From contig NZ_BRVP01000006.1 in NCBI RefSeq assembly GCF_027924145.1, positions 1 through 64,000 on the forward strand: DNA of 64,000 bases, written 5' to 3'. The translations under genes were made by a program, and so were the position numbers. The notes under the pieces are model-generated. The model searched no databases, was not told where the DNA came from, and saw only the letters and a program-made list of their open reading frames with translations. Positions 1 through 64,000 of this stretch are shown here, in pieces; positions within the stretch are counted from its first letter, which is position 1, and every line of letters begins with the position of its first letter. This DNA comes from Neptunitalea chrysea. GTDB taxonomy: Bacteria > Bacteroidota > Bacteroidia > Flavobacteriales > Flavobacteriaceae.

Positions 1-27
1 AAAGATTCTATCTGAAATATAACATAA

Positions 28-57
28 ACGGAGGCTATTTAGCCTCCGTTTTTTGTT
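28..57. terminator. Intrinsic terminator overlapping the ypdA stop codon
   Basis: A perfect 9-bp stem (acggaggct / agcctccgt, 4-nt loop) is followed by a T-run on the plus strand, and by a shorter T-rich stretch on the minus strand. It can end a plus-strand gene lying left of the window and probably also the minus-strand ypdA. The ypdA stop codon (35-37) lies inside the hairpin. Confidence 0.85.
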
Positions 58-1006
58 TAAATAAAATATTTTTTGTGATAAGCTCTGCGTGAATTATGGA
101 GTTTTCTATAAACCATTTATGAGTTTCCATACCACCACAAATAACGCCTGCTAAGTACAAGTTATCTATATTGGTTTCCATGGTTTCGGGGTTATATGAT
201 GGTTTTAAAGCATCTTCTGTATTTAATGAGACTTTGGCCATTTTTAAAAACTTAAAATTTGGCATATACCCTGTAAGTGCTAGTACAAAATCGTTTTCAA
301 TTTCAATCGTACCTTCTGGAGTATGAACTTGTATAGTGTCTTCTTTTATTTCGGTAATATTAGCATTAAATAATGCTTTTATACTGCCTTCCTTAATACG
401 GTTTTCTATATCAGGTTTTACCCAATACTTTACACGTTCTCCAATAGCGTCTTGTCTAACAATCATTGTAACATCGGCTCCTTTTCGGTAACACTCTAGA
501 GCGGCATCAACAGAGGAGTTACTAGCACCAATCACTGCTACTTTTTGATTCACATATAAGTGTGGCTCTGTATAGTAATGTGATACCTTAGGTAAATTCT
601 CACCAGGCACTTTTATTAGATTAGGAATGTCATAAAAACCTGTTGCAATAATTACATTTTTAGCAGTATACTTATCTTTAGAAGTTGTAACTGTAAAATC
701 ATTATTATTTTCAATATTAGTTACTTCCTCGTATAATTTTATGTTCAGTTTATTAGAGGTAACAATACGTCTGTAATACTCCAACGCTTCGTTACGTTGT
801 GGTTTGGGTTCTTTACAAATAAAGGGGATGTTGTCTATTTCTAGTTTATCAGAAGTAGAAAAGAAATGCATATTTAGGGGATAATTGAAAATAGAATTGG
901 TAATACATCCTTTTTCAATTATTAAATGTGACAAGTTATTTTTCTTGGCTTCTAATCCACAGGCAATTCCAATAGGACCACCCCCAATAATAATTATATC
1001 ATACAT
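35..1006 (-). CDS. ypdA: YpdA-family FAD/NAD(P)-dependent oxidoreductase
   Basis: This 323-aa flavoprotein resembles thioredoxin reductase but has no CxxC redox pair, which is typical of the YpdA family (putative bacillithiol-disulfide reductase). Residues 8-13 (GGGPIG) form the FAD dinucleotide-binding motif after a hydrophobic beta strand. A second Rossmann motif (VIGASNSSVD, about residue 160) binds NAD(P)H, and a C-terminal GVICGG segment closes the FAD site. The expected cytosolic role is reduction of low-molecular-weight thiol disulfides. The start at 1006 places the Rossmann strand directly at the N-terminus, as is usual. It is transcribed away from the CBS gene, and its 3' end lies within a terminator hairpin. 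The family is clear; the physiological thiol substrate in this organism is inferred. Confidence 0.85.
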   Translation of the reverse strand: MYDIIIIGGGPIGIACGLEAKKNNLSHLIIEKGCITNSIFNYPLNMHFFSTSDKLEIDNIPFICKEPKPQRNEALEYYRRIVTSNKLNIKLYEEVTNIENNNDFTVTTSKDKYTAKNVIIATGFYDIPNLIKVPGENLPKVSHYYTEPHLYVNQKVAVIGASNSSVDAALECYRKGADVTMIVRQDAIGERVKYWVKPDIENRIKEGSIKALFNANITEIKEDTIQVHTPEGTIEIENDFVLALTGYMPNFKFLKMAKVSLNTEDALKPSYNPETMETNIDNLYLAGVICGGMETHKWFIENSIIHAELITKNILFKQKTEAK

Positions 1007-1177
1007 AGTACTAAGGATTAAGATACAAATTTACAATAATCTAAAATTCTATGATAGTAATGAAGGGCATGAGTAATTATATTATTTACAAAATTTTTAG
1101 CGTTTTTAGTATGATTAAAATCAGTATTCAGCAGTTTTTTATTCAGGATATTTATAATGTTTTAAAGAAGCACTGAT

Positions 1178-1600
1178 ATGAAAGTAAATATCCCAGTTTT
1201 GGAAATTATGACAACGGATTTGGTGCTGTTGAATACAGATGATAGTCTTAATAAAGCAGAGCAGCTTTTTAAGAAACATCATATAAGGCATATACCCGTA
1301 GTTAAAGGTAAGGTTATTGTAGGAATGCTCAGCTTTACAGATATCTTAAGAATTAGCTTTGCAGATTTTGCAGATGATGAAGAAGAAGTTGAAACCATTG
1401 TTTATAATATGTTTACAATAGAGCAGGTAATGTCTAAAGCGCCAACGGTTGTAAGTCCCACTAGTACAATTAGAGAAGTGGCAGAAATACTCTCAGAGAA
1501 AGAGTTTCATGCGCTACCTGTTGTAAATAAGAGAACTTTGGTAGGTATAGTAACAACTACCGATATTTTAAAGTATTTATTAAAACAATGTGATTATTAA
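1178..1600 (+). CDS. CBS-domain pair protein
   Basis: The 140-aa protein is essentially two CBS motifs (Bateman module): residues about 8-60 and about 80-138. Each contains the characteristic ...RHIPVVKGKVIVGMLSFTDIL / ...HALPVVNKRTLVGIVTTTDIL core. Stand-alone CBS pairs bind adenosine nucleotides and act as energy or redox sensors, but their partner proteins vary. No signal peptide or membrane segment is present, so it is cytosolic. The gene is monocistronic: divergent from ypdA and convergent with the Spy-like gene, with a shared hairpin terminator downstream. No specific target can be deduced from the context. Confidence 0.85.
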   Translation: MKVNIPVLEIMTTDLVLLNTDDSLNKAEQLFKKHHIRHIPVVKGKVIVGMLSFTDILRISFADFADDEEEVETIVYNMFTIEQVMSKAPTVVSPTSTIREVAEILSEKEFHALPVVNKRTLVGIVTTTDILKYLLKQCDY

Positions 1601-1641
1601 TATTAAAACAGAATTTCAGATTTTTGGGGTTTATAGTTAGC

Positions 1642-1676
1642 AAAAGGCCAGTAAGAATTAATCTTGCCGGCCTTTT
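1642..1676. terminator. Bidirectional terminator between CBS and Spy-like genes
   Basis: Outer arms aaaaggcc (1642-1649) and ggcctttt (1669-1676) enclose a further 6-bp inner stem (gtaaga / tcttgc) around a short loop. The A- and T-rich ends make the hairpin usable from both strands, which fits the convergent gene pair. Confidence 0.8.
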
Positions 1677-1700
1677 CCATATAAAATATACCATATTTTA

Positions 1701-2234
1701 TTATTGTCTTGATTTTTGCCCTATTGATCCCTCTAGTCTGTGTCTTTTACCGTCTTTAAAGTTACTTTTCATATGCTTTTTCATTCCTTCTTTACGTTGT
1801 TCACGCATGGTGTACCATTTTTGGTATTGCTCATCGGTAAGTATAGATTTCATTTTATTTTTAAAAGCAATTTGTTCATCTAAGCGCTCGTTTTCCATAG
1901 CAAAGCGTTCTTCTGCTGTAGGTCTTTCAAATTCACCATCTTTTGCTTTTTCTCTTTTAGTTTTCATAGCTTCAAACTTAGCTTTACGTTTGGTAGCCAT
2001 TTTTGTATTTACTTTTAAAAGCTCTTTTTGTTGTTTTTCAGTAAGGTCAAGAGCTAATGTTAATCGTTTTGTTTTTAAAGTGGCTATTTGTTCTGGAGTA
2101 AAGTCTTCCATCATTCTTTCAAATCCCGGTCTTGGATCTTTTCCATCTCTACCCTTTACTTTTTCTTGAAAATTTCCCTGAGCCATAGCTACTGTGGTAA
2201 CTAAAATGGTTGCTAATACTAATAACTTTTTCAT
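1701..2234 (-). CDS. Spy/CpxP-like periplasmic protein (LTxxQ motifs)
   Basis: This is a 177-aa exported protein with a Sec signal peptide (MKKLLVLATILVTTVAMAQ, cleavage after AMA). The mature part is highly charged and almost entirely helical. It carries two LTxxQ-type signatures (LTEKQQKEL about residue 64, LTDEQYQKW about residue 130), the hallmark of the Spy/CpxP/CnrX superfamily of periplasmic chaperones and metal sensors. In Bacteroidota such proteins are usually lone genes of unknown client. It lies downstream of the zincin gene on the same strand but is separated from it by a terminator, so it probably has its own promoter. Chaperone activity is inferred from the family only. Confidence 0.75.
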   Translation of the reverse strand: MKKLLVLATILVTTVAMAQGNFQEKVKGRDGKDPRPGFERMMEDFTPEQIATLKTKRLTLALDLTEKQQKELLKVNTKMATKRKAKFEAMKTKREKAKDGEFERPTAEERFAMENERLDEQIAFKNKMKSILTDEQYQKWYTMREQRKEGMKKHMKSNFKDGKRHRLEGSIGQKSRQ

Positions 2235-2310
2235 AATAAATATTTTAATGTTTGGCTATAAGACGGAACCATTTAGATAAAGTTTAATGAAAAGAGGGTG
2301 TAAAATGAAA

Positions 2311-2336
2311 AAAGCACCTATTTTAGGTGCTTTTTA
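2311..2336 (-). terminator. Intrinsic terminator of the zincin gene
   Basis: A 9-bp perfect stem (aaagcacct 2311-2319 / aggtgcttt 2325-2333) with a U-rich tail on the minus strand lies just after the zincin stop codon at 2355. It separates that gene from the Spy-like gene downstream. Confidence 0.85.
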
Positions 2337-2354
2337 ACATTTTTATGCGGTATT

Positions 2355-4832
2355 CTATTTTACAGGATTCAGAATTAGTTCAATTCGTTTCTGTAAATCT
2401 TTTAAATGGTATTTAGTAGTAAGATCAGATGTTCTTGCTGCTCCAGACTTCACTTTAGATAAAAGCGTTCCCAATTCACCACGAACGATAGCTCTAATAT
2501 CAGACTGACTAACATTAACGGTTGTATTTCCGAAAGATTTACTTTGGTCTTCGGTCATTAAGTATTCCATACGATCTACATAAGCACGTTGTAAATTACG
2601 TCTGTAAGTATCCATTTTCTTTCCGTATGGTAATTCACTAAAAATCCCCTTGCGTAACTCGGTCATCATATCTAATAAAGAATATGCAGACTTTCCATTG
2701 AGCGTTTCATTTTCAATTAATCGCTCCATTCTTCCAAAATCTAAAATATTATTTAGCGTTCTTACTTGTAGTCCACGAATACGCTCTACAGCACCGGCAA
2801 ATTCAATTTTATTAAAAATATTCTCATCTATTAGCCATTCTGGTGTAGTAAATAATTGCTCTTGTAAGAAGTTCATGCAGTTTTGCTGATGCTCTTTAGA
2901 AACATGTGTATATACAGCACCTTCCTGATCGTACGTTTTATAATACTCATAAACCCCGCCAATGTTAGCGGTAACGTGTCCCATGTAGCGGTTAAACTGA
3001 TTTAATAATTGTCCGTACATGAAATCTAATTCTTCATAATCTTGTCCTTTTTCATAAGTCCAATCGATTAGGTTTGGCATAATACGCTTTAAGTTAGCAA
3101 TACCATATAAAGAAGCTTTAATAGCGTCATCTCCTAAATCTTCTGTTTGAGAACTTGGATCAATTACGATCCATTGCTGACTACCAAATCTATATAATGG
3201 ATCACCTGCATGTTCTAAAATCCATCCGTCTAATATTTCTTTTTCATCTTTAGCATCTTTATCAAGAATAGGTTTGTACCCCCACATAATAGCGTACTTA
3301 TCGTAAATACCAATATTAGGCATTAAAGCAACTCCTTTATCTTCTGGTTGTGCTACATAGTTAAAACGTGCGTAATCCATAATAGAAGGGGCTGTACCAA
3401 ATTTATTAGTAAAGTTTGCAGATCGTAGTGAGTCTACCGGATAGGCAACACTACTACCCATATTGTGCGGTAAACCTAAGGTATGACCAACTTCGTGAGA
3501 AGAAACAAAACGAATTAAACGTCCCATAACTTCATCTTTAAACTCGGTTGATTGCGCATCTGGGTTAATAGCTGCTGTTTGAATAAAGAACCAACCTTTT
3601 AATAAGGTCATTACATTATGGTACCAGTTAATATCAGATTCTAATATTTCTCCACTTCTAGGGTCACTCACGTGAGGACCGTTAGCATTTGGTATAGGAG
3701 AGGCTAAATATCTTACAACCGAGTATCTGATGTCTTCAGGAGACCATTCAGGATCTTCTTCTACTGTAGGCGCATCCTTTGCTATAATTGCATTTTTAAA
3801 TCCTGCTTTTTCAAAGGCAACTTGCCAATCTTCAATACCTTGTTTTATATATGGTACCCATTTTTTAGGAGTAGCACGATCTAAATAATAAACTATTTGT
3901 TTTTTAGGTTCAACTAATTCACCTCTTTTGTATTTTTCAATATCTTCTTCCTTTACTTCTAATCTCCATCTGTCAAGGTATTTAATAGATTTACTTTCTT
4001 GTACATCTAAACCATAGTCGGTTTGTCTTGTAGTAAACCACCCTACACGTTGATCAAAGTATCTACGTTTCATTGGTTCCTCAGGAAGTAAAATCATAGA
4101 AGTGCTCATTTCAACAGTAATGGTTCCTAAACTATAGTTAGAAGGAGGCTGGTTAGATCCGTACGTTTTTACGTGTCTTGCTTCTATGTTAAGAGGATAA
4201 CTCTTAATAGATTCAATAAAGGATTTTTTGCTGTCTAAACGTGTTACTTTATAACCTTTTCTATAATATTCGGGAATACCTAGTGCTTTTACATCGTCTT
4301 CGAAAAGATTATTGATCTGAATTACAGTAGAGTTTCCTAATGAGTCTTTTTTCTCAGACTTAATGTCGAATGCTTCAAGAATAGGTTCGAAATTTGAGTT
4401 AACAACCGCTTCATGAATTGGCAACGAATCGTTTGCGTATACGTCATAAGAAACAACACGTAATAATACTTGCTTATCTTTTTTCTCCCATCTTAATACC
4501 TGAGTATTAGCTTTACCACCACCAAAACCAAGTCCGTTAGCAGTTTTAGCAATACGCGATACCATTAACATTTCTCTTCCGAATAGGGAATCCGGGATTT
4601 CATAAAATTCTTTTTTGTCTATTTTATGAACTTTAAAAAGTCCTTCATCGGTAATGGCGTCTTTAGTAATAACCTTATTATAGGGTTTGATGCCTCCTTT
4701 GGGTTCGGGTTTTTTTTGTTCTGTTTGTGCTTTCTTTTTATTTTTCTTTTTCCAGAATTGGGCTTGCGCATCTTGCATACCCAAGAAACAACCAAACACG
4801 AGTAGAAGTGTTAGCGAAAGATATTTTTTCAT
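2355..4832 (-). CDS. Secreted zinc-dependent metalloprotease (DUF5117/DUF5118-type zincin)
   Basis: This 825-aa exported protein has an N-terminal signal peptide (MKKYLSLTLLLVFGCFLGMQDAQA). A Cys within the hydrophobic core means a lipoprotein cannot be ruled out. A basic, Lys-rich stretch follows at about residues 28-45. The zincin motif HEVGHTLGLPH gives the ligands H446, H450 and H456 and the catalytic E447. The arrangement, with long N-terminal beta-rich domains (about 60-330), the catalytic domain (about 335-560) and a helical C-terminus, matches the large Bacteroidota zincin family annotated with DUF5117/DUF5118 and Met_zincin. Substrates are unknown. It sits alone between its promoter region (4833-5059) and a terminator. 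Confidence 0.85.
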   Translation of the reverse strand: MKKYLSLTLLLVFGCFLGMQDAQAQFWKKKNKKKAQTEQKKPEPKGGIKPYNKVITKDAITDEGLFKVHKIDKKEFYEIPDSLFGREMLMVSRIAKTANGLGFGGGKANTQVLRWEKKDKQVLLRVVSYDVYANDSLPIHEAVVNSNFEPILEAFDIKSEKKDSLGNSTVIQINNLFEDDVKALGIPEYYRKGYKVTRLDSKKSFIESIKSYPLNIEARHVKTYGSNQPPSNYSLGTITVEMSTSMILLPEEPMKRRYFDQRVGWFTTRQTDYGLDVQESKSIKYLDRWRLEVKEEDIEKYKRGELVEPKKQIVYYLDRATPKKWVPYIKQGIEDWQVAFEKAGFKNAIIAKDAPTVEEDPEWSPEDIRYSVVRYLASPIPNANGPHVSDPRSGEILESDINWYHNVMTLLKGWFFIQTAAINPDAQSTEFKDEVMGRLIRFVSSHEVGHTLGLPHNMGSSVAYPVDSLRSANFTNKFGTAPSIMDYARFNYVAQPEDKGVALMPNIGIYDKYAIMWGYKPILDKDAKDEKEILDGWILEHAGDPLYRFGSQQWIVIDPSSQTEDLGDDAIKASLYGIANLKRIMPNLIDWTYEKGQDYEELDFMYGQLLNQFNRYMGHVTANIGGVYEYYKTYDQEGAVYTHVSKEHQQNCMNFLQEQLFTTPEWLIDENIFNKIEFAGAVERIRGLQVRTLNNILDFGRMERLIENETLNGKSAYSLLDMMTELRKGIFSELPYGKKMDTYRRNLQRAYVDRMEYLMTEDQSKSFGNTTVNVSQSDIRAIVRGELGTLLSKVKSGAARTSDLTTKYHLKDLQKRIELILNPVK

Positions 4833-5059
4833 GATAATGTAATTAGTACTTACAAAAGACTGAAAATTATCTGTTTTATAAAAGTAAAGTTGAAAATTAG
4901 ATAAGAGATATTATTTTTTAATACAAAAAGTACAATCTTAAAGAAACGATAAAAATGTTAAATTATAGCCAACAAGTGCAACATTTTTAGCTTTTTAGAG
5001 TCTGCATAATAAATGGTTTTAAAATTATTTTTGAGTTAGAATTATTTGAATTAGCGATT
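4833..5059. other. AT-rich intergenic region upstream of the zincin gene
   Basis: Together with the terminator and repeat to its right, this forms the roughly 300-bp gap between the SLC13 and zincin genes. The left part must hold the zincin promoter on the minus strand. I see no open frame, hairpin or repeat between 4900 and 5059. Confidence 0.5.
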
Positions 5060-5092
5060 AAAAGAGCCTTCTAGAAAATAGAAGGCTCTTTT
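5060..5092. terminator. Terminator downstream of the SLC13 gene
   Basis: A 13-bp perfect stem, arms 5060-5072 and 5080-5092 (core gagccttct / agaaggctc), has A- and T-runs on both sides. On the minus strand it follows the SLC13 carrier gene. Confidence 0.85.
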
Positions 5093-5097
5093 TTATG

Positions 5098-5150
5098 AAA
5101 CTACTTCGGGGCAAGTCCACGAAGCATTTAATCTCAATTATTGAGTAAAA
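5098..5150 (-). repeat. Dispersed intergenic repeat, copy A (short form)
   Basis: This copy has the two conserved ends of the repeat family, ACTTCGGGGCAAGTCCACGA and TCTCAATTATTGAGTAAA, but lacks about 44 bp of the centre that copy B has. The deletion join lies at AGCATTTA, which occurs as near-direct repeats (AGCATTTA / AGCATCTA) flanking the missing part in copy B. Its hairpin end overlaps the last codons and the stop codon of the SLC13 gene. Strand is arbitrary. Confidence 0.75.
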
Positions 5151-6609
5151 ATTCTTTAGGAAACATATTTGGGTCTAAATCCCATAGCATTGGGATTAAA
5201 AAATATACAGAAAGGGTAACTATGATAATAGATAGTATATTTAACACAATACCTTTACTAACCATATCGGGTATCTTTAAATAGCCGCTACCAAATACCA
5301 CAGCATTAGGAGGAGTTGCCACGGGTAACATAAAAGCGCAAGAAGCGGCAACAGCTGCGCCTGTCATAATGATTAGCGGATGAATGTTTAGTGATAGCGC
5401 CATTGGTGCTAGTATGGGTAACAGCATAGCTGTGGTAGCTAAATTGGACGTTATTTCTGTTAGAAAATTAACAGATGCTACAAGAATAAGTAAAATTAGT
5501 AAAAGAGAGAATCCTTCTAGACCAGCCATTTTACTGCCAATCCAGTTGGCGAGTCCGCTAGTATCAAAGGCACTTGCTAATGCCATACCACCACCAAATA
5601 GCATAATAATACCCCATGGTAGTTTTTGAACATCTTTCCAAACCATTAAATTCTCAGTTTTTGTTTTATTAGGTACTATGAACAATACAATACCAAAGGT
5701 TATAGCAATAATAGTATCATCTACCCCAGGAATTAAATGTTTTAAAACAAATGATCTCAAAATCCAGCAGAGAGCTGTTAAAAAGAAAATAAGGGTCACT
5801 AATTTTTCTTCATAAGAAAGTGGACCTAGTTCTTTTTTAATACGTTGTATTTCTGATTTTCCTCCCGGAATATTTTTTTGCTTAAATGAAAATGCTCCAT
5901 TAGTTAAATACACCCAGCAAATAACAAGTAAAACACTGGCCACTGGGAAACCATATTTAAACCATTGAAAAAAAGTAATTTCATAATGATATGTTTTTTG
6001 AACGATACCTGCTAATACCAGATTAGGAGGAGTACCAATTAAGGTGGCAATGCCACCAATGCTGGCGCTGTAAGCAATAGACAGCATAAGTGCTTTACCA
6101 AAACGTTGGTTCTCTTTTTTATCGGTATTTGGATTTTCTTTTATTTGAGAAACAATGGCTAAGGCAATTGGTAGCATCATTACCGATGTAGCAGTATTAC
6201 TAATCCACATAGATAAAAATGCAGTAGCCAACATAAAACCTAAAATTAACTTCTTAATATTGGTACCTATTAAAAGAATGATGTTAATAGCTATTCTTTT
6301 GTGTAGGTTCCATTTCTCAATAGCCAAGGCAATAATAAAACCACCAAAATATAGAAATACGTATTTATGGCCGTAGGCGGCTGTGGTAGCACCAATACTT
6401 AATCCGTTAGTAATAGGAAAAAGTACAATAGGGAGTAGGGCAGTTACGGCAATAGGAATAGCCTCTGTAATCCACCATGCAGCTATCCATGCAGTTGTTG
6501 CTAATACAGCATTTGCTTCGGTACTTAATCCTTCCGGATGAAATAGAAATCTAATTAAAAGAAAAAATACCGGACCTAGTAGTAATCCTATTTTTTTTGA
6601 TGTTTTCAT
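5134..6609 (-). CDS. SLC13/DASS-family sodium:anion symporter
   Basis: This 491-aa polytopic inner-membrane carrier has about 11-12 hydrophobic segments. It carries the divalent-anion:Na+ symporter signatures in both halves: SNTATSVMMLP (about residue 136) and TSNLATTAMLLP (about residue 385) as the paired SNT-type motifs, followed by GTPPN and TPPNAVVFGSG loops. The family takes up C4-dicarboxylates, citrate or sulfate with Na+; the substrate cannot be called from sequence. The ITEAIPIAVTALLP motif near residue 45 is also diagnostic. The last residues (LLNN) and the stop codon come from an intergenic repeat copy, so the C-terminus may differ from that of orthologues. The gene is monocistronic. 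Confidence 0.88.
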   Translation of the reverse strand: MKTSKKIGLLLGPVFFLLIRFLFHPEGLSTEANAVLATTAWIAAWWITEAIPIAVTALLPIVLFPITNGLSIGATTAAYGHKYVFLYFGGFIIALAIEKWNLHKRIAINIILLIGTNIKKLILGFMLATAFLSMWISNTATSVMMLPIALAIVSQIKENPNTDKKENQRFGKALMLSIAYSASIGGIATLIGTPPNLVLAGIVQKTYHYEITFFQWFKYGFPVASVLLVICWVYLTNGAFSFKQKNIPGGKSEIQRIKKELGPLSYEEKLVTLIFFLTALCWILRSFVLKHLIPGVDDTIIAITFGIVLFIVPNKTKTENLMVWKDVQKLPWGIIMLFGGGMALASAFDTSGLANWIGSKMAGLEGFSLLLILLILVASVNFLTEITSNLATTAMLLPILAPMALSLNIHPLIIMTGAAVAASCAFMLPVATPPNAVVFGSGYLKIPDMVSKGIVLNILSIIIVTLSVYFLIPMLWDLDPNMFPKEFLLNN

Positions 6610-6662
6610 GCTACAACGTTTGATGGTGTCTAATTTACCAAAATATATTAGGTAGCAAATAC

Positions 6663-6697
6663 AAAAAAAGGAATCTGTATCACAGATTCCTTTTTTA
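6663..6697. terminator. Terminator downstream of the outer-membrane barrel gene
   Basis: A 9-bp perfect stem (ggaatctgt 6670-6678 / acagattcc 6682-6690) is flanked by an A-run and a T-run. It serves the minus-strand gene ending at 6723. Confidence 0.88.
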
Positions 6698-6722
6698 TTT
6701 GTTCGGAAATGTTAACGCTATT

Positions 6723-7604
6723 CTAGTCTAATAGCTTATTGGGTATATTCCAGTTAATCCCTACATTAATGTAGAAACTATTATCAATATCAAAATCATA
6801 AACTTCGTTTTGATCCATATCCCAAATACTCATATTGTTATAAAGTGTTTTACCAGCTTTTAAAGTGGCCGAACCATTTTTCCATAATTTAAGATTGTAT
6901 CCCAAGCCTGCTAATACAGTAGTTTGTCTTAAAATACCAGTATCTTCAAAATTTTCGGTTTTAATTTCAAGGTCATCGTTAAATGTTCCCATAAAACCAT
7001 CAAGTTTAGCAAAAGCACTAAACGTATGAACCTTACCAACATGGTATCTAAAGTACATTTGTGGCACTCCAATTTGGTAAGACATTTTTTCGTTTACTTT
7101 TTTAGCATAAGTAATAACAGGTATAGGAGAGCTTAACCCGTATTGCGGATTATATGTTGCTCCAAAGGTAATAGTAGCGTTTGCTGTAGTATCTACTTTT
7201 CTTACTACAATAGTACCATTATAAAAGTAACTATCATCTAAGTTGTCTGTCTTATAGTTAGAAGAAATCATTCCACCTGCCTTTACAATAAAATTCCACT
7301 GATTCCCAAAGGCTCTGGCATATTTTAAAGAAGGACCAAAGGTGTAAAATTCTTCAATCTGATCGGTAGCATAAGGTACATCCTCATCAACGTAGTCAAA
7401 ATTTATGAGTTGATAATCGAATCCTACACTAAAACTGTTATTGTCATTTTTAAAAAGGGGAATGTTTGCACCAGCATTTACTTTACTAATGTCAGCTACA
7501 TTACCACCAGACAGCATTCCGGCATTAGCATACATACCATCAGATAGCTGCGCCAAAGATATTTGGCATAAGCATAATGCAATTACAAAAGATAAAATTT
7601 TCAT
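6723..7604 (-). CDS. Outer-membrane beta-barrel protein (DUF6268-like)
   Basis: This 293-aa protein has a Sec signal peptide (MKILSFVIALCLCQISLAQ). The rest shows alternating hydrophobic/polar strands and frequent aromatic girdle residues, ending in a hydrophobic strand pattern, as expected for a medium-sized outer-membrane barrel. The arrangement resembles the DUF6268 family of Bacteroidota; no function is known for it. The gene is flanked by a strong terminator and stands alone, so context gives no further clue. Barrel topology is inferred from composition and strand pattern. Confidence 0.65.
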   Translation of the reverse strand: MKILSFVIALCLCQISLAQLSDGMYANAGMLSGGNVADISKVNAGANIPLFKNDNNSFSVGFDYQLINFDYVDEDVPYATDQIEEFYTFGPSLKYARAFGNQWNFIVKAGGMISSNYKTDNLDDSYFYNGTIVVRKVDTTANATITFGATYNPQYGLSSPIPVITYAKKVNEKMSYQIGVPQMYFRYHVGKVHTFSAFAKLDGFMGTFNDDLEIKTENFEDTGILRQTTVLAGLGYNLKLWKNGSATLKAGKTLYNNMSIWDMDQNEVYDFDIDNSFYINVGINWNIPNKLLD

Positions 7605-7815
7605 GTATTTAAACTATTAATTATAATACGAATGTACGCATTGAGTCCCTAAAAATAGCAGTAAACATAAGGGGTTTAACAAAATTTTGATAGTATATTA
7701 TACCAAGCGGTAAAAAGTATCTACCAACAAAAAATAACTAATTTTAGGCTTTTAAATTAATAGTGGCTAACATCTATTTTCTAATTTTGCTAGAACTGGA
7801 GTAAATAAAAGTATT

Positions 7816-8472
7816 ATGGCACAATATAAGGCAGTTATTTTTGATTTGGATGGTACATTGGTTAACTCAATTGATGATTTGGCAGAGTCAATAAACGAGG
7901 TTTTAAGAACAGCGAATTTTCCGGTGCATACTATAGAAAAATGCAAAAGCTTTATTGGTAGTGGGATGAGAAAATTGGTGTATCGTGCACTACCGGAATC
8001 TGCTAGAAGTGATGAAGAAGTTAGCAATTATACCAATAAATTAATTGAAATATATGGTGAGAGGTGTACACTTAAAACCTACCCATATGATCATATAGTT
8101 GCTGTATTAGATAAATTAGCCTTTGAATCTATTGTGATTGCTGTACTTTCTAATAAAATAGATCATTTAACTAAAAAAATTGTAAATTACTTTTTTTCAG
8201 ATTATGAAATTAAAGAGGTTTACGGAGTAAAGGACGACAGACTTAAAAAACCTAATCCGGAAGTGACACTACAGATAGCTAAAAATTTAAATTTAGCACC
8301 AATGGAGATTCTTTTTGTGGGAGATTCAGATATAGATATACAAGTGGCAAGAAATGCAGGTATGGATGTGGCTAGTGTAACTTGGGGATTTCAGCCTAAG
8401 GAAAAACTAGTAGGCAGTAAGCCTGATTATATAATCGATTCTCCTTTAGAGTTAATAGCGGTTATATCATAA
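7816..8472 (+). CDS. gph: HAD-superfamily phosphatase, phosphoglycolate phosphatase-like
   Basis: This 218-aa soluble HAD hydrolase has motif I DLDGT (nucleophile D10, acid/base D12), a helical type-1 cap (about 18-85), motif II in the LSNK segment (about residue 110), a conserved Lys in KKPNPE, and motif IV GDSDIDI (about residue 172) for Mg2+ binding. The combination of cap type and KPxP/GDSxxDI matches the Gph/PGP subfamily, which removes 2-phosphoglycolate formed in DNA repair. Substrate assignment within HADs is uncertain. The gene converges on lysS with a shared terminator. Confidence 0.75.
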   Translation: MAQYKAVIFDLDGTLVNSIDDLAESINEVLRTANFPVHTIEKCKSFIGSGMRKLVYRALPESARSDEEVSNYTNKLIEIYGERCTLKTYPYDHIVAVLDKLAFESIVIAVLSNKIDHLTKKIVNYFFSDYEIKEVYGVKDDRLKKPNPEVTLQIAKNLNLAPMEILFVGDSDIDIQVARNAGMDVASVTWGFQPKEKLVGSKPDYIIDSPLELIAVIS

Positions 8473-8504
8473 AAAAAAAGGAATCCCTTTCGAGGATTCC
8501 TTTT
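8472..8504. terminator. Bidirectional terminator between gph-like gene and lysS
   Basis: A stem ggaatcc (8480-8486) / ggattcc (8494-8500) with a 7-nt loop lies between an A9 run and a T-run. It begins immediately after the phosphatase stop codon and serves both convergent genes. Confidence 0.85.
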
Positions 8505-8528
8505 CAGTATAGTTTAATAGAGTATAGC

Positions 8529-10217
8529 TTACAGTACTTCAACAAATAAGCCATCATCTGTTTTTTCTACTTTAGCTACTTTTTTAGCAGTAAGACCTTT
8601 AATGGCTTTATCCCATTTTTTGTTACTCATACCAGTAGCTTCTTTAAGAGCAGGCAATTCAATAGGGGATTGCTTTTTCAAGATTTCAAAAACAGCCTTT
8701 TCATCATCACCCAATTCTACTTGCTTTTTCTCTGGTTTCATTTGTGGGAAGAACAATACTTCCTGTATAGATTGGTTATTCGTTAAAAACATGATCAATC
8801 TGTCCATACCAATACCTAATCCTGAAGTAGGAGGCATACCAAATTCTAAAGCTCTCAAGAAATCTTGATCAATAAACATAGCTTCATCATCACCACGATC
8901 CGCTAATTTTAACTGAGCTTCAAAACGTTCACGTTGGTCTATTGGGTCATTAAGTTCAGAGTATGCGTTAGCAATTTCTTTACCGCAAACCATTAACTCA
9001 AAGCGCTCGGTTAACTCAGGGTCGTTTCTATGGGCTTTACATAAAGGAGACATCTCTTTAGGATAATCTGTAATAAAGGTTGGTTGAATAAAGTTACCTT
9101 CACATTTTTCACCAAAAATTTCATCAATCAATTTACCTTTACCCATGGTATCGTCTACAGCTATCCCCATTTCAAGGGCAGCAGCTTTTAACTCTTCCTC
9201 GGTTTTTCCGGTAATATCAAACCCTGTAAATTGTTTAATAGCATCGGTCATAGTTACACGAGCGTAAGGAGCCTTAAAATCTACCTTATGTTCTCCAAAG
9301 GTAGCTTCAGTAGTACCGTTCACCTGCATCGCACAATATTCTAGCAAGTTTTCGGTAAACTCCATCATCCAGTTGTAATCTTTGTAAGATACATAGATTT
9401 CCATGGCGGTAAACTCAGGGTTATGTGTTCTGTCCATTCCTTCGTTACGGAAGTTTTTAGAAAACTCATAAACACCATCAAATCCACCAACTATTAAACG
9501 CTTTAAATATAATTCGTTTGCAATACGCATGTATAGCGGAATATCTAAAGAGTTGTGATGTGTAATAAACGGACGCGCCGATGCACCCCCCGGAATTGAT
9601 TGTAAAATAGGCGTTTCTACCTCAAAATATCCTTTGTCGTTAAAAAAGGTACGCATAGCTGTAAACAGTTTGGTACGCTTCATAAATACCTCTTTAACTT
9701 GTGGATTTACTACTAAATCTACATAACGCATACGGTAACGTAATTCTGGGTCTGTAAACCCATCATGTATGTTTCCTTCAGCATCTGTTTTTGGTAAAGG
9801 TAAAGGGCGTAACGTTTTACTTAATAGGGTAAAGTCTTTTACCAATACCGTTTTTTCACCTACCTTAGTAGTAAATAGTTCTCCTTCAATACCTATAAAA
9901 TCACCTAAATCAATAAGTTTTTTAAATAGGTCATTGTATTTAGATTTATCATCACCCTGACAAATTTCGTCACGGTTAAAGTAAATTTGAATTCTTCCTT
10001 CGCCATCCTGCAACTCTGCAAAAGAAGCCTTTCCCTGAATACGGGTAGACATTAATCTACCTGCTAAGATAACCTGTTTACCTTCTTCATATTCCTCTTT
10101 CACCTTTTTAGATGTGTGGTTTACAGGGTATAGCGCAGCCGGATATGGCTCAACGCCCATCGCTCTTAAGTCCTCCAGTTTTTTTCTTCGAATTAGTTCT
10201 TGTTCAGAAAGTTGCAT
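8529..10217 (-). CDS. lysS: Lysine--tRNA ligase (class II)
   Basis: This 562-aa class II aminoacyl-tRNA synthetase charges tRNA-Lys with lysine. The N-terminal OB-fold anticodon-binding domain (about 55-150, GRLMSTRIQGKASFAELQDG) precedes the catalytic domain with motif 2 FRNEGMDRTHNPEF (about 255-268) and motif 3 GLGIGMDRLIMFL (about 475). The protein is about 55 residues longer than the E. coli enzyme. The extra part is a C-terminal small helical domain after KPEKKQ that looks winged-helix-like, a length usual for Flavobacteria. Start at 10217 gives the expected MQLSEQELIRRKKLEDL N-terminus. Essential single-gene unit. Confidence 0.95.
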   Translation of the reverse strand: MQLSEQELIRRKKLEDLRAMGVEPYPAALYPVNHTSKKVKEEYEEGKQVILAGRLMSTRIQGKASFAELQDGEGRIQIYFNRDEICQGDDKSKYNDLFKKLIDLGDFIGIEGELFTTKVGEKTVLVKDFTLLSKTLRPLPLPKTDAEGNIHDGFTDPELRYRMRYVDLVVNPQVKEVFMKRTKLFTAMRTFFNDKGYFEVETPILQSIPGGASARPFITHHNSLDIPLYMRIANELYLKRLIVGGFDGVYEFSKNFRNEGMDRTHNPEFTAMEIYVSYKDYNWMMEFTENLLEYCAMQVNGTTEATFGEHKVDFKAPYARVTMTDAIKQFTGFDITGKTEEELKAAALEMGIAVDDTMGKGKLIDEIFGEKCEGNFIQPTFITDYPKEMSPLCKAHRNDPELTERFELMVCGKEIANAYSELNDPIDQRERFEAQLKLADRGDDEAMFIDQDFLRALEFGMPPTSGLGIGMDRLIMFLTNNQSIQEVLFFPQMKPEKKQVELGDDEKAVFEILKKQSPIELPALKEATGMSNKKWDKAIKGLTAKKVAKVEKTDDGLFVEVL

Positions 10218-10375
10218 ACTATTTTAATTTAGAAGTGCAAAAGTACATTTTTTAGAAAATTTGCACACACCTTTTTAGGTAATTTTAATAGATAATAGCG
10301 GTTATAGGTTCTTTGATGGGGTTCGAAATTAAAATTTGATTCTTATAAATAGATTTTTAGGTAGCCTTGTCTAGG

Positions 10376-12124
10376 TTACTGTTTTATAATTTTATGTGTT
10401 TGTGTGTGTCCGTTTGCTGTGGTTAGAGTTAATAGGTACATGCCCTTAGGATAGCTGTTTAGCTTTACGGTATTGTTGGTATTGTTGAGTGCGCCTTTTT
10501 GTAGCAAGGCTCCTTGTAGGGTAACCAGTGTATAGGTAGCTTCTTGTTTTAAGGTAAGTGTCACTAAGTCTGTGGTAGGGTTGGGGTATAGTTCAATGGT
10601 ATTTTTTTGTAGGGTTTGGTTAGCCATAGGAGTACATGCCTGCGTGGCATATTTAGCGATAAAAAAATCGGAGTCACCGCCTATAAAGTATATATTGTTA
10701 TTGTTTGCATCTTCCAACATATATCCAAAATTACCTCCCAAGAGATAGTCTCCTGAATTATCGATAGCAATAGCTCTTGCGTAATCATTTTGACCTGTAC
10801 TTCCATTCATGTAATGTAAACCAGTACAATCACCCGTTATAGGATCAAAAGTACCTAATAGCGGAAAGTTGCCCAACGGGTTATTTGGATATGCCGTTTG
10901 ACTACCCCATACATAGGGCCCTGTATATCCGCATAATCCTGCATATATTAACTGGTTTTGGTTGGTGTCTAACATCAGGTCACCAAAGTTAGCTGCAATC
11001 GAATAATTATGGGTACTCCAATAGGTCGTATTTGCAGTAGCCGCATCTGTTTTTAAAATAAAACTAGGAATGATAGATTCAGAAATAGACATTCCTAGAA
11101 AACTATCCATACTATAGCCAATTGTTTTACCAGCAATATACATATCGTTTTGATCATCAAAAATTAGTTTATGGATATATAAAAGGTTAGGATCTGTTGC
11201 CGTGTTTTGTTTTATAAATTGTAATTGTCCTGTGGTATCAAAACATGCAATTACAGTGCTTCCGGTAACTGATTGTCCTTCTATACTCATAGTTTCATTT
11301 GGGTTGTTCTTTCTTGAGGTAATATAAAAGTAACCGTTGTTAGGATTTCTATAAAATAGCATATCATTATAAAAGCCTCCATCCGAAACATCAATATCCA
11401 GTTCGGTGGCGTCTATATAATTACCATTGGCATCGTATTTAAAAATAAAAATACCTCTATCGGTGCCTGTATAGGTAAATGCCCCATCTGCAAAAGTACC
11501 GGCAAAGTTAATTCCAACAAGCCAGTAAATAGTACCATCATCTAAAACAATTAAATCTAGTGATAGCATGTTGTTAGAAGGTTCATTCATATCTTGAGGG
11601 TTTTCCATCCATTGAAATACCCCGTTTTCATCATATTTTACCAGAAAGTTAAGTCTGCAATCTATTGGAATAGTATTTTGTTCATTTATCCAGTCATCAT
11701 CGATACGTGGCGGACTTGTGTTGTTGAGATAGCAACTCATAAATTTTCCTGCAACATAGGTATTATTGTTGCCGTCAATTTCAAATCCTTTTATAAATTC
11801 GTTTCCACCGCCTCCAATTATTTTACTCCATCTGTACGTACCATCACAGCTAAAGCTTGAAAGTGCATAATCGGGGTTGGTGTTAGAAGCCCCATAAAAA
11901 GCTTTACTAACTCCTGCAATATCAAGAGCTGCACCACCTACTGTAGATAGCGTGTAGATGTTATTGTTAGAGTCAACTTGAATTTCAAAAACAGCTTCTT
12001 TATCGTCTGCAGCCCCCATTGTAGAAATAGAGCCGCCCCGTTGTATCCATTGCCAGTCTTGGGCATGAGAGATTGTTGGTATATTGAAAATAAGACAGAT
12101 TGAGAAGAGTAGTTTTTTAGTCAT
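10376..12124 (-). CDS. Secreted beta-propeller-like protein with T9SS sorting domain
   Basis: This 582-aa exported protein has a signal peptide (MTKKLLFSICLIFNIPTISHAQ). A central region (about 40-490) repeats blades with NNNIYTLS, NNTYVAGKF, DGTIYWLVG, NDMYIAGK and GDYLLGGNF motifs, typical of SBBP/Kelch-like beta-propellers. The C-terminal about 75 residues (ELYPNPTTDLVTL ... GMYLLTLTTANG ... HKIIKQ) form a type A T9SS sorting domain, so it should cross the outer membrane through the type IX system. Function is unknown; such proteins are often adhesins or surface-layer components. Its start context (TTAATATGACCTATG) closely resembles that of the next gene upstream (12276-17201). Confidence 0.8.
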   Translation of the reverse strand: MTKKLLFSICLIFNIPTISHAQDWQWIQRGGSISTMGAADDKEAVFEIQVDSNNNIYTLSTVGGAALDIAGVSKAFYGASNTNPDYALSSFSCDGTYRWSKIIGGGGNEFIKGFEIDGNNNTYVAGKFMSCYLNNTSPPRIDDDWINEQNTIPIDCRLNFLVKYDENGVFQWMENPQDMNEPSNNMLSLDLIVLDDGTIYWLVGINFAGTFADGAFTYTGTDRGIFIFKYDANGNYIDATELDIDVSDGGFYNDMLFYRNPNNGYFYITSRKNNPNETMSIEGQSVTGSTVIACFDTTGQLQFIKQNTATDPNLLYIHKLIFDDQNDMYIAGKTIGYSMDSFLGMSISESIIPSFILKTDAATANTTYWSTHNYSIAANFGDLMLDTNQNQLIYAGLCGYTGPYVWGSQTAYPNNPLGNFPLLGTFDPITGDCTGLHYMNGSTGQNDYARAIAIDNSGDYLLGGNFGYMLEDANNNNIYFIGGDSDFFIAKYATQACTPMANQTLQKNTIELYPNPTTDLVTLTLKQEATYTLVTLQGALLQKGALNNTNNTVKLNSYPKGMYLLTLTTANGHTQTHKIIKQ

Positions 12125-12232
12125 AGGTCATATTAATTTAATATATGGGTGATTTTCATATTAGAATTGTCATTTATTTTTGAAATACTTTCAGGTTTTT
12201 TCCTGAAGTTGTTTAAGATACATCACTAATGT

Positions 12233-12266
12233 ATTAAAAAAATAGACTGCCTTTAAAAAGGCAGTC
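12233..12266 (-). terminator. Terminator of the 1641-aa T9SS gene
   Basis: A 10-bp perfect inverted repeat (gactgccttt 12245-12254 / aaaggcagtc 12257-12266) is followed on the minus strand by a run of seven Ts. It separates the two T9SS cargo genes. Confidence 0.85.
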
Positions 12267-12275
12267 CATAAGTAG

Positions 12276-15200
12276 TTATTTTACTACGAATTTAATTGAT
12301 TTAATAGTATTTCCATTTTGATGTAATGAAATAATATAAGTACCTGAATTCCAATCGCTGCAGTTAAGCTCATGTACTCCCTCATTGTTTGGTAATGCAA
12401 TTTTTGCAACTGTTTGTCCGCTAAGGTTTGTAACAATTAAACTTAATGTATTTTCTGCTGGTGTATAATAATATACGGAAGTTGATTGATGCGCTGGATT
12501 AGGTGCTGCTATCAACTTTTCTTCAAGTGTAGTATCTGTACTTAATGCTATCCGTTTATTATCGCCACATTCAGGAACTTCAATAGTTATACTTTTAAAT
12601 ATGCATGGATGTGGTTCACCGGTAATTTGACCAATAAAAGATACGGTTGTACCTGCCGTTCCTGAAGCAGGGAAGTAGTAGAAGTATCCATTACTACTAC
12701 CGTAAGGGCTTAGTGTAATGGTACTATTTCCTGTATATCCTGCAGATGACGGATCTACTGAGAATTGAATTGTTGTAGTATATGGAGATGTACTGTATAC
12801 GTTATATTCAACTTTAATAACATAATCACCATTGATATACTCACAGAATGTTTTTATTAATTTTGTACTATATTCATGTTCACATTTTGAACAATCAACT
12901 CTAGATAAATCTAACTCACCCATAGTATAATCACAACCTTCATTATTAATAGTTAGCTGGAAAATGTTAGGGCTCTGTCCGTATGAGAAATCTATTTGTT
13001 CTCCAACCGTCCCAATTCCTGAATTTCCAGCAGGTTGATAGTCAACATCCCATTGCCAGTTATGATACGAACCCAATGGTCCAATTAGATAGGCATCTTC
13101 AGAAATAGAGTCACAGAGTTCAACACAACCAGTAGGCACAATCCATGCCAGCGCCTCTACATCGATAGGAAGGTCTATTTGGGATGTTGCAGAACAACTG
13201 TTTTTCTCAACACGTACCTCTAGGGGGCCATCGTGGTATACTGTAGTATCGCTACCGGTATCGCCATTACTCCAATAGTATTGTGCACCTGAGTCTACGT
13301 TGGTTACATTAACCTTTACCATATACGGATCACAGGTTATGAGCGTGTAAGTAATAATTGGTGGGGTTAGAGGAGCATCCACAGTTACTTCCCAAACACC
13401 TGCATCACTTGTACATGTGGTTCCAAGAGCAGATGTTACTTCTGCAATTACAGAATAGGTATAAGTTCCTGCAACGGTTGGTGTATCTGTAACTTCTGTA
13501 AGCCCCGTCCAGCTACTTTGCAATGTTCCGTTAATACTCCAATAGTAAGTAAGATTACTGCTAGCGCTTACCGAAAGTTCTACATCTTCACCCAAACACA
13601 CAGCATCGGGACCTTTAATTACAGGAGTTTCCGGTATAGGAACTTGATTAATATCAATAGCAGGGATAGCATAACTTGTACAGCTTTCGTTACTCGTTAC
13701 ATATACAAAGTAATGTCCCGAACTATTTACAGTAATGGTATTTGTTTGAGTAGTTTGTATAAAGTTATCTAGGTCATCTTTATACCAAGAGTACTCTGTA
13801 GGCATTGTTGCACTGTTAATAAAAGTAATATCAACATTAGAACCTTCACAATTTTCTATGGGTGATATGGCTAAATATCCATCTAAATCAGGATCTACTA
13901 CAGTAAGTATTTTAGTAATTTCAGTATAACAACCAAATTCATTGGTTACTTTAAGGGTTACCTGGTATGTTCCGTCTGTATCGAAGGTGTATGCAGTTGA
14001 TTCAAGTGAATTTGTTGCGTATGGAAAGGTCCATAGGTACGTGAATGAGCTTCCCGAAGGTACGCCTGTAGGATAAAAATAGATAGGTTCTTTCATACAC
14101 TTTCCTACTATTTCCATATCAAAAGTAGACATGTCTGGTAAAACCAATTCATCGAATGCAGTACAGGTTGAATAACCAGATGTTTCAAGTTTTACTCCTA
14201 TATGGTAAATACCCGGACTTAACGTTACGTTGTATTGTGGATTAGTACTTACGTTTGTAGCGGCGTACCAGTTGCTACCGCCATCAAACGTGAATGAAAA
14301 GTTATCTACTCCAATAGGATTGTATACTTCTGAGAAGTCTAATAATTGAACTTCATAATCTCCGTTTGTACCACAAGTAACATTGTATTTGATACCTGGA
14401 ACATACGGATTATCAATTATAACTGTTTCATTAATTGAGCAATATTGCCCATTTATTAAATAGATAGCGGTAATAGAAACAGCGTATTGTCCGGCAGGTG
14501 CATCCTCAATCTCTGCATAGGTACTTGTATTTGTGACTACATAATCATATAAGTCGCTATTAACAGGAATGCCTACGGAAACGGGGTTTCCCGAAGCGGT
14601 ATAATTAATTAAAAAACTTCCGCATCCTTGTTGTGTCACACTTGCCGTAATGGTTTCATTAGCAACACATCCTGGTTGGTTTGAACAATAAACACGAATA
14701 AAATCTGTATATGCTGTACACTGATATTCATTGGTAACAACGGCATAGTAGTATCCTGTGGCTGCTCCTGAAAGATCTATCGTATCTGTATTTCCTGTCA
14801 GTATAGTACCTGTGTAACTTTCAGAGGTTGAATAATACCATGTTATATTGGTAGTAGCTCCAAAACCACTCTGAATATTTACCGTGTACGTACTATCGCT
14901 ATTGTTAGCGCAATAATTATAGTTTTGCTCAGGGCTTATTGTAATTACCGGAGACGGAGATACAATCATATTATAAGTGGCAGTAGCAGGTAAGCAGCCC
15001 TGATCAAAATATACCGTAGCTGTAATAGTCTGCTGTACGCTTCCACCTGTTGGTTGTAAAAACGTATGGTCTTGCGATCCTGATGTTGAGGTCTCATAGG
15101 TGCCTGCAAAATCCCAGTCTACCGAGGTTATATTTGCTGAACCTGTGTGTGAAATCGTAAAATTAACGGTTTCATCAGCACAAACATCTGTAATGTTACC

Positions 15201-17201
15201 TACTGTATTAATGGTAACTTCAGGGCTTTCTACAATTGTTACAGGAAGGATATAATTATAATCAACATTACATTTTCTAACGATTAATTTAACGTCTGCA
15301 TTGCTTGGATTTGTGGAAGGATTATTCCATAATACTTGTACAGAATTTGTGTTTTGACCAGCTATAATACTACCCGATGAGGTGGCATCAATACTCCATT
15401 CGTAGCTATCAACATCATCTAGTAAAGGAGTGGTATAGGTTTGTGTAGAACTTCCACAGGTATTTATAGGTCCGCTAATTGAAAGCGTAGGTACATCTTT
15501 CGCTATGGGTAATGTTAATACTGAAGAGGAACAACCCTCTTTTTCATACCATACATTTACTTCATAACTGGAGTAATTGCTGTCAAAAACAGCAGTGATT
15601 TCGCTTCCTGTATCGCTGCCTAGGATACTACCATTGGTAACAGACCAATGTGCAGTTAAACCGCTAGGTACTGTAACGGAATATGTTTCGGAAATATCAG
15701 GACATACTTCGTCTTCTCCTATAATGGCTGTGGGTGCATTAGGGGATGCTTTCACATTAATATATATCGGGTCTGAGCAATAGTTACTTGAGATGATACT
15801 TAATACATATGTTCCCGATGTAGGAAAGCTGTATGTAAATGAACTCCCAGAACCTGTAATTGTTGTTCCGGTAGGGGTAGATAATGACCATGACGAAGGG
15901 GTTATGGCAGAAGTTCCGTAAAGTGCACTATATGTTGTTGAGGTATTTTGACATACTTCTTCCAGTCCTGATATTTCGGCCTTTTTTAAAACCTCCAGTG
16001 TAATGGTGGCAGATCCACCACACCCTAAAAGCGTATTGTTGTATGAACAGTTTAATGTAATTTGTCCGCTGTTTACAGTATTTACAATAATTTCATTACG
16101 TTGATTGGTGTATACCAAATAAGCGCCTGTTGAGCTTATAATACTCCAGTTGTACTCAGTAGTAGGCCATTGTGGTAAGCTAAAGGTAGCCTGCTCGTCT
16201 GTACATAGTACAGTATCGCCAACAATAGACCCTACAGAAGTTACTACAGGAACTTCAATAGTAGAAATACAATTAGTACAAGAAGAGGCGATGTTTACAG
16301 TACCATAGCCCGAGGAACCCACATTATCCCAAAGAATGGTAGCACTTCCGTTGTTAGAGGATATCAATGTTCCTCCGTTAACCGTCCAATTATAAGAGCA
16401 TTGCCCTGCATAGTTAGAGATGGTATACGTAGCTTGTTGTCCTTCACAAACAACCGAAGGGCAATCGATACTACTAATACCATTAGAAACTTGTATTTCG
16501 TATTTGTAGGTTGATGAACAGCCACAACCATTGGTTACCGTTAAAATAACGTAATAAATTCCTGCAGCTGTGTATTGATGAGTAGGTTCAAATTCGGTAG
16601 ATGAATTACCGTCACCAAAATCCCAATAATAATATAGTACAGAATTTCCATCAGATGGAGAGGATAGGTTATCGAAAATAGTCTCGTTTTCCATACAAAT
16701 TACGGGAGCACCTGCTACCGTAAAAAGAGCCTTAGGAGCATCTATTTTTTCGATACAAAGTTCAATGGTTTTTTCAGTACCATCGGATAGTGTACAGGTG
16801 ACCGAAACATATCCTTGCGGATTGATGGCACTGCCCCATGAAACATTACAGGTGGTGCTAGATTGTGAATTGATTGAGCCTCCTGTAATCTGCCAGCTAG
16901 CGCTGGTAATATACGAGGTATCACCAATAATAGTGTATATCACAGAACTGTTTTCACAGACTCTTATACATTCTCCATCTACGATGTCGGAGGTGCTGTG
17001 AATACTAGTTTTTGTTTTTTCACTAGAGTTTTCCTGACAGCTTACATCGGTGTTCCATTTTAAATAGAGATCAATGCTATTGGGGAGTTCAGAGGTTAAA
17101 GATGCATCTAAGCATTTCAAGGGATTTGTACCTTCATAGGCAAAGACACTGTTTAGGCATATTATAAGAAATATGCCTAAAAGAGAAGTAGTTTTCTTCA
17201 T
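12276..17201 (-). CDS. Large PKD-repeat T9SS-secreted surface protein
   Basis: This 1641-aa protein has a signal peptide (MKKTTSLLGIFLIICLNSVFA) and a C-terminal T9SS sorting domain (about 1560-1641: AAPNPAHQSTSVYYY ... GTYIISLHQNGNTIKSIKFVVK). In between are many about 85-residue Ig/PKD-like domains, several with paired Cys (ICMENET, VVCEGQQATY, EVCQNTST, EVCPDIS, AVCLGEDV). A clear PKD with YYYWDFGDGN lies at about residue 190 and another with YLWTFPYAT at about 1070. Such arrays form long fibrous adhesins on gliding flavobacteria (SprB-like architecture) or binding modules. No catalytic domain is seen. It may share control with the adjacent T9SS gene. Function as an adhesin is an inference. 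Confidence 0.85.
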   Translation of the reverse strand: MKKTTSLLGIFLIICLNSVFAYEGTNPLKCLDASLTSELPNSIDLYLKWNTDVSCQENSSEKTKTSIHSTSDIVDGECIRVCENSSVIYTIIGDTSYITSASWQITGGSINSQSSTTCNVSWGSAINPQGYVSVTCTLSDGTEKTIELCIEKIDAPKALFTVAGAPVICMENETIFDNLSSPSDGNSVLYYYWDFGDGNSSTEFEPTHQYTAAGIYYVILTVTNGCGCSSTYKYEIQVSNGISSIDCPSVVCEGQQATYTISNYAGQCSYNWTVNGGTLISSNNGSATILWDNVGSSGYGTVNIASSCTNCISTIEVPVVTSVGSIVGDTVLCTDEQATFSLPQWPTTEYNWSIISSTGAYLVYTNQRNEIIVNTVNSGQITLNCSYNNTLLGCGGSATITLEVLKKAEISGLEEVCQNTSTTYSALYGTSAITPSSWSLSTPTGTTITGSGSSFTYSFPTSGTYVLSIISSNYCSDPIYINVKASPNAPTAIIGEDEVCPDISETYSVTVPSGLTAHWSVTNGSILGSDTGSEITAVFDSNYSSYEVNVWYEKEGCSSSVLTLPIAKDVPTLSISGPINTCGSSTQTYTTPLLDDVDSYEWSIDATSSGSIIAGQNTNSVQVLWNNPSTNPSNADVKLIVRKCNVDYNYILPVTIVESPEVTINTVGNITDVCADETVNFTISHTGSANITSVDWDFAGTYETSTSGSQDHTFLQPTGGSVQQTITATVYFDQGCLPATATYNMIVSPSPVITISPEQNYNYCANNSDSTYTVNIQSGFGATTNITWYYSTSESYTGTILTGNTDTIDLSGAATGYYYAVVTNEYQCTAYTDFIRVYCSNQPGCVANETITASVTQQGCGSFLINYTASGNPVSVGIPVNSDLYDYVVTNTSTYAEIEDAPAGQYAVSITAIYLINGQYCSINETVIIDNPYVPGIKYNVTCGTNGDYEVQLLDFSEVYNPIGVDNFSFTFDGGSNWYAATNVSTNPQYNVTLSPGIYHIGVKLETSGYSTCTAFDELVLPDMSTFDMEIVGKCMKEPIYFYPTGVPSGSSFTYLWTFPYATNSLESTAYTFDTDGTYQVTLKVTNEFGCYTEITKILTVVDPDLDGYLAISPIENCEGSNVDITFINSATMPTEYSWYKDDLDNFIQTTQTNTITVNSSGHYFVYVTSNESCTSYAIPAIDINQVPIPETPVIKGPDAVCLGEDVELSVSASSNLTYYWSINGTLQSSWTGLTEVTDTPTVAGTYTYSVIAEVTSALGTTCTSDAGVWEVTVDAPLTPPIITYTLITCDPYMVKVNVTNVDSGAQYYWSNGDTGSDTTVYHDGPLEVRVEKNSCSATSQIDLPIDVEALAWIVPTGCVELCDSISEDAYLIGPLGSYHNWQWDVDYQPAGNSGIGTVGEQIDFSYGQSPNIFQLTINNEGCDYTMGELDLSRVDCSKCEHEYSTKLIKTFCEYINGDYVIKVEYNVYSTSPYTTTIQFSVDPSSAGYTGNSTITLSPYGSSNGYFYYFPASGTAGTTVSFIGQITGEPHPCIFKSITIEVPECGDNKRIALSTDTTLEEKLIAAPNPAHQSTSVYYYTPAENTLSLIVTNLSGQTVAKIALPNNEGVHELNCSDWNSGTYIISLHQNGNTIKSIKFVVK

Positions 17202-17437
17202 AGGTTATATTAAATTAAAATGTTTACAAAACAGAAACAGTTTAGAGGTACAAGACTTTGGGGTGTTGGGTATTTTGGTATATTTACATAGTGTTAATGT
17301 ATTTATTGTTTTATAAATATATTAAATAAAATAGTACACTAATGTATTTTTTTATATGTTTTTTTAAAGTTTATTCTTATTTTTTGTTAAAAAATAAATT
17401 AAAACCAACGTTCTTTTGCTTTTAGTGAGCACTAGGC
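17202..17437. other. AT-rich promoter region of the large T9SS gene
   Basis: Together with the repeat that follows it, this is part of a 449-bp gap before the Pmp3-like gene. The right side of the T9SS start (17202-17350) is very AT-rich and must contain its minus-strand promoter. The 11-mer cactaatgtat (17336-17346) also occurs at 12222-12232, upstream of the neighbouring T9SS gene. I see no coding sequence here. Confidence 0.5.
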
Positions 17438-17534
17438 TTTTACTCAATAATTGAGATTAGATGCTCCGAGACTTGTCTTAAAATAGAAATGCAATGCTTA
17501 CTAAATGCTTCGTGGGCTTGCCCCAAAGTAGTTT
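17438..17534 (+). repeat. Dispersed intergenic repeat, copy B (full length)
   Basis: This 97-bp copy is in the opposite orientation to copy A. It begins with TTTACTCAATAATTGAGATTA (hairpin ctcaa/ttgag) and ends with AATGCTTCGTGGGCTTGCCC plus CAAAGTAGTTT. It contains the central part missing from copy A, including CCGAGACTTGTCTT. It lies in non-coding DNA between the T9SS gene and the Pmp3-like gene. Confidence 0.8.
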
Positions 17535-17650
17535 ACTATGGTAATGGTTAAATTTCACTAGAGCTAGTTAATATTGTGTGTTGTTGGTGTAACATTTTAG
17601 ATTAAAAATAGTCTTATTAGTATCAATCAAATCAAACGAAATTAGAAAAG

Positions 17651-17809
17651 ATGGGATGTTTTAGAGTATTATTATGTATTATTTGTCCGCCACTTGCCGT
17701 GATGGATAAGGGGTGTGGCTCTGTAGTTATAACCACCATTTTATGGATTTTAGGATGGATTCCCGGAACAATAGCGGCCCTAATTATTCTAAATAACCCT
17801 GACCGATAA
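17651..17809 (+). CDS. Pmp3/YqaE-family small membrane peptide
   Basis: This 52-residue peptide reads MGCFRVLLCIICPPLAVMDK at its start and WILGWIPGTIAALIIL near its end. Two hydrophobic segments (about 4-17 and 25-46) are joined by a short polar loop. The CPPLAV and LGWIPGxIAAL motifs are the signature of the Pmp3/YqaE (UPF0057) family, found from bacteria to plants and yeast and linked to membrane potential and salt stress. The PPLAV is preceded by Cys and followed by a shortened loop. The peptide is probably inserted in the inner membrane. It lies 47 bp before lipB on the same strand. Identification rests on motif match and length. Confidence 0.85.
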   Translation: MGCFRVLLCIICPPLAVMDKGCGSVVITTILWILGWIPGTIAALIILNNPDR

Positions 17810-17823
17810 TTTTGTATCTTTAC
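17807..17823 (+). promoter_or_regulatory. Possible promoter -7 box(es) for lipB
   Basis: TAATTTTG (17807-17814), overlapping the stop codon of the Pmp3-like gene, fits the Bacteroidota TAnnTTTG -7 consensus. It is followed by TATCTTTA (17816-17823). Both lie 34-50 bp before the lipB start. No good TTTG box is seen about 19 bp further upstream, so confidence is limited. Confidence 0.35.
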
Positions 17824-17856
17824 ACTTAAGTTTTTAGTAGAATTCTATAAAGATTA

Positions 17857-18576
17857 ATGACGTTGAATAAGAAAGTTTACATAGAAGATTTAGGGGTAAA
17901 GGATTATAAAGAAACCTGGGATTATCAGGAAACTATATTCAAATCTATATTAGACCTTAAGATTACCAATAGAAGAGAGGAAACAGATAAAGAAACACCA
18001 AATTATTTTTTATTTGTTGAGCACCCACACGTATATACTTTAGGAAAAAGTGGTGATAAAAGTAATTTGCTACTTAACGAAGAGCAACTACAGGCAAAAG
18101 GGGCTACTTTTTATAAAATTAATAGAGGGGGAGATATAACCTACCATGGTCCTGGTCAAATAGTTGGGTACCCTATTCTTGATTTAGATAATTTTTTTAC
18201 AGATATTCATAAATACCTTCGTTTTTTAGAAGAGGTTATTATTTTAACACTTGCAGATTACGGATTACAAGCTGAAAGAAGCGAAGGAGAAACTGGAGTG
18301 TGGCTAGATGTAGGTACACCGTTTGCCCGAAAAATATGTGCCATGGGTGTTAGAGCATCTCGCTGGGTAACCATGCATGGGTTTGCATTAAATGTAAATG
18401 CCGATTTGGGCTACTTTGATAATATTATTCCATGTGGTATACGCGGTAAAGGAGTAACCTCTTTAAATGTGGAATTAGGAAGAGCCGAAATACCATTAGA
18501 GGAAGTTAAGGAAAAAATAAAAGGACATTTTCAGCACCTTTTTGAGGCTGTTTTTGTGGAGAAATCTGAAGTTTAG
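17857..18576 (+). CDS. lipB: Octanoyl-[ACP]:protein N-octanoyltransferase
   Basis: LipB transfers octanoate from acyl carrier protein to the lipoyl domains of 2-oxoacid dehydrogenases and GcvH, the first step of de novo lipoylation. The 239-aa cytosolic protein shows the family signatures NRGGDITYHGPGQIVGYPI (about 89-107), ARKICAMGVRASRWVTMHG (157-175) with catalytic Lys159, and IIPCGIRGKGVTSL with the acyl-carrying Cys193. Length and all active-site residues are intact. No lipA is present nearby. Confidence 0.95.
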   Translation: MTLNKKVYIEDLGVKDYKETWDYQETIFKSILDLKITNRREETDKETPNYFLFVEHPHVYTLGKSGDKSNLLLNEEQLQAKGATFYKINRGGDITYHGPGQIVGYPILDLDNFFTDIHKYLRFLEEVIILTLADYGLQAERSEGETGVWLDVGTPFARKICAMGVRASRWVTMHGFALNVNADLGYFDNIIPCGIRGKGVTSLNVELGRAEIPLEEVKEKIKGHFQHLFEAVFVEKSEV

Positions 18577-18681
18577 TAAACTATATTTATGATATTATCT
18601 GGTAGCTATTAGCACAAAAGCTGCTTATTGGAGTAAGTTGCGCAAGGATGTAGCTGTTATTTTTTTATAGAAAGTAGCATT

Positions 18682-18837
18682 TTACATATTTTTAGTATTT
18701 ATTTTTTTGTCTTCATTTATAGCAACATATGCGTTCTTAGTGTATAGTTTTTCTTTGTTTATGTAATAAATATGATTGCCTATTGCCTTTCCCACTGTCT
18801 TTAGTAGAGGTTTTATATAGTTGTTAAAATCAATCTC
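18682..18837 (-). pseudogene. Possible C-terminal remnant of a decayed gene
   Basis: A minus-strand frame of 51 sense codons ends in TAA at 18682-18684. It has protein-like composition (e.g. NNYIKPLLKTVGKAIG, LYTKNAYVAINEDKK) but no start codon, being preceded in frame by a stop at 18838-18840. It looks like the 3' end of a gene whose upstream part has been lost or frameshifted. I do not recognise a family. It could also be a chance open stretch in AT-rich DNA. Confidence 0.3.
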
Positions 18838-18974
18838 TTAATAAAGATGTTAAAAATATACTTTGATGTTTTTATTTTTTATATATTAGCGTTATATGAT
18901 TGCTGTTTAGTAAGTGTATGTATACCCAACGTCTTACGCATAGAATGAGTACTACTTATAACGTAATTTAAATA

Positions 18975-19001
18975 TATCAATAAGCGTATTGATAATTTTT
19001 T
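18975..19001 (+). terminator. Weak hairpin with T-run before a small membrane gene
   Basis: An 8-bp AT-rich stem tatcaata (18975-18982) / tattgata (18987-18994) with loop agcg is followed by ATTTTTTGG. It has terminator shape but a low-stability stem, and it ends about 25 bp before the next start codon. Confidence 0.35.
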
Positions 19002-19025
19002 GGTGTGTTTTGATATAAGAGTGCC

Positions 19026-19436
19026 ATGAAAACAATTATTAAAAGACCGCATACATTTTTTTGGGTTTCTGTTCCCATACTTATTTTGGGAGGAGTTATT
19101 CATACAGATGCCTTTTATTACCTATCAGTTAGCAATTACATAATCTCTATAAGAGGAGTTGATCTTGCTATATTAGCGGCCATTGTGTTTGAATTTATCG
19201 GAATTGGTTATTACCATTCAGATCGTAATAAAAAACAACTTTCTAGAATTATAAGCACACTTCATATTGTAGTTTCAGGAGTAGGAGTAGCTATGTTTTT
19301 TATATGTACGGTTTGTGCCCTTACTAAAATCATGGTATTTGGCGTATTTATTGGTCCTTTACTTTTGGTCATGCTGCTAGCTCAGTTTCTTTTTGCTATT
19401 AATTATTTGTGGGGCGTTTATAAAACATTAGGATAG
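19026..19436 (+). CDS. Small four-helix integral membrane protein, unknown function
   Basis: This 136-aa protein is almost entirely hydrophobic, with four probable transmembrane helices (about 12-30, 45-62, 76-98, 103-128) and a short charged loop (YYHSDRNKKQLSR, about 63-75). The N-terminus is basic (MKTIIKRPH). I do not recognise a named family. The final WGVYKTLG and the overall size resemble small orphan membrane proteins common in Flavobacteriaceae. The GH43 gene follows after about 110 bp on the same strand, but co-transcription is not evident. No enzymatic motif is present. Confidence 0.6.
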   Translation: MKTIIKRPHTFFWVSVPILILGGVIHTDAFYYLSVSNYIISIRGVDLAILAAIVFEFIGIGYYHSDRNKKQLSRIISTLHIVVSGVGVAMFFICTVCALTKIMVFGVFIGPLLLVMLLAQFLFAINYLWGVYKTLG

Positions 19437-19546
19437 TAAGTTTTTTTGTCAATTTGTTAAAATATTTTTATTTTACTATAAAAAACACAATTGAGCGGTT
19501 TGTTTTTTATAATTTTAAAATTATAAAAAAACGAACAAAAACTCGA

Positions 19547-21298
19547 ATGAGATACTTCTTAAGTATTGTTATGTTATGTGTTGGCCTACATTCATACGGT
19601 CAACAGCAAACGTATTGCAACCCAATTAATATAGACTATGGGTACACTCCAATAGAACCTTTTACAACATTTGGTAAACATCGTGCAACTGCAGATCCTG
19701 TTATTGTTAACTATAAGAGCAAGTACTTTCTGTTTTCTACCAATCAATGGGGCTATTGGTGGAGTGATGATATGTTGCATTGGAATTTTATTTCCCGAAA
19801 ATTTTTAAGAGAACGTAATAAAGTATGGGATGAGCTTTGCGCTCCCGGAGCTTTTGTAATGAATAATGAACTGTACCTAATTGGTTCTACTCATGGTAAG
19901 GCATTTTCAATGTGGAAAAGTAGCAACCCAACCAAAGACGATTGGGAGATAGCGGTAGATTCTTTAAAAGTAGGGGCTTGGGATCCTGGATTTTTATATG
20001 ATAAAGATAAAGACAAATTATTCTTGTACTGGGGTTCTAGCAATGTGTTCCCTATTTTAGGTACCGAGCTAGATACGAAGACCTTTCAGTCTGATGGATA
20101 TGTGAAACCAATTCTTACGTTACATCCTGAGGATCATGGATGGGAACGTTTTGGAGAGCATAACGATAATACATTCTTTCAACCCTTTATGGAAGGTGCT
20201 TGGGTAACTAAGCATAATGGAAAATACTATATGCAATATGGTGCTCCTGCAACAGAGTTTAGCGGCTATGCAGACGGGGTGTATGTAAGTGAGAGCCCTC
20301 TTTCTGGTTTTGCGTATCAAAAGCATAATCCGTTTTCCTATAAACCAGGTGGATTTGCTAGAGGTGCAGGGCATGGGGCTACTTATCAGGATAATTATGG
20401 TAACTGGTGGCATACATCTACCATAACCATTGCAAAAAAGAACAATTTTGAACGACGCATAGGAATTTGGCCAGCAGGGTTTGATACTGATGATGTAATG
20501 TATTGTAATACAGCCTACGGAGATTATCCTACTTATTTACCCCAAAAGGATGCTGACCATATAAAGGGACTGTTTACTGGATGGATGTTGTTAAACTATA
20601 ACAAACCGGTACAAGTATCTTCTACATTGGGAGGATATAAGCCTAACTTTGCTGTAAATGAAGATTTGGAAACTTATTGGAGCGCTAAATCAGGAGATAA
20701 AGGAGAATATTTTCAGACCGATTTAGGAGAGGTTTCAACTATAAAAGCTATTCAGATTAACTATGCCGATCAGGATGCTGAATTTATGGGGAAAATGTTA
20801 GAAACGTATCACCAGTATAAAATTTATATTTCTAATGATGGGAAACAATGGAAAACATTGGTAGATAAAAGTAAAAACAAAACCGATGTGCCTCACGATT
20901 ATATAGAGCTTGAAAGACCTGCTAAAGGAAGGTTTCTAAAACTTGAAAATATTCATATGCCGACGGGTAAATTTGCGTTAAGTGGATTTAGGGTATTTGG
21001 AAAGGGAAGTGGAGAAAAACCTACAACTGTGCAAAATTTTGTAGTGCTTAGAGCTAATCCTGCTCAATACGGTGAGCGCAGAAGCTCTTGGATTAAATGG
21101 AGACAAAATGATATTGCAGACGGATATGTAATTTATTTTGGTAAAGACCCGGATAAACTTTATGGAAGTATTATGGTATACGGAACTAATGAATATTGGT
21201 TTACTGGAATGGATAGAACCGATACCTATTATTTTCAGATAGAAGCTTTTAATAATAATGGCGTTAGTGAACGTACCGAGGTAATAGAAGTAAAATAA
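19547..21298 (+). CDS. Secreted GH43-family glycoside hydrolase with discoidin domain
   Basis: The start chosen at 19547 gives a proper signal peptide (MRYFLSIVMLCVGLHSYGQ); an in-frame ATG at 19454 would add 31 residues in front of it. The 583-aa protein has a five-bladed-propeller GH43 domain (about 35-355). The expected catalytic triad is visible: D50 (TADPVIV, base), D146 (WDPGF, pKa modulator) and E216 (MEGAWV, acid). A discoidin/F5-8C-type module (about 365-478, VNEDLETYWSAKSGDKGEYF) and a fibronectin III-like C-terminus follow. GH43 enzymes cleave arabinosides, xylosides or galactans; which one cannot be told. The GNAT gene starts 1 bp after the stop codon. Confidence 0.85.
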   Translation: MRYFLSIVMLCVGLHSYGQQQTYCNPINIDYGYTPIEPFTTFGKHRATADPVIVNYKSKYFLFSTNQWGYWWSDDMLHWNFISRKFLRERNKVWDELCAPGAFVMNNELYLIGSTHGKAFSMWKSSNPTKDDWEIAVDSLKVGAWDPGFLYDKDKDKLFLYWGSSNVFPILGTELDTKTFQSDGYVKPILTLHPEDHGWERFGEHNDNTFFQPFMEGAWVTKHNGKYYMQYGAPATEFSGYADGVYVSESPLSGFAYQKHNPFSYKPGGFARGAGHGATYQDNYGNWWHTSTITIAKKNNFERRIGIWPAGFDTDDVMYCNTAYGDYPTYLPQKDADHIKGLFTGWMLLNYNKPVQVSSTLGGYKPNFAVNEDLETYWSAKSGDKGEYFQTDLGEVSTIKAIQINYADQDAEFMGKMLETYHQYKIYISNDGKQWKTLVDKSKNKTDVPHDYIELERPAKGRFLKLENIHMPTGKFALSGFRVFGKGSGEKPTTVQNFVVLRANPAQYGERRSSWIKWRQNDIADGYVIYFGKDPDKLYGSIMVYGTNEYWFTGMDRTDTYYFQIEAFNNNGVSERTEVIEVK

Positions 21299-21299
21299 A

Positions 21300-21773
21300 A
21301 TGAAAGAGGAAATAGCAATTATTCCATATACAGGAAAATATGCAAAAGCCATTAAAGAGTTAAATTATGAATGGATTTTACATTATTTCAAGTTAGAGCC
21401 GGGAGATATTAAATCACTTAACAATCCTGAAAAAGAAATTTTGGATAAAAGTGGTTATATATTTTATGCCATTGTAAATGAGAATGCTGTTGGGGTGGTA
21501 ACCTTATTAAAAATCTCTGATACTGTATATGAACTAAGTAAAATGGCGGTATCTTCTGCTTATCAAGGAAAAGGTATAGGAAAGAGATTAATAGTGCATG
21601 CGCTTCATTTTTCAAAAGAAAAAGGATTTGAAAAACTAGTTTTGTATTCTAATACAAAACTGGTTTCAGCAATTCATCTTTATAAAAATTTTGGATTTTA
21701 TGAAGTTGAATTGGAAACCGGTTTGTATGAAAGAGCTAATATTAAAATGGAAAAGCTCCTTTCTTTTATATAA
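21300..21773 (+). CDS. GNAT-family N-acetyltransferase
   Basis: This 157-aa acyl-CoA-dependent acetyltransferase shows the GNAT beta4 strand YELSKMAVSSAYQGKGIGKRLI (about 81-102), in which QGKGIG is the acetyl-CoA pyrophosphate-binding Q/RxxGxG/A motif, and the AIHLYKNFGF motif B (about 130). The substrate is unknown. The start is 1 bp after the GH43 stop, suggesting translational coupling, although the two functions have no obvious link. A dispersed repeat begins at its stop codon. Confidence 0.88.
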   Translation: MKEEIAIIPYTGKYAKAIKELNYEWILHYFKLEPGDIKSLNNPEKEILDKSGYIFYAIVNENAVGVVTLLKISDTVYELSKMAVSSAYQGKGIGKRLIVHALHFSKEKGFEKLVLYSNTKLVSAIHLYKNFGFYEVELETGLYERANIKMEKLLSFI

Positions 21774-21868
21774 ACGATACTTTGGGGTAAATACACAAAG
21801 CATGTATGATAGTTACATTTTTGTTTCGAGATAAGCCTGAAAACACTTAATCTCGGTTATCGGGTAAA
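21772..21868 (-). repeat. Dispersed intergenic repeat, copy C (full length, diverged)
   Basis: It has the same orientation as copy A: AAACGATACTTTGGGGTAAA at one end and TAATCTCGGTTATCGGGTAAA at the other. It fills the whole gap between the convergent GNAT and galM genes, starting within the GNAT stop codon and ending 4 bp before the galM stop. The terminal hairpin has changed to ctcgg/tcggg, which still pairs with two G-T wobbles. Confidence 0.75.
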
Positions 21869-21871
21869 TAG

Positions 21872-22819
21872 TTACCTTAAAGTAAACTCAAAGGCACTTA
21901 CATTTTTATATTCTTCACCTGCTTTTAATAGTGGAGAAGGAAAATTTTCATGATGTGGTGCATTTGGGAAGTTTTGTGTTTCAAAACAAATTGAGGAATA
22001 ACTACCGTATTCAGCATCATTTAAAAAGTTACATTCTCCTAAATTTTCAGGAGTAAAAACAACCATTCCTGGTTGGTTGGTAGTAACTCTCATCTCAATT
22101 CCCGTTTTAGGACTAAATAAGCGTGCCGCTTCTACATCTTTTAAAGCAAAACAATCATCTACCCCTTTAAATCCTTTTTTATCTTTTATAATAATAGGTG
22201 CTCTAAAATCAAAAGGAGTATCGGTTACATCTATTAGTTTTCCGGTAGCTATTTGTGTATCGGTTACCTCTAAAAAGGCATCACTATTAATAAAAAGCTC
22301 ATGCTCTAATATGTCTCCTTCTCCGTTTAAATTATAATAGTTGTGGTTGGTAAGATTAATAACGGTATCGGCATCAGAAGTTGCCGTGTAGGTAGTAACC
22401 AACTTATTAACATCTAGTGCATAAGTTACTCTTGCCACAAGGTTTCCCGGGTAGCCTTCGTCTCCGTTTTCACTTTCAATTTTAAAAGTAATGCTGGTAT
22501 CTGTATGGTTTTCCACTTCCCAAAATCTTTTATGAAATCCGTTTTTACCACCGTGTAAATGTACTCCGTTATCATCTGTGTAAATAGGATATTTGGTTTC
22601 GTTTACTTTAAAGTACCCGTCTCCAATTCTGCCAGCATAACGCCCTATACTAGCCCCTAAACAATACCCATGATTTTGATAATCTTCTAAGGTTTTAAAA
22701 CCTAGTACAACATTGGTGTCGTTTCCTTTGTTATCTTTAGTAACCAGTGAGGTAATGGCTGCGCCATAATCTGAGCAAAATAACTTAAGAAAGCTATTTT
22801 TAATAGTATATGTTTTCAA
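21872..22819 (-). CDS. galM: Aldose 1-epimerase (galactose mutarotase)
   Basis: GalM interconverts alpha and beta anomers of glucose and galactose for the Leloir pathway. The 315-aa protein has the family's conserved residues: H96 (GGKNGFHKRFWE), H159 in LTNHNYYNL (general acid) and E280 in CFETQNFPNAPHH (general base). No convincing signal peptide is present, so it is probably cytosolic. Its 3' end abuts a repeat copy. It is divergent from the ECF sigma gene at 22946; the minus strand upstream of it contains TAAATTTG, a TAnnTTTG match, as a possible -7 box. No other gal genes are nearby. Confidence 0.92.
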   Translation of the reverse strand: MKTYTIKNSFLKLFCSDYGAAITSLVTKDNKGNDTNVVLGFKTLEDYQNHGYCLGASIGRYAGRIGDGYFKVNETKYPIYTDDNGVHLHGGKNGFHKRFWEVENHTDTSITFKIESENGDEGYPGNLVARVTYALDVNKLVTTYTATSDADTVINLTNHNYYNLNGEGDILEHELFINSDAFLEVTDTQIATGKLIDVTDTPFDFRAPIIIKDKKGFKGVDDCFALKDVEAARLFSPKTGIEMRVTTNQPGMVVFTPENLGECNFLNDAEYGSYSSICFETQNFPNAPHHENFPSPLLKAGEEYKNVSAFEFTLR

Positions 22820-22945
22820 TGTAGATAATTTAAAAGGTTATTCTAACAAATTTACTATTTATTGATCACTTTTTTGCAACGCTGATACTTTTATATCGTC
22901 TATAAGAGCGTAAAGTAATTTTTAACCACCAAGAAACTAGCCGGC

Positions 22946-23497
22946 ATGTTTCAAGGCAATATTATTGAAAAGTGTAAAAATAATGACCGTAAGGCCCAAG
23001 TGCAATTGTATAACAACTATTGTAATGGGATGTTTCATGTTGCCTACAGGTTTTTAAAATCGGTAGAAGACGCGGAAGATGCAATGCAGGAAGCTTTTGT
23101 AAAAGCCTTTAAGAAACTGCACCAATATAATAGTGAAGTGCCATTTGGCGCTTGGCTAAAGCGAATTGTAATTAATCATTGTTTAGATCAGTTGAAGTAT
23201 GATAAAAATAAAATAGAATCTATAGAAGATCAGCTGTACGAACCTGTGGAGGTTGAGAATGAAGAGTTTTCAGAAGCATGGCTATTAGAAGTGAAAGAAA
23301 GTATTATGGAAGCTATAGAACGACTATCGGAAAAATATAGAATTGTGGTATTGTTGTTTTTAGTGGAAGGGTATGATCATAAAGAGATTTCGGAGATTTT
23401 AGGAATTACGGAAACAGCTTCGAGAACAAAGCTTTTAAGAGGCAAAAGAAAATTACAAGAATATTTAAAAGTTTATAGCAATGGCGTTACAAAGTGA
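22946..23497 (+). CDS. ECF-subfamily RNA polymerase sigma factor
   Basis: This 183-aa sigma-70 family protein has only regions 2 and 4. Region 2 includes the YRFLKSVEDAEDAMQEAFVKAF core (about 33-54) and GAWLKRIVINHCLDQLK (about 66-82). Region 4 is IERLSEKYRIVVLLFLVEGYDHKEISEILGITETASRTKLLRGKRKL (about 128-174), a helix-turn-helix for -35 recognition. The gene for a membrane protein that probably acts as anti-sigma overlaps its 3' end by 17 bp, and a coiled-coil secreted protein overlaps that one. The three genes therefore form a tightly coupled operon. The inducing signal is unknown. Confidence 0.9.
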   Translation: MFQGNIIEKCKNNDRKAQVQLYNNYCNGMFHVAYRFLKSVEDAEDAMQEAFVKAFKKLHQYNSEVPFGAWLKRIVINHCLDQLKYDKNKIESIEDQLYEPVEVENEEFSEAWLLEVKESIMEAIERLSEKYRIVVLLFLVEGYDHKEISEILGITETASRTKLLRGKRKLQEYLKVYSNGVTK

Positions 23498-24077
23498 AGA
23501 GAAGAACATGTTTCGTAGCAATGTAGCATTGCCGGAAGGACATGAGAAAAGATTTCTAGACAAGCTTGAAAAAGAGCTACCTGAGAAGCAAAAGAAGCGT
23601 TCGGTTTTCTTTTATGTAAAAATAGCTGCAGCTGCAATTATCGTCATAGGTATTGGTAGTATGTTGTTTATTCATAGTATATCTGATACTAAGGAGGAAT
23701 TAGTACCCGATAATCAGGTAGTAGATACAACTGAGGAAACGGAATCATCACCGGAAAACGAACAGATTACTTTGGGCGATTTGTCACCCGACCTTAAAAA
23801 AGTAGAAGAATACTATGTTGCAAGCATTAATGTTACCTTGGCAAGTTTAGAAATTAATGATGTTAATAAAAGGCTGTTTGAAGGTTATATGGATAGATTG
23901 TCTGTTTTAAACAAAGAGTATAAAACACTTACGACAGAATTAAATACATATGGCCCTAATGAACAGACCATTGGTGCACTTATAAATAATTTACAATTAC
24001 GGTTACAATTGCTTTACAAGTTAAAAAACAAATTAGATGAATTTAAAAAAACAAAGCAAGATGAAAGCAAAGGCTAA
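23481..24077 (+). CDS. Single-pass membrane protein, probable anti-sigma factor
   Basis: This 198-aa protein has a short cytosolic N-terminus (about 42 residues, SEEKNMFRSNVALPEGHEKR), one transmembrane helix (about 43-66, VKIAAAAIIVIGIGSMLFI) and a periplasmic acidic linker leading to a helical segment (about 95-198). Size, topology and its 17-bp overlap with the sigma gene fit an anti-sigma factor that holds the ECF factor at the membrane. It has no recognisable zinc ZAS motif (HxxxCxxC). An alternative start at 23508 would remove nine residues and the overlap. Role inferred from context. Confidence 0.65.
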   Translation: MALQSEEKNMFRSNVALPEGHEKRFLDKLEKELPEKQKKRSVFFYVKIAAAAIIVIGIGSMLFIHSISDTKEELVPDNQVVDTTEETESSPENEQITLGDLSPDLKKVEEYYVASINVTLASLEINDVNKRLFEGYMDRLSVLNKEYKTLTTELNTYGPNEQTIGALINNLQLRLQLLYKLKNKLDEFKKTKQDESKG

Positions 24078-25539
24078 TTATTTAACTTTTATGATGTTTT
24101 TGGCGGTGGCTGTAGTAAGTGCGCAAAAACAGACCAAAGAGTTTAAGGAAACGTTTAGTGTAAACAAAGATGTTACTGTAAATGTTAATACAATAAATAC
24201 AGATGTAGAGTTTGATACTTGGAACCAAAATAAGGTTGAGGTAACGGCTACTATAGAAATTGAAGGATTGAGTAAAGAAGAGGCTCAGGAATATTTTAAT
24301 AGCTGGGAGTTTGAAGCTTTAGGAAATAGTTCTAAAGTAGAAATTTCTGCTGTTGGAATGAAACATTCAGTTGTAGATGTCCAATCTATTGATTTTTTAT
24401 CCCCTACTAATGATCTTGTAGTTATAGGAAGTCCGTTTGTAGAAGAAATAGAGATAGACTCTTTGTGTATTTTACCTCCGTTACCACATGCTATTATAGA
24501 GTTAGGAGAAGTAGATTTTGATTATGAAGCATTTGATAAAGAGGGAGAAGCCTATTTGAAAAAATGGAAACAGGAATGGGATCAGAATTTTAACAAACTC
24601 TATAGCAAGGCTGCCATAGAAGAGAAAATGGAGGAGTGGAAAGCTAAGGTTGAGAAACAAAAAGCAAGACGTATTGTGCTTATGGAAAAACGAAAAGAAG
24701 CGGTATCAAAGAAAAGAGAAGAACTCCAAAAAGAACTTGAAAACCGTAAGGAAGAGTTGATAGAAAAGAGAACAAAACTTGAACTTAAAAGGGCAGAGTT
24801 AATAGAGAAAAAAGTAGAAAAAGTAATTGTAACCAATTATCCTAGAATAGAAAATAAATTGGTAAATGGTTTTAACTATGATTTTTTTACTGGCAATGGA
24901 TCTAGTGAAATCACCATTCATAAAGATGGTAAAGTCATCACGTTAAAAATTAAGAAAAAGATAAAAGTTAAACTTCCTAAAGGTGCTAAGTTACATTTAA
25001 ATGTGCGTCATGGAGAAGTGAAATTGGCTGAAAATACGACCAATATAAAAGCAACCTTGAATTATTCAAGGTTGCTTGCCAATACTATAAATGGGAATAA
25101 AACCTATATTGAGTCTTCCTATGCTCCTGTTGAAGTCGGACAATGGAATGATGGTAAGTTGATTTTGAATTTTTCTAATAAAGCGGATATTAAATCGGCA
25201 GGAGATATTCATTTAATAGCCAGCTCTTCCAATGTTATTATTGATAAATTAACTAAAAAAGCCGTTATAGATGCTAATTTAGGCTCTATTAAAGTGACGG
25301 AAATAAATCCTGCTTTTTCATCTTTAATTTTGAATATGGATAATATGGAGGGGAGTTTTAAATTTCCGAATACACCTTATAAGCTTTTTATAAAAGATGA
25401 GCATGGGTCATTAAAATTTCCTAAAAACTGGAAACTTACAAAGCTTGATAAAGTTACAAAGCAAGGCTATAATATTAACTCAAATACGTCTAAGACCGTA
25501 ACTTTAAATAGTTTTTTTAGTAACCTAGTATTTCTTTAG
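24061..25539 (+). CDS. Exported protein with coiled coil and beta-rich (DUF4097-like) domain
   Basis: Start 24061 is preferred because it gives a signal peptide directly (MKAKANYLTFMMFLAVAVVSAQ); an earlier in-frame ATG at 24037 would put eight extra residues in front. The mature 492-aa protein has an N-terminal beta region (about 23-125), a very long highly charged helix rich in K/E/R (about 155-265, with KRKEAVSKKREELQKELE), and a C-terminal repetitive beta region (about 290-492). The last resembles the DUF4097 adhesin-type beta-helix, with serial GDIHLIAS, GSIKVTEI and GSLKFPKN turns. It overlaps the anti-sigma gene by 17 bp, so it may be the envelope output or sensor of that sigma system. 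Function unknown. Confidence 0.65.
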   Translation: MKAKANYLTFMMFLAVAVVSAQKQTKEFKETFSVNKDVTVNVNTINTDVEFDTWNQNKVEVTATIEIEGLSKEEAQEYFNSWEFEALGNSSKVEISAVGMKHSVVDVQSIDFLSPTNDLVVIGSPFVEEIEIDSLCILPPLPHAIIELGEVDFDYEAFDKEGEAYLKKWKQEWDQNFNKLYSKAAIEEKMEEWKAKVEKQKARRIVLMEKRKEAVSKKREELQKELENRKEELIEKRTKLELKRAELIEKKVEKVIVTNYPRIENKLVNGFNYDFFTGNGSSEITIHKDGKVITLKIKKKIKVKLPKGAKLHLNVRHGEVKLAENTTNIKATLNYSRLLANTINGNKTYIESSYAPVEVGQWNDGKLILNFSNKADIKSAGDIHLIASSSNVIIDKLTKKAVIDANLGSIKVTEINPAFSSLILNMDNMEGSFKFPNTPYKLFIKDEHGSLKFPKNWKLTKLDKVTKQGYNINSNTSKTVTLNSFFSNLVFL

Positions 25540-26480
25540 GTTTCGTAATATTTTCCTTGCCATGTTTGTTTTTGTTGTAATGTGTTTTGTAGCATGTTAG
25601 CAAATTCATAGTTTTTTAATCCCCAAGTAGGAGCAATTAATAACCTAAGTGGAGATTGCGAAATAAAACGCTCCATGGCAATATCTGGTCTTAATCTTTC
25701 TAAGAAAGAAATAACCAGTTCTAAATATTCTTCTTTCGTATAGAGCTGAAACCATTCTGGGTTTGTTTTGTATTGCTTTGCCATTATAGTTCCTTTTACT
25801 AGTTGTAATTGATGCAGCTTTAAAGTATCTAAAGGAAGTTTGGAAATTTTCTCTGCATGCTCTAAAATTATATTCTTGTTTTCACCAGGAAGCCCTAAAA
25901 TTAAATGCGCTCCTGTATGTATACCTCTTTTAGCCGTAGCTTCTATTGCATCCACAGCACATTCGTAGGTATGTCCTCTATGTATAAAATCAAGTGTTTT
26001 GTTGTTGGTAGATTCAATACCGTATTCAATCATTACGTACTTTTCTTTAGCCATTTCTGCAAAGTAATCCAGTAGCGTATCCGATACACAATCGGGTCTG
26101 GTGCCTATTACAATACCCTCTATCTGTGGGTGTTTAAGTGCTTCTCCATACAGTTGTTTCAAATTTGCAAGAGTGTCGTAAGTATTAGTGTACGATTGAA
26201 AATAGGCTAGGTAATACTGACTTTTATAGCGTTTGTTGAAGAAGGAAATATTGTTATCTATTTGTTCAGTAATTGGCTGTATTTCTTTACTAAAGTTAGG
26301 GCTAAACGATTGGTTGTTACAATACGTACAGCCACCATAGCCTTTACTGCCATCACGGTTAGGACAGGTAAAGCCTGCATTGATACTGATTTTTTGTACT
26401 CTACCACCAAATTGATCTTTTAAAACCGTATTGTAATTTAAGTAGGGTAGTGTAATACCATCTAATAACTCCATAGCCAA
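25536..26480 (-). CDS. TIGR01212-family radical SAM protein (YhcC-like)
   Basis: This 314-aa cytosolic radical SAM enzyme has the cluster Cys at C39, C51 and C54 (CPNRDG...GGCTYC). That is an unusually spaced CX11CX2C motif, the distinguishing feature of the YhcC/TIGR01212 family, which relates to the ELP3/HemN-like group. Downstream motifs such as IGTRPDCVSD (about residue 127), MIEYGIES (about 150) and GAHLILGLPGE (about 193) support the fold. The reaction is unknown. Its 3' end overlaps the coiled-coil gene by 4 bp in convergent orientation. An alternative in-frame Met lies two codons downstream. Confidence 0.88.
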   Translation of the reverse strand: MAMELLDGITLPYLNYNTVLKDQFGGRVQKISINAGFTCPNRDGSKGYGGCTYCNNQSFSPNFSKEIQPITEQIDNNISFFNKRYKSQYYLAYFQSYTNTYDTLANLKQLYGEALKHPQIEGIVIGTRPDCVSDTLLDYFAEMAKEKYVMIEYGIESTNNKTLDFIHRGHTYECAVDAIEATAKRGIHTGAHLILGLPGENKNIILEHAEKISKLPLDTLKLHQLQLVKGTIMAKQYKTNPEWFQLYTKEEYLELVISFLERLRPDIAMERFISQSPLRLLIAPTWGLKNYEFANMLQNTLQQKQTWQGKYYET

Positions 26481-26646
26481 ACAATGTAAGTGTAACGCAA
26501 AGAAGTAATATTTGTATGAGATAAAGAATGATATTCTTCAGGTTTACTTTAAAATAGAGATCAAACCCCTTTGTATCTGTTTCGACATAAAAGAGTACTG
26601 CTTATAACTACTCTGGAAAACTTACCTAAAAGCAGTTTAACTATTT

Positions 26647-27534
26647 TTAGTAAACAACATATTCAAAGGCAAAATTTAAAAAACGTTCTCCTTCAAATCC
26701 GGTTTTATGTAGTAGATCTGTTAAGTTGACAGGTTTAATAGCAGTTAGGGTAGATTTAATATAACTTTGAGCATTATAAAGGTCACTTGTTTTATGGGTA
26801 AGTACCGGTCTTATAATGGCATTACTTACTTTAACAAATGCATCTTTCTGTACATTGTAAGTGCCAAGTATTTCAATACCAAAGCAGATGCCTTCTTTAG
26901 GAATTTTAATGAATTCCTTTTCAATAGCAAACTTCCGTTCAACCTGATTAATAAAATCTATTTGTACAGGATCGCTACTATAGATTCTATCTGTAGGGAT
27001 ATCATTTTCTAATGTATAGATATTAAGACGTACAATATTTCTTAAATTGTCTACATCTTCCATGTTCTTAAGCTCTATAATTTTCGCAAATTTTATAGAA
27101 ATCGACTTAAAAAAAGCATTTTTAGGGAGTTGTTTAGGGGTAAAGTACGTAACAATTTCATTTCCCATAAATGAAGGCCAATTACCAATGGAATTGGGTG
27201 TTTTTAGAAAATCTACTTGATGTGTACTTTTGACCTTGTCATAAACAGTTACATCATTTAACTCTTCACGCTCAGAAGTTAAGGTAATAGTGGAGGGTAA
27301 TGTATTAGTAGCAATGGCTTTTGGTGTAAATCCGATACACGAAAAGTAGATGCTATCGGAAGTTATTCTATCCAAAATCTTAAAAGAACCGTCTGCATTA
27401 GCATACAATCCTGCTTTGTTAAAGCGAATGCTAACAAATGGAATAACATTACCATTGGTGTCTTTTACAACTCCTTTAACTTGGGCAAAAAATAAACTAG
27501 GTATAAGAAATAATACAGAAAGAATATACCTCAT
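26647..27534 (-). CDS. Carboxypeptidase-regulatory-like exported protein
   Basis: This 295-aa protein has a Sec signal peptide (MRYILSVLFLIPSLFFAQ) and a CarboxypepD_reg-like beta-sandwich (about 19-95: VKGVVKDTNGNVIPFVSIRF ... YANADGSFKI ... IYFSCIGFTPK). An about 190-residue beta-rich domain of unknown type follows. Such domains are common at the N-terminus of TonB receptors but here there is no barrel. Its ATG overlaps the stop codon of the CBM9-like lipoprotein gene by one base (TAATG), so the two are translationally coupled and probably act together at the cell envelope. Function unknown. Confidence 0.7.
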   Translation of the reverse strand: MRYILSVLFLIPSLFFAQVKGVVKDTNGNVIPFVSIRFNKAGLYANADGSFKILDRITSDSIYFSCIGFTPKAIATNTLPSTITLTSEREELNDVTVYDKVKSTHQVDFLKTPNSIGNWPSFMGNEIVTYFTPKQLPKNAFFKSISIKFAKIIELKNMEDVDNLRNIVRLNIYTLENDIPTDRIYSSDPVQIDFINQVERKFAIEKEFIKIPKEGICFGIEILGTYNVQKDAFVKVSNAIIRPVLTHKTSDLYNAQSYIKSTLTAIKPVNLTDLLHKTGFEGERFLNFAFEYVVY

Positions 27535-28265
27535 TAATTTTTAAGTAATAGGGTTCCAAAAATATTAGCATCTATCCATCCTTGGTTTTTATCTTCTCCC
27601 TCTACATAAATAGAACCGATGAAGTTTTCACGTTCTTTACTGTGATCGTTATCGCAATATGCTAGGGCAAAACCAACCTCTTTGTTATCATGTAATTTTA
27701 CGGGCGTATTTTCTTCGCCATCTACATAAGAGTCGTCATATAAATATACCTTTAATTCCCAGGTAGAAATTTTACCATTGGTTACTCGTTTAGAAAGCAC
27801 ATGATCGTTATATAAATGCGGAATTTCTTCGGGACCTATATCCATTACATTTCCATCTAAAGCCACATGGTATGCAAACGCATTATGGTTGTATTGGTGT
27901 TCTCCACCAGAGTTATCTTCATCTACAAATACCTCTACACAATCATCATCCCACCATAGTTTTTTAGGATCTTTATATTGGTCAAATAACACATCATCAT
28001 GTATTTGAACTAGTAAATACAAAGCATCATCATCCCAAGTTAATTTGTATTTACCACTAAAGTCATCGTCTGAATAAGGCGCTCCAACCCATCTTTGACT
28101 TAAAGGTAGCCAAGTTGTATTCATCCAACAAGCATCGGTTCCAATCCCATCTAAAACAGGAGTGGTTTCGGCTTTCTTTATAGAAATTAATTGTTTGGTT
28201 TCTTTAGTGTTATGACAGCTTACAAGCAAGATTAGAGACGTTAAAAGGAGTACTACTTTTTTCAT
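27534..28265 (-). CDS. CBM9-like (sugar-binding) lipoprotein
   Basis: The start at 28265 is preferred because it gives a short lipoprotein signal (MKKVVLLLTSLILLVSC, lipobox LVSC); an in-frame ATG at 28334 would add 23 residues. The 243-aa protein is a single CBM9/DOMON-type beta-sandwich with the typical start PVLDGIGTDACWMNTTWLPL, then KLTWDDDALYLLVQIHDD and WDDDCVEVFVDEDN. Several acidic pairs probably bind Ca2+, and the WELKVYLYDD strand is also characteristic. Family members bind the reducing ends of sugars or are fused to xylanases, but this one is free-standing. Surface-exposed or periplasmic anchoring is likely. It is coupled to the gene that follows on the minus strand. Confidence 0.8.
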   Translation of the reverse strand: MKKVVLLLTSLILLVSCHNTKETKQLISIKKAETTPVLDGIGTDACWMNTTWLPLSQRWVGAPYSDDDFSGKYKLTWDDDALYLLVQIHDDVLFDQYKDPKKLWWDDDCVEVFVDEDNSGGEHQYNHNAFAYHVALDGNVMDIGPEEIPHLYNDHVLSKRVTNGKISTWELKVYLYDDSYVDGEENTPVKLHDNKEVGFALAYCDNDHSKERENFIGSIYVEGEDKNQGWIDANIFGTLLLKN

Positions 28266-28354
28266 AAAAAGTACATTATAATTAATTGGTTGTTTCAAAG
28301 GTATAAAAAAATGATGTGGGTTTATACTAAACATTTCTTAACAATTAATTAATC

Positions 28355-28397
28355 GTGGTGCTAAAGCAACCACTTAAGTTTGTTGGGTTAACAAACT
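28355..28397 (+). promoter_or_regulatory. Two consecutive hairpins in the leader of the peroxidase genes
   Basis: First hairpin: gtggtgc (28355-28361) pairs with gcaaccac (28366-28373), with one bulge. Second: agtttgtt (28377-28384) pairs perfectly with aacaaact (28390-28397), loop gggtt. Both lie 26-69 bp before the start codon of the first cytochrome c peroxidase. They could be an operator (inverted repeats) or a structured leader; there is no T-run, so they are not an ordinary terminator. Confidence 0.4.
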
Positions 28398-28423
28398 ATC
28401 AATTTTATATTAATATATTCAAC

Positions 28424-30289
28424 ATGAAAAAGCTGAGAACCGGCTCGGTAGTAATACTTGCTATTGTATTGCTATCCTCTGTTGCATTTGTGTCTTTCAC
28501 GCCAACCAAAGACACCGCAGCAAAAGGTTTTTTGTTAAAGGAATTAGACCTGCTTAACAAAAACTTTTATGAGTTAGATGCCATTGCCGAAATGTACAAA
28601 AATGGTAATGCTGAACTTTCTATATTACAGTCAGCAATTACTAAATCGCGTTTACAATATAAGCGCATTGAATTTTACTTGGAGTTTTATTATCCTGAAT
28701 TTGTAAAGAGCCATATTAATGGTGCTCCTTTATTGCATACAGAAGTAGAAGGAACTAATATTAATGTGCTTACTCCAGAAGGTTTACAATCATTAGACGA
28801 ATTAATTTTTAGCGATAATGCCTATGAGGAAAGAGCTCATGTTTTTGGTCTTGCTAGAAAATTGGTTAGTAATTATAGCATGCTGCATAAGCGTTTAACT
28901 GAAAACGATGTGCCAGATTTTTTGGAAATAGAATCGTTACGCTTAGAATTGGTAAGAATCTTTTCTTTGGGGGTAACCGGATTTGATACACCGGGATCTC
29001 TAAATGCTTTACAAGAAGCAGCAGCGGCATTGACAGGAATGAAGATGTATTTTTCTGAGGTTTATGGAAGCGATCAGGGAACCGCGGAAGAAGAAAGAGT
29101 GCTTTTGTTATTTGATAAAGCAACCGATTATTTAAAAGCGCATACTGACTTTAATACATTTGATAGACTTACTTTTTTAAAGACCTATATAGATCCTCTA
29201 TATCTACAATTAAAATATTTCAACTCAAGATATACGAGTGATTATTTAAGTTACACAGCATCGTGGAATACACAGAGTGAGTCTATTTTTTCACGCGATT
29301 TTTTGAATCCGTATGCCTTTACAGGATTAAAAAAAGAAGAGGATAGTAAAGAACTTTACGATTTAGGGAAAAAGCTGTTTTATGATCCGTTAATAAGTGG
29401 AGATAAAAAATTTAGTTGTGCCACATGTCATCAACCGTCAAAAGGATTTGCAGACGGGGTAGCAAAATCTATGAGTAATGTACAAGGTAAAACCGTTTTA
29501 AGAAATGCGCCTACCCTTTTAAATGCTGTATACGCAGACCGATACTTTTACGATTTAAGAGCTTTTACATTAGAACAGCAGGCAGAGCATGTAATCTTTA
29601 ATCCGGCTGAATTTAATACGGCCTATAGTGCCATTATTAAAAAGTTAGAGGCGAGTAAAGAGTATGTTAAAATGTTTACCAAAGTATTTGGTAAAGATGG
29701 AGTGTCTAGAGATAATTTTTCAAAAGCATTAGCATCGTATGTACTGTCATTACAATCATTTGATAGTGATTTTGACAAATATGTTAGAGGAGAGATTAAC
29801 ACATTGCCCAATTCGGTAAAGAATGGATTTAATTTATTTACAGGAAAAGCAAACTGTGCGACCTGCCATTTTTCACCTACCTTTTCAGGTCTTGTTCCTC
29901 CTTTGTATAATGAGAATGAAAGTGAGATTTTAGGAGTACTTGCAGATAATACTTCAATACCTCATATGTTAGACGCAGATGAGGGGAGGTATGAAAACTC
30001 GGTACATGTAGAAAGGGCATGGATCTATAAAAAATCCTTTAAAACAAGTACAGTTCGTAATGTGAAATTAACAGGACCTTATTTTCATAATGGAGCTTAT
30101 AAAACATTAGAAGAAGTAGTAGACTTTTATGACCAAGGAGGTGGAGTAGGAATGGGATTAAATGTAACCAATCAAACGTTGCCTGAGGATGCTTTAAATT
30201 TAACTGAGCAAGAAAAGAAAGATCTGATAGTTTTTATGGAGTATTTAACCGATAACTCGGCAGGTGAAAAATTAATACATAAGAACTAG
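28424..30289 (+). CDS. Di-haem cytochrome c peroxidase with long helical N-terminus (paralogue 1)
   Basis: The start at 28424 gives an N-terminal signal/anchor (MKKLRTGSVVILAIVLLSSVAF); an in-frame ATG at 28355 lies within a leader hairpin and is less likely. The 621-aa protein has a helical N-terminal domain (about 35-290) with imelysin-like features (PEGLQSLDELIF, GFDTPGSLNALQEAAAAL), then a bacterial CcpA/MauG-type domain. Two haem c sites are seen: C332-A-T-C335-H336 and C478-A-T-C481-H482. The expected role is periplasmic reduction of H2O2 or haem-based oxidation. The second paralogue begins 4 bp after its stop codon. The N-terminal assignment is by resemblance, not a firm match. Confidence 0.85.
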   Translation: MKKLRTGSVVILAIVLLSSVAFVSFTPTKDTAAKGFLLKELDLLNKNFYELDAIAEMYKNGNAELSILQSAITKSRLQYKRIEFYLEFYYPEFVKSHINGAPLLHTEVEGTNINVLTPEGLQSLDELIFSDNAYEERAHVFGLARKLVSNYSMLHKRLTENDVPDFLEIESLRLELVRIFSLGVTGFDTPGSLNALQEAAAALTGMKMYFSEVYGSDQGTAEEERVLLLFDKATDYLKAHTDFNTFDRLTFLKTYIDPLYLQLKYFNSRYTSDYLSYTASWNTQSESIFSRDFLNPYAFTGLKKEEDSKELYDLGKKLFYDPLISGDKKFSCATCHQPSKGFADGVAKSMSNVQGKTVLRNAPTLLNAVYADRYFYDLRAFTLEQQAEHVIFNPAEFNTAYSAIIKKLEASKEYVKMFTKVFGKDGVSRDNFSKALASYVLSLQSFDSDFDKYVRGEINTLPNSVKNGFNLFTGKANCATCHFSPTFSGLVPPLYNENESEILGVLADNTSIPHMLDADEGRYENSVHVERAWIYKKSFKTSTVRNVKLTGPYFHNGAYKTLEEVVDFYDQGGGVGMGLNVTNQTLPEDALNLTEQEKKDLIVFMEYLTDNSAGEKLIHKN

Positions 30290-30293
30290 AAGG

Positions 30294-32282
30294 ATGAGAG
30301 GTTTATATCATAAACTATGGAGCATACTAAAGGTAAATGCTTCCATAGCACTGTTTTTATTGATGGTCACAGTTCAGCTTCAGTTTACATTACCTAATGA
30401 GGAGGATAACATGTATGTTAAAGAAACTATTGACAAAAAACTGCATGAAGTAAGTGTACTTATAGGTGACTTTGTGACTATAGCAGAGGCTTACCAAAAT
30501 AAAAAGGGAAATGAAAAGAGTGTACAAGAGGCTTTAAAAAAAGTACGCTTAGCGTATAAGGAAGTGGAAAGTGTTACGAGCTTTTACTTTCCTGAGCACG
30601 ATAAGTTTTACATTAATGGAGCTCCGCTATATCATATAGAGCCCTATCCTACAGGAGCAACCTTTGAAAAAAAGAATTACTATGTATTTACTCCTGAAGA
30701 GTATAAGAACACATTGGTGTTAGATAAAATGGAGGGAGGTCATTATTTAGAAGGAACTTCAAAAGTGATAGCCCCAGTTGGATTGCAACGATTAGATGAA
30801 ATTATTTTTACAGAAGAGGTCGTAACTGAGCAAGATAGAATTTTGGTATTAGCACAGGATTTAAAAACAAAGTTTTCCATTCTTGAGAAAGAACTTAATA
30901 GAAGAAAATATTACCAAGATTTTGAAATAATGGAGTTTACGAGATTGGAGTTGATTAGGATTTTGACTAAGGGTATAACAGGCTTTGATACTCCGGGTTC
31001 CTTAAATGGTATTCAAGAATCGGCTAGCGCATTAGAAGGGATTGAGGACATACTGCATCCTTATTTAAATAAATGTAATTTGAATGATCAGAAGAAGATA
31101 GAAACGCTTTTTAAAAATAGCAGAGCATATCTTTTAAAGCATACAAACTTTAATAATTTTGATCGGTTAGTATTTATTAAAAATTATTTAAATCCTTTAT
31201 ACAAAGAACTACTACTTACCCGAAAACAATTAGAAATTCCTAGTGTTGCAGAACGATACGGACAAACTCCTTCTTGGAACGCAAATAGCGAGAATTTTTT
31301 TGATGAAGATTTTTTAAACCCTTACTATTACAGTATGCTTAAAAAAAAGGAGGACAGTCCAGAATTACGAGCTGTAGGTAAAAAGTTATTTTATGACGGA
31401 CAACTAAGTGATAAAGGTACCCTTAGTTGTGCAACTTGCCACCAACCAAAATTAGGGTATGCAGATGGGCAACGAACCTCTTTTGCTGGTATTCCCGGAA
31501 AACGTCTGGAAAGAAATTCTCCTACACTTATCAATGCCGTTTTTTCAGATAAATATTTTTATGATTTAAGAGCTAATGATTTGGAAGATCAGGCAGAACA
31601 TGTAATAGAGAGTCACATGGAGTTTAATACTTCCTTTGAAGATATTGTAGCAAAACTTAATGCCGATGCATATTATGTAAACGCCTTTAAGAAAATTTAT
31701 AACACCAATACCATTACCAAATACGAATTTTCTGCAGCACTTGCATCTTATATTATCTCGTTGCGCTCGTTTAATAGTGAGTTTGATAAGTATATGAGAG
31801 GAGAAACGGATAAGCTGGATAGAAAGGTAAAAAAAGGATTTAACTTATTTATGGGAAAGGCTAATTGTGCTACTTGTCATTATGTGCCAACTTTTAGCGG
31901 ATTAGTACCACCTCTTTATAATGAGAATGAGAGTGAGGTTTTGGGAGTTATGGAGGTTCCTGAAGAATTGAAAATGGGAACAGATTTTGGACGATATGAA
32001 AATGGAGTGAATAATGAGAATGTAGCAATTTATAAATATTCGTTTAAAACAGTAACGGTTAGAAATGTTGCGTTGACAGCGCCTTATTTTCATAATGGAG
32101 CTTACAAAAGTTTAGATGAGGTGTTGGAGTTTTATAATAGAGGAGGAGCTCAAGGCGTAGGATTAACATACGAGGTGCCTAATCAAACTTTGGCACCGGA
32201 TCATTTAAATTTATCTAAGTCAGATATAGAAGCTATAAAGGCCTTTATGGAATCTCTTACCTCTGTTCCTGTGGATAATTGA
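30294..32282 (+). CDS. Di-haem cytochrome c peroxidase with long helical N-terminus (paralogue 2)
   Basis: This 662-aa paralogue has the same layout as the previous gene: a hydrophobic export segment (about 10-33), a helical domain (about 38-325, with PVGLQRLDEIIF and GFDTPGSLNGIQESASAL) and a CcpA/MauG-like domain. Its haem c sites are C379-A-T-C382-H383 and C525-A-T-C528-H529. It is clearly a tandem duplication of the preceding gene (shared blocks such as SFNSEFDKYMRGE and PPLYNENESEVLGV), diverged mainly in the N-terminal half, where it carries an extra loop. The 4-bp gap implies one transcript. The sigma/FecR/SusCD genes follow on the same strand after 124 bp. Confidence 0.85.
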   Translation: MRGLYHKLWSILKVNASIALFLLMVTVQLQFTLPNEEDNMYVKETIDKKLHEVSVLIGDFVTIAEAYQNKKGNEKSVQEALKKVRLAYKEVESVTSFYFPEHDKFYINGAPLYHIEPYPTGATFEKKNYYVFTPEEYKNTLVLDKMEGGHYLEGTSKVIAPVGLQRLDEIIFTEEVVTEQDRILVLAQDLKTKFSILEKELNRRKYYQDFEIMEFTRLELIRILTKGITGFDTPGSLNGIQESASALEGIEDILHPYLNKCNLNDQKKIETLFKNSRAYLLKHTNFNNFDRLVFIKNYLNPLYKELLLTRKQLEIPSVAERYGQTPSWNANSENFFDEDFLNPYYYSMLKKKEDSPELRAVGKKLFYDGQLSDKGTLSCATCHQPKLGYADGQRTSFAGIPGKRLERNSPTLINAVFSDKYFYDLRANDLEDQAEHVIESHMEFNTSFEDIVAKLNADAYYVNAFKKIYNTNTITKYEFSAALASYIISLRSFNSEFDKYMRGETDKLDRKVKKGFNLFMGKANCATCHYVPTFSGLVPPLYNENESEVLGVMEVPEELKMGTDFGRYENGVNNENVAIYKYSFKTVTVRNVALTAPYFHNGAYKSLDEVLEFYNRGGAQGVGLTYEVPNQTLAPDHLNLSKSDIEAIKAFMESLTSVPVDN

Positions 32283-32374
32283 TATAGGTCTAACGAAAAG
32301 TCATATCAATTTATGAGTTTAATAAAATTAACTTATTCATTACATAAAGTGATGATAATTAAGTAGAAGGAGTG

Positions 32375-32391
32375 TTATATTTCGAATATAA
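32375..32391 (+). promoter_or_regulatory. Near-palindrome just upstream of the ECF sigma start
   Basis: TTATATTTCGAATATAA is a 17-bp near-perfect palindrome (7-bp arms) that ends 15 bp before the sigma factor ATG. It also contains TATATTTC, close to the TAnnTTTG -7 box. It may be an operator or part of the promoter; AT-rich palindromes arise by chance fairly often here. Confidence 0.3.
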
Positions 32392-32406
32392 AAATATGCG
32401 AGGTTA

Positions 32407-32976
32407 ATGAGCGGTAGTCTTCATATTAATAAGAATATTGAATTTCAAAAAATTTACAGAGAGCATTGGAAATCTTTGTACATATATGCCTATAACATTC
32501 TTAGAGATAAGGAAACTGCTGAAGATGTTATACAGGAAATTTTTGTCGATTTATGGACGCGCTTAGAAACTACAGAAATAGAAAATCCTAAAGCTTATTT
32601 ATTGCAGGCAATCCGATATCAATGTGCCAAGATATTTAAGAAAAAGGAGTTTCTTAACGGTTTTCATATCGAGCAACTAGAAAATGCTATAAGTTTAGTA
32701 ACGGATGAATCTGAATCTGAAAATTTTAAAGAGCAATTGGCATCCTACGTTTTTGAAAAAGCAACACAGGTATTACCAGAACAATGCTATAATGTATTTG
32801 ACTTAAGGTTTAATAAGCAGCTTTCTATTAAAGAGATAGCGAGTCAGCTTCAAATTTCTTCAAGTACTGTAGAGAATCATATTAATAAAGCATTTAAATT
32901 ATTAAAGAGCGAAGATTTATATCAAGCCAAGTTGATTGCCTACATTATACTTTCGTCTACATTTTGTGTTGTCTAA
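32407..32976 (+). CDS. ECF sigma factor of FecI type
   Basis: This 189-aa sigma factor has region 2 (YIYAYNILRDKETAEDVIQEIFVDLW, about 25-50) and region 4 (LPEQCYNVFDLRFNKQLSIKEIASQLQISSSTVENHINKAFKLL, about 126-169). Its pattern fits the Bacteroidota FecI-like group that pairs with FecR and TonB-dependent transducers. Genes in order sigma, FecR, STN-SusC, SusD follow on the same strand, so this factor should activate the SusCD locus when the outer-membrane receptor binds ligand. The hydrophobic C-terminus (AKLIAYIILSSTFCVV) is slightly unusual but occurs in this group. Confidence 0.9.
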   Translation: MSGSLHINKNIEFQKIYREHWKSLYIYAYNILRDKETAEDVIQEIFVDLWTRLETTEIENPKAYLLQAIRYQCAKIFKKKEFLNGFHIEQLENAISLVTDESESENFKEQLASYVFEKATQVLPEQCYNVFDLRFNKQLSIKEIASQLQISSSTVENHINKAFKLLKSEDLYQAKLIAYIILSSTFCVV

Positions 32977-33072
32977 ATGTTATTAGTGTTAACATAAAGT
33001 AAAGTTTACAATATACAGTAGGTGCAGCCCCAAAATTATGTACTCTATTTATAAAGCCCTGTTTTATCTATA

Positions 33073-34056
33073 ATGAAAATTAAAAATTACAGAAAATTAT
33101 TTGAGCTGTACGAGAGTAATAATTTATCTCAGAAGGAACAACAAGTAGTAGAGACATTTTTTTCTGAAATGCAACATAACGGGATGCATCCTGATGAGAT
33201 AGATTTGGCATTGGAAAGAAAACTTTTTACGGCAATTAAAAAATCTGTAAAGAGGAAACAAAAGGAAAGAGGTGTTGTTTGGAGAAGCATGGCGGCTGCT
33301 TTACTAGTTTTAATAGGGGTGTCTTTGTTTTATGTATATAAATGGAATACGGTAGCGGATGTAGCATATATTACGGTAACAGCATCAGAAAATGTAACAA
33401 AGAGAATTGTTTTACCAGATTCAACTATTGTATACTTAAATAAAGAAAGTTCATTATCATATCCAGAGAAGTTTATGAACAAAACAAGGGAAGTGAAGTT
33501 AGAAGGTGAAGGGTATTTTCGGGTAAAACATAATGCAGAAAAACCATTTTTAGTGGTTTCTGCAAATATGGTAACAAAAGTACTAGGAACCCAATTTGTG
33601 GTATCTGATAATAGTCAGGATATGGAGCCCTCTGTAAAGGTTTTAAAAGGAAAGGTAAAAGTAAATAGTAATACCAAAAAAGCCGAAGCAATACTTACCA
33701 AAAACCAACAAGTATTCTTAAATAAAGAAACAGGCATTTTAACTAAAAAAAGTTTACTAAAAGACACGGTTGATACCTTTTGGAGTTCTCATAAAATTAG
33801 ATTTAAAAATGCTGATATGAGCACGGTTATAGCCAAGCTTAATGAGTATTTTAAAGTACATATAGTTTTAAAAACACCCGAATATGATGGGTGTAAAAAG
33901 ATATCGGGGAGCTTTAAAAGCGATGAGGTAGAAAGTGTTTTAAAAGGAATACAGTTTTTAAATGACATGGAATATAAGAGGGTAGCAGAGAATGAAATAC
34001 ATATATATTTAAAGTCATGTGAAAACGATGATGAAGTAAGATTGAGAATAGAGTAA
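33073..34056 (+). CDS. FecR-family anti-sigma / signal-transduction protein
   Basis: This 327-aa inner-membrane protein has a cytosolic N-terminal domain (1-72) that binds the sigma factor, one transmembrane helix (about 73-89, MAAALLVLIGVSLFYVY) and a periplasmic FecR domain (about 105-215: RIVLPDSTIVYLNKESSLSYP ... KVLGTQFVVSD ... VKVLKGKVKV). A DUF4974-type C-terminal domain follows (about 235-315: FKNADMSTVIAKLNEYFKVHIVL). It relays the state of the outer-membrane receptor (STN domain of SusC) to the sigma factor. Complete, no oddities. A hairpin lies in the gap before susC. Confidence 0.92.
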   Translation: MKIKNYRKLFELYESNNLSQKEQQVVETFFSEMQHNGMHPDEIDLALERKLFTAIKKSVKRKQKERGVVWRSMAAALLVLIGVSLFYVYKWNTVADVAYITVTASENVTKRIVLPDSTIVYLNKESSLSYPEKFMNKTREVKLEGEGYFRVKHNAEKPFLVVSANMVTKVLGTQFVVSDNSQDMEPSVKVLKGKVKVNSNTKKAEAILTKNQQVFLNKETGILTKKSLLKDTVDTFWSSHKIRFKNADMSTVIAKLNEYFKVHIVLKTPEYDGCKKISGSFKSDEVESVLKGIQFLNDMEYKRVAENEIHIYLKSCENDDEVRLRIE

Positions 34057-34076
34057 AGTTTAATATAAAAAAAGGA

Positions 34077-34113
34077 AAACCCGGTAAAGGCGCCAACCAA
34101 AATAACCGGGTTT
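34077..34113 (+). terminator. Hairpin between fecR and susC (terminator or attenuator)
   Basis: A perfect 9-bp stem aaacccggt (34077-34085) / accgggttt (34105-34113) encloses a 19-nt loop containing ggcgcc. The T-run after it is short (ttt then ataaatc), so termination may be partial. Position between the regulators and the transporter suits uncoupling of their expression. Confidence 0.5.
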
Positions 34114-34151
34114 ATAAATCAATTTTATATTAACTCCCCAAAGTTATTCAA

Positions 34152-37100
34152 ATGAAGTGTTTTGTAACAAACGTTTTATCAAAAAAAAGACTTTTTTTTA
34201 CTTTTTTTTCGGTTTCGTTGTTTGTTTTGGGTACGCTTAGTGCCCAAAACAACGATGGGGGAGTTATTGACTCCGTTTATGTAAAAATTTCTAATGATAT
34301 TAAACATGTTACTGATGTGTTGGATATTATAGAGAAACAGACTTCTTTTAATTGTTTATATACTACTTCGGTTGGTAGCTTAGAGAGTTCTACTCCAATT
34401 ATAAGTGAAGGCACTATAGGTCTATATAAACTACTTCAGGTTTTAGAGGATAAATTCTCTATTAGATACGACATACAAGACCGGAATATTTATTTAAAAT
34501 TAGAACACGATGATACTAATATTCAGATTCAACTTAGCGGTACGGTTACAGATGAAGAAGGAGTTCCTATTTATGGGGTAACAATAAAAGTAAATGATAA
34601 CGTTACCCAAACTAATTTTGATGGAGACTATAGTATGAATGTTCGCAGTGGTGAAATGGTAACATTTTCTTATTTAGGAATGAAAACCGAGAAAGTTGAG
34701 GTAACAGAAGCAAACATAAATATGACTTTAGTACCCTGTGCCGAAATACTTTCTGAGGTAATGGTTACCGGGTATGGAACACAATTAAGAAAAAATGTAT
34801 CCACCGCTATTGTAAAAGTAAAGCCTGAGGATTTTAATGGAGGGATAGTTTTGTCACCCTTAGATTTAATCATGGGAAAAGTTGCGGGCTTAACCATTAC
34901 CAACGTAGCCAACAATCCTAATGGCGGGGTGTCAATTCAATTACGTGGAGTTACCTCTATACAAGGAGGAACTACCCCGCTGATTGTAATAGATGGGATA
35001 CCGGGAGGAAATCTAGATTTAATTCAACCCAATGACATAGCGTCTTTTGATATATTAAAAGATGGTGCTGCAGCGGCAGTTTATGGAACCCGCGGGAATA
35101 ATGGTGTTATTTTAATAACCACGAAACAGGGGCATAAAGGGAAAGCTACTTATGAATATGCGACCTATTTTTCGAAAGAGTTTGAAGATAAACATGCCAA
35201 ACCAGACTTCTTAAAAGCAGCTGATTGGAGAAAATTAATAGCTCAAGGAGATTTAAGCGCTAGTTTAGATCATGGAGCATCTACAGATATTTGGGATGCT
35301 CTAATTAATAAAAACAATTTAAGTGAGTATCACACTTTTGCCACTAGTGGAGGAGGGGAAGATAACAGGTATAGAGTATCATTTTATTACAATAACTTTG
35401 AAGGAATTTCAAAAGAAAATGCTAGAGAGGAAGTAGGTGGTAGAATTAATTTCTCCCAAAACGGATTACAAGATAAATTAATGATTCAGGCAGGAATTGC
35501 TGTAAATCATAATGATGCAAATTTATTGGGAGGCGGTAACTTTGGAACCGTTATAGATTGGAATCCTACCGATCCTATTTATGCAGAACCTTCCAATAGT
35601 AACCCTGGAAAGTATGGGTATTATGAGATTTATGGCAGATATAACCCTATATCAAGATATAGTTCACGTAGTTATGAAAGGCAGCAACTCACCTTATCTG
35701 CAACCGCAAAAGTTTCCTATGAAGTATTAAAAAATGTAAAAGCACAGGTTTTTTGGGCATATCAATACGACAATTATGAAGATCGATATTATAGAACAAC
35801 CAAAGACTGGACACAATATCAGGAGGGGAGTCCGTATAGCGGAACCGGATATGCCTATAAATCTAATTATTTGAATTATAATAAATTGTTAGAGAGTATG
35901 TTGAGGTATTCTAATACCTTTGGAGCGCATACTGTAGATGCCTTAATGGGGTATGGGTATCAATATGAAACTATTGAATTTTTTGATGTTAGCAATAGTG
36001 GTTTTACCAGTGATGCTACAGAAGATTGGGATATAGGATCGGATAATAGCTATTCTACACCAACTTTAAGTAGTCGTAAGGAAGATAATACTCTTATTTC
36101 ATTTTTCTCTCGAATTAATTATTCATTTAAAAACCGCTATTTCTTTCAAGCCTCTTGGCGCTATGAAGGGTCTTCCCGTTTTGGAGCTAATAATAAGTGG
36201 GGAGATTTTCCTGCGATATCAGGAGGTTGGGTTATTACAGATGAGCAATTCATGAAACAGCAGCATGTGTTTTCTTTCTTGAAAATACGCACAGGTTTTG
36301 GAATTACTGGAAATCAGGATATTGATAACTATCAGTCATTGGCTAGTTTATCTGGCGGATATAGTTATCCTATTTATTACGATGGAGTTGATGAGGTATT
36401 GTATTATACAACCTATGGACCAGCAAAAAATGTGAATCCAGACTTAAAATGGGAAAAGAAAGAAGAGTTTGATGTAGGTGTTGATTTTGGGTTTCTTAAA
36501 AATAAGCTAACTGGTACCATTGATTATTTTTCAAGAACTACCAAAGATGTCTTATATAATTATTCAGCTCAATTACCTTCAGGAGTAGCTTCAACAGTAT
36601 TGGCAAATGTGGGGTCTATAAAAAATTCAGGCGTAGAAATAACAGGGAACTACACACCAATTAGGAATGCCAATTTTAAATGGGATGTAGCATTAACTGG
36701 GAGTTATCAAAAAAGTATAGTAAAATCACTTTCTAATGACACCTACTTTTTAAGTGAATTTGAAACGGGGAATATAGGAAATCCGGGTAGTTTAGGAAAT
36801 GCGTTTTTAATAAAGGAGGGACGCCCAATTGGAGACTATTATGGAAAGGAATTTGCTGGCTTTACCGATAGTGGCGAATGGTTATTTTATAAGGCAGATG
36901 GTAGTATAGGAACTTCTTCTGAAGTAAGTGATGCTGATAATAGAATTATAGGAAATGGCATGCCAAAATATCAGGCTTCGTTAATAAATAATATTAGCTA
37001 TAAAGGTTTTTATCTGTCTGTGTTTTTACGAGGTAAATTTGATTATGAGATATTAAACACTTTAGATATGTTTTATGGGAATCCTTATATTATTGGAACC

Positions 37101-37409
37101 TCTAATGTGTTGCAATCGGCATTAACTACTCATAAACATATTAATGAAACTCCTATTTATTCTAGTTATTACTTGGAAAAAGGAGATTTTGTAAAAATTG
37201 ATAATGTTCAGATTGGATATAATTTCAAAGAGTTAGGTTTTGTGTCTAATCTTAATCTTTACCTAAGTGTTAGAAATTTATATACTATTACGGGGTATAC
37301 TGGTAGAGATCCTGAAGTTGACGATACCGGACTAACACCTGGTATGGATGATAGATCGTATTACCCAAGAACCAAAACTTTCACCTTTGGATTAAAAGCT
37401 AGTTTTTAA
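34152..37409 (+). CDS. SusC-like TonB-dependent receptor with STN signalling domain
   Basis: This 1085-aa outer-membrane receptor has a signal peptide (1-31, ...VLGTLSAQ), an STN domain (about 48-118, HVTDVLDIIEKQTSFNCLY), a CarboxypepD-regulatory-like domain (about 128-202, LSGTVTDEEGVPIYGVTIKV) and a TonB plug (about 205-325, with SEVMVTGYGTQ, VDGIPGG and AAAVYGTRGNNGVILITTK). The 22-strand barrel ends in a C-terminal Phe (FTFGLKASF). The STN domain means that the receptor also signals through FecR. It works with the SusD lipoprotein to import a large nutrient, classically glycans but also peptides and other polymers. Substrate not deducible from sequence; the downstream phosphatase gene is the best clue. 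Confidence 0.93.
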   Translation: MKCFVTNVLSKKRLFFTFFSVSLFVLGTLSAQNNDGGVIDSVYVKISNDIKHVTDVLDIIEKQTSFNCLYTTSVGSLESSTPIISEGTIGLYKLLQVLEDKFSIRYDIQDRNIYLKLEHDDTNIQIQLSGTVTDEEGVPIYGVTIKVNDNVTQTNFDGDYSMNVRSGEMVTFSYLGMKTEKVEVTEANINMTLVPCAEILSEVMVTGYGTQLRKNVSTAIVKVKPEDFNGGIVLSPLDLIMGKVAGLTITNVANNPNGGVSIQLRGVTSIQGGTTPLIVIDGIPGGNLDLIQPNDIASFDILKDGAAAAVYGTRGNNGVILITTKQGHKGKATYEYATYFSKEFEDKHAKPDFLKAADWRKLIAQGDLSASLDHGASTDIWDALINKNNLSEYHTFATSGGGEDNRYRVSFYYNNFEGISKENAREEVGGRINFSQNGLQDKLMIQAGIAVNHNDANLLGGGNFGTVIDWNPTDPIYAEPSNSNPGKYGYYEIYGRYNPISRYSSRSYERQQLTLSATAKVSYEVLKNVKAQVFWAYQYDNYEDRYYRTTKDWTQYQEGSPYSGTGYAYKSNYLNYNKLLESMLRYSNTFGAHTVDALMGYGYQYETIEFFDVSNSGFTSDATEDWDIGSDNSYSTPTLSSRKEDNTLISFFSRINYSFKNRYFFQASWRYEGSSRFGANNKWGDFPAISGGWVITDEQFMKQQHVFSFLKIRTGFGITGNQDIDNYQSLASLSGGYSYPIYYDGVDEVLYYTTYGPAKNVNPDLKWEKKEEFDVGVDFGFLKNKLTGTIDYFSRTTKDVLYNYSAQLPSGVASTVLANVGSIKNSGVEITGNYTPIRNANFKWDVALTGSYQKSIVKSLSNDTYFLSEFETGNIGNPGSLGNAFLIKEGRPIGDYYGKEFAGFTDSGEWLFYKADGSIGTSSEVSDADNRIIGNGMPKYQASLINNISYKGFYLSVFLRGKFDYEILNTLDMFYGNPYIIGTSNVLQSALTTHKHINETPIYSSYYLEKGDFVKIDNVQIGYNFKELGFVSNLNLYLSVRNLYTITGYTGRDPEVDDTGLTPGMDDRSYYPRTKTFTFGLKASF

Positions 37410-37414
37410 AAGTT

Positions 37415-39025
37415 ATGAAACAGAAAAAATTACTATTAATAGGGATGTTTTTTAGTTGGGTGTTTTTTGGATGTACCAATCTCGACGAAAATGTATATAG
37501 TGAAATATCTGAAAATAACTTTTACAATTCTAAATTAGAGATATATGAAAGTGCTATGTATCCTTTTACCTATATGTATGATTGGTTGGCATGGTCTAAT
37601 GAGTATAGTTATTTTTATCATAATGAGCTATCGGCTGACCAGTTGGCATGGCCGCAAAAAGGAAGACATGGGTATGATAGAGGGGAGCATATAAGGGCAC
37701 ATTACCATACTTGGACTACAGATGAAAGACGAATAGGGCTTATGTGGGGTGCTATGTATAAAGATATAGGCTATACCAATTTTGCTATTTCAAATTTAAG
37801 TACGGTAAATGTTGCCTCTGTAGATATGACCACTGAGGAAATGGAAAGTCTTATAGCAGAGCTTAAAGTGTATAGAGCTTTTATACATATGAAATTAATG
37901 GATATGTTCGGCAATATTCCTATTTCAACAGATGTAACCTCTGTTAATATTCCAACAGTTGAAAGAACTGAAGTGTTCAATTGGGTTGAAAGTGAGATAT
38001 TGAATAATATAGATAAGCTTCAACTAGCTTCAGAAAATTTGGTGGGGCGTGTAACCAAAGTGGTTGCATATGCTATGCTAACCGAGTTGTATTTAAATGC
38101 AGAAGAATGGACGGGTACGGCAAGATGGAATGAGTGTATAACCTATTGTGACCAAATTATTTCGGGAGAAGGAGGTGCCCAAACTGGAAGTTTACAATTA
38201 GACGAAAATGTTTTAGGGCCGTTCAACAATACAAATCATTTATCGAGTGAGAATATTTATGAAGTTCCTTTTAGTTTTGACAATGGGTTTAGTAAAAACT
38301 GGTCAGGTATTCTTATGGGATTTTCAAATATGTCATCAGCGTTAAACGTAAATTATAGTGGTAACAATGCTTTTGTAGTAATACCAACGGCTTTTGATAT
38401 GTTTGAAGAGCAAGACTACAGAAAACAACAATGGTTTTTATTTGGTCCACAATATGAGTACGGAACCACAACGCCCATTTTAGGTTCTGAAGAGTACTTA
38501 GGTGAACCTTTTATTTATGTAAATAATATTAGAAGGAACTCTGAGGGACAAACGGGGGAAGGAGGTATGACAGATGGAGAAGAAAATAGTGGAGCACGTT
38601 TTCACAAGTACAGATCGGGTACCGCAGCAGATGCTAATTACTTAGAAAATGACTTTGTGGTTTACAGGTTAACAGAAATTTATTTTTCTAAAGCTGAGGC
38701 TATTATGAGAGCTAACGGAGGGATGCCAACTCAAGAAGCGGTAGACCTGATAAATGAGAGTAAGAGTAGGTATTTTTCTTCAACAGATTTTATAAGTAGC
38801 GCATACACAATAAACTCCTTAACACTTAATGAATTGCTAAATGAAAGAGGAAGAGAGTTCATTTTTGAAGGTAAACGGAGAACCGATTTAATACGGTTTG
38901 GAAAGTTTACAACTACTTCATGGTGGGATAAATCTCCGGATGGGGGCAATTACCTAAAGCTAATGCCAATTCCTGCCGATCAAATAGCTGCAAATCCTAA
39001 TTTGATTCAAAATACTGGTTACTAG
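37415..39025 (+). CDS. SusD/RagB-family surface lipoprotein
   Basis: This 536-aa lipoprotein (MKQKKLLLIGMFFSWVFFGC, Cys about residue 20) is the lid partner of the SusC barrel. It shows the typical SusD features: N-terminal NNFYNSKLEIYESAMYPFTYMYDWL, a TPR-like helical core with AELKVYRAFIHMKLMDMFGNIPIST (about 150-175), and C-terminal YRLTEIYFSKAEAIMRANGG plus LNERGREFIFEGKRRTDLIRFGKF (about 475-500). It starts 5 bp after the susC stop codon, so the two are co-translated. No terminator is seen directly after it. Ligand unknown. Confidence 0.93.
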   Translation: MKQKKLLLIGMFFSWVFFGCTNLDENVYSEISENNFYNSKLEIYESAMYPFTYMYDWLAWSNEYSYFYHNELSADQLAWPQKGRHGYDRGEHIRAHYHTWTTDERRIGLMWGAMYKDIGYTNFAISNLSTVNVASVDMTTEEMESLIAELKVYRAFIHMKLMDMFGNIPISTDVTSVNIPTVERTEVFNWVESEILNNIDKLQLASENLVGRVTKVVAYAMLTELYLNAEEWTGTARWNECITYCDQIISGEGGAQTGSLQLDENVLGPFNNTNHLSSENIYEVPFSFDNGFSKNWSGILMGFSNMSSALNVNYSGNNAFVVIPTAFDMFEEQDYRKQQWFLFGPQYEYGTTTPILGSEEYLGEPFIYVNNIRRNSEGQTGEGGMTDGEENSGARFHKYRSGTAADANYLENDFVVYRLTEIYFSKAEAIMRANGGMPTQEAVDLINESKSRYFSSTDFISSAYTINSLTLNELLNERGREFIFEGKRRTDLIRFGKFTTTSWWDKSPDGGNYLKLMPIPADQIAANPNLIQNTGY

Positions 39026-39196
39026 TATTTTTGTAAGTTATTTTTTATAAAATGAATTATTTAGGGTAGTAGTGTTTTTTATTTCTTAATGTATATGTAG
39101 GATCTGTATTTAAGCCAATTTTTTTTGTTCAGAAGGTTTATGAAGTGTGAATTTTAGTTGTATGTTAATTTAAGGTAACTATAAAATAAATCTTAA

Positions 39197-39214
39197 TTTG
39201 ATAATAATTTGATA
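39197..39214 (+). promoter_or_regulatory. Direct repeat TTTGATA-N4-TTTGATA, possible Pho-box-like site
   Basis: Two identical 7-mers separated by 4 bp give an 11-bp period, the geometry of PhoB-type binding sites (7-bp units plus 4-bp AT spacer). The 7-mer differs from the E. coli unit CTGTCAT. It is about 180 bp upstream of the putative -7 box, farther than usual for a PhoB activation site. Could be coincidence in AT-rich DNA. Confidence 0.25.
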
Positions 39215-39394
39215 ACATATCTATTCTGTCGCTATTTCTTTTTTAAGTAGCATAAAACCTCATTTTTTTATTCTATAAAGTTGCTCGTAAGCCTTGAGCA
39301 CCTATGTTTTTAGGTTAATTTAAAATGAATAATCTAACTATTTCAATTAATATAAGTATAAAACATAGAAGCTTATATCTCCTTTCTGACTATC

Positions 39395-39402
39395 TATTTT
39401 TG
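39395..39402 (+). promoter_or_regulatory. Possible -7 promoter box of the phosphatase fusion gene
   Basis: TATTTTTG matches the Bacteroidota -7 consensus TAnnTTTG and lies 45 bp before the start codon at 39447. No clear TTTG element is visible about 19 bp upstream of it. Confidence 0.4.
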
Positions 39403-39446
39403 CATCGGAATCAATTTTTTATTAACTAAATTTTTTGTGTAACACT

Positions 39447-42400
39447 ATGAAAAAAAGTTTACTACTTATTAGTTTATTCTTTTCGCTGTGTATGAATTTT
39501 GGCTTGCAAGCGCAAACCACTATTCCGGGAGATTCATTGGTCTTTGGCCCTATGTTTAGCCCTGTATACCAGAACAAGGTAAGAGTATGGATGCTTACCA
39601 AGAATAACACAGGAACGGGGGCTACATTGACCCTTTCTATGACCGGAGCCAGTACGCCAACCACTGAGCTAACCGGCACTGTTTACAATTCAGATGACCG
39701 TTTAGATTATTCTTTACGTTCGTTTGAGTTTACCAACTTACAGGTGGGAGAAACCTATACGGCTACCTTACTTGTAGATGGTGTGAGTTCAGGAAGAACA
39801 TCAACAATCTCTAATGAACAAAGTATTGTTGATGATTTTACGTTTTTAGCTGGAGGATGTGCCAGAATTTTTGATCTTTCTCGTTGTATTGATACACCTG
39901 AGTCGTTTACCCACATAAATGGGGATCCGGAAATTTTTAATCATATGGCTGCTGAAGATAGTGATCTTATGGTATGGTTAGGAGATGCGGTTTATTTACT
40001 AGGTTTACAGCACGCTGATGGACAATGCCCTGATGGGGTTGACGATTGGGCCAATAAGAATATGGCTTTTGATCGTTATAGATTTTATCGTCAATTTCAC
40101 GATAGTCTGTTAATGTCAATGCCTCAACTTGCTATTACGGATAATCACGATACCGGACCTAATGAGTTTAATAAAACCATGCCTACGCTAGCGGATACAC
40201 GTGAAGTTTTTATGGAGTGGTGGCCAAATCCAGAATATTTAAGTACTTCTGAAGGTCAAGGTTTATACTCTTCTTATGTATATAAAGATGTGGAGTACTT
40301 TTTGACAGATAACAGAAGCTACCGAGATGGTACAGCGCAACATTTTGGAGATGAGCAGTTAGAGTGGTTAAAGCAAGGGTTGTTAAACTCAACTGCAACT
40401 TTTAAAGTAATTATTAACGGAACACCTACATTTAGAGAAATTGGTGGTAGAAACTTTAGTGTGAGTAATCAGGCTGATGAGTTTTTAGCATGGATTCAGG
40501 ATCATAATATTAATGGGGTATTCTCGTATTGTGCAGATATTCATGATCAACGTTTTATGGTGCGTGAAGGAGATACAAAATACCCTTTATATGATATAAT
40601 GTCTGGAAACCTGAATTCTGATATTGGAGGTAATGGAGAAACAGGGAGTTATTCTGTGAATTATCAAGCATCTGACGATATACTTTCGGGTGTAAAACAT
40701 GCGTATGCTAAAAATTCTGTATACGGAGATCCTGGAGACAGAAGAATAAAGATTGAATATGTTGGTTTTGATGGAGTAACATTTTTTGAAGAAATTATTC
40801 ATGAGCAAATGCTTACGAGTCAAAATTCAGATGCTTTAAACTTATCTTTAGATTTTGCCAATGATGTAGCAGATGCTTCTGTAAATGCACATTCAGTACA
40901 AGCAACTAACTATACTTTTGGTACAGACCATGAAGGTACGGCTAATGAGGCTTTAGTATACAGTGCAAATACAACCATGAGTGCTCCTTTAGCTAATTCG
41001 TTAACTTTTCATGATAGAGCATATAGTCTTAGTTTTTGGGTAAATCCTGCTAGTATAGGTTCTAAAGCTACTATTTTATCTAATGGCGTTAATGGAGCCG
41101 GAGTATCTTTTGGTATTTCAGATAATGGAAACTTAATTTATACCAACCATGCTACAGGTAATACCTTAACAAGTAATTACACCATTTTAGCTAATGATTG
41201 GATTTATGTTACTTATAAATATGATAATGTACGAAGAAAGTTAAGTTTATACTATAACGGATTTTTAATTCAGACTTGGAATGGAGTTGCATCTCCTATA
41301 GAATCTGGAGCCGATGTAACAATTGGTAACGATTTTGAAGGAAACCAATTTATTGGAAGTTTAGATGATGTTAATTTATATGGTAGATTAATATCTGATG
41401 AAGATATTCTTTTAGCAGCAAATGTAGATTCTAATCGTGGAGAGATGTTAAAATTAGCAGGCGGGCAACAAACAAATGTGCCTTCTACTAATGTTAACTC
41501 ATTATTTACAAACGATTTTACAATAGAGTTTTGGGCTAAATTAAATGCAGATCCAGGAACTAATGTACCTATGTTTTCTTCTCATGGTAGAGTAAACGGA
41601 AACTCTACAGGTATTTCTATGGAGTTCAATGATTCGAACCAATTAAACATTGTATTGGGTACAAATGGATCGGGTTGGAATAAGATAGATTCTCAAGGAG
41701 ATTCTTGGACAGTAGGTGAATGGAACCATGTGGCAGTAACCGCTACTGATGGGGGAGCTATAAAGTATTATTTAAATGGAGCATTTGTTGCCGAAATGAC
41801 CAATAGTGGTTATGTACCTAACGATTACGGAATGGGATTTGGTTATAGCCCTTACTATGGTAGTGATTTAGCCGGTGGTATGGATGAGTTTAGAATCTGG
41901 ACAAAAGCTCTAACAGCTGAAGAAGTTGCTGAAAGTATGCATTATCCGTTAGATGGTTCAGAAACTGATTTAGGATTATATTACGACTTTACAGAGTACG
42001 ATACTACTGGAACTACGGTAATGAGTGAAGGTTCTGTAAATTACTTAATGGATGTTACTACAGCTTCTCTAACTACTTCAACAGCACCAGTAGGTAATAT
42101 TGGGGTTACCTATCAAGATGAAGTTTTAGGAAAATGGAGTAAAGTAAATTCTGTGAATAGTTATGGACTAAGCTTCTCTGATGCTATTTCTATTTATACA
42201 AGTAATATAGTTATTGGTAAACAAGTTAATACAGGGATGGCTGCTGTGCCTAATTTAGCTGATGTTTACTATTTAGAAGGAGGTTGGAAGATAGATCCGT
42301 TAAACAGTCCGTTTGCTTCTGTACGTGTAAATTTATCAGAAGCATTAGGAACTTCTGCCGATTCAATAGCCGGAATAGCAGGGCAATTTTATTTATTGAA

Positions 42401-45400
42401 AAAAGACGAAGGAGCTACAGATTTTACAGTAGTAAAAGAGGGTAGCTTTGATGGTGCTAATGTTAACTTTTACGATACAAATTTAGAAGAGTCAATCTAC
42501 TATTTTGCATGGGAAGAAGCTGATTTTATCCCTGGAAGAGGAGGAGCTATTTCGTTGACTGATAATCACGAAATGAAAATTCATTATACACCAGCTGAGA
42601 TTGTTTTAAATGGTACCCACACTTTTGAGTTGTGGTTAAATATACCTAGTGATCCTAGTGACAAGCCTATTCTATCTAACCATGGTAGAGTAAATGGTTT
42701 AAGTACAGGTTTTACATTAGAGTTGAATGACAATAATACGCTTTCTGCTGTATATGGTAATAATGGCTCTGGATGGACTAAAGCTTCTACTTCAACCTCA
42801 TTAAATATGGGAGAATGGTATCATGTTGCTATAACTGCAAATCCTGGTAATGAGGTTAAAATTTATTTAAATGGTGTTTTAGAGTCTAGTACAGCGTTCT
42901 CTAGTTATATTGCTAACAACACATGGGAGTTCATGTTTGGAGAAAGCGAAAACTATGGAGGTTCTGTAAACTATATGATGGATGAATTCCGTATGTGGTC
43001 TGTTGTTAGAACTCAGGATGAAATTATTGCCGATATGCACCGTATGTTAGATGTTTCGGGAGAAACATTGAAATACTATTTTGCTTTTGATCAGGACGAT
43101 ACAGGTATTCTAGTAAACGAAGGATACAATACAACTACCGATATTACGTATGCAGATGCAACTATTTTGGATGCTACTAGCCCAGTAGCAGATTTAGATG
43201 CTGCATATGATAATACCGTTACAGGTAGCTGGAGTATTACCAGTGAAGAAATTAACGGAATGTATGTAGGTGAAAATATTACAGATTATACGAAGAACAT
43301 TGTTTTTGGTAGAAATGAAGATAATACCATAGCAGAAATCACTAGTACTACAGACGAAACACATTATGTTACCGGAGGATGGTATGCTAGCGTTATGAAT
43401 ATGACTACTGCAGATATTTCTGTTGATTTATCGTATGTTTTTGATAATGTAGCGATGATTGACGCAACGGTAGCTCAGTATTTATTACTTTCTGGAGATC
43501 CATCTAGTGCGTACGTTGTTGAAGGTACTGCTACTTCTGTTAATGGGATAGTTACTTTTAATGATGTGGCTATTACTAATGGAATATATTATCTGGCGTA
43601 TGAAATAGACTTAGCTGCTGCAGTAGCCGAACAAGGAGGAGTTCTTGAGTTACAAGATAGTCATGATGTAGCAATTGATTATACAACGGCAGAAACACTT
43701 ATGGCAGGAGCTCATACTATTGAGTTATGGGTAAACCTTAGTGAGGCTGCTTCTGGAAGTAATAAAACGATATTGGCTAACCATGGAAGAATAAATAGCC
43801 TTACAACTGGTTTTACATTACAATTAGAATCGGGTAATGCGCTTAATGCAATCTATGGTAACAATGGTTCTGGTTGGACATTAACTGGTACGCAAGGATT
43901 GCAATTAGGAGAATGGAATCATATAGCAATTGTTGCAGTTCCTGGTTCGGATATTAAAGTGTACCTAAATGGAGAGTTAGAGTCTTCAACGTCGTTTACT
44001 TCGTATATACCAAATAGTACATGGGATTTTACTTTTGGTAAAAGTTTAAATTACGGAGGAAGTATTAACTTTAAAGCAGATGAGTTTCGTCTTTGGACTG
44101 TTGAAAGAACACAGGATGAAATTAAAGCTGATATGTATAAAACATTAACCACTACAGAACCTAACTTAGCTATTAATTATACATTCAATCAGGATGATAA
44201 TGGTACTTTGGTAGATGGAGGTAGTGCAACATCAAATATTACATATACAAATGCTGCTATTGTGCCTGCTACAACACCGGTACGTGTGGCAACAGCGCCT
44301 TACGATGATGTAGTTGCTGGTAGCTGGAGTGTTAAAAATGATACAGCAGCGGGAATGTATTACGGTTCAACAATTACCGATTTTAATAGCAATATTGTTG
44401 TTGGAAAAGAAACGGGTACAACAGTACTACCTGTTTTAGGGGCTGCTACTATAGATACTTTGTATTTAAATAGTAGATTTTATGTAGATCCATTATTTAT
44501 AACTTCAGGATCTGTACACGTTGACTTAACGGAAATTTTTGATGATTTAAACCAAGTAGATTTAATCGCTAATGATTATTTCTTATTAACCGGAGATCCT
44601 GCTACAGCAGTAAACATTATTGCAACAGGTTCTAAAACAAATAATGTGGTAACCTTTGATAATGTTACTTTTGATGAGGAACCTGTGTACTTAGCTTGGA
44701 TTAATATCAACGAATATCCAGTGGGAACGTTCCCGATTGCTTCTGGAGGTATCTGGAAATACAATGACAATGGAGTAGATTTAGGTACTTCATGGTACGA
44801 TCCTTCTTATGATGACAATAGTTGGTTATTTGGTAACGCTGTTTTGGGGTATGGAGACGGTATTGAATCTACTACATTAGATTACGGAACCGATGCTAGT
44901 AACAAGTACCCTACCTATTATTTACGTCATACGTTTACTGTGGATGATGCATCAGTAATTGGAGACTTAGTATTTAATGTACAAAAAGATGATGGGGTTG
45001 TAGTGTATGTAAACGGTACTGAAGCGTTTAGATTGAACATGCCTACGGGTGTTATCACTTATGATACGTATGCATCTTCTGCAATCGGAGGTTCAGATGA
45101 AGAAGCTTGGATAGAAGTTGAAACCAGTAACTTATTGGTTACAGGTGAAAATGTAATAGCGGTAGAGTTACACCAAGCAGGTGCAACTAGTTCAGATCTT
45201 AGATTTGATATGTCTGTAGATTATAATGCCCCTGCTTTAGATGTTACAGATTATCCTGTAAGTAAAGATGAAGAATGGTATTATTTAGATCAAGGAACTG
45301 ATTTAGGAACTGATTGGTTAGCTACAGACTATGATGTAATTCCATGGTCTAGAGGAAATGCTCCTTTTGGATATGGTGATACAGTAAATACAACAGTATC

Positions 45401-47336
45401 TTACGGATCGGATGCTAGTAACAAGTATATTACTACATACTATGTTAAAGATATTAATGTAACGTATAATGACTTAACAGATAACGTTGAGTTTGGATTA
45501 CGTAGAGATGACGGTGCAGTTGTTTATGTAAACGGTGTAGAAGTATTTAGAAGTAATATGCCAACAGGTACAGTAGATTATTTAACTACCGCTACAAATG
45601 CTATTGGTGGTATAGATGAAAATATCTACTTTACTATAGAAGTACCTAAAACAGCCTTTGTAGATGGAGTAAACCGTATAGCGGTAGAATTACACCAAGC
45701 AAATGCTACTAGTTCTGATACTCGCTTTGATATGTATCTTAAGAATACAGAAGATTTAGGAATAGATTGTACTACAGAGGCTATCGGATGTTTTACATCT
45801 ATAAATCCTACATCGCAAACTACCAACTTAATTATACCGCAAGAGCATACCTTCCAAATGATTATGAAAGAAGGAGATGCTTATATGACAGGTGGTGGTA
45901 ACATGCCGGGTAATAATGATTTTACTTGTTATGTGCCAATTAATGGAAGTAGTGAACAAGGGTATTTATCTGTAAACCAAGAGAACACTCCTGGTGGCGT
46001 ATCGATGTTAGATATTCATTTAGATACAGCTACTAACTTATGGGTAGTAGACAATAGTCAGGCAGTAGATATATATGATGCAGATTTAGTGACTACTACC
46101 AGAAACTGTTCTGGAGGATTAACTCCATGGGGAACTGTAGTTACTGCAGAAGAAACTATGAACTCAGGAGACTCTAACGGAGATGGATATCAGGATGTAG
46201 GTTGGTTAGTAGAAATTGATCCTGCTACAGCATCTGTTATCGATCAGGACGGAGACGGATCTAAAGATAAGTTATGGGCAATGGGACGTATGAACCATGA
46301 GAACGTAGTAATTACTGCCGATGGAACAACGGCTTATTATGGAGAAGATGGTGGAACTCATTGTGTATACAAATATGTAATGGATACACCAGGTGATTTA
46401 AGTGCCGGAACAGTATATGTGTTAAGTTTAGATTTAGCATTATCAGGTAGCGATCCTTCTTCATCAACAGGAACATGGATTGAAGTTCCAAACGATACAC
46501 AATCTGATAGAAACAACTTAAATACGGTGGCTTCTAGTGTAGGAGGTACTACTTTTAATGGAATTGAGGATGTAGAGATTAATCCTTTAAACAATAAAAT
46601 CTATTTTACTGCTAAAGGGTTAAACAGAGTATATCGTTTTAAAGATAATGGTGATGGCACTTTTAGTGAGTTTGAAACTTTTGTTGGAGGAATGAGCTAT
46701 GATGTAAACACAGCTAGTGGTGCACAAACAGAAGCTTGGGCTAATGGAAATGACAACTTAACATTTGATGATCAAGGAAACCTTTGGGTATTACAAGATG
46801 GTGGTAAGAACTACATTTGGGTTGTAAGACCAGACCATACTCAAAGTACTCCTAATGTAGAGTTATTCTCATCTATGCCAATAGGGTCAGAACCAACCGG
46901 ATTAACGTTTTCACCAGATTACAAATACGGGTTCTTTTCTGTACAGCACCCAAGTGGTAGTAATGTATCACAAACTGATGCTGCCGGAAACTCAGTGACT
47001 TTTAATGCTTCTGCAACTATTGTAATTTCTTTAGAAAACAATTTAGGAACCTATGGATTAGAAGAGGTTTCAGGAGATTCAAACGGAATTACGTTGTATC
47101 CTAATCCAACAGAAGGACTAGTTACATTACAATTCAACGGATCTTACTCAACAGAAGGAATTACTATTGAAGTATTTGACGTGTTAGGAAGAAGTTTAAT
47201 TACATATAACGATATGTCGTTGGTAAATAAAGAATTATCATTAGACTTAAGATCGTTAAGTGAAGGAAATCAAGTATTATTACTTCAGGTAACTGTTGAT
47301 GGGGTATCTCAGCAGTTTAAAGTACTTATGAAGTAA
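39447..47336 (+). CDS. Giant T9SS-secreted PhoD-LamG-PhoX phosphatase fusion
   Basis: This 2629-aa secreted protein starts at 39447 (signal peptide MKKSLLLISLFFSLCMNFGLQAQ; an ATG 12 bp earlier is less fitting). An N-terminal PhoD-type domain (about 30-450) has the Fe-ligand-type GGC138AR, WLGD180AVY, D232NHD235 and a C362ADIHD367 histidine site. Four LamG/ConA-like modules follow, beginning about residues 462, 665, 1028 and 1395. Two about 150-residue jelly-roll-like repeats lie at about 1755-1930 and 1935-2090. A PhoX/DUF839-like domain (about 2110-2520) shows NC2221SGGLTPWG, AE2235E, MGR2281MNH2284E and Q2500HP. The tail (about 2545-2629, LYPNPTEGLVTL) is a T9SS sorting domain. Both phosphatase families are Fe/Ca alkaline phosphatases acting on phosphoesters. 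It directly follows the susCD genes. Confidence 0.85.
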   Translation: MKKSLLLISLFFSLCMNFGLQAQTTIPGDSLVFGPMFSPVYQNKVRVWMLTKNNTGTGATLTLSMTGASTPTTELTGTVYNSDDRLDYSLRSFEFTNLQVGETYTATLLVDGVSSGRTSTISNEQSIVDDFTFLAGGCARIFDLSRCIDTPESFTHINGDPEIFNHMAAEDSDLMVWLGDAVYLLGLQHADGQCPDGVDDWANKNMAFDRYRFYRQFHDSLLMSMPQLAITDNHDTGPNEFNKTMPTLADTREVFMEWWPNPEYLSTSEGQGLYSSYVYKDVEYFLTDNRSYRDGTAQHFGDEQLEWLKQGLLNSTATFKVIINGTPTFREIGGRNFSVSNQADEFLAWIQDHNINGVFSYCADIHDQRFMVREGDTKYPLYDIMSGNLNSDIGGNGETGSYSVNYQASDDILSGVKHAYAKNSVYGDPGDRRIKIEYVGFDGVTFFEEIIHEQMLTSQNSDALNLSLDFANDVADASVNAHSVQATNYTFGTDHEGTANEALVYSANTTMSAPLANSLTFHDRAYSLSFWVNPASIGSKATILSNGVNGAGVSFGISDNGNLIYTNHATGNTLTSNYTILANDWIYVTYKYDNVRRKLSLYYNGFLIQTWNGVASPIESGADVTIGNDFEGNQFIGSLDDVNLYGRLISDEDILLAANVDSNRGEMLKLAGGQQTNVPSTNVNSLFTNDFTIEFWAKLNADPGTNVPMFSSHGRVNGNSTGISMEFNDSNQLNIVLGTNGSGWNKIDSQGDSWTVGEWNHVAVTATDGGAIKYYLNGAFVAEMTNSGYVPNDYGMGFGYSPYYGSDLAGGMDEFRIWTKALTAEEVAESMHYPLDGSETDLGLYYDFTEYDTTGTTVMSEGSVNYLMDVTTASLTTSTAPVGNIGVTYQDEVLGKWSKVNSVNSYGLSFSDAISIYTSNIVIGKQVNTGMAAVPNLADVYYLEGGWKIDPLNSPFASVRVNLSEALGTSADSIAGIAGQFYLLKKDEGATDFTVVKEGSFDGANVNFYDTNLEESIYYFAWEEADFIPGRGGAISLTDNHEMKIHYTPAEIVLNGTHTFELWLNIPSDPSDKPILSNHGRVNGLSTGFTLELNDNNTLSAVYGNNGSGWTKASTSTSLNMGEWYHVAITANPGNEVKIYLNGVLESSTAFSSYIANNTWEFMFGESENYGGSVNYMMDEFRMWSVVRTQDEIIADMHRMLDVSGETLKYYFAFDQDDTGILVNEGYNTTTDITYADATILDATSPVADLDAAYDNTVTGSWSITSEEINGMYVGENITDYTKNIVFGRNEDNTIAEITSTTDETHYVTGGWYASVMNMTTADISVDLSYVFDNVAMIDATVAQYLLLSGDPSSAYVVEGTATSVNGIVTFNDVAITNGIYYLAYEIDLAAAVAEQGGVLELQDSHDVAIDYTTAETLMAGAHTIELWVNLSEAASGSNKTILANHGRINSLTTGFTLQLESGNALNAIYGNNGSGWTLTGTQGLQLGEWNHIAIVAVPGSDIKVYLNGELESSTSFTSYIPNSTWDFTFGKSLNYGGSINFKADEFRLWTVERTQDEIKADMYKTLTTTEPNLAINYTFNQDDNGTLVDGGSATSNITYTNAAIVPATTPVRVATAPYDDVVAGSWSVKNDTAAGMYYGSTITDFNSNIVVGKETGTTVLPVLGAATIDTLYLNSRFYVDPLFITSGSVHVDLTEIFDDLNQVDLIANDYFLLTGDPATAVNIIATGSKTNNVVTFDNVTFDEEPVYLAWININEYPVGTFPIASGGIWKYNDNGVDLGTSWYDPSYDDNSWLFGNAVLGYGDGIESTTLDYGTDASNKYPTYYLRHTFTVDDASVIGDLVFNVQKDDGVVVYVNGTEAFRLNMPTGVITYDTYASSAIGGSDEEAWIEVETSNLLVTGENVIAVELHQAGATSSDLRFDMSVDYNAPALDVTDYPVSKDEEWYYLDQGTDLGTDWLATDYDVIPWSRGNAPFGYGDTVNTTVSYGSDASNKYITTYYVKDINVTYNDLTDNVEFGLRRDDGAVVYVNGVEVFRSNMPTGTVDYLTTATNAIGGIDENIYFTIEVPKTAFVDGVNRIAVELHQANATSSDTRFDMYLKNTEDLGIDCTTEAIGCFTSINPTSQTTNLIIPQEHTFQMIMKEGDAYMTGGGNMPGNNDFTCYVPINGSSEQGYLSVNQENTPGGVSMLDIHLDTATNLWVVDNSQAVDIYDADLVTTTRNCSGGLTPWGTVVTAEETMNSGDSNGDGYQDVGWLVEIDPATASVIDQDGDGSKDKLWAMGRMNHENVVITADGTTAYYGEDGGTHCVYKYVMDTPGDLSAGTVYVLSLDLALSGSDPSSSTGTWIEVPNDTQSDRNNLNTVASSVGGTTFNGIEDVEINPLNNKIYFTAKGLNRVYRFKDNGDGTFSEFETFVGGMSYDVNTASGAQTEAWANGNDNLTFDDQGNLWVLQDGGKNYIWVVRPDHTQSTPNVELFSSMPIGSEPTGLTFSPDYKYGFFSVQHPSGSNVSQTDAAGNSVTFNASATIVISLENNLGTYGLEEVSGDSNGITLYPNPTEGLVTLQFNGSYSTEGITIEVFDVLGRSLITYNDMSLVNKELSLDLRSLSEGNQVLLLQVTVDGVSQQFKVLMK

Positions 47337-47364
47337 TTTATACAGAGATAAATTTAGATTAGTT

Positions 47365-47400
47365 AAGGGAGCCGGCTGTTATAGGCTGGCTCCTTTTTTT
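47365..47400 (+). terminator. Terminator of the phosphatase fusion gene
   Basis: A GC-rich hairpin (ggagccggct / aggctggctcc with one bulge) is followed by an eight-T run, 29 bp after the stop codon. It closes the transcription unit. Confidence 0.88.
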
Positions 47401-47423
47401 TAAACCTATTGAAAATTTTACAA

Positions 47424-48335
47424 ATGAAGTTACACTATATAGTACCAATTTTAATAGTTTTTGCATGTAAGATAGGATTGGCACAGAATGCAAATCCGTT
47501 AGAAACACCAGTTTATAGCAGCATGGAATTGGCTATGAAGGATGCTGAAAATGTGTATCAACTTAGCTTACGAGATAAACACCAATTTTATATTTCTAAG
47601 GATATAGCTAAATTAAAGAAGCTTACTTTTTTTAATGCTATGGGAAATAATTTAGAGTTCTGGACTCCAGAAATTTTTGCTCTTAAAAAGTTAGAGGTAC
47701 TAAATTTAAAGTTAAACTCATTAACTTATATACCCAAAGAAATAGCAAAGCTAAATAATCTTCTTAGATTAAATTTAGCTAATAATGGAATTACGAATGT
47801 GCCCGTTAGTATTGGCGCTTTAGATAAATTACGCTTTTTACATTTGTCTATTAATGTTATCACTGAAATACCTGGTACAATAAAGGGCTGTAAAGATTTA
47901 GAAGTGTTAGAATTAGATAATAACCAGTTGAGTTTTTTACCAATAGAAATTACATCTCTTAAAAAGTTAAGAGTGTTAAATATCGGATATAATCAGTTTA
48001 ACGAGCTGGAACCTGAATGGACTGTATTTAAGAAATTAGAGGAGCTAAATGCAGAACACAATAACTTACGTGCTATCCCTACCGAATTAGGTGAATTATC
48101 TAGTTTAAAATCATTGCTTTTAAATAATAATAAATTGGTTTCGTTACCAGAATCATTAACTAATCTGCAGCAGTTAGAATTATTATTAGTATCGAATAAT
48201 AATATATCTAAAATGCCTCATGATCTTGAAAAGCTAAAAAACTTAAAAACACTTATTCTAAACGGTAATCCGATTAGTTTGTTAGAGCAAAATAGAATTA
48301 GAAAGTCGCTTCCTAATTGTAAAATATATTTTTAG
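47424..48335 (+). CDS. Exported leucine-rich repeat protein
   Basis: The start at 47424 (ATG) is preferred over an upstream in-frame TTG at 47409, because the signal peptide MKLHYIVPILIVFACKIGLAQ then begins at residue 1. The 303-aa protein contains about nine 23-residue leucine-rich repeats of the bacterial SDS22-like type (LxxLxxLxLxxNxLxxIPxxI), from about residue 60 to the C-terminus, forming a solenoid for protein-protein binding. No catalytic or anchoring domain is present. The stop codon overlaps the convergent msrA stop codon. Role unknown. Confidence 0.85.
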   Translation: MKLHYIVPILIVFACKIGLAQNANPLETPVYSSMELAMKDAENVYQLSLRDKHQFYISKDIAKLKKLTFFNAMGNNLEFWTPEIFALKKLEVLNLKLNSLTYIPKEIAKLNNLLRLNLANNGITNVPVSIGALDKLRFLHLSINVITEIPGTIKGCKDLEVLELDNNQLSFLPIEITSLKKLRVLNIGYNQFNELEPEWTVFKKLEELNAEHNNLRAIPTELGELSSLKSLLLNNNKLVSLPESLTNLQQLELLLVSNNNISKMPHDLEKLKNLKTLILNGNPISLLEQNRIRKSLPNCKIYF

Positions 48336-48997
48336 TTCGTTTCATTAAACTTTTTCTTGAACTGTTCTAATCTTGGTTTAGATACACGTTTTATATAGGG
48401 ATTAAAAGGATTTTCCTCCTCATAGTTTTGATGATAAGCTTCAGCTTCCCAAAAAACGGCAAATTTTTTAACTTCGGTAACTATAGGTTTTTTGAATGTG
48501 TTTTCACGTGTAAGTTTAGCAATATAATCTTCGATTATTTTCTTTTCCTCTGCTGTTTTGTAAAAAGCTATCGATCTGTACTGAGGGCCTCTATCGGGTC
48601 CTTGTTGATTTAGAGTAGTGGGGTCATGAGAATCGAAGAAAGCTTTAACAAGGGTTTTAAAACTAACTTTTTTTGGATCATAAACAACCTCAACCGTTTC
48701 AGCATGGCCTGTAGTGCCTGTGCTAACTTCTTCGTAAGTAGGGTTTACTGTGGTGCCTCCTGAGTACCCCGATATGGCTTCTTTAACACCATCTATACTT
48801 TCATAAATAGCTTCTACACACCAAAAACAACCACTTGCAAAATAGGCCTTTTTATAGGTTTTATCTGAGGTGTTATTGGTGTTCATTGTATATGTAGAAT
48901 CTACCATGTTAGATTCAGCTTTAACAGTTTTCTTAGGAACATCATTACATGCAGTAAGTACGATGCTCGATAGTATAATAATAAACCAGTTTTTCAT
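48332..48997 (-). CDS. msrA: Peptide-methionine (S)-S-oxide reductase, lipoprotein form
   Basis: MsrA reduces methionine S-sulfoxide in oxidised proteins. The 221-aa protein has the catalytic GC57FWC60 motif (ASGCFWCVEA), the EEVSTGTTGHAETVEVVYDP block and the DPTTLNQQGPDRGPQYRS block (about 135-152). It starts with a lipoprotein signal (MKNWFIIILSSIVLTAC, lipobox LTAC, Cys17), so it should act in the envelope, unlike the cytosolic E. coli enzyme. The C-terminal resolving Cys of E. coli MsrA is not seen, so resolution must use C60 or an external thiol. No fused MsrB. Confidence 0.92.
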   Translation of the reverse strand: MKNWFIIILSSIVLTACNDVPKKTVKAESNMVDSTYTMNTNNTSDKTYKKAYFASGCFWCVEAIYESIDGVKEAISGYSGGTTVNPTYEEVSTGTTGHAETVEVVYDPKKVSFKTLVKAFFDSHDPTTLNQQGPDRGPQYRSIAFYKTAEEKKIIEDYIAKLTRENTFKKPIVTEVKKFAVFWEAEAYHQNYEEENPFNPYIKRVSKPRLEQFKKKFNETN

Positions 48998-49088
48998 TTG
49001 CTACATTTTAGGAAAAGATAGCTTATTTAATTGGCATATTATGTTGTTGATTTGTTAAAACAATAGAGCGTATGTGCTACTAAATATA

Positions 49089-49113
49089 AAAGGTCTGCAT
49101 TTAGCAGACCTTT
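49089..49113. terminator. Terminator of secA
   Basis: A 10-bp perfect stem (aaaggtctgc 49089-49098 / gcagaccttt 49104-49113, 5-nt loop) lies 22 bp beyond the secA stop codon on the minus strand. Confidence 0.82.
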
Positions 49114-49134
49114 AATTTATATGGAAACTAGTAA

Positions 49135-52100
49135 TTAGTTTTCTTCGGTTAGTACCCATTCACCTTTACTAATTAACGGCTCGGCTTGTTTGTATTTTAC
49201 CGTTTTGCTTTGACCGTTCATTACGTTTTTAATGGTAACTTTATCGTTTCTTCCAATTTTAGGTTGGTCTCTAACAATAGTTTCGGTCACCTTAGGTTGC
49301 TGACTTTGGGTTTGTCCTGCAGCTCTGTTTTGAGCAGCTAACTCATCGCTATTAGGAATTTCTTCTTTAGAAGTTTCTAATTTTTCCTTAGGTTTTCTTA
49401 CCTGAGCTGCTTCTTTAATGTTTGAGGTATTATTTTGAGGAAGTTCTCCTTTAAATAAAAATGAGAGAACATCTTTATTAACTTTTTCAAGCATTTCTTT
49501 AAAAAGGTTGAAGGCTTCAAATTTATAAATTAATAAAGGATCTTTTTGTTCGTGAACAGCAAGCTGCACAGAATCTTTTAACTCATCCATTTTTCTTAAA
49601 TGCGTTTTCCAGGCATCATCAATAATGGCTAACGAAATATTTTTTTCAAAATCGTTGATTAATTTTTTACCATTAGATCCATAAGCCTCTTTTAAGTTGG
49701 TTACTACATTTAAGCTTTTTTCTCCATCGCTAAACGGAACAACAATACGCTCATAAGTGTTATTAGGGTTTTCATAAACTTCCTTAATAACAGGGAAGGC
49801 TGTAGCTATTTTGAGCTCTACTTTATCTGTATAATAAGCAGAAACCGCTTTATATATTTGAGGAATTAAAGTACTTGTTGAAGCTTTGTTAAATTCTTGC
49901 TCAGAAACCGGAGAGGTCATAGAGAAGTATTTTATAAGTTCATACTCAAAGTTTTTATAATCGTTAGCAGTTTTATTAGTTTCACAGATAATCTCTGTGG
50001 TATCATAAATCATGTTAGCGATATCTACCTTAAGACGTTCTCCTCGTAAGGCGTGCTTTCTCCTTTTGTATACAACTTCTCTTTGAGCGTTCATTACATC
50101 ATCATACTCCAATAATCTTTTACGAACCCCAAAGTTGTTTTCTTCTACTTTTTTCTGCGCTCTTTCAATAGATTTGGTCATCATTGAGTGTTGAATAACT
50201 TCACCATCTTCAAGTCCCATTTTATCCATCATCTTAGCCACTCTTTCAGATCCGAATAAACGCATAAGGTTATCTTCAAGAGATACGTAGAATTGAGAAC
50301 TACCCGGATCTCCCTGACGACCAGAACGACCTCTTAACTGTCTGTCTACCCGACGAGAATCGTGACGCTCGGTACCAATAATAGCCAAACCACCGGCTTT
50401 TTTAACTTCATCAGATAATTTAATATCCGTACCACGACCAGCCATATTGGTTGCAATAGTAACAATCCCTGGGTTACCTGCTTCTGCAACAATATCAGCC
50501 TCTCTTTTGTGCATTTTCGCATTTAATACATTGTGGTGTATTTTTCCACGTTGCAACATACGGCTCAGTAATTCAGAAATTTCTACAGAGGTAGTACCAA
50601 TAAGTACCGGTCTTCCTGCATTAGAAAGTTTAATTACTTCTTCTATTACTGCATTGTATTTTTCACGTTTTGTTTTGTAGATAAGATCTTCTCTATCGAA
50701 TCTTGCAATAGGGCGGTTAGTAGGAATTTCAACTACATCTAATTTATAGATTTCCCAAAGTTCACCAGCTTCTGTAATTGCTGTACCAGTCATCCCCGAT
50801 AACTTACCGTACATTCTAAAGTAATTCTGTAAGGTAACTGTAGCATAGGTTTGCGTTGCAGCTTCAATTTTTACATTTTCCTTAGCTTCAATTGCTTGGT
50901 GCAGACCATCTGAATAACGTCTACCATCCATTATCCTACCTGTTTGCTCATCTACAATCATTACTTTGTTTTCCATTACCACATATTCGGTATCTTTTTC
51001 AAACAAAGTATAAGCTTTAAGTAATTGGTTAAGCGTATGTATACGTTCTCCCTTAATACTAAAGTCTTTAAAAAGATTTTCTTTTAATTCTGCCTCTTCT
51101 TCAATAGGTAAATTTTGCTTTTCAATAGCAGCAATAGCAGTACCAATATCTGGCATTACAAAGAAGTTTTTATCGGTGCTCTTCTCAGAAAGATATTCAA
51201 CTCCTTTATCGGTAAGTTCTGTTTGATTGTTTTTCTCGTTGGTAACAAAATAAAGATCCGCATCTACCTTAGGCATCTCACGGTTATTATCTTGCATATA
51301 ATAGTTCTCAGTTTTCTGTAAGATTTGTTTAACACCTTCTTCACTTAAGAACTTGATTAAGGCTTTATTTTTAGGTAACCCTCTGTGTACTCTTAATAAT
51401 AAGAAACCACCATCTTTTGTATTTCCTTCTGCTATTAATTTTTTAGCTTCAGCTAAAATTCCGGTTAAGAGTTTACGTTGCATAGTAACCAACTCAGAAA
51501 CTACAGGTTTCAGCTCGTTAAATTCGTGCTCATCACCTTTAGGAGTAGGACCAGAAATAATTAAAGGAGTACGGGCATCATCTACCAATACAGAATCTAC
51601 CTCATCTACAATCGCGTAGTTATGTTTTCTCTGTACTAAATCAGTAGGGGAGTGTGCCATATTATCTCTTAGGTAGTCAAAACCAAATTCGTTGTTGGTA
51701 CCGTAGGTAATATCAGAGTTATAAGCTTTACGTCTTCCTTCAGAGTTGGGTTGGTGCTTGTCGATACAATCCACTGTCAATCCGTGGAATTCAAATAAAG
51801 GAGCCATCCAAGCACTATCCCTTTTAGCAAGGTAATCATTCACAGTTACAAGATGAACCCCATTTCCGGTTAATGCATTCAGATAAACAGGTAGGGTAGC
51901 TACTAATGTTTTACCTTCCCCAGTTTGCATCTCTGAAATTTTACCTTGGTGAAGTACAATACCACCAATTAGCTGTACATCGTAATGAATCATGTCCCAT
52001 GTAACCTCTTTTCCGGCGGCATCCCATGAGTTACTCCAAATAGCTTTATCGTCTTCTAGAGTAATATAGTCTTTATCTCCAGAAAATTCTCTATCGTATG

Positions 52101-52503
52101 CTAAGGCTGTAACCGTAATGGTTTTGTTTTTAGCAAAACGTTTAGCAGTTTCTTTAACAACTGCAAATGCTTTAGGAAGTAAATCGTTTAGCTTGTTTTC
52201 AGTAATAGTATACGCATCTTCTTCCAGCTTATCTATTTGAGTATATATATCCTCTTTGGCATCGATATCCTCTTCAGTATCAGCCTTCGTTTTAAGCTCT
52301 TCAATTTGCTTATCAATTTCGCTCCTCTCTTTCTTAATCAGCGCTTTGAATTCGGCTGTTTTTCGTCTGAGTTCGTCATGTGAAAGCTTTTCGAATTCTG
52401 CTTCGTTCGCTTTGATAAGATCTACTAAAGGCTGAATTTCTTTAACGTCCTTCTGCGCTTTATCTCCTACAAAAATTTTAATAAGTGAATTAATGAAACT
52501 CAT
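49135..52503 (-). CDS. secA: Preprotein translocase ATPase SecA
   Basis: SecA drives Sec-dependent export through SecYEG. The 1122-aa protein is longer than E. coli SecA (901 aa) owing to insertions typical of Bacteroidota (about 85-110 near the N-terminus and about 330-420 in the nucleotide-binding domain). Walker A is MQTGEGKTLVA (about residue 195), Walker B region VDEVDSVLVDDARTPLI (about 300), and NBD2 includes ATNMAGRGTDIKLSD and QLRGRSGRQGDPGSS. The C-terminus lacks the usual Cys-rich zinc finger and ends GRNDKVTIKNVMNGQSKTVKYK, which is normal in flavobacteria. It follows the DUF2795 gene on the same strand, with a terminator-like hairpin in between. Confidence 0.95.
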   Translation of the reverse strand: MSFINSLIKIFVGDKAQKDVKEIQPLVDLIKANEAEFEKLSHDELRRKTAEFKALIKKERSEIDKQIEELKTKADTEEDIDAKEDIYTQIDKLEEDAYTITENKLNDLLPKAFAVVKETAKRFAKNKTITVTALAYDREFSGDKDYITLEDDKAIWSNSWDAAGKEVTWDMIHYDVQLIGGIVLHQGKISEMQTGEGKTLVATLPVYLNALTGNGVHLVTVNDYLAKRDSAWMAPLFEFHGLTVDCIDKHQPNSEGRRKAYNSDITYGTNNEFGFDYLRDNMAHSPTDLVQRKHNYAIVDEVDSVLVDDARTPLIISGPTPKGDEHEFNELKPVVSELVTMQRKLLTGILAEAKKLIAEGNTKDGGFLLLRVHRGLPKNKALIKFLSEEGVKQILQKTENYYMQDNNREMPKVDADLYFVTNEKNNQTELTDKGVEYLSEKSTDKNFFVMPDIGTAIAAIEKQNLPIEEEAELKENLFKDFSIKGERIHTLNQLLKAYTLFEKDTEYVVMENKVMIVDEQTGRIMDGRRYSDGLHQAIEAKENVKIEAATQTYATVTLQNYFRMYGKLSGMTGTAITEAGELWEIYKLDVVEIPTNRPIARFDREDLIYKTKREKYNAVIEEVIKLSNAGRPVLIGTTSVEISELLSRMLQRGKIHHNVLNAKMHKREADIVAEAGNPGIVTIATNMAGRGTDIKLSDEVKKAGGLAIIGTERHDSRRVDRQLRGRSGRQGDPGSSQFYVSLEDNLMRLFGSERVAKMMDKMGLEDGEVIQHSMMTKSIERAQKKVEENNFGVRKRLLEYDDVMNAQREVVYKRRKHALRGERLKVDIANMIYDTTEIICETNKTANDYKNFEYELIKYFSMTSPVSEQEFNKASTSTLIPQIYKAVSAYYTDKVELKIATAFPVIKEVYENPNNTYERIVVPFSDGEKSLNVVTNLKEAYGSNGKKLINDFEKNISLAIIDDAWKTHLRKMDELKDSVQLAVHEQKDPLLIYKFEAFNLFKEMLEKVNKDVLSFLFKGELPQNNTSNIKEAAQVRKPKEKLETSKEEIPNSDELAAQNRAAGQTQSQQPKVTETIVRDQPKIGRNDKVTIKNVMNGQSKTVKYKQAEPLISKGEWVLTEEN

Positions 52504-52540
52504 TATTCGTATGTTTTAAAAATGGTTTTAAAATTAAACA

Positions 52541-52567
52541 AAAAAAAAGCCTCCAAGGAGACTTTTT
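52541..52567 (-). terminator. Hairpin between DUF2795 gene and secA
   Basis: On the minus strand aaaagtctcc / ggaggctttt with a very short loop is followed by a T-run. It ends the DUF2795 transcript about 20 bp after its stop codon and about 40 bp before secA. Confidence 0.65.
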
Positions 52568-52585
52568 AAAAGTTAATTTTCTCTG

Positions 52586-52807
52586 TTAGTATTCATCTTC
52601 ATTCCAGAGGTAATCTTCCTCGGTTGGATAATCCGGCCAAATTTCTTCAATAGATTCATACATGTCCCCTTCATCTTCCATTGATTGCAGGTTTTCCACT
52701 ACTTCTAATGGGGCTCCAGTACGGATAGCAAAATCAATAAGCTCATCTTTGGTTGCCGGCCATGGCGCATCATCTAAATAAGACGCTAGTTCTAATGTCC
52801 AGTACAT
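52586..52807 (-). CDS. DUF2795 small acidic protein
   Basis: This 73-aa acidic protein has a compact helical DUF2795 core (LELASYLDDAPWPATKDELIDFAIRTGAP, about 4-32, then VVENLQSM) and an acidic tail (IEEIWPDYPTEEDYLWNEDEY). DUF2795 proteins are short single-domain cytosolic proteins of unknown function; in flavobacteria this gene is very often found next to secA, as here. The start at 52807 fits the length. Confidence 0.85.
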   Translation of the reverse strand: MYWTLELASYLDDAPWPATKDELIDFAIRTGAPLEVVENLQSMEDEGDMYESIEEIWPDYPTEEDYLWNEDEY

Positions 52808-52960
52808 GTGCTAATAGGTTTTAATTTATTTGCAAAAATAAATTTTTATGTTAAAAAGTCAAGTAAATTTAAAATTAATTAAACTTTTTTTCAGAGAACG
52901 TTTTTTTACCTCTATTTCATTAAAAATAAGGGAATAAAAAGCTTTAGAAATTGCGATAAA

Positions 52961-53536
52961 TTAAGAATTCTTTTCAGGAATCCATTTTATTTCCTCAGCG
53001 TTCAAATCTTTAGACAACTTTCGTGCCAATACAAATAAATAATCAGATAGGCGATTAAGGTACTGAATAACTGTCGGGTCAATGGGTTCATTTTCGTTAA
53101 GAAGGCAGCTTATACGCTCTGCACGTCTACATGTGGTACGGCCAATATGACAGAATGACACACTTTGGTTACCTCCAGGGAGTATAAAATGCGTCATAGG
53201 CGGTAACTCTTCGTTCATTGCATCAATTTCACGCTCTAATAATTCACAATCCGATTCAGAAATTCTAGAAATATTAAGTCTGTTTTTGCCGTTTTTCAAC
53301 GTTTCCTTTTCAGGAGGAGTAGCTAAAATAGCACCAATAGTAAAAAGCTTATGTTGTACAATGTTTAAAATTTCCTTTGTTTCGGCGGTTATAGGCTGAT
53401 CTTTAATAAGTCCTATCCATGAATTAAGCTCATCTACGGTTCCGTAGGCGTCTATACGTATATGATGTTTAGGGACTCTGGTACCACCAAAAAGAGCCGT
53501 AGTGCCTTTATCACCGGTTTTTGTATATATTTTCAT
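52961..53536 (-). CDS. PduO-type cob(I)alamin adenosyltransferase
   Basis: This enzyme attaches the 5'-deoxyadenosyl group of ATP to cob(I)alamin to make adenosylcobalamin. The 191-aa trimeric-type protein has the N-terminal ATP-binding loop (MKIYTKTGDKGTTALFGGTRVPK), the helical core with DAYGTVDELNSWIG (about 29-42) and the active-site CHIGRTTCRRAERI (about 131-144) with the conserved Arg residues. No cobalamin riboswitch is seen in the short upstream gap, and no other B12 gene is nearby. Confidence 0.93.
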   Translation of the reverse strand: MKIYTKTGDKGTTALFGGTRVPKHHIRIDAYGTVDELNSWIGLIKDQPITAETKEILNIVQHKLFTIGAILATPPEKETLKNGKNRLNISRISESDCELLEREIDAMNEELPPMTHFILPGGNQSVSFCHIGRTTCRRAERISCLLNENEPIDPTVIQYLNRLSDYLFVLARKLSKDLNAEEIKWIPEKNS

Positions 53537-53609
53537 AACATGCTAATTATTGGTAGCAAGGTACAAAGTTTCGTAAAGGAAACCAGATGTTACTTGTAAT
53601 AAGTATATT

Positions 53610-54296
53610 TTAATGAGACTTTCTTTCGTCGCTTTCTATTTGTCCGTCTCTTAAACGTATGATTCTATGCGCATGTTCTGCTATGTCTTCTTCGTGTGTA
53701 ACTAAAATAACGGTATTTCCTTTAGAATGAATATCATTAAATAAATTCATAATCTCAATAGAAGTTTTGGAGTCTAAGTTACCAGTCGGTTCATCGGCAA
53801 GAATAATAGAAGGGTTGTTTACTAAGGCCCTGCCAACTGCAACTCTTTGTCTTTGACCACCCGATAATTGGTTAGGTTTATGATCCATACGATCGCCTAA
53901 TCCAACATCTTCTAATACTTCAACTGCTCGTTGTTTTCTTTCTGTTTTTGTAGCACCGGCATATACCATAGGTAACGAAACGTTGTCTAAAGCAGAGGTT
54001 CGAGGCATTAAATTAAAGGTTTGAAAAACAAATCCGATTTCCTTATTTCTAATGTCAGCAAGTTCTCCGTCAGACATTTTACTTACATCTTTTCCGTTAA
54101 GAATATAGGTGCCCGAAGTTGGAGTGTCAAGACATCCAAGAATATTCATTAGAGTTGATTTACCAGATCCTGATGGTCCCATAAGAGCAACGTACTCGCC
54201 TTTATTAATTTCAAGATCAATACCTCTTAACACATGAACAATTTCCGAACCTAGTTTAAAATCTCTTTTAATATTGGAAATAGATATAAGACTCAT
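53610..54296 (-). CDS. ABC transporter ATPase, LolD/MacB type
   Basis: This 228-aa ATPase has Walker [10 protein letters not shown] (40-48), Q-loop [10 protein letters not shown] (about 89-98), signature [15 protein letters not shown] (144-158) and Walker [14 protein letters not shown] (164-176). It belongs to the MacB/LolD/FtsE-like family (type VII ABC), which energises lipoprotein release, efflux of macrolides or peptides, or cell-division processes. No permease gene is adjacent, so its partner must lie elsewhere. A dispersed repeat lies just upstream. Confidence 0.9.
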
Positions 54297-54317
54297 TGTA
54301 TAAACTTTAAAAGTTAG

Positions 54318-54411
54318 ATTACTCGATAATCGAGATTAAATGTTCCGAGATTTGTCTCGAAATTAAAATATAAATTTTTGCTAATGCTTTGTAGACTTGC
54401 CTTCTAAGTGA
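54318..54411 (+). repeat. Dispersed intergenic repeat, copy D (full length)
   Basis: This 94-bp copy has the orientation of copy B: ATTACTCGATAATCGAGATT at one end (hairpin ctcga/tcgag, with the compensatory change A-T to G-C relative to copies A and B) and ATGCTTTGTAGACTTGCCTT at the other. A second palindrome cgaga/tctcg lies inside. It sits between the LolD-like ATPase and the methyltransferase genes. Confidence 0.8.
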
Positions 54412-54485
54412 ACAGTTGCTGTTTAACTATTTTGGTAGCCCTGTATTAGCACATTGCCTTATTAGTTGCAGAACTTATTTATTTG

Positions 54486-55271
54486 TTACAGCCTAATAAT
54501 AAAATTCTGTTTTACCTGTTCTTTTCTAAAAAAAACAATCCCCCAATAAAAAGAGTCTATTGTTACGGTAACCTCTGGATGTAGCTTTATTAGTTCCCAA
54601 GCTTCGGTCATTTCTATCGACCAATGTATGTCATCAAAAATCCAAATAGAGTCGTTGTGTTTACTTGATAATAATTTGTTGAAATAATCTAGCGTATCTT
54701 TTTTAGTGTGATTACCATCAAAATAGATGAGGTCGAAAGTAGTGGTTTGCTGATTTTGGATTGAATTTAAGTAGGTTTTGAATTCAGTTTGAATAATTTC
54801 TGAATTCTTACTATTAAATTTTGTTAATCCCGTTTTTGCCGCATTAACAGTATTTGGGCATCCTTCTAGTGATATAACTTTGGAGTTTGAATTACCAAAA
54901 GAAAGTGCTGCTGTTGCCAAACCTACAGAGGTTCCAATTTCAAGAATACTTTTGGGGTTAAAGTATTTTGTAATTCTATATAATAGTTTGGATCTTCTTA
55001 GAGTGATTCCTGCAGTTGTTGCAATTTTATTAATCGAACGATTAGAGTTTTTAAAAACTTTTGAACCTGCGCCAAAGTCGGTTACAGAAATTGTTTCTTT
55101 ATTGTTTAATAAATATTCTCTGTGTTCTTTCAATAATTTGTAATCCTCAAGATTACTTTTATCATAACAACATTTGGTTATAAAATCATAAACGAAAGGA
55201 GAATGCACACCGTGTTCATTAGTAGACTTACATAGAAAAATAAAATATTGTTTGATTAAATAAGTATTCAT
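54486..55271 (-). CDS. Class I SAM-dependent methyltransferase
   Basis: This 261-aa soluble methyltransferase of the Rossmann fold has SAM motif I ILEIGTSVGLATAALSFG (about 115-131), then VISLEGCPNTVNAA (motif II, acidic Glu) and FDLIYFDGNHTKKDTLDYF (about 187-205). The pattern is close to O-methyltransferase-like family members that take a small substrate, but the substrate is unknown. The N-terminal 60 residues are helical. The gene lies 11 bp downstream of the ABC-F gene on the same strand, so the two are probably co-transcribed. Confidence 0.8.
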   Translation of the reverse strand: MNTYLIKQYFIFLCKSTNEHGVHSPFVYDFITKCCYDKSNLEDYKLLKEHREYLLNNKETISVTDFGAGSKVFKNSNRSINKIATTAGITLRRSKLLYRITKYFNPKSILEIGTSVGLATAALSFGNSNSKVISLEGCPNTVNAAKTGLTKFNSKNSEIIQTEFKTYLNSIQNQQTTTFDLIYFDGNHTKKDTLDYFNKLLSSKHNDSIWIFDDIHWSIEMTEAWELIKLHPEVTVTIDSFYWGIVFFRKEQVKQNFIIRL

Positions 55272-55282
55272 TTTAGATTTTA

Positions 55283-57139
55283 TTATTCCATTTTTTCCAT
55301 TAACTCCATCCAGCGCATTTCTTTTTCTTCAATTGAGTCAAGAATTTTTTGAAGTTTTTCAGACGCCTCATTTACCTTGTCTGTAGTAATAGTTCCGTCT
55401 GCAAATTTAGCTTCCATAATTTCCTTTTCTTCAGCTAGTTTTTTTAAATCTTTTTCAATTCTATTGTATTCTTTTTGTTCGTTATAAGATAAAGCTGAGT
55501 TGGCATCTTTCTTCCAGTTTCTCTTTTCCTTTTTTACTTCTGTTTTTTCTTCAAGAAGGGTACTATCTTCATACATTCTGAAGTCTGAATAGTTTCCAGG
55601 GAAATCTTCAATTACTCCATTACCCCTAAAAACAAAAAGGTGGTCTACAATTTTATCCATAAAATAACGATCGTGAGAAACTACCAATAAACAGCCCGGA
55701 TAATCTAATAAAAAGTCTTCGAGCACGTTTAAAGTAACAATATCTAAATCGTTAGTAGGCTCATCCAGAATAAGAAAGTTTGGATTTTGAATAAGTACAG
55801 TACATAAATACAACCTTTTTAATTCGCCTCCACTTAGTTTTTCAACGTAGTCATATTGTTTTTTTCGGTCGAACATGAATCGTTCTAATAATTGAGATGC
55901 AGAAATAACCTTTCCTTTAGTAAGAGGAATATATTCTCCAAATTCTTTAATTACTTCGATTACTTTTTGTTCTGGTTTAACAACAATACCCGATTGAGTG
56001 TAGTATCCTATTTTAATGGTGTCACCAATAATAATTTTACCTTTATCAGGGGTAATTGATTTGGTTAGTAGATTTAAGAAGCTCGATTTTCCTGTTCCGT
56101 TTTTTCCTATTATACCTGCTCGTTCGCCTTTTTTAAATGTGTATTCAAAGTTTTTAAGAATATCTTTATCTCCAAAAGACTTAGAAACGTTATGGATTTC
56201 TATGATTTTACTTCCAAGACGTTCCATGTTTATTTCTAGTTGAACCTGATGTTCTTTTCTACGTTGATGTGCTTTCTCTTTAATTACATAAAAGTCATCA
56301 ATTCTAGATTTTGATTTAGTAGTACGCGCTTTAGGTTGTCTGCGCATCCAATCAAGTTCTTTGGTATATAAGTTTTTAGCTTTTTCTAGTGAAGAAGCCT
56401 CCGCTATTTGTCTAGCATCTTTTTTTTCAAGATAGTAACTATAGTTTCCTTTATATTGATAAAGAGTTCCGTTGTCAATCTCAATAATCTCATTACAAAC
56501 TCTTTCAAGAAAAAAACGGTCGTGAGTAACCATAAAAAGCGTTATTTTTTCTTGCGCAAAGTAATTTTCTAACCATTCAATCATTTCTAAATCTAAATGG
56601 TTGGTAGGTTCGTCAAGAATTAGTAAGTCTGGTTTGCTTATTAAAATTTGAGCTAAAGCAAGTCTTTTTTTCTGCCCTCCAGAAAGATTTTTTACTTTAA
56701 GAGATAAGTCTTCGAGTTTTAGTTTGAAGAGAATTTGCTTGTATTGCGTTTCAAAATCCCAGGCGTTATGAAGTTCCATTTGTTCAAATGCTTTTTGATA
56801 AACATCTGTGTCTTCTGGGTTCTTAAGAGCTATTTCATAATTATGAAGTACTTGTAAAATAGGTGAATCTGATTGAAAAATAGTTTCTTCAATAGATAAT
56901 TCAGGGTTTAAAATAGGTTCCTGTGACAAGAATGAAATATGGATGCTATTTCTGTAAACAACTTGCCCTGAGTCAGAGGTATCGTTTCCTGTAATTATAT
57001 TTAATAAAGATGTTTTTCCTGTTCCGTTTTTAGCAATTAATGCTATCTTTTGATCTTGATTAATTCCAAAGGAAATATCGGAAAACAACACACGTTCTCC
57101 ATATGATTTTGATATGCTTTCAACAGATAATAAATTCAC
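55283..57139 (-). CDS. ABC-F family ATPase (Uup-like)
   Basis: This 618-aa soluble protein has two ABC cassettes and no membrane segment. Cassette 1 has GKTSLLN and LSGGQKKRLALAQIL with LDEPTNHLDL. Cassette 2 (about residues 320-530) has GKNGTGKSSFLN and LSGGELKRLYLCTVL with LDEPTNDLDI. A helical linker (about 240-300) with QPKARTTKSKSRIDDF lies between, and a coiled-coil C-terminal domain (about 550-618, KKEKRNWKKDANSALSYNEQKEYNRIEKDLKKLAEEKE) is of the Uup type. ABC-F proteins act on ribosomes or DNA. Divergent from the polysaccharide operon. Confidence 0.92.
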   Translation of the reverse strand: MNLLSVESISKSYGERVLFSDISFGINQDQKIALIAKNGTGKTSLLNIITGNDTSDSGQVVYRNSIHISFLSQEPILNPELSIEETIFQSDSPILQVLHNYEIALKNPEDTDVYQKAFEQMELHNAWDFETQYKQILFKLKLEDLSLKVKNLSGGQKKRLALAQILISKPDLLILDEPTNHLDLEMIEWLENYFAQEKITLFMVTHDRFFLERVCNEIIEIDNGTLYQYKGNYSYYLEKKDARQIAEASSLEKAKNLYTKELDWMRRQPKARTTKSKSRIDDFYVIKEKAHQRRKEHQVQLEINMERLGSKIIEIHNVSKSFGDKDILKNFEYTFKKGERAGIIGKNGTGKSSFLNLLTKSITPDKGKIIIGDTIKIGYYTQSGIVVKPEQKVIEVIKEFGEYIPLTKGKVISASQLLERFMFDRKKQYDYVEKLSGGELKRLYLCTVLIQNPNFLILDEPTNDLDIVTLNVLEDFLLDYPGCLLVVSHDRYFMDKIVDHLFVFRGNGVIEDFPGNYSDFRMYEDSTLLEEKTEVKKEKRNWKKDANSALSYNEQKEYNRIEKDLKKLAEEKEIMEAKFADGTITTDKVNEASEKLQKILDSIEEKEMRWMELMEKME

Positions 57140-57217
57140 TTCTTCTATGTTTTTTGCAAATTAAACGGAAAAAAATGCAATAGCCGCATTAAAATTTTTT
57201 AATTCATGTTATAGGAT

Positions 57218-57225
57218 TATATTTG
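57218..57225 (+). promoter_or_regulatory. Possible -7 promoter box of the polysaccharide operon
   Basis: TATATTTG fits TAnnTTTG. TTTT about 19 bp upstream approximates the TTTG element. A start site near 57231 would leave only a short leader before the wza-like ATG at 57247. Confidence 0.45.
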
Positions 57226-57246
57226 TTCAAAATGCATAATTTAGAA

Positions 57247-58044
57247 ATGCGGTTACATTTTCTTTTTGTTTTAGTTATAGTTTTTTTTAGTCTGCATTCG
57301 TGTATCTCTAGAAAACAGCTCACGTATTTGCAGGATAAGGATGGAAGTATAGATTCTACAATGGTAATTACCCAAGTAGCCAAGCCTTATAGAGTGCAAG
57401 TAAACGATTTGATTTCTATTACGCTAAAAGCGGATAACTCTGATTTGGTTCAGATGTTTAATAAACGAGAGAATACAAATCAGCAGCAGACAGTGTCTGA
57501 AGCTAACCTTTATATGAATGGTTATGTTGTAGATGAACATGGGAATATAAGAATTCCTGTGCTAGAGGAGGTAAATGTGCTTGGGTATACCACGGAAGAA
57601 ATTAGGAAAAAGGTTGAAAGCCTTTTGTATGAAAAATATTTAAAAGAAGAAGTACAGCTTTTTGTAAGTGTAAAACTTGCAGGATTGAGTTATACAACTA
57701 CGGGACAGGTTAATAATCCGGGAAGGGTTACAGTTTTTAAAGATAAATTAAATATTGTAGAGGCGTTAGCGCTAGCTGGAGATATAAATGATGTTGCAGA
57801 TAGGGGCGATGTTGTAATTGTAAGGCAATATCCTGGCGGTAGTAGAATTCATCATATAGATTTAACAAATGTTAATGCTATGTTGTCTCCTTATTATTAT
57901 ATTAAACCAAATGATATGATAATTGTGAATCCGTTGCCACAGAAGTCTATTGGAACAGGTACTAACGGATTACAGACTTTCACCACTATATTTTCTGTGT
58001 TTTCAGTTATTACAAGTAGCATTTTGCTTATTAGAACTTTATAA
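57247..58044 (+). CDS. Wza-like polysaccharide export lipoprotein
   Basis: This outer-membrane polysaccharide export protein (265 aa) has a lipoprotein signal MRLHFLFVLVIVFFSLHSC (lipobox LHSC). A Poly_export domain follows (about 40-140, YRVQVNDLISITLKADN ... GYVVDEHGNIRIPVLEEVNV), then SLBB repeats (about 145-225, TTTGQVNNPGRVTVF ... LNIVEALALAGDINDVADRGDVVIVRQ), and a C-terminal hydrophobic helix (TIFSVFSVITSSILLI). Another in-frame ATG at 57232 is possible; 57247 was chosen because it sits directly at the signal peptide and downstream of a promoter-like box. It is first in the operon with the Wzc-type kinase. Confidence 0.88.
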   Translation: MRLHFLFVLVIVFFSLHSCISRKQLTYLQDKDGSIDSTMVITQVAKPYRVQVNDLISITLKADNSDLVQMFNKRENTNQQQTVSEANLYMNGYVVDEHGNIRIPVLEEVNVLGYTTEEIRKKVESLLYEKYLKEEVQLFVSVKLAGLSYTTTGQVNNPGRVTVFKDKLNIVEALALAGDINDVADRGDVVIVRQYPGGSRIHHIDLTNVNAMLSPYYYIKPNDMIIVNPLPQKSIGTGTNGLQTFTTIFSVFSVITSSILLIRTL

Positions 58045-58058
58045 ACGACGAATAGAAG

Positions 58059-60539
58059 ATGTTAGATAGCGATTTTGAAATTAATACTGGGAGAGCTCAA
58101 TCTCTTTTTGATATAAAAGGTTTTTTTGTTCGTTTAGTAAGCTCTTGGTATATTATATTACTTTGCGTTATTATTGCTATTGGTGGAGCATACTATATGA
58201 ATTTAAGGGCGAAGAGATTGTATCGTATCGATACTTTAATTTCAATCAAGGAAGAATCGAATCCTTTTTTTAGCAGTAGTATGAGTCTAACCTTTAACTG
58301 GGGTGGAGCCTCAGATAAAGTAGAAACAGTACGTACGATTCTTAAATCCAGAGCACATAATGAAAAAGTAGTTAGGCTTACTCAAACCTATATTCATTAC
58401 ATGAAACAGGGTAGGTTTAGAATGGATGATGTTCATAAAAAAGCACCTTTTGTTGTTGAAATAGATGAGTCTAAATTTCAGTTTTTAAACCAACCAATTC
58501 AAATAACATTTCTTTCTGAATCTCAATTTACCCTATCTTATGCCCTTGATGAAGCAAAGGAAGTTCAAGGAGTTAGGTATGTAGATGATTTTTCAAAAGA
58601 CATAGATGTTCCTTTAAAATATACCAAGAAATATAGATTTGGGGATGCTATCTCTGAACCTTTTTTTAGTGGGGTGCTAAAAAAAAGAACAGATGTAGAG
58701 CCTAAAAAAGGAAATGTTTATTTTATAAAATTTACTTCAATAACCTCTGAGGTTAATAAATATCGAAATATAAAAGTTGAATTAGAGGTGAAGGGAGCCT
58801 CTATGTTACGATTACAACAGGTTGGAGAAAATAAGGATATTTTAGCCGACTATTTAAATGCTACAGTCGAAATATTAAAAAAGGATCAATTAGACCAAAA
58901 AAATCAATTTTTCACCAACACCATAGAGTTTATTAAAAATCAATTGGAAGGAGTAGCAGATTCTTTAGCAAAGAATGAAAGAATGTTGCTAGACTACAGA
59001 CAAGAAAATCGAATTTTTGATGTAAGTAGTAAAGGGCAGTTGATAAATAGTGAAGTTAAAAGTTTAGAGTCAAATAAAATTTTGATTACCTCTCAAATAG
59101 GATATTTAAATATTTTAAATGATTATTTGGTTAATAAGTCTGATTATTCATCTTTACCGGCACCTGGTTCTTCAGGTATTGATGATTCTAATATTTTAAT
59201 AAATGTGACTAAAATAGTTGAACTTTCTGTTGAGCGAGATGCTTTTAGAACGAAGGTTAAAGATCCGATTTATTATAGAAAAATAGATAATCAGATAGAC
59301 GCATTGAAAAGCGTTTTGTTAGAGAATATTAAAACAGCTAAAGCTAAGCTGGAATTTGATCTTACAAACGTTGAAATAAGATTAGAAAGGGCTAATTATG
59401 AATTTAATAAGTTACCAGTTGAAGAACAGCAATTGTATAACATTCAGCGAAAATATGAGTTAACGCAGTCTAGTTATGATATGCTATTAGAAAAAGGAAA
59501 CGAAGCTAGATTAGCTAGAGCTGCAAATGTTTCAGATGTTAAGGTTATAGATCAGGCAAAAAATATGAATCAATCTGCCCTAACGCCAAATATTTCAAAG
59601 AATTATTTCATGGCGGTTTTAGGTGGATTAATTATTCCTTTACTGATTATTTTATTACAGACATTATTAGATAATAAGATTCATGGAACTCAGGATTTAG
59701 AAAGGTTAAGTTCTATTCCTGTTTTAGGATTGGTAGGGCATAGTTATGCCAACAATAACTTAGCAGTTTTTAATAAGACTAAATCGGCTATTTCCGAGTC
59801 TTTCAGGTCAATACGTTCTAGTTTGCAATATTTTTTAAGAAAGGAAGAAGTAAATAAAAACGAAGATGTTGATTGTAAGGTTATGATGGTTACATCATCT
59901 GTTAGTGGTGAAGGAAAAACGTTTTTCTCAATTAATTTAGCTTCTGTTTTTTCATTAGGTAATAAAAAGACAGTATTGGTGGGGCTTGATTTAAGAAAGC
60001 CTAAAATATTCGGAGATTTTGATTTGAATAATGATATTGGAGCGGTTAATTATTTAATTGGACAAAAATCATTGGAAGAGGTTATAGAAAATTCAGGGTA
60101 CGATAATTTAGATATTATTACTTCGGGGCCGTTACCTCCTAATCCATCTGAACTATTGATTAGTGAGCGTATGACTAAAATGATAGAGGAGTTAAAAAAG
60201 AAATATGACATTATAGTGTTGGATACAGCTCCTATGGGATTAGTTGCAGATTCTTTAGAGTTGGTTAAATATGTTGATGTTACTTTGTATATAGTTAGAC
60301 ATGGTTATTCTAAAAAAGAAATGCTTGGTTTAATTAATGAAAAGAAGAAAAAAGGAGAAATAGGTGCAGCCGGTATTGTCTTGAATGATTATGTTAATAA
60401 ATCAAGATATGGATACGGCTATGGTTATGGATACGGCTATGGCTATGGATATGGTTACGGGAATTATGGAAATGGTTATCATGAGAAAGAGCAACGTACA
60501 AGCTTGATAAAAAGAATATTTAAAAAGCTTAAAACATAA
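58059..60539 (+). CDS. Wzc-like polysaccharide co-polymerase / BY tyrosine kinase
   Basis: This 826-aa inner-membrane protein has a Wzz-type N-terminal part: TM1 about 29-48 (WYIILLCVIIAIGGAYYM), a periplasmic region with a long coiled coil (about 285-480), and TM2 about 517-540 (YFMAVLGGLIIPLLIILLQ). A cytosolic BY-kinase domain follows: Walker A SGEGK620T, Walker A' VLVGLDLRKPK (about 647) and Walker B IIVLDTAP (about 718). The C-terminal tail carries a Tyr-rich (YG)9-type stretch, the autophosphorylation cluster. It controls chain length and export with Wza. The sugar transferase follows after 4 bp. Confidence 0.9.
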   Translation: MLDSDFEINTGRAQSLFDIKGFFVRLVSSWYIILLCVIIAIGGAYYMNLRAKRLYRIDTLISIKEESNPFFSSSMSLTFNWGGASDKVETVRTILKSRAHNEKVVRLTQTYIHYMKQGRFRMDDVHKKAPFVVEIDESKFQFLNQPIQITFLSESQFTLSYALDEAKEVQGVRYVDDFSKDIDVPLKYTKKYRFGDAISEPFFSGVLKKRTDVEPKKGNVYFIKFTSITSEVNKYRNIKVELEVKGASMLRLQQVGENKDILADYLNATVEILKKDQLDQKNQFFTNTIEFIKNQLEGVADSLAKNERMLLDYRQENRIFDVSSKGQLINSEVKSLESNKILITSQIGYLNILNDYLVNKSDYSSLPAPGSSGIDDSNILINVTKIVELSVERDAFRTKVKDPIYYRKIDNQIDALKSVLLENIKTAKAKLEFDLTNVEIRLERANYEFNKLPVEEQQLYNIQRKYELTQSSYDMLLEKGNEARLARAANVSDVKVIDQAKNMNQSALTPNISKNYFMAVLGGLIIPLLIILLQTLLDNKIHGTQDLERLSSIPVLGLVGHSYANNNLAVFNKTKSAISESFRSIRSSLQYFLRKEEVNKNEDVDCKVMMVTSSVSGEGKTFFSINLASVFSLGNKKTVLVGLDLRKPKIFGDFDLNNDIGAVNYLIGQKSLEEVIENSGYDNLDIITSGPLPPNPSELLISERMTKMIEELKKKYDIIVLDTAPMGLVADSLELVKYVDVTLYIVRHGYSKKEMLGLINEKKKKGEIGAAGIVLNDYVNKSRYGYGYGYGYGYGYGYGYGNYGNGYHEKEQRTSLIKRIFKKLKT
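60408..60461 (+). repeat. 6-bp microsatellite encoding a Tyr-Gly tail
   Basis: Nine degenerate TAY-GGN units in the last part of the wzc-like gene encode (Tyr-Gly)9, with two more Tyr nearby (NYGNGYH). Synonymous third-base changes break up the repeat at DNA level, so it is selected as protein and not freshly expanded. Confidence 0.85.
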
Positions 60540-60543
60540 TATT

Positions 60544-61113
60544 TTGTCGGTTACACAAATAATACTAAAAAGAAGCTTTGATGTTTTCTGTAGTTTATGG
60601 GTAGTGTGTGTATTGTTTCTACCGATTTTGTTATTAATATTTATTGCTAGTTTTGATACAAAAGGGACTGGTTTGTTTTTTCAAAAGCGTGTTGGGTTAA
60701 ATGGACAAAGTTTTGTTATTTATAAGATACGAACAATGTCTGTGAAAGATGATTCAATATCTCGTTTTGGAAGTTTTTTAAGAACATTAAAAATTGATGA
60801 GTTACCACAATTTTTAAATGTTCTTATGGGTACTATGAGTATTGTAGGTCCAAGACCGGATGTTATAGGTTTTGCAGACGCTTTAATAGGTGATGATAGA
60901 AAAGTTTTAGAAGTGAAGCCCGGAATAACAAGCGATGCTTCAATAAAATATTTTAATGAAGAAGAGCTGTTAAGGGGAAAAGTGAATTTAGATTATGTAG
61001 ATAGAATTTGGCAAGATAAAGTTAAGCTGAACAAAGAATATGTTGAAAATTGGACTTTTAAAAGGGATTTGAAAATAATCTTAACAACAATAAAATTAAT
61101 ATTAAAAAGATAA
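60544..61113 (+). CDS. Undecaprenyl-phosphate sugar-1-phosphate transferase (short PglC type)
   Basis: This 189-aa initiating transferase moves a sugar phosphate from a UDP-sugar to undecaprenyl phosphate. The single hydrophobic membrane hairpin (about 15-38) is followed by the conserved FFQKRVGLNGQSFVIYKIRTM (about 45-65), LKIDELPQFLNVLMGTMSIVGPRPD (about 82-106) and PGITSDASIKYFNEEELL. It is of the short (catalytic domain only) kind, without the extra WbaP/WcaJ helices. A TTG start is used (60544); no ATG occurs before the conserved core, so this is likely real. It follows the wzc-like gene by 4 bp. Confidence 0.88.
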   Translation: MSVTQIILKRSFDVFCSLWVVCVLFLPILLLIFIASFDTKGTGLFFQKRVGLNGQSFVIYKIRTMSVKDDSISRFGSFLRTLKIDELPQFLNVLMGTMSIVGPRPDVIGFADALIGDDRKVLEVKPGITSDASIKYFNEEELLRGKVNLDYVDRIWQDKVKLNKEYVENWTFKRDLKIILTTIKLILKR

Positions 61114-61114
61114 G

Positions 61115-61981
61115 ATGCAGAAATCAGATGATCCGGTTTGGATATATGAAATATCTCCTAAAAAGAGTTTGATAGAATTTAATTTTAAGGAAATTTGGAG
61201 GTATAGGGATCTATTAATGCTGTTTGTAAAAAGAAATGTAGTAACTGTATATAAGCAAACAGTATTGGGGCCGTTATGGTTTTTAATACAGCCTTTACTA
61301 ACTGCAGTGGTGTTAACTTTTATTTTTAATACAGTAGCAGGAGTGGATACTTTGGGGGTACCTAATTTTTTATTTAACCTTGCTGGGGTGTCACTATGGA
61401 ATTATTTTAGAGAATGCCTAACAACTACATCTTCTACATTTGTGACAAATCAAAACTTATTTGGTAAGGTTTATTTTCCAAGGATAATCATGCCATTGTC
61501 TACCGTAATTTCAAACCTGTTGAAATATGGAATTCAACTCTTTATTTTCATGGTATTTTACCTGTATTTTATTTTTAAAGGAGCGAATAATTATCATTTT
61601 CAGATTGAATTTATTTATTTTCCAGTACTAATATTATCCATGGCTTTTATAGGTTTAGGTTTAGGAATGATTTTAGCTAGTCTAACAACTAAATATAGAG
61701 ATGTTTCTTTTCTTATAACATTTGCCGTTCAATTGTTAATGTATGTCTCGGCAGTCATGTACCCTATTTCATTTTTGGTAAAAAAGTCACCGAAATATGC
61801 TTGGTTGGTAGAAAATAATCCTTTAGCACTTATTGTAGAAACTTTTAGATATATGGTGTTTGGATCCGGAATATTCACTTATTACAATTTGATAGGATCG
61901 TTTTTAATATCTGTGGTTATATTTTTATTTGGAGTAATTGTTTTTAATAGGACGGAAAAAACTTTTATTGATACAGTATAG
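61115..61981 (+). CDS. Wzm-like ABC polysaccharide exporter permease
   Basis: This 288-aa ABC-2 type permease has six hydrophobic segments. Typical features are the amphipathic N-terminal RYRDLLMLFVKRNVVTVYKQTVLGPLWFLIQPLLT (about 28-62), FNLAGVSLWNYFRECL (about 86-101), and the C-terminal KYRDVSFLITFAVQLLMYVSAVMYPISFL (about 191-218) with ENNPLALIVETFRYMVFG. It exports lipid-linked glycans together with the Wzt-like ATPase encoded two genes downstream. It starts 1 bp after the preceding stop codon. The substrate is an O-antigen, capsule or teichoic-type polymer. Confidence 0.9.
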   Translation: MQKSDDPVWIYEISPKKSLIEFNFKEIWRYRDLLMLFVKRNVVTVYKQTVLGPLWFLIQPLLTAVVLTFIFNTVAGVDTLGVPNFLFNLAGVSLWNYFRECLTTTSSTFVTNQNLFGKVYFPRIIMPLSTVISNLLKYGIQLFIFMVFYLYFIFKGANNYHFQIEFIYFPVLILSMAFIGLGLGMILASLTTKYRDVSFLITFAVQLLMYVSAVMYPISFLVKKSPKYAWLVENNPLALIVETFRYMVFGSGIFTYYNLIGSFLISVVIFLFGVIVFNRTEKTFIDTV

Positions 61982-61984
61982 TCT

Positions 61985-62797
61985 ATGAAAGGAATCTATT
62001 TATATTGGTGGAGCGAAATTTTTATTCAGAAAAAGAATAAAGAAAATTATGGTGATCTTTTAGGTAAGTATTTAGTTGAAAAGATTTCGGGTAATAGGGT
62101 TCATTGGTTTAATCCTAAGAAAAAATGGTTTTTAAAGAAGCCAATTGTTTACGCTACAATAGGAAGTATTCTGAGTCATGTAAAGAAAGATTGGATAGTG
62201 TGGGGAAGTGGAATTATATTTAAAACAGATAAGGTTGAAAATGCAAAGTTTTTAGCTGTTCGGGGACCTCAATCAAGAAAACATTTATTAGCATTGGGAT
62301 ATAGTGTGCCAGAGGTATATGGAGATCCGGGTTTATTGTTACCGGATTTTTATAACCCTGTTCATATAGAAAAGAAATATTCATTAGGAATTATACCTCA
62401 TTATAATGATTATAAAATGGTTTCTGAAATGTATTTGGGTGATGATGATGTTAAAATAATAAACTTAATGACAAATGATATAGAGGGTACAACTGACGAG
62501 ATTTTATCTTGTGAAAGTATTGTTTCTTCTTCTTTACACGGTATTATAATGGCGCATGCCTATAAGATACCTGCAGTTTGGGTAGAATTTTCAGATAAGG
62601 TGCATGGTGATGGGGTTAAGTATCAGGATTATTTTGAATCTGTGAATATGGATTTTTATGAACCCTTAAAGGTATTAGATAAGTTGAGCAAGGAAGATTT
62701 GGAAAAGTCTTTGAATGATTTGCCTTCTAAACCTGATGATAAAATTATTTCAACTTTAAAAATGGGGTTAATGGAAGTTTGCCCATTTAAACATTAA
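61985..62797 (+). CDS. Polysaccharide pyruvyl transferase-like protein
   Basis: This 270-aa protein has GT-B-like N-terminal YYW-type motif IYLYWWSEIFIQ, NYGDLLGKYLVEKISG (about 22-37), VWGSGIIF (about 70-77), FLAVRGPQSRKHLLALG (about 84-100), EVYGDPGLLLP (about 103-113) and SSLHGIIMAHAYKIPAVWVEF (about 180-200). These are the signatures of the polysaccharide pyruvyl transferase family (CsaB/WcaK-like), which add pyruvyl ketals to sugars using PEP, or act as glycan-modifying enzymes. It lies between the Wzm-like and Wzt-like genes, so it probably modifies the exported polymer. Confidence 0.82.
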   Translation: MKGIYLYWWSEIFIQKKNKENYGDLLGKYLVEKISGNRVHWFNPKKKWFLKKPIVYATIGSILSHVKKDWIVWGSGIIFKTDKVENAKFLAVRGPQSRKHLLALGYSVPEVYGDPGLLLPDFYNPVHIEKKYSLGIIPHYNDYKMVSEMYLGDDDVKIINLMTNDIEGTTDEILSCESIVSSSLHGIIMAHAYKIPAVWVEFSDKVHGDGVKYQDYFESVNMDFYEPLKVLDKLSKEDLEKSLNDLPSKPDDKIISTLKMGLMEVCPFKH

Positions 62798-62804
62798 ATT
62801 AATT

Positions 62805-64000
62805 ATGAGTGTAATTTTAAAAGCTGAGAATATATCAAAGCAATATAGACTTGGGTTAGTAGGTACAGGTACGCTTTCTCATGATTTAAATAGATGGTGG
62901 TATAAGGTAAGAGGTAAGGAAGACCCGTATTTAAAAATAGGTGATACTAATGATCGTAGTAAAAAAGGGAGCAGTGATTATGTTTGGGCTTTAAAAGATA
63001 TTAATTTTGAAGTGAAACAGGGGGAAGTGCTCGGTATTATTGGGAAAAATGGAGCAGGGAAGTCAACTTTACTAAAGATATTATCTAGGGTAACTTCTCC
63101 AACAACGGGTATAATTAAAACGGGAGGGAGAATAGCTTCCCTATTAGAAGTAGGTACTGGTTTTCACCCTGAGTTAACAGGAAGAGAGAATATTTACCTT
63201 AATGGGGCTATTTTAGGAATGAGTAAAGCTGAAATAACTTCTAAATTAGATGAAATAGTTGCTTTTAGCGGCTGTGAGCGTTATATAGATACTCCAGTAA
63301 AGCGTTATAGTAGTGGAATGAAAGTACGTTTAGCCTTTGCAGTGGCAGCACACCTAGAACCTGAGATATTGGTAGTTGACGAGGTTTTGGCAGTTGGAGA
63401 TGCTGAATTTCAAAAGAAAGCAATTGGTAAAATGCAGGATATCTCTAAGGGAGATGGAAGAACTGTTTTGTTTGTAAGTCATAACATGGCGGCAGTAAAG
63501 AATCTATGTACTAGAGGGATTATTTTGGAAAATGGAGGTGTTAAATTTGAAGGAGATATTGATTCATCTGTTGATGTATATTTGAATGATGGAGGAAGTA
63601 AAATGAAAGGGGAATTAAAAAGGACAGATGATAAAGTAAATGAAAAACTTTTTCACTTCACAGGTTTTCAAGTTGAGAATAAGTATGGAGAAGTTATTTC
63701 TCAGGTCTTATCAGGAGATGACATATATATAAGAATGTTTTATGAAGCCAAGGAAGAGTTGGTAAATGTGGTTGGCAGAATACAAATAAAAAATAGATTA
63801 GATGAGGTGATTTGTACACTGAACAATTATCATTGTGATGAACCTTTTAAAAAGATATCTAAAAAAGGTAGTTTTTTATGTTATATACCGATGATACCAT
63901 TTTTTGAAGGCCAGTTTAAGTTTGATTTAAGTTGTTTGTCCAACCTTAATCTATTAGAACATGTGGTTGATGCTGGAGTATTAAATGTACATAGTGGAGA
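62805..64000 (+). CDS. Wzt-like ABC polysaccharide exporter ATPase (runs off the window)
   Basis: Beginning with MSVILKAENISKQYRLG, the visible 398 codons show Walker A GKNGAGKS (80-87), signature YSSGMKVRLAFAV (168-180) and Walker B LVVDEVLAVGD (about 189-199). An extended C-terminal domain from about residue 260 onward fits the Wzt carbohydrate-binding domain that recognises the modified chain end. The N-terminal region around 35-60 has the polar insertion (RGKEDPYLKIGDTNDRSKKGS) common to Bacteroidota Wzt proteins. The stop codon lies beyond the window. Works with the Wzm-like permease two genes upstream. Confidence 0.93.
   Translation, partial: MSVILKAENISKQYRLGLVGTGTLSHDLNRWWYKVRGKEDPYLKIGDTNDRSKKGSSDYVWALKDINFEVKQGEVLGIIGKNGAGKSTLLKILSRVTSPTTGIIKTGGRIASLLEVGTGFHPELTGRENIYLNGAILGMSKAEITSKLDEIVAFSGCERYIDTPVKRYSSGMKVRLAFAVAAHLEPEILVVDEVLAVGDAEFQKKAIGKMQDISKGDGRTVLFVSHNMAAVKNLCTRGIILENGGVKFEGDIDSSVDVYLNDGGSKMKGELKRTDDKVNEKLFHFTGFQVENKYGEVISQVLSGDDIYIRMFYEAKEELVNVVGRIQIKNRLDEVICTLNNYHCDEPFKKISKKGSFLCYIPMIPFFEGQFKFDLSCLSNLNLLEHVVDAGVLNVHSG

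Follow-up and report, generated by a model that had tools for sequence, protein, structure and literature searches.

A PhoD–PhoX fusion protein of Bacteroidota with a predicted type IX secretion tail and two MauG-like di-haem genes that track its two phosphatase-like domains

RESULTS

A fused phosphatase gene and its neighbourhood

We found that one gene of Neptunitalea chrysea unites two iron–calcium alkaline phosphatase families, PhoD and PhoX, in a single putative surface enzyme and that this fusion, whose carriers include bacteria of the sea and of soil, is kept across three classes of Bacteroidota. Two MauG-like di-haem genes lie upstream of it, of which CCP1 tracks the PhoX module and CCP2 tracks the PhoD module. 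In the following, the window denotes the whole stretch of 64,000 nt that was analyzed (contig NZ_BRVP01000006.1, positions 1 to 64,000); its relevant features are collected in Table 1.

Table 1. Features of the fusion gene and its neighbourhood (window coordinates)
Feature	Coordinates	Strand	Basis
CCP1, MauG-like di-haem protein, PhoX-linked clade, two CXXCH	28424..30286	+	
CCP2, MauG-like di-haem protein, PhoD-linked clade, two CXXCH	30294..32282	+	
ECF sigma factor	32407..32976	+	
FecR anti-sigma factor	33073..34056	+	
SusC/RagA TonB-dependent transporter	34152..37409	+	
SusD-like lipoprotein	37415..39025	+	
PhoD-LamG-repeat-PhoX-T9SS fusion gene, 2629 aa	39447..47336	+	ORF, Pfam, orthologues
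Sec-type signal peptide, residues 1-23, without twin-arginine motif	39447..39515	+	by eye
PhoD-like domain, residues 28-458	39528..40820	+	Pfam, profile search, structure prediction
Region with four Laminin_G_3 stretches, residues 460-1740	40824..44666	+	Pfam
Two-repeat module, residues 1741-2105	44667..45761	+	sequence by eye
PhoX-like propeller, residues 2116-2540	45792..47066	+	Pfam, profile search, structure prediction
Type IX secretion C-terminal sorting tail	47094..47327	+	Por_Secre_tail E 8.4e-8
Leucine-rich-repeat (LRR) protein of cassette	47424..48335	+	

The initial annotation had described a protein that joins PhoD and PhoX domains by LamG modules and ends in a T9SS tail, and this architecture was borne out by a single open frame without internal stops, by Pfam matches and by orthologues. 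The PhoD match covers residues 159-330 (E 4.9e-9, 36.2 bits against a cut-off of 27), the PhoX match residues 2214-2502 (E 2.9e-36, 126 bits against a cut-off of 24) and the Por_Secre_tail match, likewise above its cut-off, residues 2550-2608; TIGR04183 scored 22.0 bits on the tail, marginally below the cut-off of 23. With its C-terminal sorting domain and a signal peptide recognized by eye, whose start MKK is kept in the orthologue, the protein has the predicted features of a T9SS cargo. Two repeats, the jelly-roll-like modules of the initial annotation, can be recognized by eye at about residues 1740-2105, where we obtained no above-cut-off Pfam match. A Toxin_R_bind_N match in the fusion was set aside as a mere reflection of the LamG-like fold.

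A full-length copy with 64% identity to the window fusion is present in another genus. When we compared the Pustulibacterium protein with that of the window part by part, the identity was 80% for PhoD, 58% for LamG and 84% for PhoX, i.e. both enzyme domains are more conserved than the LamG linker. The fusion is not an assembly fluke, because of the full-length copy in another genus and because the same architecture occurs in 15 named genomes besides that of the window. An assembly or annotation artefact, for which we found no supporting point, is already refuted by these genomes and its probability is negligible.

In the window, the ECF sigma factor, FecR, SusC and SusD genes (32407-39025) separate the di-haem genes from the fusion, and no SusCD pair was found at this place in the other 15 fusion loci. 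Matches that would name the LRR protein an effector or internalin were rejected, as they lie far below cut-off and were read as the LRR fold only. Two more proteins with a T9SS tail, one of them with PKD domains, are encoded on the minus strand of the window at 12279-17201 and 10379-12124.

Distribution and history of the fusion

The PhoD part served as query against one genome from each of 84,980 species; an exact short peptide was required, so that the scan undercounts. It yielded 18 loci, 15 of which carry both domains in a single frame of 2177-3429 aa. The search for other proteins with both domains, which the initial annotation had proposed, thus led to 15 named genomes beyond that of the window: Pustulibacterium, two Winogradskyella, Tamlana, two Flavobacterium, Mesonia oceanica, Dawidia, Cesiribacter, Parachryseolinea, Niastella, two Chitinophaga, a Crocinitomicaceae MAG and Owenweeksia (MAG). 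Two of the 18 loci (L088 and L096, from Mesonia phycicola and Salegentibacter) carry a split version in which PhoD and PhoX are adjoining genes that both end in a sorting tail, and PhoX is absent from the remaining one (L098). According to the lineages of five of these names, the carriers fall in the Flavobacteriia, Cytophagia and Chitinophagia. The fusion is rare: it occurs in 3 of 397 genomes of the family sample and, among the 296 genomes of the phylum sample, in the window's own genome only. The family sample also holds a PhoD-LamG protein of 683 aa without PhoX (G388). In viral contigs, 54 pattern matches for the PhoD subtype were obtained, none of which was confirmed as a relative.

In the PhoD tree the subtype forms one clade (100/100) against three stand-alone rows, and fused, split and PhoD-only copies are intermixed within it, which would fit an old fusion followed by splits and losses. 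The base of the PhoX tree is poorly resolved, and this tree does not contradict an old fusion.

Several relatives with other architectures were observed. At L098:10001-17602 a PhoD-LamG protein of 2534 aa is encoded in a locus without PhoX or di-haem gene; L098 shares its MAG accession series with the fused locus L095. The 1190-aa protein encoded at L080:5967-9539 combines a PhoD-like domain with LamG, Ig_7 and a sorting tail; it has neither PhoX nor a di-haem neighbour. Three proteins of a second PhoX clade (clade II; L014, L015 and L017, the genes of L040, L056 and L052) carry long DADNDG/DCDDSD-type repeats after the enzyme domain.

Fold and metal site of the PhoX-like domain

The initial annotation had expected both folds to be confirmed by structure prediction, and the models agree with this. 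For PhoX, a profile of 13 proteins matched P. fluorescens PhoX (E about 3e-30), and the model of the window domain (pLDDT 89.9, pTM 0.90) aligned to 4a9v with Z 31.2 and an rmsd of 3.0 over 386 residues, against Z 25.1 for the best of the other propellers; the predicted fold is therefore that of the PhoX propeller. The PhoX motifs named in the initial annotation (NCSGG.TPWG, AEE, MGRMNHE and QHP) are all present in the sequence.

For the metal site we compared 54 sequences, 29 from the fusion's clade, eight from clade II and 17 others, leaving out repeat loci and fragments (L024, L044-L051, L078, L079, L109 and L125). C2221, E2235, E2236, E2285, D2301, E2374 and D2436 are invariant in all 54. 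In P. fluorescens numbering, which we assigned through alignments, they correspond to Cys179, the EE pair, Glu273, Glu387, Asp479 and one more Asp (2301). Judged by these alignments, the predicted site keeps Cys179, Glu273, Glu387 and Asp479 together with the neighbouring Glu/Asp; Cys179, Glu194, Glu273, Glu387 and Asp479 are the residues that we take to be ligands in P. fluorescens PhoX. Arg385, which presumably has a functional role there, appears to be replaced: its position holds Gly in 29/29 sequences of the fusion's clade and 8/8 of clade II (37 in total) and Arg in 17/17 others, and therefore we file the window domain as PhoX-like. Residue 2178 of the window protein is Gln for His, a change found in 2 of the 29 sequences of its clade.

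Two candidate marks of CCP-paired PhoX were examined. Ala in place of Cys before the EE pair was rejected, since 4 of 38 paired copies have Cys, and no ungapped column that has Trp in CCP-paired PhoX tells paired and unpaired copies apart.

Fold and metal site of the PhoD-like domain

A profile of eight PhoD-like proteins matched B. subtilis PhoD (2yeq, E 6.7e-18), which a single-sequence search with the window PhoD part failed to find. The confidence of the structure model is middling (pLDDT 67.4, pTM 0.77). Foldseek ranked 2yeq at the top (E 6.6e-16), and VIA-align gave Z 25.4 with an rmsd of 3.5 over 378 for 2yeq and Z up to 28.8 for purple acid phosphatases, to which PhoD is structurally related according to the accessible part of PMC4223295. 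The model thus points to the fold of PhoD and purple acid phosphatases. GGCAR, WLGDAVY, DNHD and CADIHD, the PhoD motifs of the initial annotation, can all be read in the sequence.

Site positions were set by profile alignment and the accessible part of PMC4223295, and counted in 20 copies of the fusion-type subtype (window included), with six stand-alone relatives as comparison and the PhoD-like matches L080, L081 and L124 left out. C138, D180, Y183, D232, H234, D364 and H366 are invariant in 20/20 copies and correspond to Cys180, Asp207, the Tyr, Asp265, the His after the DN pair, Asp436 and the last His of B. subtilis PhoD. The predicted Fe site (C138, D180, Y183, D364 and H366 in the window protein; Cys180, Asp207, Tyr, Asp436 and His in B. 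subtilis terms) thus appears complete. The set of Ca ligands (Asp265, Asp266, Asn271 and Asn272) appears incomplete, and therefore we file the domain as a PhoD-like variant and not as canonical PhoD: Asp266 is replaced by Asn in 20/20 subtype copies and is Asp in 6/6 stand-alone relatives, and the residue following GPN is Glu in 20/20 copies and Asp or Asn in the six relatives. In a gapless profile alignment of uncertain register, Asn271 aligned on Pro in 19/20 subtype copies and 6/6 stand-alone relatives, and Asn272 on the Asn of GPN in 19/20. Cys147 and Cys194 are invariant in the subtype and were not seen in the six stand-alone relatives. A Trp258-Trp259 pair is invariant in 20/20 copies, with Phe at the position of Trp258 in 6/6 stand-alone PhoD.

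The complete ligand sets that the initial annotation had predicted are therefore nearly, but not fully, right, because of the fixed changes in both sites: most ligands are in place, and those that fail are Asp266 (Asn) and the Glu after GPN in PhoD, and Arg385 (Gly) in PhoX. As a whole, its interpretation is partly supported.

Two di-haem clades, one for each phosphatase type

CCP1 and CCP2 each consist of a CCP_MauG half with two CXXCH and a separate N-terminal half, for which no Pfam family scored above cut-off. These N-terminal halves are ~300 aa long (28424-29400 and 30294-31400 in the window), and similarly long relatives turn up repeatedly across the phylum. All 52 long di-haem proteins compared, which were selected for two CXXCH, have a Tyr at the position matching MauG Tyr294; the assignment was made by matched range, and the same position falls on a Tyr of the di-haem enzyme 6e1c. 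With two CXXCH and a Tyr at the position of the sixth ligand of the second haem, they would belong to the MauG/BthA type. The same position holds Met in three of the five peroxidases among the matches listed, and the other two are not aligned there. Over the haem domain, the best matches of CCP1 are peroxidases of known structure. The equivalog models for MauG and MbnH indicate resemblance only, with scores far under the cut-offs (TIGR03791: 172 bits for CCP1 and 173 for CCP2 against 444; TIGR04039: 188 and 163 against 363), so that neither protein is likely to be an equivalog.

In the tree of the 52 proteins, CCP1 (23 rows, 100/97) and CCP2 (19 rows, 99/99) form separate clades. Every one of the 23 CCP1 rows belongs to a locus with a fusion-type PhoX module, and every one of the 19 CCP2 rows to a locus with a fusion-type PhoD module. 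CCP2 is found in 19/20 loci with a PhoD module (window included) and in none of ten PhoX-only loci. Full-length CCP1 is found in 15 of the 18 loci carrying both modules; it is a fragment at the locus edge in L086 and absent from the fusion loci L087 and L099. The PhoX-only loci of the fusion's clade (550-1000 aa) carry a cassette of di-haem, PhoX-like and LRR protein in 10/10 cases, with an extra gene between in L030 and a di-haem gene cut by the contig end in L031. The LRR gene is also present in 16/20 PhoD-module loci. Single loci complete this distribution: G388, which has PhoD only, carries CCP2 and lacks CCP1; L098 has PhoD with neither PhoX nor CCP; and in Mesonia oceanica the gene order is CCP1, PhoX-only gene, CCP2, fusion, LRR. 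These counts are not independent, because the loci were selected for their phosphatase and are related to each other.

PhoX lineages with and without di-haem neighbours

A second PhoX lineage of about 610 aa has a Sec-like start, keeps the Arg and ends in a sorting tail (by Pfam in one protein, by eye in the rest). The long di-haem gene is adjacent in 9/9 of its loci with a visible neighbour; a tenth (L109), on a 3-kb contig where the neighbour is not visible, was left out. In the phylum sample, 16 of 18 PhoX frames (those of 600-740 aa, the 552-aa G133 and the window) lie less than 10 kb from a long di-haem gene. One miss is the window itself, at 13.8 kb, because SusCD and the regulators lie between; the other is G484, with a clade II-like start and no long di-haem gene near. 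In the same sample, the frames of 494-517 aa, which match PhoX weakly, had a long di-haem gene near in 4/4 cases. In the class of 450-590 aa, of which 14 carry a twin-arginine pair and three an Arg-Lys variant near the frame start, we observed a nearby di-haem gene in 0/17. None of 19 CCP-paired PhoX has RR within the first 40 residues. Eight wider loci with Tat-type PhoX (six with the RR motif, two with cut starts; L118 and L123 short on one gene side) gave 0/8 di-haem genes, so that altogether a di-haem neighbour was found for none of 25 Tat-type PhoX (17 in the phylum sample and eight in wider loci). The typing in the phylum sample left out secondary pieces and the weak matches G580, G712, G575, G564 and G659:C35; none of these five matches is near a listed di-haem place. 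Outside the three length classes stand G033 (954 aa, clade II) and G652 (1841 aa), neither with a di-haem gene near. A nearby di-haem homologue was likewise found for 0/8 T9SS PhoX of clade II (L056 and L055 having little sequence on one side) and for 0/6 stand-alone PhoD with Sec-like starts.

We also inspected 20 long di-haem places. One has a PhoX call within 10 kb; the other 19 were taken from the 32 that lack such a call. In 16 of the 20 (not in L131, L134, L135 and L141) a lipoprotein of ~480-565 aa lies directly upstream, and the genome of the window encodes a homologue of this lipoprotein. One member (L145) matched PF05787 with E 1.9e-6 and the member of the window's genome gave no Pfam match, a weak hint that the family may be PhoX-like. 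The genome of the window also encodes a third long di-haem protein (G000:C12:114614-116263; L115:8600-10453), directly after a 510-aa lipoprotein, homologues of which adjoin most other long di-haem genes inspected.

DISCUSSION

Proposed function and alternatives

The explanation that we favour, and to which we give an even chance, is an organophosphate enzyme of the cell surface whose two active sites are each oxidatively matured by a separate di-haem enzyme. What we infer on activity, substrates, order of action and maturation would fit together as follows. The fusion would be a T9SS-exported organophosphate hydrolase of the cell surface with two putative active sites, a PhoD-type site predicted to act on phosphodiesters and some monoesters and a PhoX-type site predicted to act on monoesters. 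The lectin-like LamG modules may hold both together. The two sites would attack large or surface-bound organic phosphates one after the other, with the products perhaps imported by the window's SusCD pair. T9SS proteins pass the inner membrane by Sec, and therefore the iron sites of such a cargo must be made outside; the fusion would accordingly acquire its metal centres outside the cytoplasm. A dedicated oxidizing di-haem enzyme for each site would fit this need: before export, periplasmic CCP1 for PhoX and CCP2 for PhoD may oxidize the site or install a protein-derived cofactor. Since clade II PhoX and stand-alone PhoD have no di-haem neighbours, Sec export alone is an insufficient explanation. 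Known PhoD and PhoX are exported folded via Tat, which is linked to cytoplasmic iron loading (PMC4223295, accessible part).

The fixed changes (Asp266 to Asn, Arg385 to Gly; Gln2178) could mean altered or lost activity, and the reading that only one domain is catalytic and the other has turned into a phosphate or polymer binder, which we consider quite unlikely, builds on them. Asp266 is Asn and Glu follows GPN in all 20 PhoD copies, and according to the accessible part of PMC4223295 the mutation D266A drastically lowers PhoD activity; in PhoX, Arg385 is Gly throughout the 29 sequences of the fusion's clade. Against this speak the Fe site of PhoD and the listed PhoX residues, which are invariant in 20/20 and 54/54 sequences, the far stronger conservation of both domains compared to the LamG linker, and the loci L088 and L096, where each domain is a protein of its own with a sorting tail. 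These split versions are what one would expect if the two domains were joined for co-export and anchoring only and acted independently. The fusion is, however, kept across three classes and spread through the PhoD clade, and we regard this reading as rather unlikely. A similarly limited likelihood is given to the di-haem proteins being plain H2O2-removing peroxidases, which would protect the iron sites or serve phosphate-starved cells and leave the phosphatase unmodified. Their CCP_MauG family, the peroxidase matches of CCP1 and the peroxidase activity that BthA retains beside MauG-like traits (PMC6405878, accessible part) agree with it, but one separate clade per phosphatase type is unexpected for a general peroxidase, and Tyr occupies in 52/52 proteins the position where three of the five listed peroxidases have Met, the other two being unaligned. 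Maturation of each site by its own di-haem enzyme may be part of a wider scheme, which we consider less likely than not: in a general system of Bacteroidota, each Sec-exported extracytoplasmic metallophosphatase would be the dedicated substrate of a matching MauG-like di-haem enzyme, which would oxidize its metal site or form a protein-derived cofactor, the fused giant with its two sites needing two. The Trp258-Trp259 pair of PhoD would then be one candidate target.

With both phosphatase domains and their matching di-haem genes at a single locus, each pairing can be disrupted within one organism. This also makes testable the inactivity of Flavobacterium PhoX away from its native host and the targets of BthA-like di-haem enzymes.

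Comparison with known systems

With P. fluorescens PhoX (3zwu, 4a9v) the window domain has in common the fold and the positions of Cys179, Glu194, Glu273, Glu387 and Asp479; it differs by Gly at Arg385, by Sec and T9SS instead of Tat export signals, by its MauG-like partner and by the fusion to PhoD. The PhoD domain shares with B. subtilis PhoD (2yeq) the fold and the positions of the Fe-site Cys, Asp, Tyr and His, and is distinguished by Asn for Asp266, the absence of a Tat signal, the extra Cys147/Cys194 and the fusion. Both diesters and monoesters are substrates of B. subtilis PhoD; PhoX is restricted to monoesters (PMC4223295, accessible part).

The closest parallel is Flavobacterium Fjoh_2478/2477, where, as here, a PhoX-family phosphatase lies beside a MauG-like di-haem gene. 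According to the accessible part of that report, phoX shares an operon with the MauG-like gene, both are highly expressed in phosphate starvation, and a F. johnsoniae phoX mutant has reduced inducible phosphatase activity (PMC8812569). F. johnsoniae PhoX alone was inactive in P. putida, for which incomplete folding or localization was also named as a possible cause, and a MauG-made cofactor was suggested as possibly needed (PMC8812569). There PhoX is described as a lipoprotein, and in that part of the report a PhoD domain, a sorting tail and a second MauG are not mentioned (PMC8812569). Burkholderia BthA is likewise a di-haem enzyme with a Tyr beside a phosphatase. It has a Tyr-ligated haem, forms a bis-Fe(IV) state and retains peroxidase activity, and it always adjoins an outward-facing putative purple-acid phosphatase, whose oxidation by BthA was called conceivable (PMC6405878, accessible part). 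The BthA locus belongs to another phylum and pairs a single di-haem enzyme with a single phosphatase, for which the same part reports no fusion (PMC6405878). The Cu enzyme MtoX, too, goes together with a mauG gene (PMC5739008, as far as accessible). Flavobacterium PUS loci are Pi-induced and combine SusCD-like genes with ECF sigma or FecR genes (PMC8115612, accessible part); they share with the window a SusCD-like pair and ECF sigma/FecR beside a phosphatase, the likeness of the window being one of gene content alone.

Given the published Flavobacterium operon, the PhoX-MauG pair is therefore not new. A narrow search of the open-access literature found no publication on a PhoD-PhoX fusion, which leaves uncontradicted the statement of the initial annotation that no enzyme with both domains had been described. 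As far as such narrow searches show, what is new is the joining of PhoD and PhoX in one protein, a further di-haem enzyme that goes with PhoD, the domain-wise pairing and the difference from Tat-type PhoX.
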